A stretch of DNA of 64,000 bases from Alitta virens. Lineage: Eukaryota > Annelida > Polychaeta > Phyllodocida > Nereididae. Below the pieces are notes generated by a model that was not told where the DNA came from, ran no database searches, and was given only the letters and a program-made list of their open reading frames with translations. Numbering within the stretch: position 1 is the stretch's first letter; every line of letters starts with the position of its first letter. Location of the stretch: contig OW028581.1 in the NCBI GenBank assembly GCA_932294295.1, positions 10,809,526 through 10,873,525 on the forward strand, given 5' to 3'. Both the position numbers and the translations under genes were made by a program. Shown in pieces: positions 1 to 64,000 of this stretch.

Positions 1-122
1 CGAAGTAGTGCGAGTATACGTAAAACGCTTGGCGAGTGAATCACATATGGCCAAAGATGAGCAAGAGTAAAAAAATACATGGTCATACATAGGTCATTTC
101 CGTGACAGTGTGAACGCCCCTT
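1..122. mobile_element. 3' end of a TIR element, cut by the window edge
   Basis: The terminal bases GTGACAGTGTGAACGCCCC match the right terminus of the complete element at 45453-46100, and the upstream words (GGCGAGTGAAT, GAGCAAGAGTAAA) also match that copy. Only the right end lies in the window. The TTA that follows fits a 3-bp TTA/TAA target duplication, but the left end is not visible. No coding sequence is seen. Confidence 0.6.
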
Positions 123-649
123 AAGCAGCACAAGCAAATCTTTTTTCTTTACTACAAAAGCAAGGGCCTCAAATACATTTTTCTGGGAGTACAGTGCAAA
201 CATCTGTTTAACTTTCTCCAAAGTTACACATTTTGTACACTTTTACACTTTTTTTTTTGTGACAAATTCGAAACTTAATTCATTTAGACAAAGTGATTTC
301 TCAAGCTATAGCAATTGACACAATTCTTCACTTTTTCTTGGTTACATCTTCGAATCTGTTTAGCAGCTGGATAGCCTAATTGTTAAGGCATCGGCCAATT
401 CCATATTAGCCTGCTCTGCTGAAGGTCCTGAGTTAGATCCCTGGACGGGCACTCTTCATGAGCTATATCTCAGCTGGATGTCGATGGCTAGGATATGGGA
501 CTTTTAAAGTTTTTTTTTTTTTAGGGGGGGGGGGTTTAAAGTTTGCACCAAAACTTTCTCATTTTATAAATTTTTTTGGTTCATCAAAATGGGACAATAT
601 TTGAATCACATATAAGCTCTGTGCCTATACACTTAGATCAGTCACACGT
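123..649. other. non-coding spacer with a tRNA-like segment
   Basis: AT-rich DNA with poly-T and a poly-G run near 523-534. No open frame is supported. The only structured part is the tRNA-like segment near 361-460, listed separately. Confidence 0.6.
361..460 (+). repeat. tRNA-derived SINE-like segment
   Basis: An A-box-like word TAGCCTAATTG (372-382; 10 of 11 to TRGYNNARNGG) and a B-box-like word near 432-441 (GTTAGATCCC, 8 of 10) are about 50 bp apart, as in a RNA polymerase III internal promoter. The arms do not fold into a convincing functional tRNA, so a tRNA-derived SINE head is preferred. No second copy of this exact head was noticed in the window, which limits confidence. Confidence 0.35.
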
Positions 650-2798
650 GGGTCAATCCATATGAATTCACCGAATGCTCCCCATGTCACCATCTCAAAA
701 AAAATTTTAAAAATTACCATTTGTAGGTCTATATAATTAATGGAAAAATCCAAAATTTCAGGTATCCAGTGTCAATGGTTTAGAAGATACAGCAATTTGA
801 AATTTTATTATTTTTTTGTGGAAAAGCACAATGGCATGAATTTCCAAGTTAAGACGTCCATATCTCTCTTATTTTTCATAATGTAGGCATGAAATTTTGT
901 ACCAAGAGTAAAAAGGTTATATTAAAACCATGTATGCTGTTACATCAGGGCTATTGGGTATATTTTTCAAACTTTAATGCTCTGAAAAAAGGGTGAAAAT
1001 GGGAAATGTTGCAAAACGAGACTTTATTTTTGCAGGGCTCTGTGGAATCTATGCAAGAATAAGAGCTCATATTTATTTTTTTGCTTCTTATGGTCCACTT
1101 GCACATATATAAATGGCCAAAACCACCTTTTTTGCAAAAAGATGGAAGCCAGAGAAGTTTTAAAAAGACAAATAATATACGATTGTGAAAAAAGCCCCTT
1201 ATTCTAATGTAATTTTGACCAACAAGAGAGCTCACCATCACTTCCATATTTGTTTCCCAATATCACACACATCTAGTGCACCTCTGGATAAAATATCATT
1301 GTGGTGGTCATATCCCCTAATTTTTTTCTGAATTTTTATAAAATGGATCTTTATACATTAAAGAAAATAATAGTTTTTTGCTATTTCTTAATATTTGCAT
1401 AAAGTTTTGAACAGTTAAATTTATCTATTCATTTGGTAAACATACTTTAACATTTATGATGCCATATTGATTACATAATCATCAAATGTTACAAACTAAA
1501 GGTACTGGGGAGAAAGGAAATGCATGGTTAATGATGACCTAATCTTGCAAAGCTTGTCTAATCTTTCATGTACATTCTTGTGAGTTTTACAGTTGAGCAA
1601 CTGCTTTTGTGATATAAACTTGTATAAGTGATTTTTCTCCTTACCCAATTGGCTAAAATGAAGAAAACCAACTTTTCCTGTGTATGTTGTCTTATGACAT
1701 TCACTATTCAGTTTTTGACCAACAGCACACTTTCTGAGATGATCCATTTTAGCAATAACCCAGTTCAAAAGTTTTGTTGCTTAAACTTTATGATCATTGA
1801 CCAATCTGTGATTCTTGATGAAGATTATCAAGTCTCAAAAGATTTATTGTGGTATCGCATTAATTGTGTCAGCTACATGTAAGATTAGACAAGCTTTGCA
1901 AGATTAGGTCATCATTAACCATGCATTAGCTTTTTCCCCACTACCATTATTTTATAACATTTGATGATTATGTAATCAATATAGCATCATAAATGTTAAA
2001 GCATGTTTATAGATAAATTTAACTGTTCAAAACTTTATGCAATTATTAAGAAATCAAAAAGACTATTATTTGCTTAATATATAAAGATCGATTTTGTTTT
2101 TAAATTCATAAAAAAATGAAGGAAAATGACCACCACAATGATATTTTTACCAGAAGACCACCAGATGTGGGTGATATTTGGAAAATAATATGGAAGTGAT
2201 GGTAAACTCTCTTGTTGGTCAAAATTACATTAGAATAAAGGGCTTTTTTCACAATCATATATTATTTGTCTTTTTAAAACTACTCTGGCTTCCATCTTTT
2301 TGCAAATAAGGTGGTTTTGGCCATTCAGATATGTGCAAGGGGACCATAAGAAGCAAGAAAATAAATATGAGCTCTTATTCTTGCATAGATTCCACACAGC
2401 CCTCCAAAAAATTAAGTCTCGTTTTGCAACATTTCCCATTTTCACCCTTTTTTCAGAGCATTAAAGTTTGAAAAATATCACCAATAGCCCTGATGTAACA
2501 GAATAAATGGTTTCAATACAACTTCTTTACTCTAGGTACAAAATTTCATGCCTACATTATGAAAAATAAGAGAGATATGAACGTCTGAACTGGGAAATTC
2601 ATGCTGTTGTGCTTTTCCACAAAAAAATTAATAAAATTTCAAATTGCTGTATCTTCTTAACCATTGACACTGGAGACCTGAAATTTTGGATTTTTCCATT
2701 AATTATATAGTCCTACAAATGATATTTTTTGCAGAATATTTTGAGATGGTGATCTGGGAAGTTTGTCTGAATTTCGGTGAATTCATATGGACTGACCC
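650..2798. mobile_element. foldback element with ~0.92 kb inverted arms
   Basis: The arm 650-1571 is repeated in inverted orientation at 1875-2798 with high but imperfect identity; the loop 1572-1874 is about 300 bp. The outer end is GGGTCAATCCATATGAATTC on the left and the matching complement ends at 2798. Short open frames in each arm (near 951-1247 and 2230-2445, minus) are mirror copies with substitutions and are not treated as genes. No transposase is present, so this is a non-autonomous foldback or long-TIR MITE. A clear target-site duplication was not found. Confidence 0.75.
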
Positions 2799-3121
2799 TA
2801 TTATAGTATGATGCTCATGGATATGTTGCATTTTGTAAAAACTAACACAATTCAACGGCCCTTCAATGTTTTACATGAAAAACCCTTAAATTTCTTACAT
2901 TATTGCTCCAATTAGGCTTATGATATATTTAAATGGTTGGCTCATTCATGTAATTTTGTAAAATTAGGGTTTAGTTTAGAGGCTGAGGCAGAGGGTTATA
3001 GAACATTGACAATTGGGCATAACGCTCGGGACACTCACTTTCTCATTTTCTTGGCCTCACACTAACCTTCGGTATCTTTTTTCTAATAGATCAGTAAATT
3101 TGTAAAAATCTGATTAATGAA

Positions 3122-6100
3122 TGGAGCATAACGCTCAGGACAAAATAAGCCACACACTGATTGATGAACAGTTATTTTCACAACTGTTATCGGCATCAAT
3201 CGGCACAGTTTCAGCAATCTATACTCTCGATTACTTGCAAAATTTCTTCGATAATACATTAAATGTGGACATTTTCCCTATGTTTAGTATGGAGAGTATC
3301 TTTGGTAAGATGAACAGTTAATAAGCAGAGCAAAGAATAACCACAAAATTTTTTAAGTCTAGAAAACTAGACTAAATATACATTAGAAAATGTTAGTATA
3401 GAACGCTATAAGCACACATTTTTTAGATCAAATCATATTGGACCACCTTTGAAATGTCGCACTAAAAAGTGTAAAATACGCCATTTTCTGTTATTCATTT
3501 TGATATCAAATTAAAACCGACTTAATTGATTTGCCTAATATTTTCAGGGAATGCTTTATATTTAATATGAGATAAATATAAATAACAATTGTAGAATTAG
3601 TAGTATAGCTGTATATAATGTGAGTCTAAATATGATATCAAAGGCTTCATTTTGTTTTTTACTAGGCCCTATCTAGCCATGACATAGCAGCCTTTCTTTT
3701 TCGTATCAAAAATAATCTATGAAAGGAATTGATCGATGCTATCAATAACTGATAAATTATCAACATGTACATGTAAGGTTGAAAATATACAGACGTGTAA
3801 TGTTTAAGATGATTGCTCAATAATGATCTGGAATATGGTCCAGTTTAGTGTTGCAAATAGCAACTTGCTACAAGCTAGCATTGTTTTTAACAGTTTGTGT
3901 TTGTGTGTTTGTCACTGGCTAATAACACTGTGTGTCATCACCTCACAGCCCAGCAACCTAATTATGGACATTCTTTGCTAGTTTATCTAGTTAAACAAAA
4001 TGATTGGTTAAACTATGTAGCCGATAGGCTGAGTGTTAGACTTAAGAAATGTTCTCTTTAAAAATACAAGAGAAATGGATTCATATTTTTTTGAGTTTAG
4101 ACAATTTTTCTGAATTGCCTGCTTGTCAGAACAAGAACTGCGTAAACTCAGCACATGAAATTCTAGTTATTCTGTAATTTCATTGTTAGACCTTTAATAC
4201 AGTAAGCCAGCCTATAGACTGCAGGAGAAATTGGTTAATTTACTAAAGATGAGTAAACGAGCACAAAATGTACATAATTAGGTCGCTGGGCTGTGAGGAC
4301 ACACAGTGATAAGGTCACCTTGTCACTTCCTTTTGCCACTCTCACAAAATGCACAGTTCAGAACACGTGTTATGCTCAGGAGCTCTACTAAATAGTTATA
4401 TTTAATAAATTTTTATTGACTTGAGTTTAAATGTATATGTTATACATAGTATAAACTGTAGGATTACAGTTTCTGTGGTGAAACTTTATGGTAGATGCTG
4501 AGTGCAGTGTACAATGTTAGTGTATTATTTCGACAAACTAGTTTGGAGCTATTGTGATGTAATGTATTAGTTTTAAAGGTATTGATTGAGTTATAAATGA
4601 ATTATAACAACTAAAGAGTCATCTTTTGAGTGTGGATTCTAAGAATTGCTCATGGAGGCACAGTATGTATTCACTGTTGAGTATGGATTGAAGATATAAT
4701 GCTGTGCATGCCTTGAACCGATGCTTTATTATTCACGCGATGAGTTTGAATTGTGAGGTCAATCATTTATAGTTTATTGGTGAATCTATGTACGGAGTCA
4801 CTCTCACAAAATGCATAGTACAGAACACATGTTATGCTCATGAGCTCTGCAAAATAGATTAAATAAAGCATCGGTTTAAGGCAGGCACAGCTATGATAAG
4901 TCAAGTAAAAGATCCCACCCATGGGGTAAATGTGTAACATTGGTGGACTCCTCCTCTCTCTCACCTCATCAATCAACCCTCAATACTGGCAAGAATTTGC
5001 TTTAGATGGCTGCACTTTCCATATCTATCTATCTATCTATCTATCTGTCTGCCTGTCATACCCTACAGAAAAAATAATAATTTACTTTACATAAATTTCT
5101 TGAAAGAATTAAGGAAGCCAATGTTGCTATCTGTTTAGGGCTTTACAATGAATACATTACCACCATATTAATGGTTACCATAAGTTTGACTTCGCCTGCC
5201 TGTTTCTCCATTTCCTTAATGCCTGTAGGGATGGAGGTCTAGCCCAGTAGCAGCACGCTGGGCTTCCAACCACTGGGTGTTGAGTTCAATTGCTGGTGGA
5301 GCCTAAGTTAGATAGCTGTTTCATCCATCATTACATTGCCATAGTCCCTGCCTGTCCTAATTAGCCCTTCATGTGCAGAAATACAGGACGTAAAGCCCTT
5401 ATCTACCCATGACTATTGAATCGCAAAATAGCAGTAGTAGATTGACATTCATTCTTGTAAAGAGAGTGCAAAGAAGCCGGGACCACTGAGGAAACTTTAC
5501 CTGAAGTTGCACCTGTGGTTCGACTGCTTCAACAGTATTTCTGAAAATTCTCTTTTTTTTAATAATGACATGTACACAACTATGAAAGCGTTAAATCCAT
5601 AAAATAAAAAAATAACTAATTTAAAAGTATTACAACGTCCTTCCAGCCAGTCAAACATGGCGATTAATTGCTAAACATCACTCAGGCTTAGTTACTGATT
5701 TTCTTGAGACTAAAAGTTTTCTTTGTGTTTCCATGTGCTCCCACAGGGGTTAGAAACTTAAAACGACTATATGAAATAGACTTTTTCTTTGCAAAAACAG
5801 TGTTTAATTTGAACTTACTAGTAACTACTTTTTTCCAGTGGCATATCATAAGCTTTGCAAATAAGTGCAAATAAGCGCCCATGAGATGGTGGCCAACTTA
5901 GTAATTGAGAAAGTCATGTGTTGTGTTCAGTGGCTCATGTAAAAATGTATCATCCTGAGTTATAGTCATATTTCATGAGTAACTATATTTCTTAAAGTGA
6001 TGCATTTATCCATATAAATACATAAAAAAGACATAAGATGCAGTGCCAAAATTTATTTTGTGAGAAACAGCCATAGATAGGATACTACAAATGCATACAA

Positions 6101-6677
6101 AGTCAAATAAAACATGTCCCCTTCATTATAGCAGAGGCTGTTTTTGTCAATAAAATTACACACACAAATGAATAACAAAATTAGTCATTATTATAGATGC
6201 ATTCAACACATTGAAATAAGTTCTTAACGATACATAAGTCTATAAGCAACAATTTTGCAAAGACTACTTCGAAATCAAAATTCAGAGGTTAATATTTGCT
6301 ATATTGTACCACTCACCGGTGCAATTTAGCATTACGGATGCCGTTGCACAAATCTTATTTATACAATGGTTATATGTTGTACATAAGCCATGCTGCATTT
6401 GGTTTGGTAGTGAACCAGAAATTGGAACAACATCACCAGCGAGTGTGAGCAATCCATCCGGTTTGACTTATTTGTACATTACTTTCATAACTTTGTCTTT
6501 TTTCATTCGGGTTTTAAAATTCAGAGATTTTCTGAATCCTCAGGTGGTATTGGTTCACTATTTTTCCAGTGAATTGTATTAAATGGAATAAAATATATTG
6601 ACAAAAGAAATATTAGGGTTCAGTGGTACACATCAATTACATAAATGGTTACATTGTGACATGTGAGATATGTATAG
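3122..6677. other. non-coding part of duplication copy 1
   Basis: AT-rich DNA shared with copy 2 (about 32.2-36.6 kb). Holds a TATC microsatellite near 5022-5050 and a tRNA-like segment at 5226-5300. Short plus-strand frames at 3121-3321 and 6304-6582 recur in copy 2, but their differences look unconstrained and they are not called as genes. Confidence 0.6.
5226..5300 (+). repeat. tRNA-like SINE head (copy in duplication 1)
   Basis: A-box-like TAGCCCAGTAG at 5240-5250 (10 of 11 to consensus) and B-box-like GTTCAATTGC at 5284-5293 (8 of 10), correctly spaced for a tRNA-derived promoter. The counterpart in copy 2 lies near 34497-34572. The two copies differ downstream: the sequence between the head and the word CAGGACGTAAAGCCC is missing from copy 2. 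Confidence 0.4.
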
Positions 6678-6789
6678 TGTGATGAGCAGCTTTACCCACA
6701 CCTCTAACCATTTGGCCACAAAGGATATCCCTTCTACATCACATCCCCCATACTTTCTTGCGAGCTGAGGCCCGGGACACTACATCACA
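6678..6789. mobile_element. small TIR element absent from the paralogous site
   Basis: About 112 bp bounded by the 7-bp inverted pair TGTGATG / CATCACA. The word ATAG(T) occurs at both edges (6674-6678 and 6790-6794), whereas copy 2 has a single uninterrupted ATAGT at 36616-36620. This filled-versus-empty comparison supports a MITE insertion after the duplication, with a 4-5 bp target duplication. Confidence 0.7.
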
Positions 6790-6959
6790 ATAGTATACCC
6801 TCAAATGTACAACTCCGCCTTCGGCCTCATAGTTTTTGGTTGTACATATCTTCAAGTCTCACAGGTAACAATTGTACATATAAACCGAAATTATGGGGTG
6901 CTATTCAACTAACTGCACTAGTCTCCATCTGTAATGTTCCTTGCACAGTTAACCATAGC

Positions 6960-8962
6960 TTACTTGTCTGAATTATTTTTGGACTGAGGGCACATATCAG
7001 CATGAACAATTGTACAGATTTTGGCCAGTTCCTTGCTTTTGTTTTTCTGTAATTCATTTGCAAGTTGCATCAGTGTTTTGAATTCTGGGTACATTGCAGT
7101 GAGTAAAACCATAAGGTATGCCTGACAGATTTGGTGCCAGGTCTTGATACTCCCTTCTATTGTAACATCAATTACATTATTTTCATCTTCAGACTGTTTG
7201 TTCTCATTCTGTAAATCAAAATTTAAAGATATAAATTTCAATTTTTGACTGACAACAAGTAAAAAGTGTATGTGAAAAGTAACTAATAACAACATGACTT
7301 ACTTGTTCAATAAGTGATTTATTGCCATGTGGAACCTTTTGTTTTGGAGTGTCTGCAAAATTATATTATTATCCAACTTTTCAAATATTATATCAGTTAT
7401 ATATGCATCCAAACTTCCGAAACAAAATATGCATGTCATACCAAATTAATGTTCTTGAAATGAATAAATTGAAATTTAAATATCCTCAAAAATATCCAGA
7501 AGTTTGATTACATACATTTCATGAAAGAAAGATCAAAATCATCATCATCATCAAGGTCATCAAGATCATCAAGATTGATAATCATCCCTGGTGATGTGAC
7601 TGGAGGTTTGTTCTGATGTTCATGAGGTACCTTGTTGACTTTATTCGGAGGACTGTTACTTCGAAAAAAATATGAAAATAGATAATTAGAATGCCTGCTA
7701 ATTCTTAGTGACAATACACATTGCAATATTTGTTTGTCAATCACATAGATCTATTGTCATTTCTGGTTGCTCGGGCATGGTATTGAAATTGTGCAACCAA
7801 ATAAGCCAATGCAGTTAGACGAACTTAGATCCCATCTTAGCTGCCGTTTTGACTGTCACCATTTCTAGATGGATAACAAGGGATTGTGCAATTAACTCAA
7901 CAAGCACACAGCAAACTAAATTATACCCTGAAGCAATAGCTCCAGCAATCCCAAAACCAGCAGTTCCTCCACCTTCTGCACGTCGATGACGTAATTCAAC
8001 ATATGTTATCTTATGCATCTGCCAATTCACCACATCCCAGATAGCAATAACAGAAAATGCAGCAACACCTGCGATTGCATTGGAACGAACCACTGAAGTT
8101 CCTATTCTGGCAATGTTGGCGCAACATACTTGGCAACAGCTGTACCTGCAGCATTTCCAATGCCTTTTCCCACAGCATTTTTAACACTCTCAGACCACTC
8201 AGTGTCTTCTCCAATTTGCAAGGAAGAATTGAGTACCCAACCCGCTCCCAGTACAAAACCTAGCCCAGTACCAAAACTTGGATCTTTTTTCACTTGCCAC
8301 ATCCTGATTTGTTTTGCTATCTTCAGAGATACTAACAATATTGCTTGATCTCCATGCTGCTACTAATGTAAGCAAATCGATCAGCCTTGCCTTGGGATCT
8401 GATTCAGGTGACTCTATTAGCTTCATGACTAATATGCGACTTACACTGACCACATCACTTGTCAAGCTCTGTGTAAATCCCCACAGATCTTTCATTATTT
8501 GTGCCAGTGGTGTTTCATGTTCGACACCAGAATTTTTTAGTCTGAGCTGCTTTCTAAGGATTTTAACCATTTCATTAATTGGAATTACTGTTTCTTCTAC
8601 CTGTTTTGTGCTTAAATCTAGCACAGTTGTATGCAGAATGCGAACCTCGCCGCTACCTTCATGCTTCATAGCAATGATAAGCTCCTCTTTTCCCACTACC
8701 AAAAAACATTACAATGAATTTGCCTCTTTCCATACCTGCAGTAACCTCTCTAAGAAACTCATCATTTGGGGCCCCATCAGTTTCTCTGTTGTAAACAAAA
8801 TCGAGTGAACTGGGTTCAATCAAAACTCGCAATGCTTTTGCCCATTCGATGCATTTTTGTGTTGTTTTCTCTATAGCCTTGATGCTGTCCTCAGTTTTGT
8901 TAACTTCCGCCAGGACTTCAACAATTTTACTCAGAGCTTCGCCTGTAATCTGAGTACCCTTC
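6960..8962 (-). pseudogene. frameshifted paralogue of the glycine-zipper protein gene
   Basis: Homologous to the intact exon at 36792-38274. The main exon (acceptor at 8962, likely donor TCAGG|GTATAA at 7927) carries at least three single-base indels relative to copy 2: an extra base near 8697, an extra T near 8286 and a missing A near 8113. The long glycine-zipper segment is absent. Instead three exons with consistent phases follow: 7516-7652 (Asp-rich, LDDLDDLDDDDDFDL), 7303-7352, and 6960-7208, which restores the shared C-terminal region. Function is unknown. It could be a decayed copy or, less likely, a rearranged gene with sequence errors. Confidence 0.7.
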
Positions 8963-9028
8963 CTGAAACAAAACAATCCCAGTTGCATAAGTGATAAGAA
9001 TCTGCTAATTAACAATTATATCTCTAAT

Positions 9029-9575
9029 TGGAGGAAGTTGAACTAACAGTTTTGTTGGTTATCCAAACAAAAATGTTAGTTAATTCCTGACTATGAGGGA
9101 TATAGATAACTGATACTCAACTAGACATATTTACTAATTTGTTTGAGTGTTTGATTCGTTTAACTTCTATTATTAAGCAATTAAAGTTAAGTTTCCACTC
9201 AGGAGGGAGTTCCATAACATTTTCGTTGGTTATATCCCACTCAGAACATAACTAAACTATCTGGGTGACATATGTACCCTAGCATAGGTTAGTTGTAAGC
9301 TAAATTAATCTTTTTACTCAGACAGGGCATGTAATTGGCAGGTGCCGATGCATTCTTTATTTGTTGTCCAGTGCAGTTAACCAAAAAGTTGCGTAAAATA
9401 GAATGTTATTTTAGCTATCTAGTTTCCATTACCATACAGTGGAATACTCATCTAAACCCACACGCTTACTTAAGGATATTTTGTATTTTACTCCACTTAG
9501 ACTGTTTTCCAATTGTTCTGAGTTGGCAATAACCAATGAAAATGTTAGTTAACCCCCTCCTGAGTGCAGACTGAA
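9029..9575. repeat. inverted TIR-like element (GGTTAT/AGGAGGG family), copy 1
   Basis: An AGGAGG-AGTTGAACTAACA...GGTTAT unit near 9029-9062 is mirrored by ATAACCAATGAAAATGTTAG...CCCCCTCCT near 9528-9562, and a third copy of the motif sits near 9200-9235. The same arrangement occurs in copy 2 near 38339-38880. It lies in the intron upstream of the glycine-zipper exon. Related words appear near 42349-42400. This is probably a MITE; no coding capacity. Confidence 0.45.
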
Positions 9576-9605
9576 GTCACTGAACTGGTGTAATAAAGGC
9601 CGTAA

Positions 9606-10871
9606 TACCATTCGAGACTCTCCTCAGCCAATCAGAAGGCAGTATTCGCTGGTGATAAAATCAGTTATCAGCTCAATCAGGCTGATAATGTTTTCCGCTT
9701 CACTGATCAACAGGGGAGTAATAACTATGTCAAACACTGAAGGATTTGTGACAACCAAGGCAAACAATAAACAATGTTATAAGTAATACCTATGTAATTG
9801 AAAACAAACGGCAACATTTAACACTATCGATCAAAACTGCTTTATTATTAAACATAAGACCACCTCATAATTAAGCCCCCTTCACCTTCATTATCAAAAC
9901 CGCATCACTACCATAAGAACACCTCAATATAAGGCCACTTCACAATTAAGACCACCTCAATATAAGACCAACTCACAATTAAGACCACCTCACTATTTAG
10001 ACCACTCACTATTTCAACCACTTCCTTATTAAAATCACATCACTATCAATACCTTAATACAAGACCACCTCACTATTTAGACCACTCACTATTACGACTA
10101 CTTCATCATAAAAACCACATCACTATCAAGAACACCTTAATACTAGACCACCTCACAATCAAGACCACCTCACTATTTAGACCACTCTACTAGTGAGACA
10201 CTTCAATATTAAAACCACTTCAGTATCAAAATATAAGAACACCGCAATATAAGACAATGTCACAATAAAGACAACTCATCATTAAGACCAGCTCATGATT
10301 CAGCCCACCTCACGATTAAGACCACCTCATTTTTAAAACAACTTCATTATGAAGACCACCAGTTTAAACCACATCACTATTAAGAAAGCCTCATGAAAAC
10401 CGCCTCACAATTAAAAGCACCTCATTATATATATCCACTAAATTTGGAAAAAACTTGACCACTGTATTTCAATTACTATTAATTTCGGTCATTAAGACCA
10501 CTGAAATTTGCATCAAATGGGCAGGTTTTTCGTAACAGCAAGAATTTTATAATTATAGTCAGATTTTAATTTCTATGATTTTGAAAAAACAAAATTGATC
10601 TCCATACCTGATCATTCAATAATATCATTGTGAAAAATAAGATCCATCTGCAGTGGAGTACTACTGTTTCTGATACACTCATTGCAGACAATACATATTC
10701 TGTTTAAAATCAACCATCTGATCACAAACAACAAACAACAATCAATTCTAAGAGGGATTAAGTTTCTGTTTAAATTAGTTTTAAGTTGTCTACTCTCATA
10801 GTATTAGTGAGTTATTGCCCTTATCCTGGGGCTTATCCTGAATCAGCCTCCCGCGGGGCAATAACTATCAC
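9606..10871. mobile_element. 1.27 kb insertion carrying a degenerate minisatellite
   Basis: Absent from copy 2, where TAA at 38915-38917 is uninterrupted; here TAA is found on both sides (9603-9605, 10872-10874), consistent with a 3-bp target duplication. The interior from about 9850 to 10440 is a diverged tandem repeat built on AAGACCACCTCAC-type words. Near the right end AGTTATTGCCC and GGGGCAATAACT form a hairpin. No open frame and no clear terminal inverted repeat were found. Confidence 0.6.
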
Positions 10872-11415
10872 TAAAACAAAACAAACAAACAAATTAGTAA
10901 ATATGTCTAGTGGAGTAAAAGTTAATCTTTGGATATAAGCAACAAAAATCAACACTCGACTATGAGGGATATAACTATTACTTGAATACTTTGATCACCT
11001 ACACTTGAATAGCTTCCCACTTGTATTTAGGCTTCTTTTTTTCATACTTGGCCACACACAGTCATTCCGAGATACAGACTTGTGATGTTCTCTTTTTGTA
11101 CCAGATCTCAATCTATAGAACACCTCTAACTTAAGATATCTTACTGCTTAAGAGGTACTTCTGTGATCAGGTTTACAAATATATTGTAAGATTGGTAAAG
11201 TTTCATCATCACTTTCTGTGCATGCCCGTATAAGGTAGTTCTGTAGCTGTGTTGCTCTATGACCAGTTTCAGCCGATTTTAGCTAAATATTGGTAACCAA
11301 ATGTATGCAAAATGCATAAATTAACACTTTAGACATAATTGAATCGATAACCATGGTATTTTACTGCAATAAAACAAGCTACACAACATGGGTCTTATAA
11401 GGGATTAACCATGGC

Positions 11416-12518
11416 CTACATTTGACTGTACAAGACCTCATTTTCAACAAAATAACACTCCTGCCACAACCTTTTGTGAGGCAGAGCTTGGCCTACCATA
11501 GACCTGACCTTGTCCAGTGTTGCATCCATTTTCTGCAACTGGACTAAACCATCATGATTCACCTGCAGCAATTTGGGCTCTGCCACCTTCAGTGGTCTTA
11601 ACCCTACCCTTTTGCCTTGTGACCGTGTCACAATTGCAGGAGAACATGAAGACAAAACTGATGAGTTACTTGGCCCCCCTGGCACTTCCTGTAACCTCAC
11701 CTTTGGACTAGAATGATCATCTTGATCTCCTATTCCATTACAGCGATCGACATCTACCATGACCTCCATGGCATTACACTGTACGACTCCATCACCTTTG
11801 TGGGACTAATGTCCTGTCTCTCCAGACTCCACCTTGGATCTGGATCCGAAGCGTTTTCCGTACCTGTGGAATGTTACCCAAGATAACATAAAAAAAATGG
11901 ACTCTTCATCGCCAAGGCACGAACAGTACCTGTGAAAAATGGACTGTCCACAAAAACACAAACAACTGGAGCAGTTGTCACTCTACCATCTACAAAAGTA
12001 CAAGTTCCACTACTACCTGTAAAATCCTCTGGCCTACATAAGCCTTCTTTAACAATCACACCACTACCCATATCCCTCATGACTGAAACTACAGATCCTT
12101 CAGACCCAAATCTTCCAGTAACATGTGGCAGTAACCTATCCTTCTCTAGGCTCATGGCTGACTTCATCTTAAAAGCTTCTCCCTTAATGCTAATGTACTT
12201 TTCCCCATCCTCAACTACCACTGGTAGTTTCCAACCATTATCTAGTGTAATAAATTTTTGTTCACCTTCTGAACTGACAGTATGCATAGATGTAACATTT
12301 GTCGAGCGCTTGCGACACTCCCTTGCAAAATGACCACTCTTGCCTAATAGAAAACAAGTCAATTTCCTACTCTCAGGTTTATCCTCTGGGGACTGGTTTG
12401 CACTGTAAAAAGTAGCCTTACCACCCTGCGAAGCATTCTTGGAATCCCTCTTAAAGCTACCACTGCTATCAGAACCTGCCTCTGGATTTCTAGCTTCAGA
12501 ACTCCAATGATCATACAA
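11416..12518 (-). pseudogene. Gypsy element: zinc-knuckle/pre-protease region, truncated
   Basis: Downstream part of the polyprotein that begins at 13530. A zinc-knuckle-like stretch (CFLLGKSGHFAREC) has Leu where the second Cys of a CCHC knuckle is expected. The region ending FFTGTVRALAMKSPFF resembles the segment before the protease in Ty3/Gypsy elements. A second open frame, 11416-11769, continues with a linker containing VTRSQGKR. The element is cut at about 11431 by the duplication boundary, so protease, RT, RNase H and integrase are absent. An in-frame TAA at 12537-12539 separates this frame from the gag part. Confidence 0.7.
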
Positions 12519-12539
12519 TTTACCATGAACCTCTAATTA

Positions 12540-13530
12540 CTGCTCAGCTAATTCTGACATAGAAGCGATGTCTTTAGGTTTCCTTTCCTTTAGGAACATG
12601 CGAAGATCACGAGTACAACAGTCAAAGCCTCCTCTCTAAGCAACAAATCTTTTAGACCGTCATAAGTTTCATCAACCCCACTCATCTCTATCCATCTACT
12701 CAAATACATGCCAACTCTAGTCATAAATTGTGCAAAAGACTCACCCTTCTCTGGCCTAGCATCACAAAATTCTGACCTAAACCCATCTTCGGTAAGCTGA
12801 TATCTTTTCAAAAGAGCAATCTTCAATGCTGGATAATCATCTACCGGAAGCCTGTTATATACATTCAATGACTCTCCTTTCAACAATGCACTCAGACAAC
12901 TAGCCCAGGTGTCCTTATGCCAATTTTGCACAGTAGCATATTGCTCAAACCTAGCCAAATATGCATCAATTTGCTCCTTATTTTCCTCAAAATGAGGTAA
13001 CTTAGGCCTAATTGCCCTACGACTACCTGCCAGCTCATCAGCATTAATATCACGAGCCTTCTCAGGATTAATGTGATCTTGCAAATCCTGTTTCATGCGC
13101 TCAATCTGCATGGCACTCTCTACCTCAATTCTCTTGTGCTCGGCTTCAGCCCTGATTTCATGTTCTCTATTCTTTTCTTTCATAATTTCTAACTCCCATT
13201 CTCTATCAGTCTTCAATTTGGCCTCCTCTCTTTCAGCCTCCGATTTGGCAGCTTCAGCTTTTCTATCAGCCTTCAATTTGGCAGCTTCAGCTTCTCTATC
13301 AGCCTTCAATTTGGCATCCTCCCTATCAGCCTCCAACTTGGCAGGCTTCTCTATCAGCCGCCAATTTGGCATCCTCCCTATCAGCCTCCAACTTGGCAGG
13401 CTTCTCTATCAGCCGCCAACTTGGCCTCCTCTCTAGGGGTTGCTCTCTCATCTCTCAAGAAATCTTGGAGATCTTTTCCTTTGAACCCTAATCTTTCCCC
13501 CACAGACATAATCTCCTCTAACTCTGACAT
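12540..13530 (-). pseudogene. Gypsy Gag (coiled-coil plus capsid-like), broken
   Basis: The shared start ATG lies at 13528-13530 (MSELEEIMSVGERLG in intact sister copies). It is followed by a run of short charged repeats (A-K-L-x-A-D-R-E) forming a long coiled coil, then the capsid-like segment LPHFEENKEQIDAYLARFEQ and a region typical of Gypsy capsids of the SCAN-like type (LKGESLNVYNRLPVDDYPAL). Two extra G residues in the repeat run (near 13343 and 13399) and another frame change near 12600 break the frame. It would form the particle shell in a functional element. Confidence 0.75.
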
Positions 13531-14021
13531 CTTGAAACCTCAAATACAACTCCTGCATAAACATTAAGAAATACAGGTATTACCTCAGTGGTATATGGAC
13601 TGCCTTCAGAAAACACATAAATTCACCAAATCATGAACCAAGTGAAATGGAAAAAAGGCAATCTTCACCCAGCAGTATAATACTAACAGTGGACAATTCT
13701 TAATCACACTGATCACAATTGTATCATGTGCCTTGTAAGGAGCAGACGAGTGAAGTATTCATTCATGGTGACAATTTTGTATTTACCCCAAGTTTCAAAG
13801 ACAGATTGTTTGATGGATTTTATCAGTCTGATGTTGATACTGCCCAGGCGATTGCTTCTCCAATGCTTCAACGGATTTTGAATTTGTAATGGTCACCTAT
13901 CAATCAGCAAAGAAAACAGCATTCAGTTAACAGCAAGCAGTACACACAAAAACAGTAGACAATAATACACTTGATATTTACTGACTGAATTAATGAGGTA
14001 TGGTGTTGTGGGAGCTATGAG
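13531..14021 (-). other. Gypsy 5' leader (untranslated)
   Basis: Sequence between the primer-binding site and the Gag ATG. It is nearly identical to 16665-17120 and to 29257-29755. No frame is supported. It presumably contains packaging and dimerisation signals by analogy with other LTR elements, but none can be identified by eye. Confidence 0.6.
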
Positions 14022-14039
14022 ATCCCGGACGAGCCCCCA
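14022..14039 (-). promoter_or_regulatory. tRNA-Pro-type primer-binding site
   Basis: On the minus strand the 18-mer TGGGGGCTCGTCCGGGAT lies two bases after an LTR end (CTTTGACA). This 18-mer is the well-known site complementary to the 3' end of tRNA-Pro, used for example by murine leukaemia virus. It fixes the LTR/leader boundary and the orientation of the element. Confidence 0.9.
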
Positions 14040-14041
14040 AT

Positions 14042-14878
14042 TGTCAAAGATTCACAATCTCTGTTCCCCCTCGCACACCACAACAACAACACTTTTAACT
14101 ATTTCCACTTTTAATATTCATATAAAATAAAAAAGGTTACAATATATAGGTTGGCATGTAGCTTAAGGTTATGGCTCTAAAAGGAATGTCAAACAGTAAG
14201 TCCAGCTTGCACTTATGTAGTTGTAGATCTAGAGTTAGTTGACGATGTTGTTATCTTTTGATGAGATGATGTAGAAACGCAACCAGTGTAGATGATGTCT
14301 GAGGTGAGTCCGCCACCACTGTCACTACTAAATTACCAGGAGATGAACTTGCAGTACCATCAGGTGCAGGCCAATGATGTAATGTAGTAGACAGGTGGGA
14401 TGCCTCATGACAGTCGTTTCCAATGTCTGGTGGTCCTTCTCAGCATGCAGTACAAAACAACTGTGAATATGTAAAAACACATTAAGTAAACTGTCCAGCC
14501 ATTAAAAGTGCCATTGCCCAGCTACGGCAGCATGGAGTACCACAGTTCCAGCAACAAAGTTCAGCAATCCTTAGGATGCACATAATATAAACTTACATTC
14601 CTCATACATAGATTAGGGCCAAATCTACCTTTAAAACTGCCCTTAACAACTGTGCATTACAACATAATATGACTATTAACAGAACATATCAAAATATTAG
14701 TGTTACTGTCAACTATCATTACACTTGCCAATCATCACAGGACATGTGAATTCACTGCAATTTTATAATAACCACTTATTACAAACCATCTGCCAGCTCT
14801 TTGGCATTATTAAGATGAAAGTGCCTTTATACATTAGTCAAATGCACGTAATACAATAATATAATAAAAAAAAAAAAA
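14042..14878 (-). repeat. LTR and LTR-proximal region of the Gypsy element
   Basis: Begins on the plus strand with TGTCAAAG, the complement of the LTR 3' end next to the primer-binding site. The first ~470 bp match 29776-30230, where the shared sequence stops after CCATTAAAAGTACC. Here the similarity among the tandem units continues to the A-rich junction at 14868-14878. The outer LTR limit cannot be set, because a terminal CA preceded by the inverted TGTCAAAG word was not found. Confidence 0.6.
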
Positions 14879-15410
14879 CTAGCCCAGGTGTCCTTATGCC
14901 AATTTTTCATAGTAGCATATTGCTCAAACCTAGCCAAATATGCATCAATTTGCTCCTTATTTTCCTCAAAATGAGGTAACTTAGGCCTAATTGCCCTATG
15001 ACTACCTGCCAGCTCATCAGCATTAATATCACGAGCCCTCTCAGGATTAATGCGATCTTGCGAATCCTGTTTCATGCGCTCAATCTGCATGGCACTCTCT
15101 ACCTCAATTCTCTTGTGCCCGGCTTCAGCCCTGATTTCATGTTCTCTATTCTTTTCTTTCATAATTTCTAACTCCCATTCTCTATCAGCCTTCAATTTGG
15201 CCTCCTCTCTTTCAGCCTCCGATTTGGCAGCTTCAGCTTCTCTATCAGCCTTCAATTTGGCATCCTCCCTATCAGCCTCCAACTTGGCAGCTTCTCTATC
15301 AGCCACCAACTTGGCATCCTCCCTATCAGCCTCCAACTTGGCAGCTTCTCTATCAGCCGCCAACTTGGCATCCTCCCTATCAGCCTCCAACTTGGCAGCT
15401 TCTCTATCAG
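14879..15410 (-). pseudogene. Gypsy gag fragment, tandem unit 2
   Basis: Carries the coiled-coil repeats and the capsid-like start, in frame, but is cut after the residues QYATMKNWHKDTWAS, where the sequence passes into a T-rich junction (minus sense). The N-terminal repeat run has a different number of ADREAAKLEADREDAKL units from the other copies. It lacks the normal start because it is joined at 15411 to an inverted leader fragment. Confidence 0.75.
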
Positions 15411-15473
15411 GAGTTGTATTTGAGGTTTCAAGATGTCAGAGTTAGAGGAGATTATGTCTGTGGGGGAAAGATC
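15411..15473 (+). repeat. inverted 63-bp leader/gag-start fragment
   Basis: Reverse complement of 13491-13552, spanning the Gag ATG and the end of the leader. It sits between gag unit 2 and LTR-region sequence, so one piece of the array has been flipped. Confidence 0.85.
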
Positions 15474-16094
15474 AGCCTGACAGATCAGAAACGCAACCAG
15501 TGTAGATGATGTCTGAGGTGAGTCTGCGACCACTGTCACTACTAAATGACCAGGAGATGAACTTGCAGTACCATCAGGTGCAGGCCAATGATGTAATGTA
15601 GTAGACAGGTGGGATGCCTCATGACAGTCGTTTCCAATGTCTGGTGGTCCTTCTCAGCATGCAGTACAAAAAAGCTGTGAATATGTAAAAACATATTAAG
15701 TAAACTGTCCAGCCATTAAAAGTGCCATTGCCCAGCTAAGGCAGCATGGAGCACCACAGTTCCAACAACAAAGTTCAGCAATCCTTAGGATGCACATAAT
15801 ATAAACTTACATTCCTCATACATAGATTAGAGCCAAATCTACCTTTAAAACTGCCCTTAACAACTATGCATTACAACATAATATGACTATTTACAGAACA
15901 TATCAAAATATTAGTGTTACTGTCAACCATCATTACACTTGCCAATCATCACAGGACAGGTGAATTCACTGTAATTTTATAATAACCACTTATTACAAAC
16001 CATCTGCCAGCTCTTTGGCATTATTAAGATGAAAGTGCCTTTATACATTAGTCAAATGCACGTAATACAATAATATAATAAAAAAAAAAAAACT
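15474..16094 (-). repeat. LTR-proximal region, tandem unit 2
   Basis: Near copy of 14270-14878: the same order of words up to the A-rich run before ACTAGCCCAGGTGTCC. It lacks the primer-binding site and the LTR inner end. Confidence 0.75.
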
Positions 16095-16662
16095 AGCCCA
16101 GGTGTCCTTATGCCAATTTTGCACAGTAGCATATTGCTCAAACCTAGCCAAATATGCATCAATTTGCTCCTTATTTTCCTCAAAATGAGGTAACTTAGGC
16201 CTAATTGCCCTACGACTACCTGCCAGCTCATCAGCATTAATATCACGAGCCCTCTCAGGATTAATGTGATCTTGCAAATCCTGTTTCATGCACTCAATCT
16301 GCATGGCACTCTCTACCTCAATTCTCTTGTGCTCGGCTTCAGCCCTGATTTCATGTTCTCTATTCTTTTCTTTCATAATTTCTAACTCCCATTCTCTATC
16401 AGTCTTCAATTTGGCCTCCTCTCTTTCAGCCTCCAATTTGGCAGCTTCAGCTTCTCTATCAGCCTACAATTTAGCAGCTTCTCTATCAGCCTTCAATTTG
16501 GCATCCTCCCTATCAGCCTCCAACTTGGCAGCTTCTCTATCAGCCGCCAATTTGGCCTCCTCTCTACGGGTTACCCTCTTATCTCTCAAGAAATCTTGGA
16601 GATCTTTTCCTTTGAACCCTAATCTTTCCCCCACAGACATAATCTCCTCTAACTCTGACATC
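16095..16662 (-). pseudogene. Gypsy gag fragment, tandem unit 3
   Basis: Starts at the normal Gag ATG (16660-16662) and has the charged coiled-coil repeats and capsid-like segment. An in-frame TAG near 16465 interrupts the repeat run, at a codon that is Lys in sister copies. It ends at the same junction after WHKDTWAS as unit 2, so units 2 and 3 derive from one rearranged unit that was duplicated. Confidence 0.8.
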
Positions 16663-17819
16663 TTGAAACCTCAAATACAACTCCTGCATAAACAGCAAGA
16701 AATACAGGTACTACCTCAGTGGTATATGGACTGCCTTCAGAAAACACATAAATTCACCAAATCATGAACCAAGTGAAATGGAAAAAAGGCAATCTTCACC
16801 CAGCAGTATAATACTAACAGTGGACAATTCTTAATCACACTGATCACAATTGTATCATGTGCCTTGTAAGGAGCAGACGAGTGAAGTATTCATTCATGGT
16901 GACAATTTTGTATTTACCCCAAGTTTCAAAGACAGATTGTTTGATGGATTTGATCAGTCTGATGTTGATACTGCCCAGGCAATTGCTTCTCCAATGCTTC
17001 AACGGATTTTGAATTTGTAATGGTCACCTATCAATCAGCAAAGAAAACAGCATTCAGTTAACAGCAAGCAGTACACACAAAAACAGTAGACAATAATACA
17101 CTTGATATTTACTGACTGAATTAATTTTAATATTCATATAAAATAAAAAAGGTTACAATATATAATTTGGCATATAGCTTAAGGTTATGGCTCTAAAAGA
17201 AATGTCAAACAGTAAGTCCAGCTTGCACTTAGTTAGTTGACGATGTTGTTATCTTTTGATAAGATGATGTAGAAACGCAACCAGTGAAGATGATGTCTGC
17301 GACCACTGTCACTACTAAATGACCAGGAGATGAACTTGCAGTACCATCAGGTGCAGAGGCCAATGATGTAATGTAGTAGACAGGTGGGATGCCTCATGAC
17401 AGTCGTTTCCAACGTCTGGTGGTCCTTCTCAGCATGCAGTACAAAACAGCTGTGAATATGTAAAAACATATTAAGTGAACTGTCCAGCCATTAAAAGTGC
17501 CATTGCCCAGCTAAGGCAGCATGGAGCACCACAGTTCCAACAACAAAGTTCAGCAATCCTTAGGATGCACATAATATAAACTTACATTCCTCATACATAG
17601 ATTAGAACCAAATCTACCTTTAAAACTGCCCTTAACAACTGTGCATTACAACATTGTATGACTATTAACAGAACATATCAAAATATTAGTGTTACTGTCA
17701 ACCATCATTACACTTGCCAATCATCACAGGACATGTGAATTCACTGCAATTTTATTGAAAGTGCCTTTATACATTAGTCAAATGCACGTAATACAATAAT
17801 ATAATAAAAAAACAACAAC
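16663..17819 (-). repeat. leader and LTR-proximal region, tandem unit 3
   Basis: Leader copy (16663-17123) joined directly to LTR-internal sequence (from ATTTTAATATTCATATAAAA at about 17124) without the primer-binding site, then the LTR-proximal region as in the other units. Several small deletions relative to 14042-14878. No coding sequence. Confidence 0.7.
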
Positions 17820-17909
17820 TAGCCTAGGTGTCCTTATGCCAATTTTGCACAGCATATTGCTCAAACCAGCCAAATATGCATCAATTTGCTCCTTATTTTC
17901 CTCAAAATG
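17820..17909 (-). pseudogene. Gypsy gag fragment interrupted by a large insertion
   Basis: Starts at the same gag junction as units 2 and 3 and stops at CTCAAAATG. The gag sequence resumes at 28771 with CAAAATGAGG, so 17910-28770 separates two parts of what is most simply one gag region. CAAAATG occurs on both sides. Confidence 0.75.
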
Positions 17910-17923
17910 CATAATATATATTA

Positions 17924-18855
17924 TTTTTGATCAGGAAGCAACAGAGGCAGTGATTTGGGTTAAAAATTTTGTTTAATGCTCCAAAAGTTGACAAGTAAAT
18001 AGTGTTGAATTACAAGATTATGAAAATGTTGTTGAATATATTGAGCATGATCAACTGAGTGAAGAAGGTTAGTAGTACCAAAATAGGTATACAATGGTTA
18101 AATATGTAGGAATAGCAAGTTAAACAAGGAAGTAAATGACTTGAGCTACTAAGTATATAACATAATACAACCACAGTATAGCGGCAACAATCTTTAAAAC
18201 TACCATCTAGCAAAGTCACAGAGTTGGGAAGCCCTGTAAGAGCCCCTAGAAAACATGAGCATCAAGCAAAAGGGGATGGGTAGGGAGGGAGAAAATTTGT
18301 TGAAGAATTGAGGAGATATTTTCTGTTGCAGCAATGGTTGACGTGAGATTGAGGAAGCCAGGCTGTGATTGGCTGATTGAGGTCATGTGACCGTTTGGCG
18401 GGAAAGGGAGCATTAAGTATTTGACTTGTTGAACAAAAAACCAGCTGTGCAAACACAACTGTTAATTTTTGATCAACAAGCAACAGAGGCAGTGATTTGG
18501 GTTTAAAATTTTTGTTTAATGCTCCAAAAGTTGACAAGTAAATAGTGTTGAAATAAAGATTACAAGATTATGAAAATGTTGTTGAATAATTATATTGAGC
18601 ATGATCAACTCAGTGAAGAAGGTTAGACTTTTTTGTTGAGGTAGATTTAAGGCATTAGTACTTAAATGCAACATGTGGATAAGTAGTACCAAAATAAGTA
18701 TACAATGGTTAAATATGTAGGAATAGCAAGTTAAACAAGGAAGTAAATGACTAGAGCTACTAAGTATATAACATAATACAACCACAGTATAGCGGCAACA
18801 ATCTTTAAAACTACCATCTAGCAAAGTCACAGAGTTGGGAAGCCCTGTAAGAGCC
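17924..18855 (-). repeat. DIRS-like B1-A2-B2 terminal repeats
   Basis: Two direct copies, 18465-18855 and 17924-18244, share start (TTTTTGATCA) and end (GCCCTGTAAGAGCC) and flank a 220-bp unique segment (18245-18464). The 18465-18855 copy holds about 60 bp more. They lie immediately 3' of a tyrosine-recombinase fragment on the minus strand. This matches the B1-A2-B2 split-direct-repeat end of Ngaro/PAT-type DIRS-like elements. The matching A1 at the 5' end is not in the window, so the assignment is an inference. Confidence 0.55.
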
Positions 18856-18979
18856 ATAAGGCAATGGCTATGGCATGAGTCATTGGCTGGGTTCCCAACA
18901 AAATAAATCACAAGGCACAAAGTCGGAGTTAGGCAAAAGGCACAGAGTCACAATGAAGAGCGTCAGTATTCAGGATATC

Positions 18980-19150
18980 ACTTGGCATGGCCGGAGTGAT
19001 AGGCGAATGTGCGTGGCTGTCACCTGGCATGGCCAACGTGACGAGCTGGGCTGTAGGATCTTGAAGAGGGGCTGTCACCTGGCATGGCCAGAGTTACAGG
19101 GATGAGGGCATCTATAGATGGTGTCACACCTGGCATGGCCGGAGTGACAC
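18980..19150. repeat. four imperfect copies of a CACCTGGCATGGCC motif
   Basis: The motif recurs near 18982, 19020, 19076 and 19127, each followed by a GAGTGAC-like word. It lies between the recombinase fragment and the B1 repeat. No open frame is associated. Confidence 0.6.
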
Positions 19151-19176
19151 ATACGAGTGAGATGTGGTTGAGCAGT

Positions 19177-19640
19177 CTATTGCGGAGGGGTGTGTTGGTT
19201 CGGTCTGATGTACTTGAGGTAAGCTGAGCTACGCCAACGTCCAGCAGTACGGATTGTGTTGTCGGAATGATGGTCTTGTGCAAGCTGGGTGGCGCGGCCA
19301 ATACGGAATGAGTGTGTGTTATAGAGGCCAGGATCAAGGCCAATATGGTGGATGGAGCGTTTGACCATGGAGCTGAACATCTCACGGTCAACTGGAGTGC
19401 CCGTTCTTGTGAGAAAGAGGGGGCCGGTCGAGTTTCCCCTTAGCGCCAGGTAATTAGAGAGAGTGAGGACTGGGCATGTAGTTGCGTCATTATCCGACTG
19501 AATGACCAGCGTGGGGGTATGATGACGGCTATGCTTATATGATCGAAAGGAAATGGTCAGGGAAGTTTGGGTCATTGCGATTTGGTGGAGTTGCAAGGTG
19601 TGGCTTGTGTTGGCAGAGTGAACGGCCTCGTCCGCTCACA
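19177..19640 (-). pseudogene. tyrosine recombinase C-terminal fragment (DIRS-like)
   Basis: The last ~139 codons hold the signature of the DIRS-type tyrosine recombinase: HSFRIG with His95 and Arg98, GRW with Trp121, and the AYLKYIR segment with the candidate nucleophile Tyr126 or Tyr129. In this class it integrates circular cDNA without target duplication. The N-terminal part with the first catalytic Arg, the RT and RNase H are missing. Upstream the sequence passes directly into a Gypsy RT frame at about 19645-19655, so this is a fragment joined to another element. Confidence 0.75.
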
Positions 19641-19644
19641 GGCA

Positions 19645-21022
19645 TGCATGGAACCGGCCAATTTACAATTGACTGAATTTTCTCATGGTCTGCCTGAACA
19701 CCCTTCTCTGATATAATAAAGCCCAGATACCTCAACTTTTCCTTAAAAAATTCACATTTACTGGGTTTCAGTTTCAATCCATACTGAGAGACCCGCTCTA
19801 AGACCCGAGATAACTTCTCAAAATGGCTTTCGATGGTATCAGAGAAAATAATCACGTCATCTAAGTACAGGAGACAAGCTTCAAGATTTAGCGAACCCAT
19901 CACACTCTCCATCATGCGCTGGAAGCTCAAACAAGCATTGGATAATCCCATTGGCATTCTAAGATATTCCCAGAATCCAACACTCCCAGCCGTAAATGCA
20001 GTTTTATGGCTGTCTGCCGGATTTAAACCTAATTGCCAATAACCTGTCTTTAGATCCAAACTAGTGAAGTACTTCGCACCTGCTAACCTATCCAAAGTAG
20101 ACTCAACTGATGGCACTGAATAAAGGTCCTTCTTGGTCCTTTTATTCAACATGCGATAATCCACGCAGAATCTAAGGGAATTATCAGACTTGCGAACCAA
20201 CACTAAAGGGGAGGCATATTGACTATGACTCGGTTGAATTACACAGCTTCTCTCCATATTCATGAGATGGTCCCGAACCTCCTCTACCATATGATGCGGA
20301 ATGTGAGTTCTTCTACACTTGAATGGAGTCTCATCTAACAGCTCAATGGAATGAGTTAATCCCTTAACAAGTCCTAAGTCAACGTCACTAACCGAAAAGA
20401 CATGTTGCCAATTCAACAATAAATCAGACATCCTTTTCTGAAGATTAGCATCAAGATGATCCAATTTGAACAAATCCAAAAATGATTTTGAATCTAGAGA
20501 ATCAGAAGAAACTTGATGAGATTGTGACTGAGAAGCAACCTGTTTCACGTAGTAGGCTCGGCCAACTTCCGTGCAAGCTGGAATTTTAACATTTTTGTCC
20601 GAAATGTTTTTAATTTCAACTTGAAAATTAGGTTTAATGTTACTGTCATCTACCCACATAGGAGTAGTGAATAAACCAGATGGTAAAAACATGTTTCCGT
20701 CGGCTTCTACACATACCGATTTTCCACCAGTAACTGCTGAAGTCAACTGAGCCTCCACATCAACAAGAACTTCCTGATATGCTGGAACCACCACAGCAGC
20801 TTTAGAATAAACAGGAATCCCCTCAGATCTCATCTGTAATTGCAACTGACAAATTTTAAAAACATCATTCCAAACACCTGGTACCTTACGATCATTTGAT
20901 ACAAGAGATTTACAAGAATAAATCACATTGGTACCCAAAAGAACAGGAGTTCTGGAATTATAAGAAGTTTGGGGTACAACAAGTAAAAGTGCTGAAATAG
21001 ACTTTTCACCAGGACCACACAT
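19645..21022 (-). pseudogene. Gypsy reverse transcriptase, truncated and fused
   Basis: A 495-codon frame (19535-21022). Residues ~225-458 form a Ty3/Gypsy RT with FCVDYRMLN, FTSLDLKTGYWQ, RMPMGLSNA and the catalytic YLDD box at ~386-389, followed by the thumb segment LKPSKCEFF. After NWPVP (~457) homology stops and the frame continues through ~37 codons of DIRS-like sequence read in another frame. RNase H and integrase are absent. The upstream side overlaps the protease frame at 21006-21022, where a one-base change separates the two frames. Confidence 0.85.
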
Positions 21023-21335
21023 TTTTCCTGGAAGCTCTAAATCTGCCTCTATAAGATAACGTAGAACCCCCGGCTACCTCAACCCTGAGAAGATCATTAA
21101 GTGGCTTCAATTCAACTCCACTCAGATGACCCTTGTAGAATTCCTCACTGACCGTCGACACTTGTGAGCCAGTGTCCAAAAGAGCCATAGAAGAAATCCC
21201 ATTAACTTTCACCGGTGTTTCATATGCTGGACCCACAAGTTGGTCAAGGAGATTGTAGGGGCTCTTGTAGGAAGCCCTGTCTGGATGCACACCCTTCATG
21301 CAGACAGTTGATCGTTTAAATTCTGTGATCGACAC
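21006..21335 (-). pseudogene. Gypsy retropepsin-like protease region
   Basis: 109 codons. The active-site motif ALLDTGSQVSTV lies at residues ~51-62 (Asp54-Thr55-Gly56), preceded by the PVKVNGISS strand typical of retropepsins. The frame leaves the RT frame near 21050. It would cleave the polyprotein in an intact element. Confidence 0.75.
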
Positions 21336-22074
21336 TCAGCTGCTTTGTGTCCATATCTGTGACACTGTAGCACTGGCCATGAAAGCGTTTTGTTGTTTGT
21401 GAAGCAGGTGTATTACTAGAAGTTGAAGACTGTGCTGCTTGAGAATTTGGTTTGGAAAATTTTTTCCCAGTTGATTGAGTTGCATTCACTTTAGCCTCTA
21501 ATTTTGAAATTTTTTCCACCAACTTTTCAACTGATTCATTAAGTTTGGCAATTTGATCATTTGCTGTCTGAGCTTGTTGTACTTGTGCCGTGGCCCCCAT
21601 TTCTTCTGCCACTATCCTCGCTGCATCCAGTAGCTCTACTGAAGTAGAGTTGTTATCAAACTTATGTCTAAGCCCATTGATCAATGTTTCAGAATGGAGA
21701 CCTTTCCAAAATCGGGCTCGCAGCATTTTTTCTTTTTGTTCTGGTGTTATGTCAAGTGATGTTATGTTTAATACTGTCTCCAGTCTGACATACCAGTCAG
21801 ACAGAGATTCATTGGCATCTTGCTTAGCTGCATAGAACTTGCCATAAACATGTTCGACATCTTCTGCCGGTTGAAACAATTTATCAAATTTATCTAATAT
21901 GTCCTTGACTGAAGTGTCTTTTGTTAAAGACATGAAAGACTCTGCAGCAGTGCCAAATAAAGACTTTTGAATGGCACGGCAAATTTTATTTTCGGGGCAA
22001 TTACCACTGACCAATTCTTGCACTTCAAATTTCCATTTAACAGTGGTAACAGATATATATCTGTCACGAACCAA
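21316..22074 (-). pseudogene. Gypsy Gag of the second family
   Basis: About 250 codons. A capsid-like segment (RAIQKSLFGTAAESFMSL; DWYVRLETVLNI) is followed by a coiled coil near residues 175-200 and a Ser/Thr/Gln-rich linker. Just before the frame ends, a single-base deletion falls inside the nucleocapsid zinc-knuckle region near 21360; the remaining Cys/His ligands lie in the neighbouring frame. No start codon, LTR or primer-binding site was found upstream, so the 5' end is missing. It is a different family from the tRNA-Pro element. Confidence 0.75.
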
Positions 22075-22552
22075 AACAGTAGTTGTAGATATTGGAATGG
22101 ATAAGTGAAGATGACTTCAGTTTGAGAGGAACAAACAAATATTATGAAAGATACCACTGAAATGTTATGTTAAGTTTAGGTTGGAGTGTTCGACAGCAAC
22201 ATGTTTTACCCCGTCACAAACAATAAAATTGTACAGTGTGTAAGGGAAGAAGAGTGTTTGGCGTTGACCGGCATTAGGCTGGGTAAGATTAGGAAGTATT
22301 GGAGAAATTTTGTTGTGTTCAATCGGCCGCGTTAGCAAAGTGCCGGGAACAAAACTATGGCCGAGAACCACGCCGGTCAAGCCGCCATGAGGCATGATGT
22401 TTGTAAACAAAACCATGTAGAAAAGTAAACAATGTACTACTCACGCGGATTTTAGATGATCCGCAGGAGCAGAGACGTCTTTCTCAATGTAGATGTACGC
22501 CGGGGAACGTCGTAGACGAAAGGAGACACGGTTGACTACAATCGGTTGGATA
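22075..22552. other. spacer between Gypsy fragment and KDZ-like element
   Basis: About 480 bp, more GC-rich than its surroundings, with CG dinucleotides (near 22330-22400 and 22445-22530). No supported frame. It may hold the remains of the Gypsy 5' end. Confidence 0.4.
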
Positions 22553-22960
22553 GAACTGTTAATATATATTTTGCTCGTTTTTGCAACCCACGCACATACA
22601 TGTATATGCAATTTCTCGCTCGTGGATATGTTTTTACTCGCACAACATTTGGGTATGTGCACTCCCTAACACTCGTGTATATAACATAACTGGCACCCGT
22701 GTACGTATAAGTACGCACATTTGCTAGTGTGAGTGATACACCACATGTAATTTTTTTGCCTGGTGTATGATTTCACTCATACACAAATCTACGAGTTTTT
22801 GCAGGTGCATCAAAGCACACTTAGACGCATGCTCATTTTTACAGCTATGTCATATATGACACATTCACGAGAGTAAATTTATTCATTGAAATAATGTATC
22901 ACTGGCAGTTTATGCACACCCACGCATTCGTGTATATGGATAACGATTCACTGCATTGGG
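22553..22960. repeat. left subterminal repeat region
   Basis: Multiple short copies of CGTGTATAT-, CGCACATA- and ACTCGTG-type words in both orientations, unlike neighbouring sequence. Such arrays are typical transposase-binding subterminal regions of large DNA transposons. Confidence 0.5.
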
Positions 22961-23248
22961 CAGAGCAAATACTCTTTCAAGATGCCCTGCAAGGGTGCAT
23001 TATGACTAAATTCATTGCAAAAAGACTCAATCATCATAAGCAAATTATCTAATTTTATTCCAGTCATTTTAAGAAAGCATATTTCAATTTCACCACAATA
23101 ATCATTAAAACAGGACTTTAAGGTACATGACTCATCTCTACACATTAAATACATGAAACATACACATAGTTAAAGGCCAATTTGTGCCAGACCGCCATTA
23201 AATTAATTAAACAGATGAAATAATGTCACTGTAACAGTCTAATTTCAA
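22961..23248. other. 3' flank of the KDZ-like gene
   Basis: AT-rich, with no supported reading frame. Lies between the transposase stop and the left subterminal repeats and probably includes its 3' untranslated region. Confidence 0.4.
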
Positions 23249-26200
23249 TCATTGTTCAGAGCTGACCATCTTGTCAATGTTCCTCAGTGCAAGAAAAATG
23301 GAAACGTGTTTCATTACATTATTTGGGGGCATGTAAGTCAGTTGTGTGGCCAAGCGGCGAAGGCTGGCATTGGCCTGCTCATTTTCTTGGCTATTGATCC
23401 CAGCTATCTCTTTGTCTGATTCATAGCTGTCCATTGAATACCCCAGTGAACAGCCAATGTGTCCTTTTCGAAAATGGAGTCTGTCTACCATGAACCTAGT
23501 GTTTTTGAATCTGCTGGGTTCCCTCTTTATGCAATACAAATGTAGCTTACAGGCATTATCATAAATGATTAAATGAGGTATCCTTTTAAATCTGCGTACC
23601 AGAATGTCAAAGGCAGTCCTTGGGGACTCTGCCTGGGATTCCAGATTATGGAGCATGCAGACACCGTGGGGGCAAAACATTGTAAAAAGACCAGGGGTAA
23701 GAGAACTGTGGTGAAATGAGTCCTTGCGGCAACCAGTCACCAGAGCTTATTTAGAGAAATTTGCCTTGTAGTTAGCAGAGCCTCGCTACAAAGGACGACT
23801 TGGAAAGAACTCCAGTTCTTCATTAGCCAAAGAAGGGGTGCCATATGCCGAATCGTCTGGCACCGGTAGGTGGAAAGGGGCATCCATTGATATCAAAAGA
23901 TCTTTCAAGAGACTGGCCAAAGTTTTTTTTATTAACTTTTCTTGCAACCAGGATATCATGCAGCATAGGACATGTCTGCAAAAGCAACTTACTATCCTGG
24001 AATGTGTGGGAGTGACTTTCATTAACCACCTCCAGTAAAATATCAAGGGTTTTTTTAAGTTCCTCTTTGCTGGTCAGCTGAACAATGCCACATGTGGGAC
24101 TCCCTCTTGATAGTTCACCAATTAGCTTTTGGTGGGACTTTGGGCAGGTTCTACCAGCTTCCTGCACAATCTTCTGCAGTGCTGGTCTTTCCTTCAGAGA
24201 CTGACATAAGTCTTTGAAGTCTTTTGATGGAATTTGCTCACAGTCACTGTATCTGCCACGGTGCAGTCCAGCATATGCAGACAACTTCTTCCTGGCTGCA
24301 ACATTCAATAAGAATACTCTGTCTTTCATCTCGCACTCAGGGATTACAGTAGATGGGGGACTTGGGGAGTAATACGAGGGTGCAAGATCTCGTCTGGATC
24401 CCATCATGATCCCATCCATTATAACACAATCCACATCTTCTCCACATTTATCACAGTCATATAAGTGTGGAAAGTCTAAGTCCAACAAACGCAAAAAGCA
24501 GTTGTATGCCATCCTCAGAAGATTGTAGCAGTGAGCACCTAGGGGTCCAAGGCCACATGTGGTGCGGGTATGATTGGCCGATCTGAAGCCTGCTGCTAAT
24601 GGGAACCGTGTCTCTTGCGTATCGTGTAAAATGTCGAAGAGCCAATTGTACGAAAAGAGGTGCTTATTGTTCAAGTTCAATAGGAGATCACTAGCACCAT
24701 CATAGCTCATGTAGCAGGAACACTCTCCTAGTGATGGATGATAATAAGTCACGCATGGTATGCTGGTATGCTTGGTATGGATGAGAGCATCTTTGTGTAA
24801 GATCCACTGTTGTTTTATTGGATCCCTCATGTCAAATTCACAACCATGTTCACAGATGCTGGTGTCACTGGCAGGTACAAGATGTTCAGGGTGCTTGATC
24901 CTGCAGCATAAGAAGTAAATTTGTGTGCTTCATCATCATCCAGAGGATATGGTATGGGGGTGATCGAGATGCATGTAAAGTTCTCAACCACTTTTCTCGA
25001 TGATGGATCAAACCCATGATCCATTGCATTGTTCCTGTATGCTTTTATGCGAGGACAGCTTGTGACCTTGGAGGTGCAAGTCAAGCATTTCATGCTCTTA
25101 GGACCTTCAGTCAACACCCCATAAGTCCGTGTGGACTCACAATAGCTGGCAAGGAGTTTGGATGTTAAGCGAACTATGCTTGTTACATCATTGTCGGTTG
25201 TATCTTTTGCTGAATCTGGGAAAAGTTTTACTGTCTCTTCAATATGGAGGCCTGGGGAAGGGACACTTGAAGAATTAATCTTGCCATCATCGAATGCAGC
25301 AAGAGTGCTATTTCGTAGAGATTTATCACATGAGCAAATGTGGACTGTGATTTTATCATCAGATAGAGTTTCCACGATCATATATTTCTTGCTAATCACC
25401 CCGGTCTCATTGCAGTCAGGGAGAGCATAAACACAATTGGTTATCACATGGTAGTCCTGGCTCTGCCTCAATTGCACACAGTACAAAAATCCCCGTGGAA
25501 TCGGAATGGATCTGCAGAAAAAAAAAAGGCATATGTTAGATGACATCAATATGACAGCAATGATAGTACATGTCTATAGTTGTACATAAAAAATTAAAAT
25601 GCTTCATTTATATATGTATATCACGAAATAATATGCATCTGTAACTTCTATTTAATCAAGCTTTACAGTTAGTACTTATTATTGCATTATTCTGGCCTTA
25701 CTTGTTATTCAACTATTCATGACTAACTTCTCAATAAATTAGGTATTACTGTATTTTTTTGTTTAAATCAATATAGATGATAAGAATATTGCACATGAAC
25801 TAATCAGAAAAAAACCGCATTGTTCTATCATGTATAGAAGCCAAGTAATTGCCAGTTGAATTTTAGCACTCCTTTAACATCTTCAGGTGAGTTAAAGACG
25901 AACGTCTTCAAGTTAAAGAAAGTCAGTTGAGAAGGCTAAGGGAAAAATATAGCAGTTTCTGAATATAGGCCAAGGCCAAAGGTCTAGGCAAAGGCAAAAA
26001 GTGTTTCTCACAGATGCGAGAAAAATGTAGCTAAGCCCAATATTTAATTGTGATTGTTTTTGTATGGGGTGCAATATACCCTTAAATGTACATTTATTTT
26101 AAGTATAAATTTTTAAGAAAAATGCAGTAATCTAGCCATTGAAGTAAGATATAAAATAAGTTAATGAAATTTTTATCAACAACACACGTGGGGCAAGATG

Positions 26201-26860
26201 TGATGACATAATATGCTTGAATAGCGCCAGCATGTGCGTTATCAGCACATGTGTCATGAGCTAATATATGTCGCACTAATCCTTTCAACCCCATTTTTGT
26301 TTTAAGTTGGTCATTGCATCATCAGAGAGCATGTATTGAATCACATGAATAGTCAAATCATGCTGTCTAAACCCAAACCATTTGGCCTAAATTATTTGAT
26401 GTTTCACCCCTTTTTTAGAAACAATACAATGTATTGTCCATTTTTCTAACCCATTTGTTTATTTTATTTGTTCAAACAGTACAGTTGGATAGCTTACTTA
26501 TGGAATGATAAATCATAAAACTGATATTTCTCAGGGGGAAAAAGAGTGGAAATTGTATCAAATATGCCATACTTCAATCACACCTATCAATTCAATGAAA
26601 ATTGTTTAGTACTAAATAAATTGCTTTTAAATGCTGTTTCACATATTTAGATTAATATTTTCACAAAACTTTTGATCTTGGCAAATTGATAAATAACCAC
26701 AAAACTACAATCACTCTGATATCATACTGATTAGCACACCTGTGAACTAAAAATGTAAAATGCAGTGGTCTTACCCAGCCTTTGATGATATTGTAGTTTT
26801 TTCATGAGTTTCCTGAATCGTTAATCTTCTCATGCCACGAAGAACTGTGTCAGTAGCCAT
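23249..26860 (-). pseudogene. KDZ-superfamily-like transposase gene, two exons, broken
   Basis: Exon 1 is 26775-26860 (ATG at 26860; donor GCTGG|GTAAGA). Intron ~1.26 kb; exon 2 starts at 25511 after a TTTCTGCAG acceptor, in matching phase. Exon 2 has a SWIM-like segment (VHICSCDKS), Cys pairs (CLTCTSKVTSC; CDKCGEDVDC followed by MDGIMMGSRRDL), then the catalytic region 23249-23740: YDNACKLHLYC, MVDRLHFRKGHIGC and SQENEQANASLRRL, which resemble the D, D/H-x-x-C and E blocks of KDZ transposases. It is broken by frame changes near 24.90-24.96 kb and ~23.86 kb and by in-frame stops near 23790 and 23754. The KDZ assignment is from motif recognition, not a search. Confidence 0.65.
25512..26774 (-). 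other. intron 1 of the KDZ-like gene
   Basis: About 1.26 kb, AT-rich, bounded by GTAAGA and TTTCTGCAG. Nothing else with coding potential was found inside it. Confidence 0.6.
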
Positions 26861-27229
26861 TGCTGATCCATAAGATTGGAGCCAGTAAACACGCATAAAT
26901 GAGATTCCACTGCAACAACCCCACCCCCCCCCCCCCTATCCATCCATAGTGGTATCTGTACCTTTGATTGGTCAACTGAAGGGCCAATGTGGTGATGCCC
27001 TTTTCTTCACGGTTCATTGGCCTCCCTGCGCATGTGCACTTGTGAACCACATTACCAGTGACCCAAAATAATCTTCTCATTCTGCTCCGGAATAGTGCCA
27101 ATATCATATTGGTTAATCCTCTATGTATGTATTTTCCCCTTAAGTTAGAGTAAGACTGATTCTCTCAGAAAGCCTCTAAATAATTCCATCAACATGAGTT
27201 ATGGTTACAATTGTTTTTTCTCTCTGCAG
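26861..27229. promoter_or_regulatory. intergenic region between divergent genes
   Basis: Lies between the minus-strand ATG at 26860 and the first recognised plus-strand exon at 27230, so it probably holds promoters for both. It contains a C homopolymer near 26924-26938. No specific promoter element could be assigned. Confidence 0.35.
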
Positions 27230-28098
27230 GAAACCCGGTCGTTGGCTGTGTCAGTGGTGAAGTCAGCGTTTGGGGGCACTAGGAGAAGAATTGGCTGGGG
27301 TGTCGAGCCTAACAAACCTGATTGGTGGCCAGAACATGTCCCCTGGACCAAGAGGGGGGGGTGCAGTCTGGCGTGAATCATGCTCAGCTCAAAGATGTGA
27401 TTACTACTTGTTATGCCCATTTCGGACAGCCTTTGCTGGTAAGTATATTTAAAATCAATAAAATTGATATAACCACACTGCTTGAAAATTTATATTTTAC
27501 TCTGTAAACTAAAAGATGCTCTGACATAATTAACTCATGTAATACCACAACAAAATATTTTACTTTTTATAGACCCCTCCCCAGGAAAGACTGCATACCC
27601 CTCCCCAAGATAGACCACAGACCCTCCCCAGGAAAGACCACAGGCCCCACCCCCGGAAAGACCACAGGCCCCACCGCAGGAAAGACCACAGACCCCTCCC
27701 CAGGAAAGACAACAGACTCCACCCCAGGAAAGACCACAGACCCCCACCCCAGGAAAGACCACAGACCCCCACCCCAGGAAAGACCACAGACCCCACCCCA
27801 GGAAAGACCACAGACCCCTCCCCTGGAAAGACCACAGACCTCTCCCCTGGAAAGACCACAGACCCCTCCCCTGGAAAAGCCACAGACTCCCCCCCCCCCC
27901 CCCCCAAAGAAAACTGAGAAGACCCCAAGCTACAACTACAGGCAAGACCGGATCATCAAAAACACCTGGTGTAAAAAGACCGTTGACACAAGGCTCTCTT
28001 GTCCCTGATCCAAAAATGAAACCCTCCCCATTAACAACTATCAAGAGACAGATGAACAGGTGCAGGAAAGTGCCTACCAAGTACACACCTTCTAAATA
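27230..28098 (+). pseudogene. accessory gene of the KDZ-like element
   Basis: Exon 27230-27438 follows a TCTCTGCAG acceptor and ends at a GTAAGT donor. It encodes a basic segment, then NKPDWWPEHVPWTKRGG, then, in a shifted frame after a G run (27353-27361), NHAQLKDVITTCYAHFGQ. A second exon from 27573 (acceptor CTTTTTATAG) runs through a Pro/Arg/Lys-rich minisatellite to a lysine-rich tail ending TPSK and a stop at 28098. Frame depends on two homopolymers. A Trp-Trp-Pro motif of this kind is seen in other transposon-linked proteins, but I cannot name the family. An upstream start exon was not found. Confidence 0.45.
27573..27905. repeat. Pro-rich minisatellite
   Basis: About 14-15 tandem units of AGACCACAGACCCCTCCCC with GGAAAG, length varying by a base or two, ending in a long C run (27889-27905). 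On the plus strand the units read as Pro/Lys/Arg/Thr-rich peptide in changing frames. Confidence 0.9.
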
Positions 28099-28770
28099 GA
28101 TCAAAATTTGACAGTATGTTTTTGTGTCCTGCTAAAGAAAATTAATTAAGACATAGATATATTTTTTTTATATTCTTTCTTGTATATTGCCATATCTTTT
28201 TTCATCTGTACATACTCATTTTAGCATGTATGAAATAAAAATGTTTTAATTTTATTTTGCACAAATTTTATAAAGTTCATAAAGTGTAAAGAATAAATGT
28301 CCTTCAAAATTTCTTTATGTTATGATATCATTGTTACCATTGAAAACGTTTATTACGCAAAACACAAAACACGCTTGCAGGTGTGGGTTATGTCACACTG
28401 ACGCGCATTAAATATGCTTGTAATTGCACCTAATCCCTTACACATGTGCTAGTTGTTGCATATACACCTATGTGAATAACATGCGAGATATTTCATTGCA
28501 AATAGCTCCACTCGTGGCAATTAATTAAACACGCACCATACAGGAGATCTGCGCATTAGCGCGTCCATCAACTGTTACACTGTGCGTTCTTGTATGAACA
28601 CGGGTGCGTGGTATGACATAAGTTGCATATACACGAATTGCGCGTGCGAGCAATACAACATTCATGCATGCGTGTATATGTCAGAAAGTATATATTACAG
28701 ATAATAATGTGTGTGTATATGCAAGCTATGGCAGTTGTGTACATGCTAAATATGACAAAATATATAGCTC
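28099..28770. other. right subterminal region of the KDZ-like element
   Basis: The first ~270 bp are AT-rich 3' flank of the accessory gene, with AATAAA words. From about 28370 many CATATACAC/GTGTATATG, GCGTGCG and ACACGGGTGCG words occur in both orientations, matching the style of the left end. Ends at the gag junction. Confidence 0.5.
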
Positions 28771-29256
28771 CAAAATGAGGTAACTTAGGCCTAATTGCCC
28801 TACGACTACCTGCCAGCTCATCAGCATTAATATCACGAGCCCTCTCAGGATTAATGCGATCTTTCGAATCCTGTTTCATGCGCTCAATCTGCATGGCACT
28901 CTCTACCTCAATTCTCTTGTGCTCGGCTTCAGCCCTGATTTCATGTTCTCTATTCTTTTCTTTCATAATTTCTAACTCCCATTCTCTATCAGCCTTCAAT
29001 TTGGCTTCCTCTCTTTCAGCCTCCAATTTGGCAGCTTCAGCTTCTCTATCAGCCTTTAATTTGGCAGCTTCAGCTTCTCTATCAGCCTTCAATTTGGCAT
29101 CCTCCCTATCAGCCTCCAACTTGGCAGCTTCTCTATCAGCCGCCAACTTGGCCTCCTCTCTACGGGTTGCTCTCTCATCTCTCAAGAAATCTTGGAGATC
29201 TTTTCCTTTGAACCCTAATCTTTCCCCCACAGACATAATCTCCTCTAACTCTTGAC
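28771..29256 (-). pseudogene. Gypsy gag 5' part, continuation of the interrupted copy
   Basis: Same family as 12540-13530. The coiled-coil repeat run has a further unit number, followed by the capsid-like start, ending at RPKLPHF where the KDZ-like element begins. An extra A immediately after the start codon region (near 29251) shifts the Gag start out of frame; the rest of the fragment is open. Confidence 0.8.
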
Positions 29257-30235
29257 ATCTTGAAACCTCAAATACAACTCCTGCATAAACAGCAAGAAAT
29301 ACAGGTACTACCTCAGTGGTATGTGGACTGCCTTCAGAAAACACATAAATTCACCAAATCATGAACCAAGTGAAATGGAAAAAGGCCAACCTTCACCCAG
29401 CAGTATAATACTAACAGTGGACAATTCTTAATCACACTGATCACAATTGTGTCCTGTGCCTTGTAAGCAACAGACGAGTAAAGTATTCATTCATGGTGAC
29501 AATTTTGTATTTACCCCAAGTTTCAAAGACAGATTGTTTGATGGATTTGATCAGTCTGATGTTGATACTGCCCAGGCGATTGCTTCTCCAATGCTTCAAC
29601 GGATTTTGAATTTGTAATGGTCACCTATCAATCAGCAAAGAAAACAGCATTCAGTTAACAGCAAGCAGTACACACAAAAACAGTAGACAATAATACACTT
29701 GATATTTACTGACTGAATTAATGAGGTATGGTGTTGTGGTGATGGGAACTATCAGATCCCGGACGAGCCCCCAATTGTCAAAGATTCACAATCTCTGTTC
29801 CCCCTCGCACACCACAACACTTTTAACTATTTCCACTTTTAATATTCATATAAAATAAACAAAGGTTACAATATATAGGTTGGCATGTAGCTTAAGGTTA
29901 TGGCTCTAAAAGGAATGTCAAACAGTAAGTCCAGCTTGCACTTATGTAGTTGTAGATCTAGAGTTAGTTGACGATGTTGTTATCTTTTGATGAGATGATG
30001 TAGAAACGCAACCAGTGTAGATGATGTCTGAGGTGAGTCCGCCACCACTGTCACTACTAAATTACCAGGAGATGAACTTGCAGTACCATCAGGTGCAGGC
30101 CAATGATGTAATGTAGTAGACAGGTGGGATGCCTCATGACAGTCGTTTCCAATGTCTGGTTGTCCTTCTCAGCATGCAGTACAAAAAAGCTGTGAATATG
30201 TAAAAACATTAAGTAAACTGTCCAGCCATTAAAAG
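29257..30235 (-). repeat. Gypsy leader, tRNA-Pro primer-binding site and LTR
   Basis: Leader 29257-29755, primer-binding 18-mer complement at 29756-29773, LTR inner end at 29776 (TGTCAAAG). LTR sequence matches 14042 onward for about 455 bp, then stops near 30235 where unrelated sequence begins. It may be the LTR outer edge or a truncation. Confidence 0.75.
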
Positions 30236-30694
30236 TACCATTTTCCTGTTAATTATAGAGTATAAATATGAATTAGTTTTAACCAGCATAGTGCAAATAT
30301 TGACACAAAAATGTTTTTTTACTATTATAATATGACAAATATTGACACAAAACTGCATGGTTTTGTATGGAGAAATCGCTGCCGTACCACCTGTTGACAG
30401 TGGTGTAAATCAGTTGTAACTAGTATAATTGTATGGAACTTGCACTGCTGAGCCATTCCTATGTGAATGGTAGATTGTTCACTATTACTAAGCTTGGCAT
30501 GCTGTTATTTTGCTACAATCATCATTTTCATGCTGAGAATTGGCAATTTCAAATTCTGATTCTTTACATTTTTTAGTGTTATAACTGAATAACTTATTGC
30601 CGATAAAAACCTATTACTAATTTTGGACAGCGGACTGTCTTCCTGGTTACGTTCTCTGTTAGTATCTTATAGTATAGTACACTGGTATGTATAC
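30236..30694. other. non-coding spacer
   Basis: AT-rich sequence between the Gypsy LTR and the last recognised C-type lectin exon. A terminal exon of the lectin gene (the part with the last Cys pair) would be expected here, but none was recognised. Confidence 0.4.
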
Positions 30695-31854
30695 CTGTGT
30701 CTTTTTTGATGAATGCACAAACATTTTCAGAATTAGACTCATCTGGTTCATTTTCTGCCCAGTTCAAGTAAGAAGTTCTTGTCCCATCTGACCAACTGCA
30801 AAATATGCAATGTAGTCACTTTATTCGAATTTAGCAGTTGCTCCATTCCAGAAATATTTAAATAATCGCATAAGTTACATTATTCACTCACCTAAATGAT
30901 TCAGAGAGGATTTTGTTGTAGCCGATCCAATAATTAGCCATTTCTTCATTCTTCACCTGTGACACACTTTATAGGGTTAGAGTGGAATTGCAAAAGCTAC
31001 ACTTTACACAATATGGATTTTGGTTTCTAAATAGGTATAAATTTACAAATACATCTTAGATTACTGCATTGCAATTTCCAGGGCATGCCCATAAAACACT
31101 CTATATACGTAAAATACCATTTTTGGTATGTTAAAAAATCCAAATTTCTGGTGTTTCACAAAACTTAAAAAAACTATAATAACCATTTAAAACGGTCAAA
31201 TGGAGCTTCACAAGCAGCTAAATATAAACATCACCGTGTGGATAATCCTTATTTACAAAGTGTAAACATTGAAAAGTCCCATTGGTTATTTGAAAAACGA
31301 AAGTGTCCAATGGTTTTTGAAAAATCCAATTTGACTGTTTATAACCCTTTTTGGTTTTTTAAGAATCCATTTGTTTCTTAAAAAACGAAATTTGTCCGCC
31401 AATTTTTTTTAGAGTGAAATCATCTAATTAAACCTACCATGTCCACGATAAATTCCAAGACTTCTTCATTGGGAAGGGCAACTAAATCAGCACCAAATTG
31501 CATACATCTTGCTCGGCCAGTGTATCAGGTGTATCTGTCCGGCTTATAAAATGTGTATAATGTGCCATTAAATTCCTCCCAGGCCTGGCAGAAACATGCT
31601 GAAAATAATACAGGCTGCTAATAAATTGTGGTTCTTATAATGAAATTAGTTTAAAATGTTTGGGCCTGAGAATGCATATTCTTGAAAGAAACAAAAAAAA
31701 AACCAGTTTTTCATATATTTTATATTTTGGAGTTTTTATGGACTTAATGTGAGTTGGTAAATATAATTTTTGAACACATCTTGTTGGTCTGTACTGATTT
31801 ACTTGTCTTACCTGTGCAAGAGAAACCTAAAATCACTGCAAATATAGTCCTCAT
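30695..31854 (-). pseudogene. secreted C-type lectin-like gene with one nonsense codon
   Basis: Four exons in consistent phase. Exon 1, 31812-31854: signal peptide MRTIFAVILGFSC. Exon 2, 31438-31598: first CTLD half, with WEEFNGTLYTFYK and FGADLVALPNEEVLEF. Exon 3, 30892-30956: NYWIGYNKILSESF, the WIGL-like strand. Exon 4, 30695-30795: WSDGTRTSYLNWAENEP followed by an AFI strand. The order is that of a secreted single-CTLD lectin. The EPD-like segment suggests mannose-type sugar binding, but the calcium set is incomplete here and the last exon is missing. An in-frame TGA at 31525-31527 (exon 2) would truncate the protein. Either a pseudogene or a sequencing error; splicing is otherwise perfect. 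Confidence 0.75.
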
Positions 31855-34122
31855 TGTTTGTGCGTCAATTCATGGAAAATGGTGGTACCTTTCACTTGTG
31901 ATTGACTTATCTGAGGAATGATCAACTCTTACATGTATCATCTTATCAAATTATCAATAATAATATCATTTAGCATGATATATGCTGACCCATTTAACAA
32001 CAGCGGTACTGCCAATGTAGTCTATGGCCTGCTTGTCATTCATGTAATTTTGTAAAATTAGGGTTTAGTTTAGAAGCTGAGGCAGAGGATTATAGAACAT
32101 TGACAATTAGGCATAATGCTCGGGACACTCACTTTCTCATTTCTTGGCCTCACACTAGCCTTCGGTATCTTTTTTCTAATAGATCAATAAATTTGTAAAA
32201 ATTTGTAAAAATCTGATTAATGAATGGAGCATAACACTCAGGACAAAATAAGCCACACACTGATTGATGAACGGTTATTTGCACAACTGTTATCGGCATC
32301 AATCGGCACAGTTTCAGCAATCTATACTCTCGATTACTTGCAAAATTTCTTCGATAATACATTAAATGTGGACATTTTCCCTATGTTTAGTATGGAGAGT
32401 ATCTTTGGTAAGATGAACAGTGAATAAGCAGAGCAAAGAATAACCACAAAATTCTTTAAGTCTAGAAAACTAGACTAAATATACATTAGAAAATGTTAGT
32501 TAAGAACGCTATAAGCACACACTTTTTAGATCAAATCATATTGGACCACCTTTGAAATGTCACACCAAACAGTGTAAAAAACGCCATTTTCTGTTGTTCA
32601 TTTTGATATCAAATTAAAACCGACTTAATTGATTTGCCTAATATTTTCAGGGAATGCTTTATATTTAATATGAGATAAATATAAATAACAATTGTAGAAT
32701 TAGTAGTATAGCTGTATATAATGTGAGTCTAAATATGATATCAAAGGCTTCATTTTGTTTTGTACTAGGCCCTATTTAGCCATGACATAGCAGCCTTTCT
32801 TTTTCGTATCAAAAATAATCTATAAAAGGAATTGATCGATGCTATCAATAACTGATAAATTATCAACATGTACATGTAAGGTTGAAAATATACAGACGTG
32901 TAATGTTTAAGATGATTGCTCAATAATGATCTGGAATATGGTCCAGTTTAGTGTTGCAAATAGCAACTTGCTACAAGCTAGCAGTGTTTTTAACAGTTTG
33001 TGTTTGTGTGTTTGTCACTGGCTAATAACACTGTGTGTCATCACCTCACAGCCCAGCAACCTTATTATGGACATTCTTTGCAAGTTTATCTAGTTAAACA
33101 AAATGATTGGTTAAACTATGTAGCCGATAGGCTGAGTGTTAGACTTAAGAAATGTTCTCTTTAAAAATACAAGAGAAATGGATTCATATTTTTTTTGAGT
33201 TTAGACAATTTTTCTGAATTGCCTGCTTGTCAGAACAAGAACTGCGTAAACTCACCACATGAAAATCTAGTTATTCTGTAATTTCATTGTTAGACCTTTA
33301 ATACAGTAAGCCAGCCTGACTGCAAGAGAAATTGGTTAATTTACTAAAGATGAGTAAACGAGCACAAAATGTATATAATTAGGTCACTGGGCTGTGAGGT
33401 GAGAACACACAGTCATAAGGTCACCTTGTCATTTCTTTTGCCACTCTCACAAAATGCACAGTTCAGAACACGTGTTATGCTCAGGAGCTCTACTAAATAG
33501 TTATATTTAATAATTTTTTATTGACTTGAATTTAAATGTATATGTTATATATAGTATAAACTGTAGGATTACAGTTTCTGTGGTGAAATTTTATGGTAGA
33601 TGCTGAGTGCAGTGTACAATGTTAGTGTATTATTTCGACAAACTAGTTTGGAGCTATTGTGATGTAATGTATTAGTTTTAAAGGTATTGATTGAGTTATA
33701 AATGAATTATAACAACTAAAGAGTCATCTTTTGAGTGTGGATTCTAAGAATTGCTCATGGAGGCACAGTATGTATTCACTGTTGTGTATGGATTGAAGAT
33801 ATAACGCTGTGCATGCCTTGAACTGATGCTTTATTATTCACGCGATGAGTTTGAATTGTGAGGTCAATCATTTATAGTTTATTGGTGAATCTATGTACAG
33901 AGTCACTCTCACAAAATGCATAGTACAGAACACATGTTATGCTCATGAGCTCTGCAAAATAGATAAAATAAAGCATCGGTTCAAGGCAGGCACAGCTATG
34001 CTGAGGCAAGTAAAAGATCACACCCATGGGGTAAATGTGTAACATGGGTGGACTCCAACTCCTTTCTCACCTCATCAATCAACCCTCAATACTGGCAAGA
34101 ATTTGCTTTAGATGGCTGCACT

Positions 34123-34240
34123 TTCTATATCTATATGTCTATCTATCTATCTGTCTGTCTGTAGATCTGTCTATCCATCTATCTATCTGTTGTCTGTCTA
34201 TCCATCTATCTATCTATCTATCTGTCTGTCTGTCTGTTAT
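34123..34240. repeat. TATC/TGTC microsatellite
   Basis: Repeated CTAT, CTGT and CCAT tetranucleotides; longer than the homologous tract at 5022-5058 in copy 1. Confidence 0.9.
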
Positions 34241-34496
34241 ACCCAACAGAAAAAATAATAATTTACTTTACATAAATTTCCAGCTTCTTGAAATAAGGAA
34301 GCCAAAGTAGCTATCTGTTTAGGGCTTTACAATGAATATATTACCACCATATTAATGACATTCTTTCATTTATGTGTTTGCCGGCTGTCATCTGTAATCC
34401 AACATCTGCCCTACTTCTAATGCCTATGCACTCCATGGTGGCTACCATCAGTTTGACTTTGCCTGCCTGTTTCTCCATTTCCTTAATACCTATAGG

Positions 34497-34572
34497 GATG
34501 GAGGTCTAGCCTAGTAGCAGCATGCTGGGCTTTCAACCACTGGGTCAGGAGTTCAATTTCTGGTGGATCCAG
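34497..34572 (+). repeat. tRNA-like SINE head (copy in duplication 2)
   Basis: A-box-like TAGCCTAGTAG at 34507-34517 and B-box-like GTTCAATTTC at 34551-34560; paralogue of 5226-5300. Immediately downstream the sequence joins to CCAGGACGTAAAGCCC, so the body found in copy 1 is deleted. Confidence 0.4.
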
Positions 34573-36791
34573 GACGTAAAGCCCTTATCTACCCATGATT
34601 CCTAATACCCATTGAAGCCACCTGTACTTTGTCTCCGTGTTTCTACAAAAACACATTGCAGCAGCAGGTTTTTGTTATAAAACTTGTCTTTCATATTCAT
34701 CTGTCCACATAAAAGGATCAATAAACTGATTAAACAAGATGAAGAAATCCGAAATCTTCAGTGGCTTACTTATTTATGCTATTCCAATGTTGGCAATGTC
34801 AAACAAAATACTTTGTTCATGTCTCGGATACATATAAAAGTAAAAGTCTTGACTATTTACAAAAATTCTGGTCATGTCAACTATGAGAAGGATTGTTTTT
34901 GTAGCACAACAGTAATGAGTGTTGTCAATCACAGGTGTAAGCGGCCATGTTTTAATAGAAAAAAAAACAGTCATGCACCTTAGAGGAGACAGCATGGACC
35001 TCAGGGAACGCACTGCTCGCTGATTTTGCCAATCATTTTGGGCAACTGAACATTCCCCTGCCTCGATGAAGTGCTCAACCTTATCATTGATATTTTGATG
35101 CCTCTGTAAATTCAGCTTAATTGGCAAGTGAGTATATCTGACTCAAAGAAATAGAATTTGACATCACAGGTTTCTTCAGAAATTTATTAATCTTGAACTA
35201 AGTGGAACATGATTATCATGTGACAGTCTTTCTAATTTTCTCCCTTTTAAGACAAAGCTTGTATTACCACATCCTCTAGTCATGGCTATTGAATCGCAAA
35301 ATAGCAGTAGTAGATTGACATTCATTCTTTTCAGGAATGCAAAGAAGCCGCGACCACTGAGCAAACTTTACCTGAAGTTGCACCTGTGGTTCGACTGCTT
35401 CCACAGTATTTCTGAAAATTCTCTTTTTTTTTAATAATGTCATGTGCACAACTATGAAAGCGTTAAATCCATAAAATCAAAAAATAACTAATTTAAAAGT
35501 ATTACAACGTCCTTCCAGCCAATCAAACATGGCGATTAATTGCTAAACATCACTAAGGCTTAGCTACAGATTTTCTTGAGACCAAGATTTCTTAGTGTTT
35601 CCATGTGCTCCCACAGGGGTTAGAAACTTAAAACGACTATATAAAATAGACTTTTTCTTTGCAAAAACAAAGCTTTATTTGAACTCACTAGTAACTACTT
35701 TTTTCCAGTGGCATATCTGTAGAGAGACGCCCCTAACAATGAACAAAACACCACTGGCACGAGTTGCGATTCTTTTTAAATGTCTCCTCAAAACATATAA
35801 GCTTTGCAAACCAATAAGCGCCCATGAGATAGTGGCCAACTTAGCAATTGAGGAAGTCATGTGTTGTGTTCAGTGGTTCACGTAAAAACGTATTATCCTG
35901 AGTTATAGTCATATTTCATAAGTAACTATTTTTGTTAAAGTGATGCATTTATCCATATAAATACATAAAAAAGACATAAGATGCAGTGCCAAAATTTATT
36001 TTGTGAGAAACAGCGATAGATAGGATACAACAAATATAAACAGTCAAATAAAACATGTCCCCTTCATTTAAGCAGAGGCTGTTTTTGTCAATAAAATTAC
36101 ACACACAAGTGAATAATAAAATCAGTCATTATAATAGATGCAAACACATTGAAATAAGTTCTTAACGATACATAAGTCTATAAGCAAAAATTGTGCAAAG
36201 CCTACTTTAAGATTAAAATTTCAGAGGTTAATATTTGCTATATTGTACCACTCACCGGTGCAATTTAGCATTAAGGATGCTGTTGCACAAATCACATTAA
36301 TACAATGGTTATATGTTGTACATAAGCCATGCTACACTTGGATTGGTAGCCAACCAGAAATTGGAACAACATCACCAGCGAGTATGAGCAATCCATCCGG
36401 TTTGACTCAATTGTACATTACTTTCATAACTTTGTCTTTTTTCATTCGGGTTTTTAAAAATTCAGAGTGTTTCTGAATCCTAAGGTGGTAATGGTTCACT
36501 ATTTTTCCAATGAATTGTATTTACTGGAAAATAATATATTGACAATAGAAATATTAGGGTTCAGTGGTACAAAATCAATTACATAAATGGTTACATTGTG
36601 ACACGTGAGATATGTATAGTATACCCTCAAATGTACACTTCCCCCTTCGGCCTCATCGTTTTTGGGTGTACATATCTTCAAGTCTCACAGGTAACAATTG
36701 TTATAAATTATATAAAACCAAATAATGCGGCACTGTTCGACTAACTGCACAAGTCTCCATCTGTAATTTTCCTTGCACAGGTAACCATAGT

Positions 36792-38274
36792 TTACTTGTC
36801 TGAATTATTTTTGGACTGAGGGCACAACTTGGCATAAACAGTTGTACAGATTATGGCCAGTTCCTTACTTTCGTTTTTCTGCAATTTATTTGCAATTTGC
36901 ATCAGTGTTTTGAATTCTGGGTACATTGCAGTGAGTAAAACCATAAGGTATGCCTGACAGATTTGGTGCCAGGTCTTGATACTCCCCTTTTTTCTCATTT
37001 TCAGCTTCTTTGCATAAGCCTCAGCTATTTTTTCGGGTCCATATGTGGGACGAGTGTTGCGTTTTACTTCATGCCAGCCAAAGAATTCATAGCTGTTCAT
37101 GATAGCATCCTCGTTCTCATCCCATATTGCATTATCTATAGCTCGTCCAGCAAAAAGGCCTCCTATTCCAGCAACAATGCCTCCTGCAAGAGCCCCAATT
37201 ACTGCTCCCACAGGGCCCGCCAATACACCTGCTGGTGCCCCTGCCCCTACAGCTCCAGCAATCCCAAAACCAGCAGCAGCTCCACCTTCTGCAAGTCGAT
37301 GACGTAATTCAACATATGTTATCTTATGCATCTGCCAATTCACCACATCCCAGATAGCAATAACAGAAAATGCAGCAACACCGGCGAATGCATTGGCACG
37401 AAACACTGAAGTTCCTATTCTGGCAAATGTTGGCGCAACATTCCTGGCAACAGCTCTACCTGCAGCTGCTCCAATGCCTTTTCCCACAGCTTTTTTAACA
37501 CTCTCAGACAACTCAGTGTCTTTTCCCATTTGCAAGGAAGAATTGAGTACCCCACCCGCTCCAAGTACAAAACCTAGCCCAGTACCAAAACTTGGATCTT
37601 TTTCACTTGCCACATCCCGATTTGTTTTGCTATCTTCAGAGATACTAACAATATTGCTTGATCTCCATGCTGCTACTAATCTAAGCACATCGCTCAGCCT
37701 TGCCTTGGAATCTGATTCAGGTGACTCTATTAGCTTCATGACTAATATGCGACTTACACTGACCACATCACTTGTCAAACTCTGTGTAAATCCCCACAGA
37801 TCTTTCATTATTTGTGCCAGTGGTGTTTCATGTTCAACACCAGAAGTTTTTAGTCTGAGCAGCTTTCTAAGGATTTCAACCATTTCATTATATGGAATTA
37901 CTGTTTCTTTTACCTGTTCTGGGCTTATATCTAGCACAGTTGTATGCAGCATGCAAACCTCACCGCTACCTTCATGCTTCATAGCAAGGACATGTTCCTC
38001 TTTACCCACTTCAAAAAACATTACAATGAATTTGCCTCTTTCCGTACCTGCAGTAACCTCTCTAAGAAACTCATCATTTGGGGCCCCATCAGTTTCTCTG
38101 TTGTAAACAAAATCGAGTGAACTGCGTTCAATCAAATCTCGCAATTCTTTTGCCCATTTGATGCATTTTTGTGTTGTTTTCCCTATAGCCTTGATGCTGT
38201 CCTCATTTTTGTTAACTTCAGCCAGGACTTCAACAATTTTACTCAGAGCTTCGCCTGTAATCTGAGTACCCTTC
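36792..38274 (-). CDS. glycine-zipper membrane-associated protein exon, intact
   Basis: One 1483-nt exon, acceptor TTTCAG|GAAGGG at 38274, stop at 36792, giving 493 codons; the first internal Met gives 450 residues. Numbering from that Met: helical N-terminal part with amphipathic segments (~75-165), a Gly-rich hydrophobic stretch SFGTGLGFVLGAGGVL (185-200), a hydrophobic helix FAGVAAFSVIAIWDVV (253-268), a long Ala/Gly zipper (287-335, repeated GxxxG/AxxxG spacing), then a polar tail. Such zippers insert into or span membranes; the function is unknown and I know no matching family. The start must lie upstream, in another exon. The beta-trefoil lectin exons upstream (39.0-43.5 kb, same strand) may be its N-terminal part. 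Paralogue: 6960-8962. Confidence 0.75.
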
Positions 38275-39048
38275 CTGAAAAAAACAATCCCAGTTGCATA
38301 AGTGATAAGAATCTGCTAATTAACAATTATATCCCTAATAGGAGGGAGTTGAACTAACAGTTTTGTTGGTTATCCCAACAAAAATGTTAGTTAATTCCTG
38401 GCTATGAGGGATATAGATAACTATTACTCAACTAGACATATTTACTAATTTGTTTGAGTGTTTGATTCGTTTAACTGCTATTATTAAGCAATTACAGTTC
38501 AGTTTCTACTCAGGAGGGAATTCCATAACATTTTCGTTGGTTATATCCCACTCAGAACATAACTGAACTATCTGGGTGACATATGTACCCTAGCATAGGT
38601 TAGTTGTAAGCTAAATTAATCTTTTTACTCAGACAGGGCATGTAATTGGCAGGTGCCGATGCATTCTTTATTTGTTGTCCAGTGCAGTTAACCAAAAAGT
38701 TGCGTAAAATAGAATGTTATTTTAGCTATCTAGTTTCCATTACCATACAGTGGAATACTCATCTAAACCCACACGCTTACTTAAGGATATTTTGTATTTT
38801 ACTCCACTTAAGACTGTTTTCCAATTGCTCTGAGTTGGCAATAACCAATGAATATGTTAGGTAACCCCCTCCTGAGTGCAGACTGAAGTCACTGAACTGG
38901 TGTAATAAAGGCCGTAAAACAAAACAAACAAACAAATTAGTAAATATGTCTAGTTGAGTAAAAGTTAATCTTAGGCAGAGGGATATAAGCAACAAAAATC
39001 AACACTCGACTATGAGGAATATAACTATTACTTGAATACTTTGATCAC
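38275..39048 (-). other. intron or spacer with an inverted TIR-like element
   Basis: Between the glycine-zipper exon and the last lectin exon. Carries AGGAGGGAGTTGAACTAACA (38340) and its mirrored partner (about 38845-38873), plus an internal third copy near 38511-38555. No exon providing a start codon for the downstream exon was recognised. Confidence 0.5.
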
Positions 39049-42000
39049 CTACACTTGAATAGCTTCCCACTTGTATTCAGGCTTCTCTTTGTCATACTTG
39101 GCCACACACAGTTTAGCACCAGGTTCGGCATTCACAATTTTCAGAACCTGGTTTTCATCATTCAGTCGGCAGATTTTATCCTTCTTAATCCACCATTGCT
39201 GGGTTTCCTTGCCAGGTTTGAAGTTGTTGATTATCATTCTGTGATCTGTCAATAACACTCTTAATTAGCAACAATGTTTTGGTACAGATATCAGATGGAT
39301 GGTCATCATACCATTGAGCTACTTCGTGAATAAGACTGTTTTTGTTTATACTTTGCACTATACTACTAATGTCTCCTCTTGAGTGTAGATAATGACTACA
39401 TTTATGTACTTACCAACTCTCTCCTCTAAAACGAGATTCCGGTTAGCCTTGCACCTTATGACATGATGCTCCAGGTCTTCAATCCACATTTGCTGATTAG
39501 AATTTCTGTACTCCCCAAGGATAACTTCACTGCCAGACAACTCTGTTGCGTCAATCTGATCCAGACACAGGTTATTGAGATGGCAAAAGAGCCTCAATTT
39601 CCTGTCCTCGCTGAAAGAAAATATCCAAAATAATACAGCGACAAAAATAAGCAATCAAACCTTATATGAACTACTTAGAACATAAGCAAACTATGTACAT
39701 ATAATAGGTACATTTGTTTTTGTCTCATATGCAGCTTTCAAAAAAGAGATAACATGTTTTGCTTTTACATCCTGAAAACCAGACACATGCATGCCAAATG
39801 TTGTCAGCCAGATCTAAAAAATATCACATGACCCAAAGAATTATTTACTAAAGTAACAGATGTGAGATGAATTATTAAGCCTTGCCAAACTCTCTTATTC
39901 AGAGATACAGACTTGTGATGCTCTCTTTTTGGACCAGATCTCAATCTATAGAACACCTCTAACTTAAGATATCTTACTGCTTAAGAAGTACTTCTATGAT
40001 CAGGTTTACAAATATATTGTATGATTGGTAAAGTTTCATCATCACTTTCTGTGCATGCCCATATAAGGTAGTTCTGTAGCTGTGTTGCTCTATGACCAGT
40101 TTCAGCCGATTTTAGCTAAATATTGGTAACCAAATGTATGCAAAATGCATAAATTAACATTTTAGACATAATTGAATCGATAACCATGGTAGTTTACCGC
40201 AATAAAACAAGCTACAAAACATGGGTCTTATAAGGGATTGACCATGGCCTACATTTGACTGTACTTAAGTCCAAGGAAAGTTGTGCTATAAATAGCCTGC
40301 TGCAGTGGCCAAATTGTCAGAGGCGCTGGAATGATTGAAAAATGGGGGCTGAAGGACTTCTTTTGTTCTTTTTTTAAATAAACATGTTACATGTCATTAA
40401 TTTAAAGTAATTTTTCCCCTTTCACAAAATTTCTTTTTAAAAAAGACCAATAATCTCAAACAAGTCTGGTACAGGTGTCTTTTTTTAAAGACAGCTTTTC
40501 TTGTTATACCTAGTATTGAACACCAGCTAACCATACTTATATATATATAATTATATCCATACCATAGTCAGACATTACTGACTTTATAGATTAAAATGTT
40601 TTGATATTCCAACTATATCCTACCCCTACCTATTTGCTTTGAAGAAATATTATAGGCCCCAGGAGCCATCCCGAAGAGGCCGCCAGAAGAGGCCGCCAGA
40701 AGGGGCCGCCAGAATAGGATGCCAGAAGGGGCTGCTTGAAGGGGCTGCTTAAAGGACTTTGCTGCTAGAAATTGGCCAAAAATTAAATCTACTGACAGCT
40801 TTTGTAAAATTACCGGACCGGAAGTGTGTTACAGGCACCGCCCTCTGTGTTGTCCCAATTAATCGCGTTTACCGCTTGGGCAGGAACCAGCCAAGTGTTT
40901 ATTTCTGCACACATATGTACATCCAAAAATCCTATCATATCCGAAATAAAATACTGTACAATAAGTAAAGCAGAAATACTAGTACATATGTATGTATTAT
41001 ATATCACTAACCTCTTGACCGTTTATCTGTATATCTGACTACATAATTATGTTGTTCACCCCCAGATAGTAACATTTATAATATAAATAAGTGACTTATA
41101 GGCCTGATAGGCCGGGCATTATGATTACTGTTTTCTTTAACAAAACAAAAAATATCTGTAATGATATGCAAGTCACGTTAATAAAAATGTATTGAATTGA
41201 ATTGAATTGTACGTATGTATGTATGTATCTATTATAAACATTTAAAAAAATTGCTTAGAAATATATCATACTCTATATAAATAATGTAAATAGTGTAAAT
41301 ATTGTTCATTAATGAAGTTGATTTTGTAATTCTTGGCAATTGCAATGACGGCAGTAAATCAAGCTACATGTTTATTTTTCTGGAGCATTTGATGGGCTGA
41401 TTATACCAGCTATGTGACCATTTTTATTGTAATTAATGTAAATTGGAATTTCTCCAAAAGCATAATTACAAGCATGCACAACTAAATCGTGGTTCCCATA
41501 TTCAGTAGATGGATATAATATATTATAAATCAATCACGATTCCAACCTTAGATATATAATTCAAATAACTAGCAACACTAATGTGGCTGTTTCAGTCTGT
41601 GGCCATTTATTTTATGGCCGTTCGGGAAACGTCGCTGTTTAGGACTGGCCGTTAGGGTTTGTGGCTCTGACCAAACACTGCAAAAACACAAAATATTTCT
41701 AATAGAAAACTGATAATATGTTTAAAAAAAAACTCTACTGAACCTGCCAATTAATTTATGCATATATATTTTGAAACGTAGATCTGAATTATATCTATAA
41801 ATTAGCCAAAATGTACACTTTTTTCTAATTAGACACTGTTTTGGAGGCTGCATATTTGAGAATACTAAGAATATCTAGGGACATAAAATACAACCATAAA
41901 AAACCCGACAAAATTCTACACAACTTTGTAGCAGGACATTTTGAAATATGGCTTTCTTAAGGAGAAAATGGATTATAAAATTCAGTTTCATAGGAAAATG

Positions 42001-43531
42001 CTGCTTATTTTCACTATGAGCTGAAATCATCTCACCTCATTTTATAATGAATGAATGAATTTTACCGACATTGTGAGGTCACAAATGGCAGCTTAATATC
42101 AAGAAACTTATGAATTTAAAGTTCTGATTTTTTGTTTATGCCCAAAGCACAAACTTTTATAATTTTGCCTTATCTCAGATGGTAGCATGTTCGGAAACAG
42201 ATATTTAGCAAATATGTGGGAGTATAGAAACCTGAAACCAGTTTTTTATTTTTATTGTTTTTATGCTAAATTAATGCCTTTTGATATCATGTATGTTACA
42301 AAACTGAATAATAGTGCTCCACTACTTGACCCTTTCTATTGTTCCTTAGGAGGGATATAACCAAAGAATGTTAACTCCCCCCCCCCTACCTTTAGTGCAA
42401 ACTATACATTAATTGCTGAATAAACAAATAAAAAAAAATTAACAAATTAGCAAATGTGTCATGCGGCGTATAGGTTAGTTATTTCCCTCATAGTCGTGAG
42501 CTATCTATTGTGTTTGTCTTCTCTTATAATATGATGTGCTTATTGGTCACAAAACATGATGATGAAGGCTGAAAAGAGATTGAACTTTATTGGTCACGAG
42601 TCACTTACTCTTCAACAGCTTCCCAAATCTGTTCCTCCTTCGTGCTGTCAAAATTGGCCACACACAATGTACTGCCATGGTTTTTCTTGCCATCCTTTAT
42701 TTGCAGGACTCGCTCGTGATCTGTCATTCTGCAGATTCTACCCTCTTGAATCGACCACTGCTGGGATTCCTTGCCATGGCAGAATGTGTTGATCACAACT
42801 CTACCATCTGCCAATAACTCTTAGTAAGCACATTAAATCAATTCAATTAAATTTATTCGACCAACTGATGCAGCATAGGAAAACCATTTACAATAGCAAT
42901 AAATACAGCTGGTTGGTGTATCACCATTACCATAAATACAAGTTATTTTTACAAAAATAAGCTAAATTTTACAATAAACATTTTATTTGAAAAATAAAAT
43001 AATAAATGCATATATATTACACATTATTTATATGTAAGTAAAATGTAAATGTTGTCAGCCTGTAGGCTGTTGGTTCAGAAACTTCGGTCATTTATCTGCC
43101 AAAGTTGACACGAGGTTAACTGGGTAATCTTAGCTGCTCACGCCAGTGCCATCACCACAGTTGCCTGTGTGCCAAACTTTACATGGCAAATCTATGCTTG
43201 TTTGATTGTCGCTGAAACCTAATTTAGTTGGTTAGATTTGCCATGCAGTAAGGCAGCAATTTTAGCTTTACTTAATTACCACAATGTTACGGCATTTTGT
43301 TTACCATCTTTTGCCTCTAACACTAGCTTCCTGTCAGCCTTGGTCCGAATAACATGATGCTCCAGGTCTTCAATCCAAAATTGGTTGATTGCTTTGCGAT
43401 ACTCCCAAGTGATGACGTCATTTCCAGCTTCTGCCTTTCCGTAACTCAGATCAAGACACAGCCCATTGAGATGATAGAACCATAATTGCCTTTCCTTGGA
43501 CATGATAAGTGCTGTTTGTGACACTTTCACT
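39049..43531 (-). CDS. double beta-trefoil (QxW/R-type) lectin gene, four exons
   Basis: Exons 43315-43531, 42609-42807, 39414-39610 and 39049-39245 join in phase with GT-AG sites (donors GTAAAC, GTAAGT, GTAAGT). Exons 1+2 and 3+4 encode two homologous repeats. Each has a WIEDLEHHVIR strand and QxW-type motifs (QFW, QQW, QIW in repeat 1; QMW, QQW in repeat 2), as in ricin-B-like beta-trefoils that bind sugars. The 5' start exon was not found. The last exon reads to a TAG at 39049; no good donor exists at the position homologous to exon 2's donor, so linkage to the exon at 38274 is possible by ancestry but not shown. Introns are 0.5, 3.0 and 0.17 kb. Confidence 0.75.
40672..40756. repeat. GC-rich short tandem repeat
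   Basis: Units of AAGAGGCCGCCAG and AAGGGGCTGCTTG, about 13-15 bp, five to six copies with drift. Confidence 0.8.
41050..41215 (+). repeat. possible non-LTR retroelement 3' tail
   Basis: Ends in a short tandem run (TTGAATTGAATTGAATTG) after TAATAAAAATG, a tail type seen in many non-LTR retrotransposons. No RT coding is present. Weak call. Confidence 0.3.
42820..43300 (-). other. first lectin intron
   Basis: AT-rich except for a moderately GC-rich part at 43040-43240. No exon or element was recognised. Confidence 0.5.
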
Positions 43532-43714
43532 CTGTAAATATAGAAGAACAAGGTTTTTTAAAAAAGTAATTTAAAAACACAGGCTGCGCGAATACCCACA
43601 TTTTACACAAGCATTGCCACTTTTGTTAATGAAGCCTCCATAACTACTGTAGTTGAGCACCTAGGCATAATACTATCTTTTGTACATAAATACATGGGGA
43701 GACAGTAAGTTTCG

Positions 43715-43945
43715 TACCACGACAGTCTAACTTTCGCACCACGACAGTCTAACTTTCGCACCAGGACCATCACTTTTTTTTGCCATGAAAGTTACCCATT
43801 TACACCCTACGAAACTACCAACTGTCGCTCCACGAAACTACCAACTTTTGCCCTACGAAAGTACTCAACTTTCGCACCACAAAAGTACCAACATTTTGTA
43901 CCACAAAAGTACCAACTTCGTACCAAGAAAGAAAGATACTATTGT
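43715..43945. repeat. diverged minisatellite
   Basis: About ten imperfect units built on CTACGAAAGTACCAACTTTCGCACCA-type words (each 20-24 bp). A 68-codon plus-strand frame across it (KLPTVAPRNYQ...) is a by-product of the repeat. Confidence 0.75.
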
Positions 43946-44351
43946 GCCACGAAACTGCCAACCTGCGCCACTCACGGTTTTAGCTAATTAGCTAAATATT
44001 AAAGGCACAGTGATGTTATGCAAATCAACGGATGCATCTTACTATAGTTACATCTATCCTGCAAAGCACAATGCATTGGGGGGCGCCCCGTTTGCCCGCA
44101 AATTGTCCTGGCCCCACCCAAATCCCCTTGGTCTGGAAGCCTAGGTTTATGCAACCATATATCTGGATATATTTTACCTAGAATCATGTCTTTCCTATTG
44201 CTAATAGACTACAACAAGAGGGGAGGAAGGGGGGATGATTAAGGCCTTCTTCTCTTTACGTGGTGGGAAACCCACACTGTCGGGGGAGGGGTCGACATTT
44301 TAATAGTTGTATTACATTCGTGGTCGACAGTACTATCACTCGTTGCGCAAA
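43946..44351. other. non-coding spacer
   Basis: No gene or repeat recognised beyond short G-rich tracts near 44215-44290. Confidence 0.5.
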
Positions 44352-44359
44352 GGTATCAT

Positions 44360-44599
44360 TAGTGATGCAGACCGGACCGCCTTTTGTGGGGTGGTCCAAT
44401 ATTCCTTAAAGTGGTCCGGTGCTGGTCCGGTCCAGGGTCAGGTGGTCCGGTATTTTATTTTAAATAAAAAACTTTTCCAGCGGTCTGGACCGCGGTCCAG
44501 GCACCCAGTACCGGTATTTTGATGCTGGTCCGGTACTGATGCGGTCCAGAGTCGGACCGCGTACCGGACCGGACCCATGCGGTCTGGTCTGCATCACTA
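44360..44599. mobile_element. hAT-type MITE, 240 bp
   Basis: Inverted termini TAGTGATGCAGACC / mirrored GGTCTGCATCACTA, and an exact 8-bp duplication GGTATCAT at 44352-44359 and 44600-44607. The YARNG-type terminus (TAGTG) and 8-bp target duplication are hallmarks of the hAT superfamily. The interior is a GC-rich array of GGTCCGG/CCGGACC words in both orientations that could form a strong stem. No transposase. Confidence 0.85.
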
Positions 44600-44607
44600 G
44601 GTATCAT

Positions 44608-45452
44608 GATGATGCGAAGGTCTTTCCTGGTACGAAAGTGCCTGCTGTTTGAAGGGGGGGGGGGGGTTGAAAGCTTTGCACCAGAAAATGTATGTACTCC
44701 TCAGCCACCATACATGTATTTTATCCTGTTACATCCATGAATCCATGACAGCCACAATTTATAATGCTATAGGAAGCACACAGGGCAAACTCAGATGGTG
44801 TTTCTGACAGCTATGTGAGACGGTTTTTGAGCAGCTTCGATAATAATATCAGATCCCTGATTACCAATAATAGGTTCCAGCATGAGTACATGTGTACTCA
44901 AATACACACTTGCATGTACTCAGTACTCAAGCCTGATCCTAATTACAGTACTTGTACTCGAGTATCTTGCCAAAGTACTTGATATTCCTTTGATTACAAT
45001 TTTAGTACCAGGCAATTAATTCTTCAGCAGTAATCAGGACTTCAACAAGTTTTAATAAATGGTGAGATACTACACCATCAATGTCTCAATATCTCAATGC
45101 TACTGGGTCTGAAGCATAGACAGCTTCTATGAACAGCTGCTAGAGGCAGATGGAATGATGAGATGATGGGGCTAGTAGTTCACACGATGTCACACATTTA
45201 CCACATGGGTGGGATCTTTTACTTGCCTCAGCATAGACACTGAGTACAAGGCACCTCCAATTTAACATCTCATGTGATTGTCATCCAGCTGGAATGTGAT
45301 ACATGTATATTTGGTGAAAAGTTATGTAAGTTCAGACTTCTCAATGCTGTCAATGAATACAAATTTACCTGAATCTTCCAACCTAATCTTGCAGAACAAT
45401 GGGAACACAGCCAATCATTGGCCTAGATAGCATATCTAAAGGCTTTATTTTA
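44608..45452. other. non-coding spacer
   Basis: A poly-G run at 44656-44667; otherwise nothing recognised. Confidence 0.5.
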
Positions 45453-46100
45453 AAGGGGCGTTCTCACTGTCACGAGTAAGAGAGACGAATGACCAAAGAC
45501 GTCAAAAAGGCTATACTTGCTCACTCGTACTCACTCGTGGCTCTCGTATAAACTATTTTGACAATCGTTTGCGGGGGCGTCGTTCGAATGCTCGGCGAGT
45601 GTTCCACAGGTAAGGAGGGGATGGTTACAGATCGGCAAGGATGGGCACGATGCCAGCACGAACGGTTGGCAGGAGAATGACAGGCGGGCCACGGAGGTCC
45701 GCCAAGAGTCTCCCAAGCGTTTCACGGGCTGTACAAGAGTGGATGGCGAGTATACATGGATGAACAGCACCAGTGGCTGCGATAATTCTCAAACAATGGC
45801 CAACCACTCGCCGAGTGATTCCGCGATTAATTCCTGTGAAAAGTATACAATTTTACTCGTAGAACATCTGCCAAATTTTTAACATGATTAGATAGTTACC
45901 CCCTTCATGGATGGTCAAGCATGAACTAGATGGACCAGGACCATTCTACGGAATAGCAAGAGTATTTGCTCCATGCTCGGCGAGTGAATAACGAGTGAAT
46001 AACGAGTGAATAACGTATATACAATGATAAGCAAGAGTAAACATTTTTTGTCATCCGCATCCACTGGCCATCCCCACTCATGACAGTGTGAATGCCCCTT
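45453..46100. mobile_element. TIR element of ~650 bp
   Basis: Left end AAGGGGCGTTCTCACTGTCA mirrors the right end TGACAGTGTGAATGCCCCTT. TTA occurs on both sides, compatible with a 3-bp target duplication as in PIF/Harbinger elements. Another right end lies at 1-122. The interior repeats GCTCGGCGAGTG-like words near both ends. Short minus-strand frames (45531-45807) do not resemble a transposase; non-autonomous. Confidence 0.7.
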
Positions 46101-48128
46101 ATTGCCCTAGATATATGCCAGTATCCTCCATTACTTTAGAGAATAAAATGTCTACATTGACTATAGATGAGATGGTTCAAGTAAAATTATTTTTTGACAC
46201 TATTTAAAAAGTTGTGATTTATTGCAGTATTCAATATTGAAATATTTCTCTACTCTGCCAGTTTCACTCGTCTTTAAAGAGGGACCACATGCTCAGCAAA
46301 ATAGCATGTCTAGTAATCTAGACATGGGTGTTTTAAATGCTCATCCCCTTTGTATCTTTTAAGTGTCTTTTTTAGACAAAAGGTTTTTAACTGTCCTTTT
46401 TATAACGAAATAAGATTTGAATTGTTCAATAATGTCAGAAAAACCTACTTCTATTTGATAATGATAAAATTAAAAGACTGATGGAAGATGATACTATAAA
46501 AGACAGCGATTTATCTAACTAAGGCTTTTGAGAAAATTAATGCTAGAGTTCAGCTCCAGAAGCACAACTTAACAAAATGTTTAGCTCTTCTTCAGATTTT
46601 CCATTATTATATAAACAGCATGAAATTAATGTCATATTTAAGTTTGAAAAGTGAAAATACTATAATTTAGATATAACAATGACAATGACGAAGTTTTTAA
46701 TGGGGAAAGTCAGTTACAAAAAGACACAGGAGACCCCTCTAGAACAATTGTATGTTGCTTGTGAGGAGCCACCTGATAATTTCGACCTATTATTTTATTA
46801 GATATGTTATTGACAAAATTTTATTTATGTATAGTAAATAGTATCTTTGGGTATGGAAGTTTGAAAAAGTAAGAATTTTCATGGTTTTTCCCTAATTTTG
46901 AAAATTCTCTTGTATTTACGGCCACAAGACCCTTACTTCACTATTTTAGACATATTATGACAATGTTTTAAGCATGTAGATGTAGTAGTTACAGAGTTCT
47001 GCTCCGGAAACGTAAAAAAAATTTTATTTTCAAACTTTGGTTAAACATAGCCAACATATGTCAAGGTGACTATCAAAATGCAACACTAGGCCATATAGAG
47101 TATTACTGTATGAAATTTCATAAGGGTAAGTGCATTTGTGTTAAAGTTCTGCTCCAGAAACGAAAGTGTTATGTCCGCCTGCCTGACGGACATTGGTGAT
47201 AACAATAGCCCTCTTCGAATTTTGTTTGCTGAGTGTTCAATTTATATTGCTTAGATTTAATTTTCTAACATAACAGTGTATTTAGAATTCTTCTCAGCAT
47301 TGCCATGAAAAACCGTGTTAAGAATACCCTTTTGTACAATAATGTGATATTTTCTATTTTACAGTTATTAACTGCTAATTAATAATAATTGTGTATCAAC
47401 CAGTGAATAGATTCTGTGCAGTTTTAACAGCTAAAACAGTTGTAAACCATTCTCGAAACACAGTAAACCATACATGATATCATTTCAAATCTTAAATAAG
47501 ATCACTTATTGTTACAGAAATGTCAGAAGTATTATATATTTGTAGTAGCTGTAAAACTGCAGTTTTAGCACAAGATGATCTGTATAAATTGGTTTTCTGG
47601 CCTGTTCTGATTTGCGATATAAATATATATATATTTATTCATACTCTTGGTATACTAATGCAATACATGGTTTATACTACAATAATAAAAATGCAAAGAT
47701 TAATTGAGACACATGTCCTCAATATTTGATCTAACTTAATTAGAAGTAAAGCCCCCTATTTATATGGCCCATTGTTTGATTGTTTGTTGTTAGCAGCATT
47801 GGAGAAACAATCAGCTCAGACGTCTAATACCCAATCCACCAAACAATGAAACTGTCAATGACCCTGTAATCTCAGTGCTATTCAAGTACATCATTAGTAA
47901 AAGAAATTACATTGCTCACTTACATATTTATGAATTAATGAATTCCTAACAGACTCAAGCATTGTCAATGTGACTATCAAAAGGCACCACTAGGCCATAT
48001 AGAGTGTTATTGTATGAAATTTCATTAGGGCAAGTGCATTAGTGTGAGACTTCTGCTCTTGAAATGAAAGTGCAATAACCGCCCTCCTGCTTGTTGAACA
48101 AACACTGAACAGTTTTAATGATACCTGT
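46101..48128. other. non-coding region with a recurring short motif
   Basis: AT-rich. The word GTTCTGCTCCAGAAACG recurs with variation near 46545, 46997, 47146 and 48050. The last two copies sit in a longer shared block (47060-47185 and 47968-48095, same orientation) that starts GGTGACTATCAAAA and includes ACTAGGCCATATAGAG. No gene recognised. Confidence 0.5.
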
Positions 48129-48843
48129 TGTAAAATCCTCAGTGTAGTTAGTGACATACTATGTCTCCTTCCAGTATCTCATAGTCTCAACATAATGATA
48201 ATTCAAAACAGCAAGTTGTGTCAAGTTGGTCTGCTCTGTATGTTGGTCAAAACCAAAGATGCCAGAAACATTCCATGTTTATTATTTATATGAATTCACA
48301 AGACAAAGGCCCCTCCTTAATGGAGGGGGTAAAATTCCCAATCACCATTCGATCTCCTCATCTGGGACCAGGCACACCCCTCCCAACTGTGCTCCCTCCC
48401 CTCCCAACTGTGCACCCATGGTCAGTCATCCATTATCCCCCAAACCCCACAATGGACAAACTCACTCATGCATAAATTCTATACCCTCAAGGGCACACAG
48501 TCACACAGGACAGGTGGCAGGCAACCTGACCCACACCCTTCTCCCCTCATTATCTCCACACCCCAGGAGATTGTACAGTCATTAGGCCAGGAAGATCCAA
48601 TCACCCTTGATCCCATTTCGGCCATCAGGATCAAGATCATACAGTGGAGTATGATCAGGCCAGCTGGCCATGGTTCATTGATGGATCCCCTGTCTTCACT
48701 AATGACTAGTACATTGTCCAAAATGGGACCACAATCAGTGATGGCCATCTGCAGCCATCACTTCCACAACTCAGAACATTGCACATTGAATTTACAATCA
48801 TCATTTAGTTAAATTAAAGAGCAAAAGGCCAGTGCCTTTTACA
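48129..48843 (-). repeat. LTR in natural 3' position (715 bp)
   Basis: Bounded by TGTAAAATCC (plus-strand left) and GCCTTTTACA, i.e. TG...CA with a 7-bp terminal inversion TGTAAAA/TTTTACA. On the minus strand, the sense of pol and env, it follows env and carries an AATAAA at 48278-48283, as expected of a 3' LTR. It is repeated in opposite orientation at 53718-54432 with the same length and, judging from three identical overlapping frames, essentially no differences. CTGT lies just outside (48125-48128). Confidence 0.9.
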
Positions 48844-49391
48844 CTGCTCATCATCATTTGAGTTAGATGTATACACATACTAAGATAATTAACCTACTTT
48901 ACACAAAGAGAATGACTCTATCCTACTTTCATTGACCATGAGTCAGCATCTTCATTCTATTACTATAACTATTATTACAAATACATCTCACTTAGCAAAA
49001 ATGATGATTCCATCCTAGCATTTACACCACTTGACACTTTTATATTTATATAGCAAAAAATTACATAATCACATAGACAAAAACCCTAATGTCACTACAC
49101 TTATCCACTGAATCCAGCGTATTCATCTTCATTCAAAAAACTTCTTGATCTGTAGGAATTGGGTGTCGGTGTTTTAGGACTCATACACTTAAATCAACAC
49201 TTCCGGATCATATAATATCATACTACAACAATCACACAATATTTGCATAAATAGTGGCCGATCCTAGCTCCAAGTGCCTCATGGATCATATTGTCTTCAT
49301 CTGATCCCTACCGCACTAGTCTAGTTGCAGATCAAAGCCTAAAGTCAAAAATGTTCCAAATGAAGAGGATTTTGTCCAAGATCTAGGTACC
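48844..49391 (-). other. 3' untranslated region of the retroelement
   Basis: Between the env stop and the left LTR. AT-rich, no frame. The purine-rich word AAATGATGATGAGCAG directly next to the LTR (minus sense) is a weak candidate polypurine tract. Confidence 0.5.
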
Positions 49392-51359
49392 TTAGACCTC
49401 GGCAATATCCTGACATGCACTGCCCACTGGTAGCTTGATGGTGGCATTATCCCCAGCCACCCTGTAACTGGCTGATCTTCTGGACAGCAAGGTTCTTCCC
49501 TGCTTTTTCCTCACGCAACATTGGATCCTGCCCACCAGCCTCTTGATCCAGGCATTTTTCCTCGCAAACCAATAGGCCAGGCCCACAAAGATCAGAATGG
49601 TCACCAAGGTGGACATCACAAATGCAGTCAGGGGGGCATGTTGTCGGAATTGTACCCAGGGCCTCTGGCTCACCTGTATGGCACTCATTAAGACATCCTG
49701 ACTAATATCGTTGACTTGAGCCGTAGATACGCTCTTCAGCTGAGGGAAGGAGTCGACCAACGCTTCGAAGCCCAGATTCCTCGTAAAGTTGAACTGTCCT
49801 TCTACGTGTATCAGGGGCAGCACTATGTGACAGGCCATGTGTAGCTCTGGAATGCAGTGAACTCTCCAACCGGTGCCTGCAATGTTGCAAGGAGCCGGAC
49901 AATGCATTGCGTAAGTGCCTGGCCCCAACTTCTGGGGAGGATAGACTTTTCCTGGACAATGGGCCGAGATAGACTCTCCCCAGGTCATCACCACGATGGT
50001 TCGCAAGGACACTCTCTTCACTGTGGTGACATTGGCCTGTTTCACAATGTCGAATCTGCACCCTTTCACGAGCTCGGATTGATTAAATATCAGACCCCGA
50101 GCACACGTCATGTGTCTGGCGTCAAACAAAGGGCCTGCACGACAGACAAGTGGCTCACCTCCAATACACGCCTCCGGCTCGAATAATAGGCCCGTGGTTG
50201 TGTCCACCCCGTAGCTGCTCCCCACATCTATCTTCACAGTCATGTTAGACCCCCTGATGGGGACTGGGTAACTCTGTATATTATAGAGCAGGTAGCTGGC
50301 CTTGTTGATGGTGGGCACGTTGAATCGAAAGATGAGCCTGTTTCTATCGATGACGATGGGCTCAATGTGCAGGTGCCTGTAATACCATGTCAACTCCGGC
50401 ACTACATCATTTCCGGACTGGGCTATAGCATTTATCGTGTTTCTTAGCACATAGGGGCTGACGATGTCCTCAGTCAAATCTCCCCGCTCCAGCGCTCCAC
50501 GTTGCTGTTGATAGAGCCGCATCTGCTCTCTATATCTCTCAAATAAGTGCTCACACTCCTCTACAGCTCGGTCAATCTCCATGCGTATCTCTATATTGCT
50601 CAACCTCCAATCAACATTTGACAGCTTCTTAGATAATCCTCCAACGTATTTATTCAACTGGCCCACATGATCGTCAACTTGAGACAGAGCCACAGACACA
50701 TTCTTGATATACAACCTGTTTTGATTGACCACCGTCATCATTCGGTCTGACAGGTGTAGTATGTCCTGTGTCCTGGCCTGCAATATCCTGGTGGCTTCCT
50801 CATAGTGCCTCACCTGGGAGTCCGTGGCCACTCCAAAGAGCACATGCAACCCTGTTCCAATAAAATCGAAGGCTCCTCTCCTCTGGCGTCCCATTGGAGT
50901 AGGAGGATCACTTCGACTCCGTCCTGCATAACTACCATCCAGGGGTTGCAATCTCCTCAAGCGCCACTCCCAGGATCTCTGTATATACCCATGCACTTTG
51001 ATGCCTTGCCGACTGTCTCTCACCAGTTGTATCAATGCGGCCAATTGTGCGGGGTAACGAGGAGTCTCCAAGGTTACCAGGACCACCCAGGAAGCCTCCA
51101 AAGTCCTGAGTGAGGCCCCTCCTCGCACCAACACCCCATCTGTCAGTTCCCTAGGGGGGGTGGGTCTCTCCATCATATCTTCCTCCGTCATTGTTTTGGG
51201 TGAGACTTCCCTCAGCATGGGGTCCAACACTCCTGTTCCCTGGGCTCCAACCTGGGCAAAAGTCCCTGACAATAACGATATGAGTAACAGGAGTGCCATG
51301 CCCACCTTAAAGAGTCTCTGGGGCCGAGTCTTCTTGGGGAGAGTCATCATCTTTAGCAT
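49392..51359 (-). CDS. env: errantivirus-like envelope (baculovirus F-type), intact frame
   Basis: 655 codons, uninterrupted. Hydrophobic signal segment ~18-35, a furin-type site RQRR at 158-161 directly followed by GAFDFIGTGLHVLFG, the usual place of the fusion peptide in F-type proteins, then a long helical region (~180-300), several N-glycosylation sequons, Cys-rich ectodomain (~390-520), a transmembrane helix ~575-598 and a basic cytoplasmic tail of ~57 residues. The layout and cleavage/fusion region match the envelope of gypsy-type errantiviruses and baculovirus F proteins. The frame overlaps the end of pol by 53 bp in another frame, as in retroviruses. Translation probably needs a spliced RNA. 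Start chosen as the first ATG in frame. Confidence 0.9.
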   Translation of the reverse strand: MLKMMTLPKKTRPQRLFKVGMALLLLISLLSGTFAQVGAQGTGVLDPMLREVSPKTMTEEDMMERPTPPRELTDGVLVRGGASLRTLEASWVVLVTLETPRYPAQLAALIQLVRDSRQGIKVHGYIQRSWEWRLRRLQPLDGSYAGRSRSDPPTPMGRQRRGAFDFIGTGLHVLFGVATDSQVRHYEEATRILQARTQDILHLSDRMMTVVNQNRLYIKNVSVALSQVDDHVGQLNKYVGGLSKKLSNVDWRLSNIEIRMEIDRAVEECEHLFERYREQMRLYQQQRGALERGDLTEDIVSPYVLRNTINAIAQSGNDVVPELTWYYRHLHIEPIVIDRNRLIFRFNVPTINKASYLLYNIQSYPVPIRGSNMTVKIDVGSSYGVDTTTGLLFEPEACIGGEPLVCRAGPLFDARHMTCARGLIFNQSELVKGCRFDIVKQANVTTVKRVSLRTIVVMTWGESISAHCPGKVYPPQKLGPGTYAMHCPAPCNIAGTGWRVHCIPELHMACHIVLPLIHVEGQFNFTRNLGFEALVDSFPQLKSVSTAQVNDISQDVLMSAIQVSQRPWVQFRQHAPLTAFVMSTLVTILIFVGLAYWFARKNAWIKRLVGRIQCCVRKKQGRTLLSRRSASYRVAGDNATIKLPVGSACQDIAEV

Positions 51360-53717
51360 GCTTGACCTCTCTGTCGCTTTCTGTGGTAGATAAACGACGT
51401 TTTATAAGCTCGAAGTCCTTGTGAGAGTCCTTAGTTGCACGCTGGAGTCCTTCGTCAGAGTTGCTGGGATCACTTCGATCCTTGCGCTTCCTTAGGCTGG
51501 GATCCACGTGCACCACCTTGCGGTGCCCTCCTCCTAGTCCTGCTTGACCTCCTTGTCTCTTCCGAAGAGAGCTGTCAATATGCACCGACTTCTCAGAGTT
51601 TCCCTGTCTGTCGTTGGATCCCTTTCTCTTCCTGTTCTGTCGCCGTGGTGGATCACTGTCACTATCATCCGCGTAGTACTGGCTCTGCTTGGCGTGTCTG
51701 GACAAGTAGGGACGATGCCGCTTACTGTTATGTCCACTTGGGAGAGGCTTGTTATAGTCATCTCCACTCGTATCAGAGGACCTTGGCCGCCGCTTCCTAT
51801 TGGCTGTTGGCTGCAGAGGCTGGTCATCAGACATGCTCCACTCATGCTCGGACAAAGGTTGATCCCCAGAGTGCGAGGGGGCGGAGTTTGCCCCTGACCC
51901 TGGTCCCTCCCTTATCGGCGCAGGGGGCGGATCCTGAGCTTCCTCTGGCAGGGCAGGGGGCAGCTGCCATGGCCTGGGAGCGATAGTCCTATTGTTGATT
52001 TTCCTTTTTGGCCTGGGGCGTATTTGGTCCCACGCCACCTCAGCATCCACCACTCTCACTTTCTCACGGTTCAACACCTTCTGCTTGCCAGTGGGCTGGT
52101 GTGTTATCCACACCACCTTCCCTCGTGTCTGAGTAACTAGCCATTCGGGATCCCACCTGCTTGTCAAAGTCAGGGGCTCCTCCGCTTTGATCACCACTGC
52201 ATCTCCCACCTTTACGTCAGAAGCATTGGCCCTCAAGGCCAGCCTCTCCCTGTTATATTTCCTAGATTCTTCTGTGAGATGTTGAGCCGTTCGAATCGCC
52301 TCATACAGTTCATGAAGTCTACCATAGACCATGTCTCCTGAGGACAGGGCCCTATGCAGGGGCAGTCGCGGTCTGCGTCCATAATGCAGGAAAAATGGGG
52401 AATGTTGAGTCACATCGGACACGGCACAATTGTAGCACAGTACTGCAGGTCCCAACTGCTCCTGCCACAATGATGTGTCATTATTAACCAATTTGCCCAC
52501 AATTTCCTTCAGTGTCCGATTAAACCGCTCAATTCTGCCATTAGACTGCAGGTGATATGGAGTCGTCCTTTTATGTTTCACTCCCACGGCTGATAAATAT
52601 TGTGTGAAAGCCAGGGCATTGAATTCCCTGCCTTGGTCGGTCAATACAGTGTCCACATATCCATGCCTGGGGAAGTATTCCTGATGTTATCTGGCCCACA
52701 CACATTCACTAGTCTTCCTGGGAAGTGGGTAACACTCTGCATAGCCCGAAGCATGGTCAATTATGGTCAATATGTAATTATTCCCCTGATTTGAAGTTAT
52801 CAGGGGGCCAACCAAGTCTAGGGACACATATTGTCCTATGCTTTTGGCAAGAGGCATTTCTCCCATCAGTGCATGCTCCTTCTTCTTCCGATGGACCAGA
52901 CACGTGGCGCACTTCAGGACCCAACTCTTTACATCTGCCCTCATCCCAGGCCAAACATAGCTCTCTTGCACCTTACGCATTGTTTTTACATAAGCCATGT
53001 GACCTACCTCCAGGTGAGCCTGTCCTATCAGCATCTCTCTGTATTTTTCTGGCACCACTAGGCGGTGATACTCAGCCGCATACTGATAGGGTTTCTGTAT
53101 TGAGTATAGGAGCCCATCAATGACCTCATAGGGACTGTCTGGGTCATGTCCCTCTCCCCACTGCTCCATAGTCCTCTGTGCTGCCTGCACTTCTGCAGGC
53201 ACCAGGCCACTTCCTAGCACTGGCATAACTTCATCAGCTGGCAAGCCAGGAGGCAATTCGTCACCCAGTCTCCATTCATCGATGTCAAAGGTGTCCAGCC
53301 TCTCTGGCCTAATCCTGGACAACATGTCGGCCCTCACATTCAATTTTCCTTTCCGGTACTGCACTTTACAACCATATTCAGCAAGCAGCACCGCCCATCT
53401 TTGAATCTTGGTATTTTGCATCTCCTTCGTGAATAATGAAGTTAGGGGCTTATGATCAGTGTAGGCTTCAAACTTAGCACCCCATAGATAGGGCCTGAAC
53501 ACCTTCAGGGCTGTTATGAGCGCAAAGGCTTCACGCTCTATTGCTGCCCATCTCCGCTGGGTGGGTGACAGCAACCTGGATAGATAACTGATGGGCCGTT
53601 CCACCCCAGTTTCAGGATCCCTCTGGCAGAGTATGGCCCCTATGGCTATGTCACTTGCATCAGTGTGTAGCAAGTAGGGATCTTTCGTGCGAGGGTGGGC
53701 CATGACATGCTCGCTAG
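51307..53717 (-). pseudogene. pol: partial pol: RNase H and integrase, truncated 5' and with one stop
   Basis: One frame from the LTR junction (53717) to 51307, interrupted by an in-frame TAA at 52687-52689. It starts inside RNase H (LLHTDASDIAIGAILCQ, AIEREAFAL, AYTDHKPL), then the integrase zinc-binding region (HLEVGH...CATC), catalytic core Asp (SLDLVGPL), second Asp (TDQGREF) and Glu (NGRIERFNR), and a C-terminal DNA-binding part. A long basic, Ser/Arg-rich tail follows, with two VHxDxSLRKR repeats. Gag, protease and RT are absent: the coding sequence runs directly into the inverted LTR. The stop lies between the two catalytic Asp residues. Confidence 0.85.
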
Positions 53718-54432
53718 TGTAAAAGGCACTGGCCTTTTGCTCTTTAATTTAACTAAATGATGATTGTAAATTCAATGTGCAATGTTCTGAGTTGTGGAAG
53801 TGATGGCTGCAGATGGCCATCACTGATTGTGGTCCCATTTTGGACAATGTACTAGTCATTAGTGAAGACAGGGGATCCATCAATGAACCATGGCCAGCTG
53901 GCCTGATCATACTCCACTGTATGATCTTGATCCTGATGGCCGAAATGGGATCAAGGGTGATTGGATCTTCCTGGCCTAATGACTGTACAATCTCCTGGGG
54001 TGTGGAGATAATGAGGGGAGAAGGGTGTGGGTCAGGTTGCCTGCCACCTGTCCTGTGTGACTGTGTGCCCTTGAGGGTATAGAATTTATGCATGAGTGAG
54101 TTTGTCCATTGTGGGGTTTGGGGGATAATGGATGACTGACCATGGGTGCACAGTTGGGAGGGGAGGGAGCACAGTTGGGAGGGGTGTGCCTGGTCCCAGA
54201 TGAGGAGATCGAATGGTGATTGGGAATTTTACCCCCTCCATTAAGGAGGGGCCTTTGTCTTGTGAATTCATATAAATAATAAACATGGAATGTTTCTGGC
54301 ATCTTTGGTTTTGACCAACATACAGAGCAGACCAACTTGACACAACTTGCTGTTTTGAATTATCATTATGTTGAGACTATGAGATACTGGAAGGAGACAT
54401 AGTATGTCACTAACTACACTGAGGATTTTACA
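53718..54432 (+). repeat. LTR in inverted orientation, abutting pol (715 bp)
   Basis: Mirror copy of 48129-48843, reading TGTAAAAGGC to GGATTTTACA on the plus strand, with AATAAA at 54278-54283. A 5' LTR would be a direct repeat and be followed by a primer-binding site; here the LTR is inverted and directly joined to the RNase H coding sequence. CTGT just outside (54433-54436) equals the CTGT outside the left LTR. Confidence 0.9.
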
Positions 54433-54436
54433 CTGT

Positions 54437-56369
54437 GTGCAATTTGTGATTCCTCGCTGAGGCACTTTGGGGGGGGGGGGGGGACCAAAATGTGCAAACA
54501 GCAAAACAGTCAGCAATTTTACTTTGATTTAATAGTTTGACCGTCAAGGATGAAGAAATTTCTTTGCAATTATGGAAGATGCAAGTTGCCATGGTCTGTC
54601 GGCTTACAGGTATGTTATCGCAGTCATAAAGTTATTCCAGCTGAACCGGCATATAATTATAATATCTTTATTTGCAAATAAAATATCAGCAAAAAAAGTT
54701 GTAACAATAACTTTTTGTCTGTATTTTGTACAAATAAAGATATTATTATTATGTATATCAATCTCTTCTCATGTTAAATAAAGTTGTGCCTTTCCTGTAG
54801 ATCCTGGATTTAATGAGCTTCCATGACTATTTCGTAAGAATTTTAATAAACCAAGAATGATATTTTACCAGTTGCTCAGGTTTAAGGGTATAGTGGTTAG
54901 TTGAGCTATCAATTGTCTGATAAAATTAGAAAAGACTCCGCGCACCCCCTTAATGAACAATATGTAAAAACGTTTTCAGAAAACTTTAATTGGTATTTCT
55001 GTTACACAACTATGTTAAATGGTGCCAACAGATTTCATGTCACTGTTGTTTTGTGACCAATAAATCTTTGTTACTGTTTTTAATGTTATAACTTAACATT
55101 TTTTATTGGGTGTTTGGTAATTTGAATCCAATTAACGTGTACACCAAGATTCTTTTAGACTATTTCCAACATTTCACAGAGAAGCATGCGACCATGACTA
55201 TTGTCGAAATAAGACTACACTTTGTGGCATTTATTTTGTATTTTATGTACATTTTCTCAAATTTATATCAGCTATTTTATATTTCAATAAAAGATTTTGA
55301 GAAATATTTCCTTTTGTATTTTATTATATACGAATAAAATCCCACGGTCTTGCTTGCCCTGAAGCAGTAAAGTCTGGATTTTAGTTGGTATAAAATTACC
55401 AAGGGGTGAGAAGGTAGCAATAAAAATATTTCCAGTCAGTGCATACATATAAATTTCCAAAATAAAAAGCCATTACATGGACTTTAAACGTGTAATTAAG
55501 TAATGCTCAAATACTGTGCAAACTTTTGTAATTCTCTTGAAAGTTGCTTATACAGCATTCATTTAAATTTATATGGCTATGAAATGACAGATGCCACAAT
55601 TTAGAATGTTATGCTTTCTGCAAGCCACCATAAAACTTTTAGTTCATACAAAGTAAGGGTCCAGACAGCACATCGAGCCACCAATCGTCTATTCTAAAAT
55701 TATCAGGAGAGTGAGAATTCCAGGGACTCATAACATGTTATTTTATTTGCTGCATGTTCTCCTTTAAAAAGACTTTCCCTAGTAAATTTGGTGGGAATAT
55801 TAGCTGTACATTTACATTAGAGGTATGGGATAAAAATGTCATTTGTACGACCCATGACATAGGCCTAACCGTTAAATATATTCTAAAATAGATTTTATGG
55901 CTGGCAGTTTCTGGCGCAGGGTTTTTTGTTCCATCAGCCTGTTAGTCTGTCTGACTGACTGACTGATGATTGCGGTGATTCAAGTTACATGTAAGATGTG
56001 AACATCATGTCATAATTCTGAATTATTGCTCGAGTAAATATTTCTTTCATTTAAACTAACTTCTGCATTCTAATGTCATAAAACCATATATGATAAAACT
56101 GCCAAAGCTGAACTGATTAAGATGGTGTCATTTTCTATCAGAAAAAGTTCATGATGCAGTACAAAGCCGTGCTTGTGCCATTTGACCTTCTCGCTTGCTT
56201 TGTTGCTTGGGAATATGAATTTACCAGTCAAGTTCATAGTTTAAAATGGCAAAACACAGGCATTTTGAATCAAATCCTGTTGAGTGTGAAAGTTTATCTT
56301 CTTATCTTTAATTATTTTTTTTAATTTAATCCTATGGCAAATACATCTTCGGATGTCTGTCCCTCTCAA
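54437..56369. other. non-coding region
   Basis: A G run at 54470-54483, and a perfect 16-bp inverted pair at 54659-54674 / 54731-54746 (ATAATATCTTTATTTG) that could be a small hairpin element. Otherwise AT-rich with no supported frame. Confidence 0.5.
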
Positions 56370-56508
56370 CAGGCATCACAATCGCCCTCTGGTGCCAAGA
56401 CAACCCCCCAATTCCCCCCTGGACCGCTTACTGCTAAATATATATTTATAATATGGTAAGAATTAACAGTCAGCGGTGCCACATCAGGGGGCGATTGTGA
56501 TGCCTGTG
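56370..56508. mobile_element. ~138-bp MITE with GCATCACAATCGCCC termini
   Basis: CAGGCATCACAATCGCCC at the left is mirrored by GGGCGATTGTGATGCCTG at the right. The flanks GTCCCTCTCAA (56359-56369) and GTCCCTCTGAA (56509-56519) match at 10 of 11 positions, a probable target duplication of about 9-11 bp. No coding capacity. Confidence 0.65.
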
Positions 56509-56859
56509 GTCCCTCTGAACTTTATTAAGATAATTTTGGTGTAAATACATTTTAATTTGAAAATTGAAATTCTTCTAGAGCAGCGTTTTGTCAGGGAATT
56601 TGCCATTGTTTATACTACCGTTTATCTCACAGTTAACATTATTGGATTACACATATTATGCAAAAGTAATCTAACTCAGATATTCAAGTGATCTTCACCA
56701 ATTACACTACTACTCATACCGGAAGAATTAATACCAATTTTACACGTATACCAGCTGAAAATGTGCCACTTGGTCGGATATGATGAAAAAAGCTTTTATT
56801 TTTGAAAATCTGAGCACTGCTACCCCCTTTAAATATGCCTTGAAGTTTATTCGAAAATA

Positions 56860-57000
56860 CCGCGCTTACGTAATTGTGCCATGTGCATTTTCAATGCGTT
56901 TTGATAAACGCATGGAAAACGCATGGTTTTTGCTTCATTATAATTAGCTAAAAACCATGCGTTTTCCATGTACGTACGCGGTTTGTTTTATTTCAAAGCA
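56860..57000. repeat. palindromic element with 21-bp perfect stem
   Basis: 56911-56931 is the exact reverse complement of 56950-56970 (CATGGAAAACGCATGGTTTT stem). Outside it ACCGCG-CTTACGTA and TACGTACGCGGT are also mirrored. Probably a small MITE or hairpin. Confidence 0.6.
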
Positions 57001-59847
57001 CATTCAAAATAGGTGAATAAAATATGTTTCTTTTTGTGCTGTGTAACCTTACTTTCAAGATGAATACCATCAAGCCATACTTTCATTTTAGTTTTCAGCA
57101 TGGTCAATCCATCCATACTTGCGGTATCACTTTAGTTTTTTGGTGATTTGAGTCAAAAGTCGCTATTATATTCATCAATTTTTTATTATTCAAAAGTAGA
57201 CTTCTGATGATGATTTCCAAGTCAAGCATTTAATCCTTAGGCTTTGTAGAAGTAGCTTTACGGCTTCTTTATATTCAAATCTTTACATTTTGTCATTTGA
57301 CTATTCGATAATACTAGCAATGCTGCAAATACAATACAAAAGAACCACATGTGATGATGAACTTTTTACTACAAATTTGACAGCAGTATTTTGGTCTAGC
57401 TTTGCTGTTGCCCAATGCGTTGCCCATATTTTATCAGAATATGCTGATGACTTCAAAATATACCTTTGAAAATATGTGTTACTGTGATAAGACTTCAGTT
57501 GTCCTTGTAGGTGTGCTTTTGATTTCAGGTTTAGAACCAAGGTATGGTCCAGGTACTTAGCAATGATAAATTAGTGGTTCTAGTTTAATTGTTCAGCTTA
57601 GCTACCGGCTAGTCTGAAAGCCACAGAGATTTGTCTGTTGCTTCTGTATCAATACCTTGATAACTGTTTCTGCATGAAATAGATCTAATTTGTACCAGTC
57701 TATATGCAGGTGTCCCTCATCAGTTATAGTAACTGCACAGATTTCGAACTCTGCCAAGGGTCTTTGCAAATATCCTTAATCTTCCTTCTATCTAGTCATG
57801 CACTGGGGTAATTATTCTCGCTTGCCTGTTCTTGAGGTTTTTGGTGCATTACTCATATGCAGTTACATTGGTGGTTATTTGAAACACATGGAGAAACAAG
57901 CTTGGTTATAAGTTTTCAATATGTATTTTCAAAGATAACCATACAACTTCTAAAGTTCAATATTCCTACAATAATTGACGTTTAAATTCCATCAATTTGA
58001 ATCTTAATTACATTGTTTTCGGCTAATCATTAATTTGGTATCATAAATTCAACACACAATTCTTGAACATCTAATACACTACATACATGCAATGATTGAT
58101 TTCTGATTCCATCAATCCTACTCTCTGATTAGCTATCTTCAGCTAGAAACTAATTCATAGCACAGTTTCATTGTACAGTTTCTGGACATTTATACATTCA
58201 AATCTGATACCCCAAATGGTTGTTCACCCACTTAATGGTAGATTCTATGGCCAGAAAGTCACACACTCACCCCTAATAGCTAGGCCAAAAATGCATCATT
58301 AACCAAGTGACCAAAAGTCATTAGCACCTGGGTTTAATCACACATGATTGGAGGTTGGTCTACTATATAAATACTCGAGATGCTGATAGTAAATTTAAAC
58401 AGTGTCTACACCTTATAATTTGGTATAGTGGGAAATTTATATTAAAGTAGTAAATACCGAGATCTCAATTAGACATACATGAATTTCATAACAATGCACA
58501 AGTGAAAAAAATACACCAGTGTCTTTCCCCCAAAAACATGTAACAGAGCCCCAGTAGTTGGCTGCACTCTCTTGAAACAAGGCCCTTTTTCCATCAATGA
58601 TATATACTTATTATTCCCTATAAACATACGGCAAAGCCTTGATCTCCCAGAGTCATACTCTCTTAGAACAATGTACCTGGTTGTAACAGTTTAGCTAACA
58701 ATTATCTTTCGTATGTGTATGACAAGGCCGTACCTTCCTGAAACAATACTCCAAACTTTCTTAGGAGTTCAACTAATGTTCCTCATACACACCGACAAAG
58801 CCTTAGCACTTGAACTATACTCTCTTAAGATAATTTCCTATTACAAAGGTATCAATATAGATTGTCCCCCATATGTTTATAGCAAGGTCTCAGAATTCAT
58901 ATGCTCTAAACCTTCTTGAAATAATTCATTGACGTAAGTAGCCACTAAACTAATTGTTCCTTACACATTTATGGTAAGGACCTAGCCTATTGCTACTCCT
59001 TTCCAAGACAAAACACTTTCAAGAAACTCAATATTGATTCACCAAATGCACTAACTTATCAGATTTATAGTTGAAAAGAAAACTGCACTTACTTTATCCT
59101 AAAGGATTTGACAGGACTCAGTTAGGCTGAAGACACTGCAGGCTCCCTATGACTTGCTGACTTTGAGGTGTTGAATCTTCCACAGTCTGCTCTGATCAAC
59201 CTGGTTCAGGATCCACAAAAATTGCTCTGACCAAGAACCATCAGTTGTCCTCTGCTTTTATGCAAACTCTGGCCAGGGTTCCTATACTGGGGTACACCCT
59301 GGTGCCAGTTTCTGACTATGTTAAATGCCCCTCCTCCCCTCTATTGTAGTATGTCTCTGCTAGCTTAGCATTCCCTCTAGGCTAGAGTCTCAGCTATTCC
59401 CACAACTATTCCTTACTTGGCTTCAGGTTTTGTCAGGTAGCTCTCTATAGTCCATAGCCTGCCTAGTGTGTTTCTATAGTTCATCAATTCCTGCCTAAAT
59501 AGTGTTCTATTTGCTAAGGCTTGGTGGTTTTTATTCATATCATCATCCTAGTTCCTTTTCTTATTAATTGGTTAATTCTACTTATTTTTCCTCTCTCATC
59601 ATGATTGTTTATTCTTTATCTAATTCCTATTTGTATAATATTCACAACTCATGCATTTTCCAGTGTCCTTGCTCGTGTGGACTCTGTTTACATTTATATT
59701 TCAAATTAAAACAGGTTTTTGTCTATTGTTTCTAAATATCTACATACATATATATATCATTCACAATAATAGCAGGTCCTTAGGTCTCTCTATTTATAAT
59801 TCTGTTGTGTGGTCATCTGGGTCTTCATTTGGCTGGTCATTTGTCCA
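57001..59847. other. non-coding region
   Basis: AT-rich. Short frames (57301-57540 minus, 58713-58919 plus, 59651-59851 plus) show no recognisable domain, splice context or signal. Nothing supported. Confidence 0.5.
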
Positions 59848-60017
59848 TTGAGTTTGTCAGTAGGTGGCTATCCCTCCTTCTTGCTTGGTGCTGCCACCTC
59901 TTGGATTGTAGGGGTCCTGTTCCAGGGACAGCTTGAGTTTGTCAGTAGGTGGCTATCCCTCCTTCTGGCTTGGTGCTGCCACCTCTTGGGTTGTAGGGGT
60001 CCTGTTCCATGGACAGC
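59848..60017. repeat. 85-bp tandem duplication, two copies
   Basis: 59848-59932 and 59933-60017 are near-identical direct repeats beginning TTGAGTTTGTCAGTAGGTGG and differing at a few positions. Confidence 0.9.
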
Positions 60018-60128
60018 TGTACATTGTTCATTTAATTCAGTGTTTTGCTACTATATGATGTAATTCATTAATTACTTTATACCATTTATAACATTTATTA
60101 CCTTAATTGGTCAGCTATGCAGTCTACA

Positions 60129-60672
60129 TGACATCCCCTGTACTCCCCTGAAAAATTTTGAGTTTGCTGTCTTCCTGGCAGCAATCCGAAATGTTTATAC
60201 ACCTACGTTATGTGTTATTGATGGCCATTAATCACCTGTCGCACTGTGCACATGTCTTCGTTTTCGCTCTGCCTTCATATCTTTTTAGGTTCCATTCTAG
60301 CGGTGTGTCCATTCGAGTGCGGTGACTGTTACGTCCCCTAACGACTCATCTGGTTCCGCTTCTGTTGGCTTTGCACGCGGTAAATTCCGCTACGTGTCGC
60401 CTGCTGTTGTTAGTGCCCCGAACGCTCGCTGGGGTCGCTGTGGTATTCTCTTCCCGCCCTCTTGGCTCAGGTGCCTCCTTGGGGTCACACGGGGTCGAGT
60501 CGGGGTTTTTTAGGCGGCAATCTTTGCTTGGTCCTGACGCTCCCTGTGCGGGTGTGACTTGAGGTTAATGGCCCTTTTTGTCTATATGTTAAGACGATTT
60601 TAGAGTTTACTTGATAAATATTTCTATATCTTTCCATCTAAAATTGCTTATTCAAGGGGGTGTGGGATGTCA
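60129..60672. repeat. possible solo LTR
   Basis: TGACATCCC at 60129 is mirrored by GGGATGTCA ending at 60672, giving a TG...CA unit of 544 bp with a 9-bp terminal inversion and a GC-rich core with CG dinucleotides. The flanks (TCTACA, TTAGAT) do not match, so no target duplication supports it. It lies 240 bp upstream of the Ly6-like gene and could equally be promoter sequence. Confidence 0.3.
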
Positions 60673-60915
60673 TTAGATCAAAGCTAGTAAATTTATACTA
60701 TGCAACATCCATTGTACATTTCTTAAATAGTTAACTTGGATCCACAAATTCAAATTCACAATCATGACCATTTAACATCTGATACCAATTGGACGGGGCG
60801 AGTGTGTTGCCTCCTTCTACCATAACCTTGCCCCCCTATTCTAAGAATTTTTGAACATCGGCCCGTTATCTAGTGAGATAACTAAGCTTCATTCGGTTGC
60901 GCGACTTCTGTGAAC

Positions 60916-62401
60916 ATGGCTGTGTATTTCATTTTCTACTATTTTCTGTTTGCGTGGGTTCCCATGGCACATGGTGAGTATTTCTTTTTAATTTTTAATA
61001 AGTGTATGTTATATCCCATCACAATCCACTTAACAATTTTGACAGCTTCATGTTTAATATAGGTAAAGTGTCAGTGGCATATTTCACACTGATATTTATA
61101 GTTAAAATGGGGTGGTGAGTCCATAAATTCCACGGCCTGTCATCGTTTACTTGTCAAAGTAAGCGATTTCACTGCCTATTGGACTATTGTATTTGTGCTT
61201 TCTTCTGAAAAGTAATTTCATATTAGTTGAACATAAATTAATTGACTCTATTTGATTTTCAGGATATTCCTGTATTGCTGATGACGTGACCAGAGTTTGT
61301 GATCTGCCTGGAGAAGGCGTTTGTTATGTAAGTTATTATGACTGAAATTTTTGTGAAAAAACTGGGTAATTTAAAACGCTGGCTCAGGTTTCGATTTCCG
61401 ACATGTTGTTTTTATTTCATTAATTGGATCAGTAGGAGAGAATTTCAATAGATATAATATTGATCACCATTCCGGATTGATGAGTGCTTCTCTCAAATCC
61501 TTTGCGCATATCTCGATCATTGCTCTGACATCATTGTTAGTAATTCTGTTGGGGATAGGTGTTGGTTCAGTGCCAATCTCGTCCATCTCAGCCAGGAAAT
61601 GGCGACACATCATCCAGAATTGTTTTAGGCCTTCATCTGCTGTCAAATCATCTTTTGGTATAACCTCAAGGATATCATTTTTATGCGTCATGATGTCACT
61701 ATATGGACATGCCGTTGACAGCATTTCGATGTCATCATGGGGGTGGCGGATTCTGTGAGTTTCAATACAGAATGTTTTAAAGAAATGCCATATGTCGGAG
61801 CGGTCCATGGCTGTGCCCCAGTTCCCGACATCGGTTCCGTAGACCTGAGCCATAATTAGACTATATTTTAATTTATATTGGTTTCCTTTTTCTGCTGGTC
61901 GTTTCGTCTCAGTCTTCACCTAGGAATTACAAAGCACATTCAATATTAGGGTAATTTCATGTGTACCGTCTAGCCACATCAATTGCTTAAGATGTCCCAC
62001 GTGTACTAATTGTTGGCTGACTAATCCATTACGTGGCCGTGGCTATATATAGTATTTAGTGCGAGTAATGGTCTATATAAATCTCATTACGTGTACTTTA
62101 CTTGTCTTAGTTATGATTCACGTTTTAATTTCAGACAGCCACTATCTCCACAGTACGTGGTGTTTATCTCTATAAGGGTTGTGCTGCCAGGTGTCCTTAT
62201 ATAAAAGACGTGATGGTGTCCTGCTGCGCACATTCACTCTGTAATCGCGGAACCACCAAGATGCCTGGGCTGATGACTATTGGTGCACTGGTCTGTTTGG
62301 CCATCATATTCGTGGGCTGCCTTTTTGGGACTGGTTGTCTGGGCTTTACCTTATCGGATGACGGATTGGGAGATCCACCTTTATTATCGGTTCTACATTA
62401 G
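60916..62401 (+). CDS. Ly6/uPAR (three-finger)-like membrane protein, three exons
   Basis: Exons 60916-60973, 61263-61327 and 62135-62401, with donors GTGAGT and GTAAGT, acceptors TTTTCAG and TTTCAG, and matching phases; 129 residues. Exon 1 is a signal peptide (MAVYFIFYYFLFAWVPMAHG). The mature part has eight Cys, ending CCAHSLCN, the CC-x4-CN signature of the LU domain. The C-terminus has a hydrophobic helix (MTIGALVCLAIIFVGCLFG) followed by an ~18-residue polar tail, which favours a single-pass membrane anchor over GPI. The three-exon plan (signal, LU half 1, LU half 2 plus anchor) is that of metazoan Ly6 genes. Possible roles are receptor modulation or cell contact; none is shown. A spliced 3' UTR may follow (donor-like GTAAGT near 62453). 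Confidence 0.75.
61464..61919 (-). CDS. unidentified 151-codon frame antisense in the Ly6-like intron
   Basis: Uninterrupted frame, starting at ATG 61919 next to a CCTAG acceptor-like site. Acidic/hydrophilic, with no signal peptide or membrane segment. Residues such as YGTDVGNWGTAMDRSDIWHF and DDIEMLSTACPYSDIM look protein-like, but I do not recognise a family. It lies wholly inside intron 2 of the Ly6-like gene on the other strand. It could be a single-exon gene, an exon of a longer minus-strand gene, or a retroelement Gag remnant. Confidence 0.35.
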   Translation of the reverse strand: MKTETKRPAEKGNQYKLKYSLIMAQVYGTDVGNWGTAMDRSDIWHFFKTFCIETHRIRHPHDDIEMLSTACPYSDIMTHKNDILEVIPKDDLTADEGLKQFWMMCRHFLAEMDEIGTEPTPIPNRITNNDVRAMIEICAKDLREALINPEW

Positions 62402-63552
62402 GAGGGCTCAACTACAGGGGCGCGCCCAAGCACTCCCTCGGGATGCTGTTTGGTAAGTTTGTTTTTGTAATGCTGTCAGTGTATATATATATTCCTTTCT
62501 TCTTATAAATGTGTGTATTATGGTTAGTTATCAACTGAATTATACTAATGAGTTGCTTTTTGTCGCTATAGAATTGTTCGGACTGGTGTGAGTGACATGT
62601 GTCATTCCCAGGCTTCCAAGATGCTGACTGTGCTCCCCACGACTATCGGAATCGGTCACCCCTTTTATTCCAGAAAACGAAGACGAATTTGCTACTGCCC
62701 CCGATCATGCCCTTGGACACAGACTTGTTCTAGTTAGACTTATTTACTCCGTTATATCCCAGGAAATTGACTTTTATATTTTAATCTTCATACCTCGTCT
62801 ACATCATAAGCATCTCATTAAGTCATCCCCATCAATTGTTGATCATGCGTGTCGTCGCAATTCACCGCTCATTTGTAGATTTTTAGCTTTTATACTGACT
62901 TTACATTTGTATAGGAAGGAGATGAACATTATACACTCACCACTTGGACATTATGTTAACTTTTATACTGACTTTCACCATCGACTATTTCTGCCTCCAG
63001 TCGCTATTGTTATGTAACCGACCCAGGGTGGGTAGCTCAGCTGTGCTAGGCTGCCCCCCTGGGGTGCCATTGTCTTTGTAACTCTGTATATGCAGTGTCT
63101 AATTTGTTAGACTTAAGCTATTTATAACTAAAGATAAATATCGAGTTTTTAATATCTGATTAATTCTGATCTCAGGGAAGTTGTGACTGACTAATGTTTT
63201 TAACCTGATGTTTTCATATTATACGCCATACTTGTATTTTTAGTTACGTCCTTGTCACTATTAAATGATATATTCTTTGTGCCTTAATGGATGCCCTATT
63301 TTTTGGGGATAGCTAGCCGTTTCAATTTTTGATATTAAACTTTTACGGGCATGTTTTACTGTCTATAAATCAGCTTATTGTTGTCTTCTTTTATTGCATT
63401 TCGTGGTTCTAAACCTCAAAGTCCTTCAGACTTTGGATCTCGCCCATATTTGACCTGCCTGGCAGGGGGTAGCATACTCCATAGTCGTCTAGTAGCATTG
63501 CGCAAACTCGGTGTTGCTGCTTAGTTATGCGTCTAAGTTTGTGCACGTCTCT
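62402..63552. other. non-coding 3' region
   Basis: Begins with probable 3' UTR of the Ly6-like gene. A candidate intron runs from a GTAAGT donor near 62453 to a CTATAG acceptor near 62570. A short C/G-rich stem-like stretch lies near 63020-63062. No other coding signal. Confidence 0.4.
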
Positions 63553-63999
63553 TCACTGGATTGATACTGTCTCTGGCAGGGGAAGTCTGGTTTCGCCGCA
63601 TTGCAATGATGCAAAGCCATTTGGCGTGAAACAGAATGTCAGCACAGTGGTCATGATTGATCCTCTGATATTAATTACTGATGGCATTAATTCACCTACA
63701 AAGTGTACCTCGTGGACGAGGGCATGGAGCGTAGCCACCTTTATAGCTATCCTTTCTCTCCCAGAGTTCATTATGAGCAGTATTGACAATTTAGGGTGAC
63801 CTATCTTGTTGATTTGCATCACCAATGGAATTCTAGGCCCTGCCAGGGTGTTCCAAATTTTCATTGAGATTTTGTAAATAATCCCCAGGGTTATGGCTAT
63901 AACGACCGTGCCTGCCGCTTGCCATAGCAGATCACTGGTCTGGCTTCGGCATACTTGGCTCCCTGCAGCAAATGAAGGCTGAAATTGTCCAGCCAACAT
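63553..63999 (-). CDS. one-helix membrane protein, 5' end outside the window
   Basis: 148 codons open to the window edge, stop at 63553. A hydrophobic helix (AAGTVVIAITLGIIYKI, residues ~28-44) is followed by a ~100-residue domain of alternating strands (PKLSILLIMNSGRERIAIKV; PNGFASLQCGETRLPLPE). The order short ectodomain, helix, cytoplasmic domain could be the C-terminus of a retroelement or viral-type membrane protein or of a host protein. No family recognised. Confidence 0.4.
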   Translation of the reverse strand: MLAGQFQPSFAAGSQVCRSQTSDLLWQAAGTVVIAITLGIIYKISMKIWNTLAGPRIPLVMQINKIGHPKLSILLIMNSGRERIAIKVATLHALVHEVHFVGELMPSVINIRGSIMTTVLTFCFTPNGFASLQCGETRLPLPETVSIQ

Positions 64000-64000
64000 G

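Follow-up and report, generated by a model that had tools for sequence, protein, structure and literature searches.

Inverted LTRs around a putative env-bearing Ty3/gypsy unit in Alitta virens: a probable one-off product of aberrant reverse transcription

DIRS-type elements combine inverted LTRs with a tyrosine recombinase and are not known to leave a target duplication. Inverted two-LTR structures are also known as products of autointegration (relevant parts of PMC4751563 and PMC2644782), the inversion circles being attributed to Shoemaker 1980 and Garfinkel 2006 as cited within a passage of PMC4751563. Among DNA transposons, Ginger1 has terminal inverted repeats of about 40-270 bp and targets CCGG or CCGT, and an element has been classed as Ginger2 on the ground that neither ribonuclease H nor RT lay close to it; the word 'envelope' is absent from the portion of this Ginger text examined (PMC2836005). 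It has been speculated, in a section of PMC3601003, that LTRs may derive from such terminal repeats. In the excerpts of PMC9278108 consulted, the asymmetric LTRs of defective HIV-1 proviruses stem from deletions, the inversions are either internal or left unspecified, and a pair of inverted LTRs is not described. Here we describe a retroelement unit bounded by inverted LTRs in the window, that is, the whole stretch of 64,000 nucleotides of Alitta virens DNA that was analysed. A search of the literature, mostly outside subscription journals, gave no such insertion in the titles and abstracts among the matches listed.

Layout and coding content of the unit

The initial annotation had recognized two identical 715-bp TG...CA LTRs facing each other. 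When we aligned 48129-48843 with the reverse complement of 53718-54432, we found 0 mismatches in 715 positions, so that the LTRs are inverted and their limits exact; the self-match is 717 bp long because the 2 bp inward of both LTRs also agree. A perfect inverted repeat of 715 bp makes a chance origin impossible. The LTRs end in TGTAAAA...TTTTACA and contain, in the sense orientation only, a TATA-like box (TATAAA) at 554 and AATAAA at 561, thus showing the TG...CA ends, the AATAAA and the TATA-like box by which LTRs are recognized in the part of PMC3601003 consulted. The 4.87 kb between the arms is filled by an RNase H domain, an integrase, an env-like ORF and a 3′ untranslated stretch, all on the minus strand (Table 1), and therefore holds no gag, protease, RT or leader, in agreement with what had been annotated. 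Direct LTRs with a primer-binding site, which the sibling copies have, are lacking in this copy. No polypurine tract of the classical kind was seen at the unit's U3 or in four ordinary sibling copies read, and the Rfam (gathering threshold) and tRNA scans gave no matches over the window.

Table 1. Positions of the parts of the unit within the window.
Feature	Position	Strand	Evidence or remark
Target-site duplication, left copy CTGT	48125..48128	.	4 bp also in 17/17 direct-repeat copies examined
Left LTR, canonical 3′ LTR (U3 inside, U5 outside)	48129..48843	-	Inner junction shared with siblings
3′ untranslated region, up to U3	48844..49391	-	Sequence
env-like ORF, 655 aa	49392..51359	-	Baculo_F match below cut-off
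Integrase second piece (D2 and E) with basic C-terminal extension	51307..52686	-	D2/E spacing of 35 residues
In-frame stop codon, integrase core	52687..52689	-	Sequence
RNase H domain, integrase zinc domain, start of integrase core	52690..53715	-	Pfam, relatives, siblings
Start of native pol sequence	53715	-	Sibling comparison
Two non-native bases, sense CT	53716..53717	.	TC in 17/17 distinct sibling copies examined
Right LTR, inverted (inner end U3, outer end U5)	53718..54432	+	Identity to left LTR
Target-site duplication, right copy CTGT	54433..54436	.	Matches left copy

The right LTR had been described as joined to the middle of RNase H. In the Pfam scan, however, PF17917 (RNase H) was matched over positions 3-105 of 105, and the cut lies instead at the RT/RNase H boundary, 18 residues ahead of the TDAS motif. 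Protein relatives of the RNase H/integrase piece (159 among the 1900 candidates scored) reach this junction, since 86 of 120 aligned rows (120 listed of 159) begin within its first 12 residues. The same scan matched the integrase zinc domain (PF17921), and the integrase core gave an rve_3 match (E 4.3e-5) that falls short of the curated cut-off; its D2 and E are separated by 35 residues, and one in-frame stop splits the core into two pieces. The three ORF pieces scanned gave no Pfam hit to a tyrosine recombinase.

The env-like ORF (655 aa) matched Baculo_F (E 4e-5), again short of the curated cut-off, and weakly (E 0.007) solved chains called 'fusion protein'. It contains what we take to be a furin-like site and a fusion-peptide-like motif, GAFDFIGTG. 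In a database of 5.8 billion proteins it had one relative, of 26 % identity, among 7993 scored candidates, and no env, pol or LTR relatives were found in the viral_contigs or genome_contigs searches. A fold prediction made from a two-row alignment had a mean pLDDT of 35 and was set aside. RNase H, next an integrase with H2C2 and DDE, and last env is the order of Ty3/gypsy (Metaviridae) elements, with env placed there by matches under threshold. The unit is more safely called an env-bearing Ty3/gypsy (Metaviridae) element than Errantivirus-like, as it was first named; that label, taken from a genus of insects' elements, is probably too narrow. In the part of PMC3601003 on the Zam clade of Errantivirus, LTR ends are of the AGTTA type, and those of the unit are not AGTTA.

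Elsewhere in the window, we observed a large direct duplication between 2942-11431 and 32036-40264 (about 90-97 % identity in several blocks, about 29 kb apart) that includes related ORFs, for example 8199-8702 and 36792-38144. An ORF region that is gag-like by eye only occurs in several copies at 12590-17909 and 28568-30242, with 27-base tandem repeats that encode a charged, repetitive stretch, and an inverted repeat of about 0.93 kb (89 % identity) lies at 650-1572 and 1874-2798, its arms 0.3 kb apart.

Sibling copies and integration as one unit

We searched 671,116,069 bases in 23 contigs for relatives of the LTR and scored 40 of 121 candidates, so that the counts are lower bounds. At 97 % identity or more there are at least 35 LTRs, made up of 16 direct pairs, one single and the inverted pair of the window (the unit at C9:10857654-10863957), while at 81-84 % there are at least 5 (one direct pair and three singles). 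The arms of 15 of the 16 close direct pairs lie about 8.4 kb apart and those of the remaining pair 9.4 kb. That these 16 close copies carry direct LTRs upholds the initial view that the unit is not a normal provirus. The family looks young from its LTRs, which differed at 0, 0, 0 and 1 positions within the four pairs compared. Between the LTRs of two sibling proviruses (L003-L006) and those of the unit, 5 of 715 positions differ; the identity of the unit's own two LTRs, set against these 5 differences, fits a single cDNA event.

The siblings also indicate which of the two arms is misplaced. Four sibling 3′ LTRs (L003, L005, L007 and L009) are preceded by GATGATGAGCAG, as is the left LTR of the window, whose inner junction, GATGATGAGCAG running directly into TGTAAAAGG, matches all four of those examined. 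Four sibling 5′ LTRs (L004, L006, L008 and L010, all those read) are followed by TTGGTGACCCCGACGTGATC, a putative primer-binding site. Since its junction is as in ordinary proviruses, the left LTR is canonical, sitting correctly 3′ of env as had been proposed, and the right LTR is the flipped one.

The first 21 bases of the U3 ends (53718-53742 and 48819-48843) hold a 7-bp stem with a 4-base loop (AAAAGGC-ACTG-GCCTTTT). One pair of this stem reads G-C in 79, T-A in 14, C-G in 1 and T-G in 3 of 100 listed copies, with no pair in 3, and these counts may reflect a palindrome kept by paired changes between subfamilies, although relatedness is uncontrolled in them and the 3-mismatch limit of the pattern biases the sample. 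At one place (G000:C5:19691828-19691852) the U3-end pattern ends in TTTTACAA, not TTTTGCTC, as if the stem ran into a longer palindrome.

The unit is flanked by CTGT, directly before 48129 and directly after 54432, and two places drawn at random from the window share the same 4 bases at a frequency of 0.005. A 4-bp duplication was found in all 17 direct pairs (4 read by eye, 13 in a second flank set), and in the 13 pairs of the second set it could not be extended to 5 bp. The four single LTRs are divided, with a duplication in two solo LTRs (L051 and L053) and none in the other two, which have element-like flanks and look like the ends of elements whose mate is unlisted. As a 4-bp duplication is the rule in this family, the CTGT around the unit is the duplication to be expected of the family's integrase, and thus the rearranged DNA was most likely inserted whole by integrase, through two U5 ends.

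The right joint and the origin of the unit

In the window, AGCGAG is preceded by CT at the right joint; the 17/17 distinct siblings examined (14 plus three more) have TC there, ahead of either AGCGAG or AGTGAG. When a 300-base RNase H query was compared with the genome (40 of 135 candidates scored), the window matched from base 1, while ten other copies of at least 93 % identity matched from base 3; among 29 distant rows (75-82 %) the match started at base 3 in 19, at base 2 in 9 and at base 6 in one. The CT of the joint is the complement of the AG that lies outside U3 in the family, where the 3′ LTR junction reads AG directly before TGT. In retroviruses and Ty3 the cDNA ends have 2 extra bases. 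The two bases of the unit thus probably mark an unprocessed U3 cDNA end, and the simplest reading of the joint would be that such an end was fused to a broken RNase H end ahead of integration, with no microhomology involved. Integrated 5′ LTRs, however, have host DNA outside U3, which by chance is AG in 2 of 17 direct pairs (L025 and L029), so the two bases alone are no proof of a cDNA end, and the CT could instead be a 2-nt filler, with a chance of about 1 in 16 of matching.

Autointegration, one of the origins first suggested for the unit, would have the processed U3 end attack the element's own RNase H region to give an inversion circle, with later insertion of this circle or of its counterpart made from two cDNAs. 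Inverted structures of this origin are on record, the joint lies within 2 bp of the LTR end, and we favoured the clean form of this explanation at first. However, clean strand transfer places CA directly on the native target, whereas here CA is followed by the non-native CT, and an inversion circle leaves no two free U5 ends. The non-native CT argues against clean autointegration and for a joining of cDNA ends ahead of integration; we dropped the clean form once the siblings had shown that CT is non-native, and we consider autointegration as a whole unlikely.

Could the unit have been rearranged in the chromosome after a normal insertion, through a deletion and an inversion or through recombination with an opposed copy? 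LTR recombination does occur in this genome, as the two solo LTRs with duplications attest, and AG stands by chance before the 5′ LTR in 2 of 17 direct pairs. Such a history nevertheless requires that one LTR be flipped precisely while keeping both its ends, that the joint fall exactly 2 bp beyond U3 and that the outer duplication match, and we consider it very unlikely. Crossing over between chromosomal LTRs, which we also considered, was ruled out by the RNase H adjoining U3, since an LTR-LTR exchange is unable to place one beside the other. The recombination between opposed copies that had been put forward leaves unexplained both the nonhomologous joint 2 bp outside U3 and the duplication around the product. 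An assembly artefact at one LTR is scarcely credible: the LTRs are near-identical 715-bp repeats, present at least 35 times at 97 % or more, but a false joint would have to make a duplication of the family's length and a 2-base signature like that of a cDNA end, in an assembly of 23 contigs for 671 Mb.

With its inverted identical LTRs, canonical left side, non-native joint bases, flanking duplication and a junction found once in the genome, the unit most likely stems from a single aberrant reverse transcription of an env-bearing Ty3/gypsy element, whose cDNA ends were joined before integration. The template switching during reverse transcription that had been proposed survives in this general form, as aberrant reverse transcription. 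The sequence of steps, and the way in which the ends came together, we infer as follows. A linear cDNA (or its plus-strand strong-stop DNA) would contribute its blunt, unprocessed U3 end, and the partner would be the end of a cDNA that was broken, or left unfinished, at the RT/RNase H boundary. The joined product would have U5 at both ends, and integrase, presumably that of an ordinary copy, would process both and insert the unit with a 4-bp duplication. By one route two cDNAs would fuse head to head, and recombination between the two direct LTRs of the complete arm would later leave a single LTR; we saw no head-to-head dimer among the U3 places listed (100 of 123). By the other, a snap-back molecule would form when the nascent minus strand became linked to its own plus-strand strong-stop DNA, at the 5′ end of the latter. 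The core set out above is common to both.

Recurrence and comparison with known systems

The initial annotation had also raised the possibility of a mobile form with recurring copies, in which the LTRs would serve as long terminal inverted repeats; Ginger DNA transposons would be the parallel. The TGTNR-like ends (TGTAA), the 4-bp duplication and the gypsy-type integrase do resemble Ginger (as described in part of PMC2836005), and the whole unit was inserted between its two CTGT. However, the 31-base junction occurs once in 671 Mb at up to 3 mismatches, and the unit's own integrase frame contains a stop codon. The 25-base U3-end pattern, at the same limit, was found at 123 genomic places, 100 of them listed; among these 100, the neighbouring U3 pairs less than 20 kb apart are direct in 32 cases and inverted in 1, that of the window (32 of 33 direct), and 34 U3 places are unpaired; further inverted copies may exist at the other 23 places, with a lost U3 end or in much diverged subfamilies. 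The genome search, as far as it reached, found only this rearranged copy, the outcome that the initial annotation had named as speaking against a mobile form, and we give the mobile form very little credence. As no other copies were found, the unit stays an accident for now: the aberrant provirus is real, and it seems to have arisen once by mishap and not to represent a new sort of mobile element.

What the unit offers is a base-level chromosomal record of a failed reverse transcription that was still inserted, apparently via two U5 ends, which suggests that correct LTR polarity was not needed for this insertion. It also bears on the question of whether LTR elements may turn into inverted-repeat DNA transposons of the integrase type, and vice versa. 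If two U5 ends suffice, an env-bearing LTR element could become a unit with long terminal inverted repeats in one step, re-mobilisable in trans by integrase, and the locus would then be a snapshot of the origin of Ginger-like transposons or of the reverse, a speculative idea that we think has only a slim prospect of being right.

Compared with the ordinary proviruses of its family, the unit has the same LTR sequence, 3′ junction, RNase H and 4-bp target duplication. They differ from it in their direct LTRs, putative primer-binding site and native pol upstream of RNase H, whereas the unit has inverted LTRs 4.9 kb apart, no RT and no leader. With DIRS-type elements it shares inverted terminal repeats on a retroelement, but it has a DDE integrase and a 4-bp duplication. 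Ginger elements resemble it in their TGTNR ends, 4-bp duplications, gypsy-type integrase and terminal inverted repeats (PMC2836005, in the portion consulted); unlike them, the unit has 715-bp LTR repeats, RNase H and env, belongs to a family with varied targets and was found once in this form. The inversion circles made by retroviral and Ty1 autointegration likewise have inverted LTRs and a U3 near internal sequence (PMC4751563, relevant part), and they are the nearest described product, yet they predict a different joint: they are circular and their joint is expected at the processed CA, while the unit has two extra bases and is a linear insertion with a duplication. Finally, defective HIV-1 proviruses are, like the unit, aberrant reverse transcripts that nevertheless became integrated (excerpts of PMC9278108). 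The unit is best regarded as a variant within an already known sort of defective provirus.
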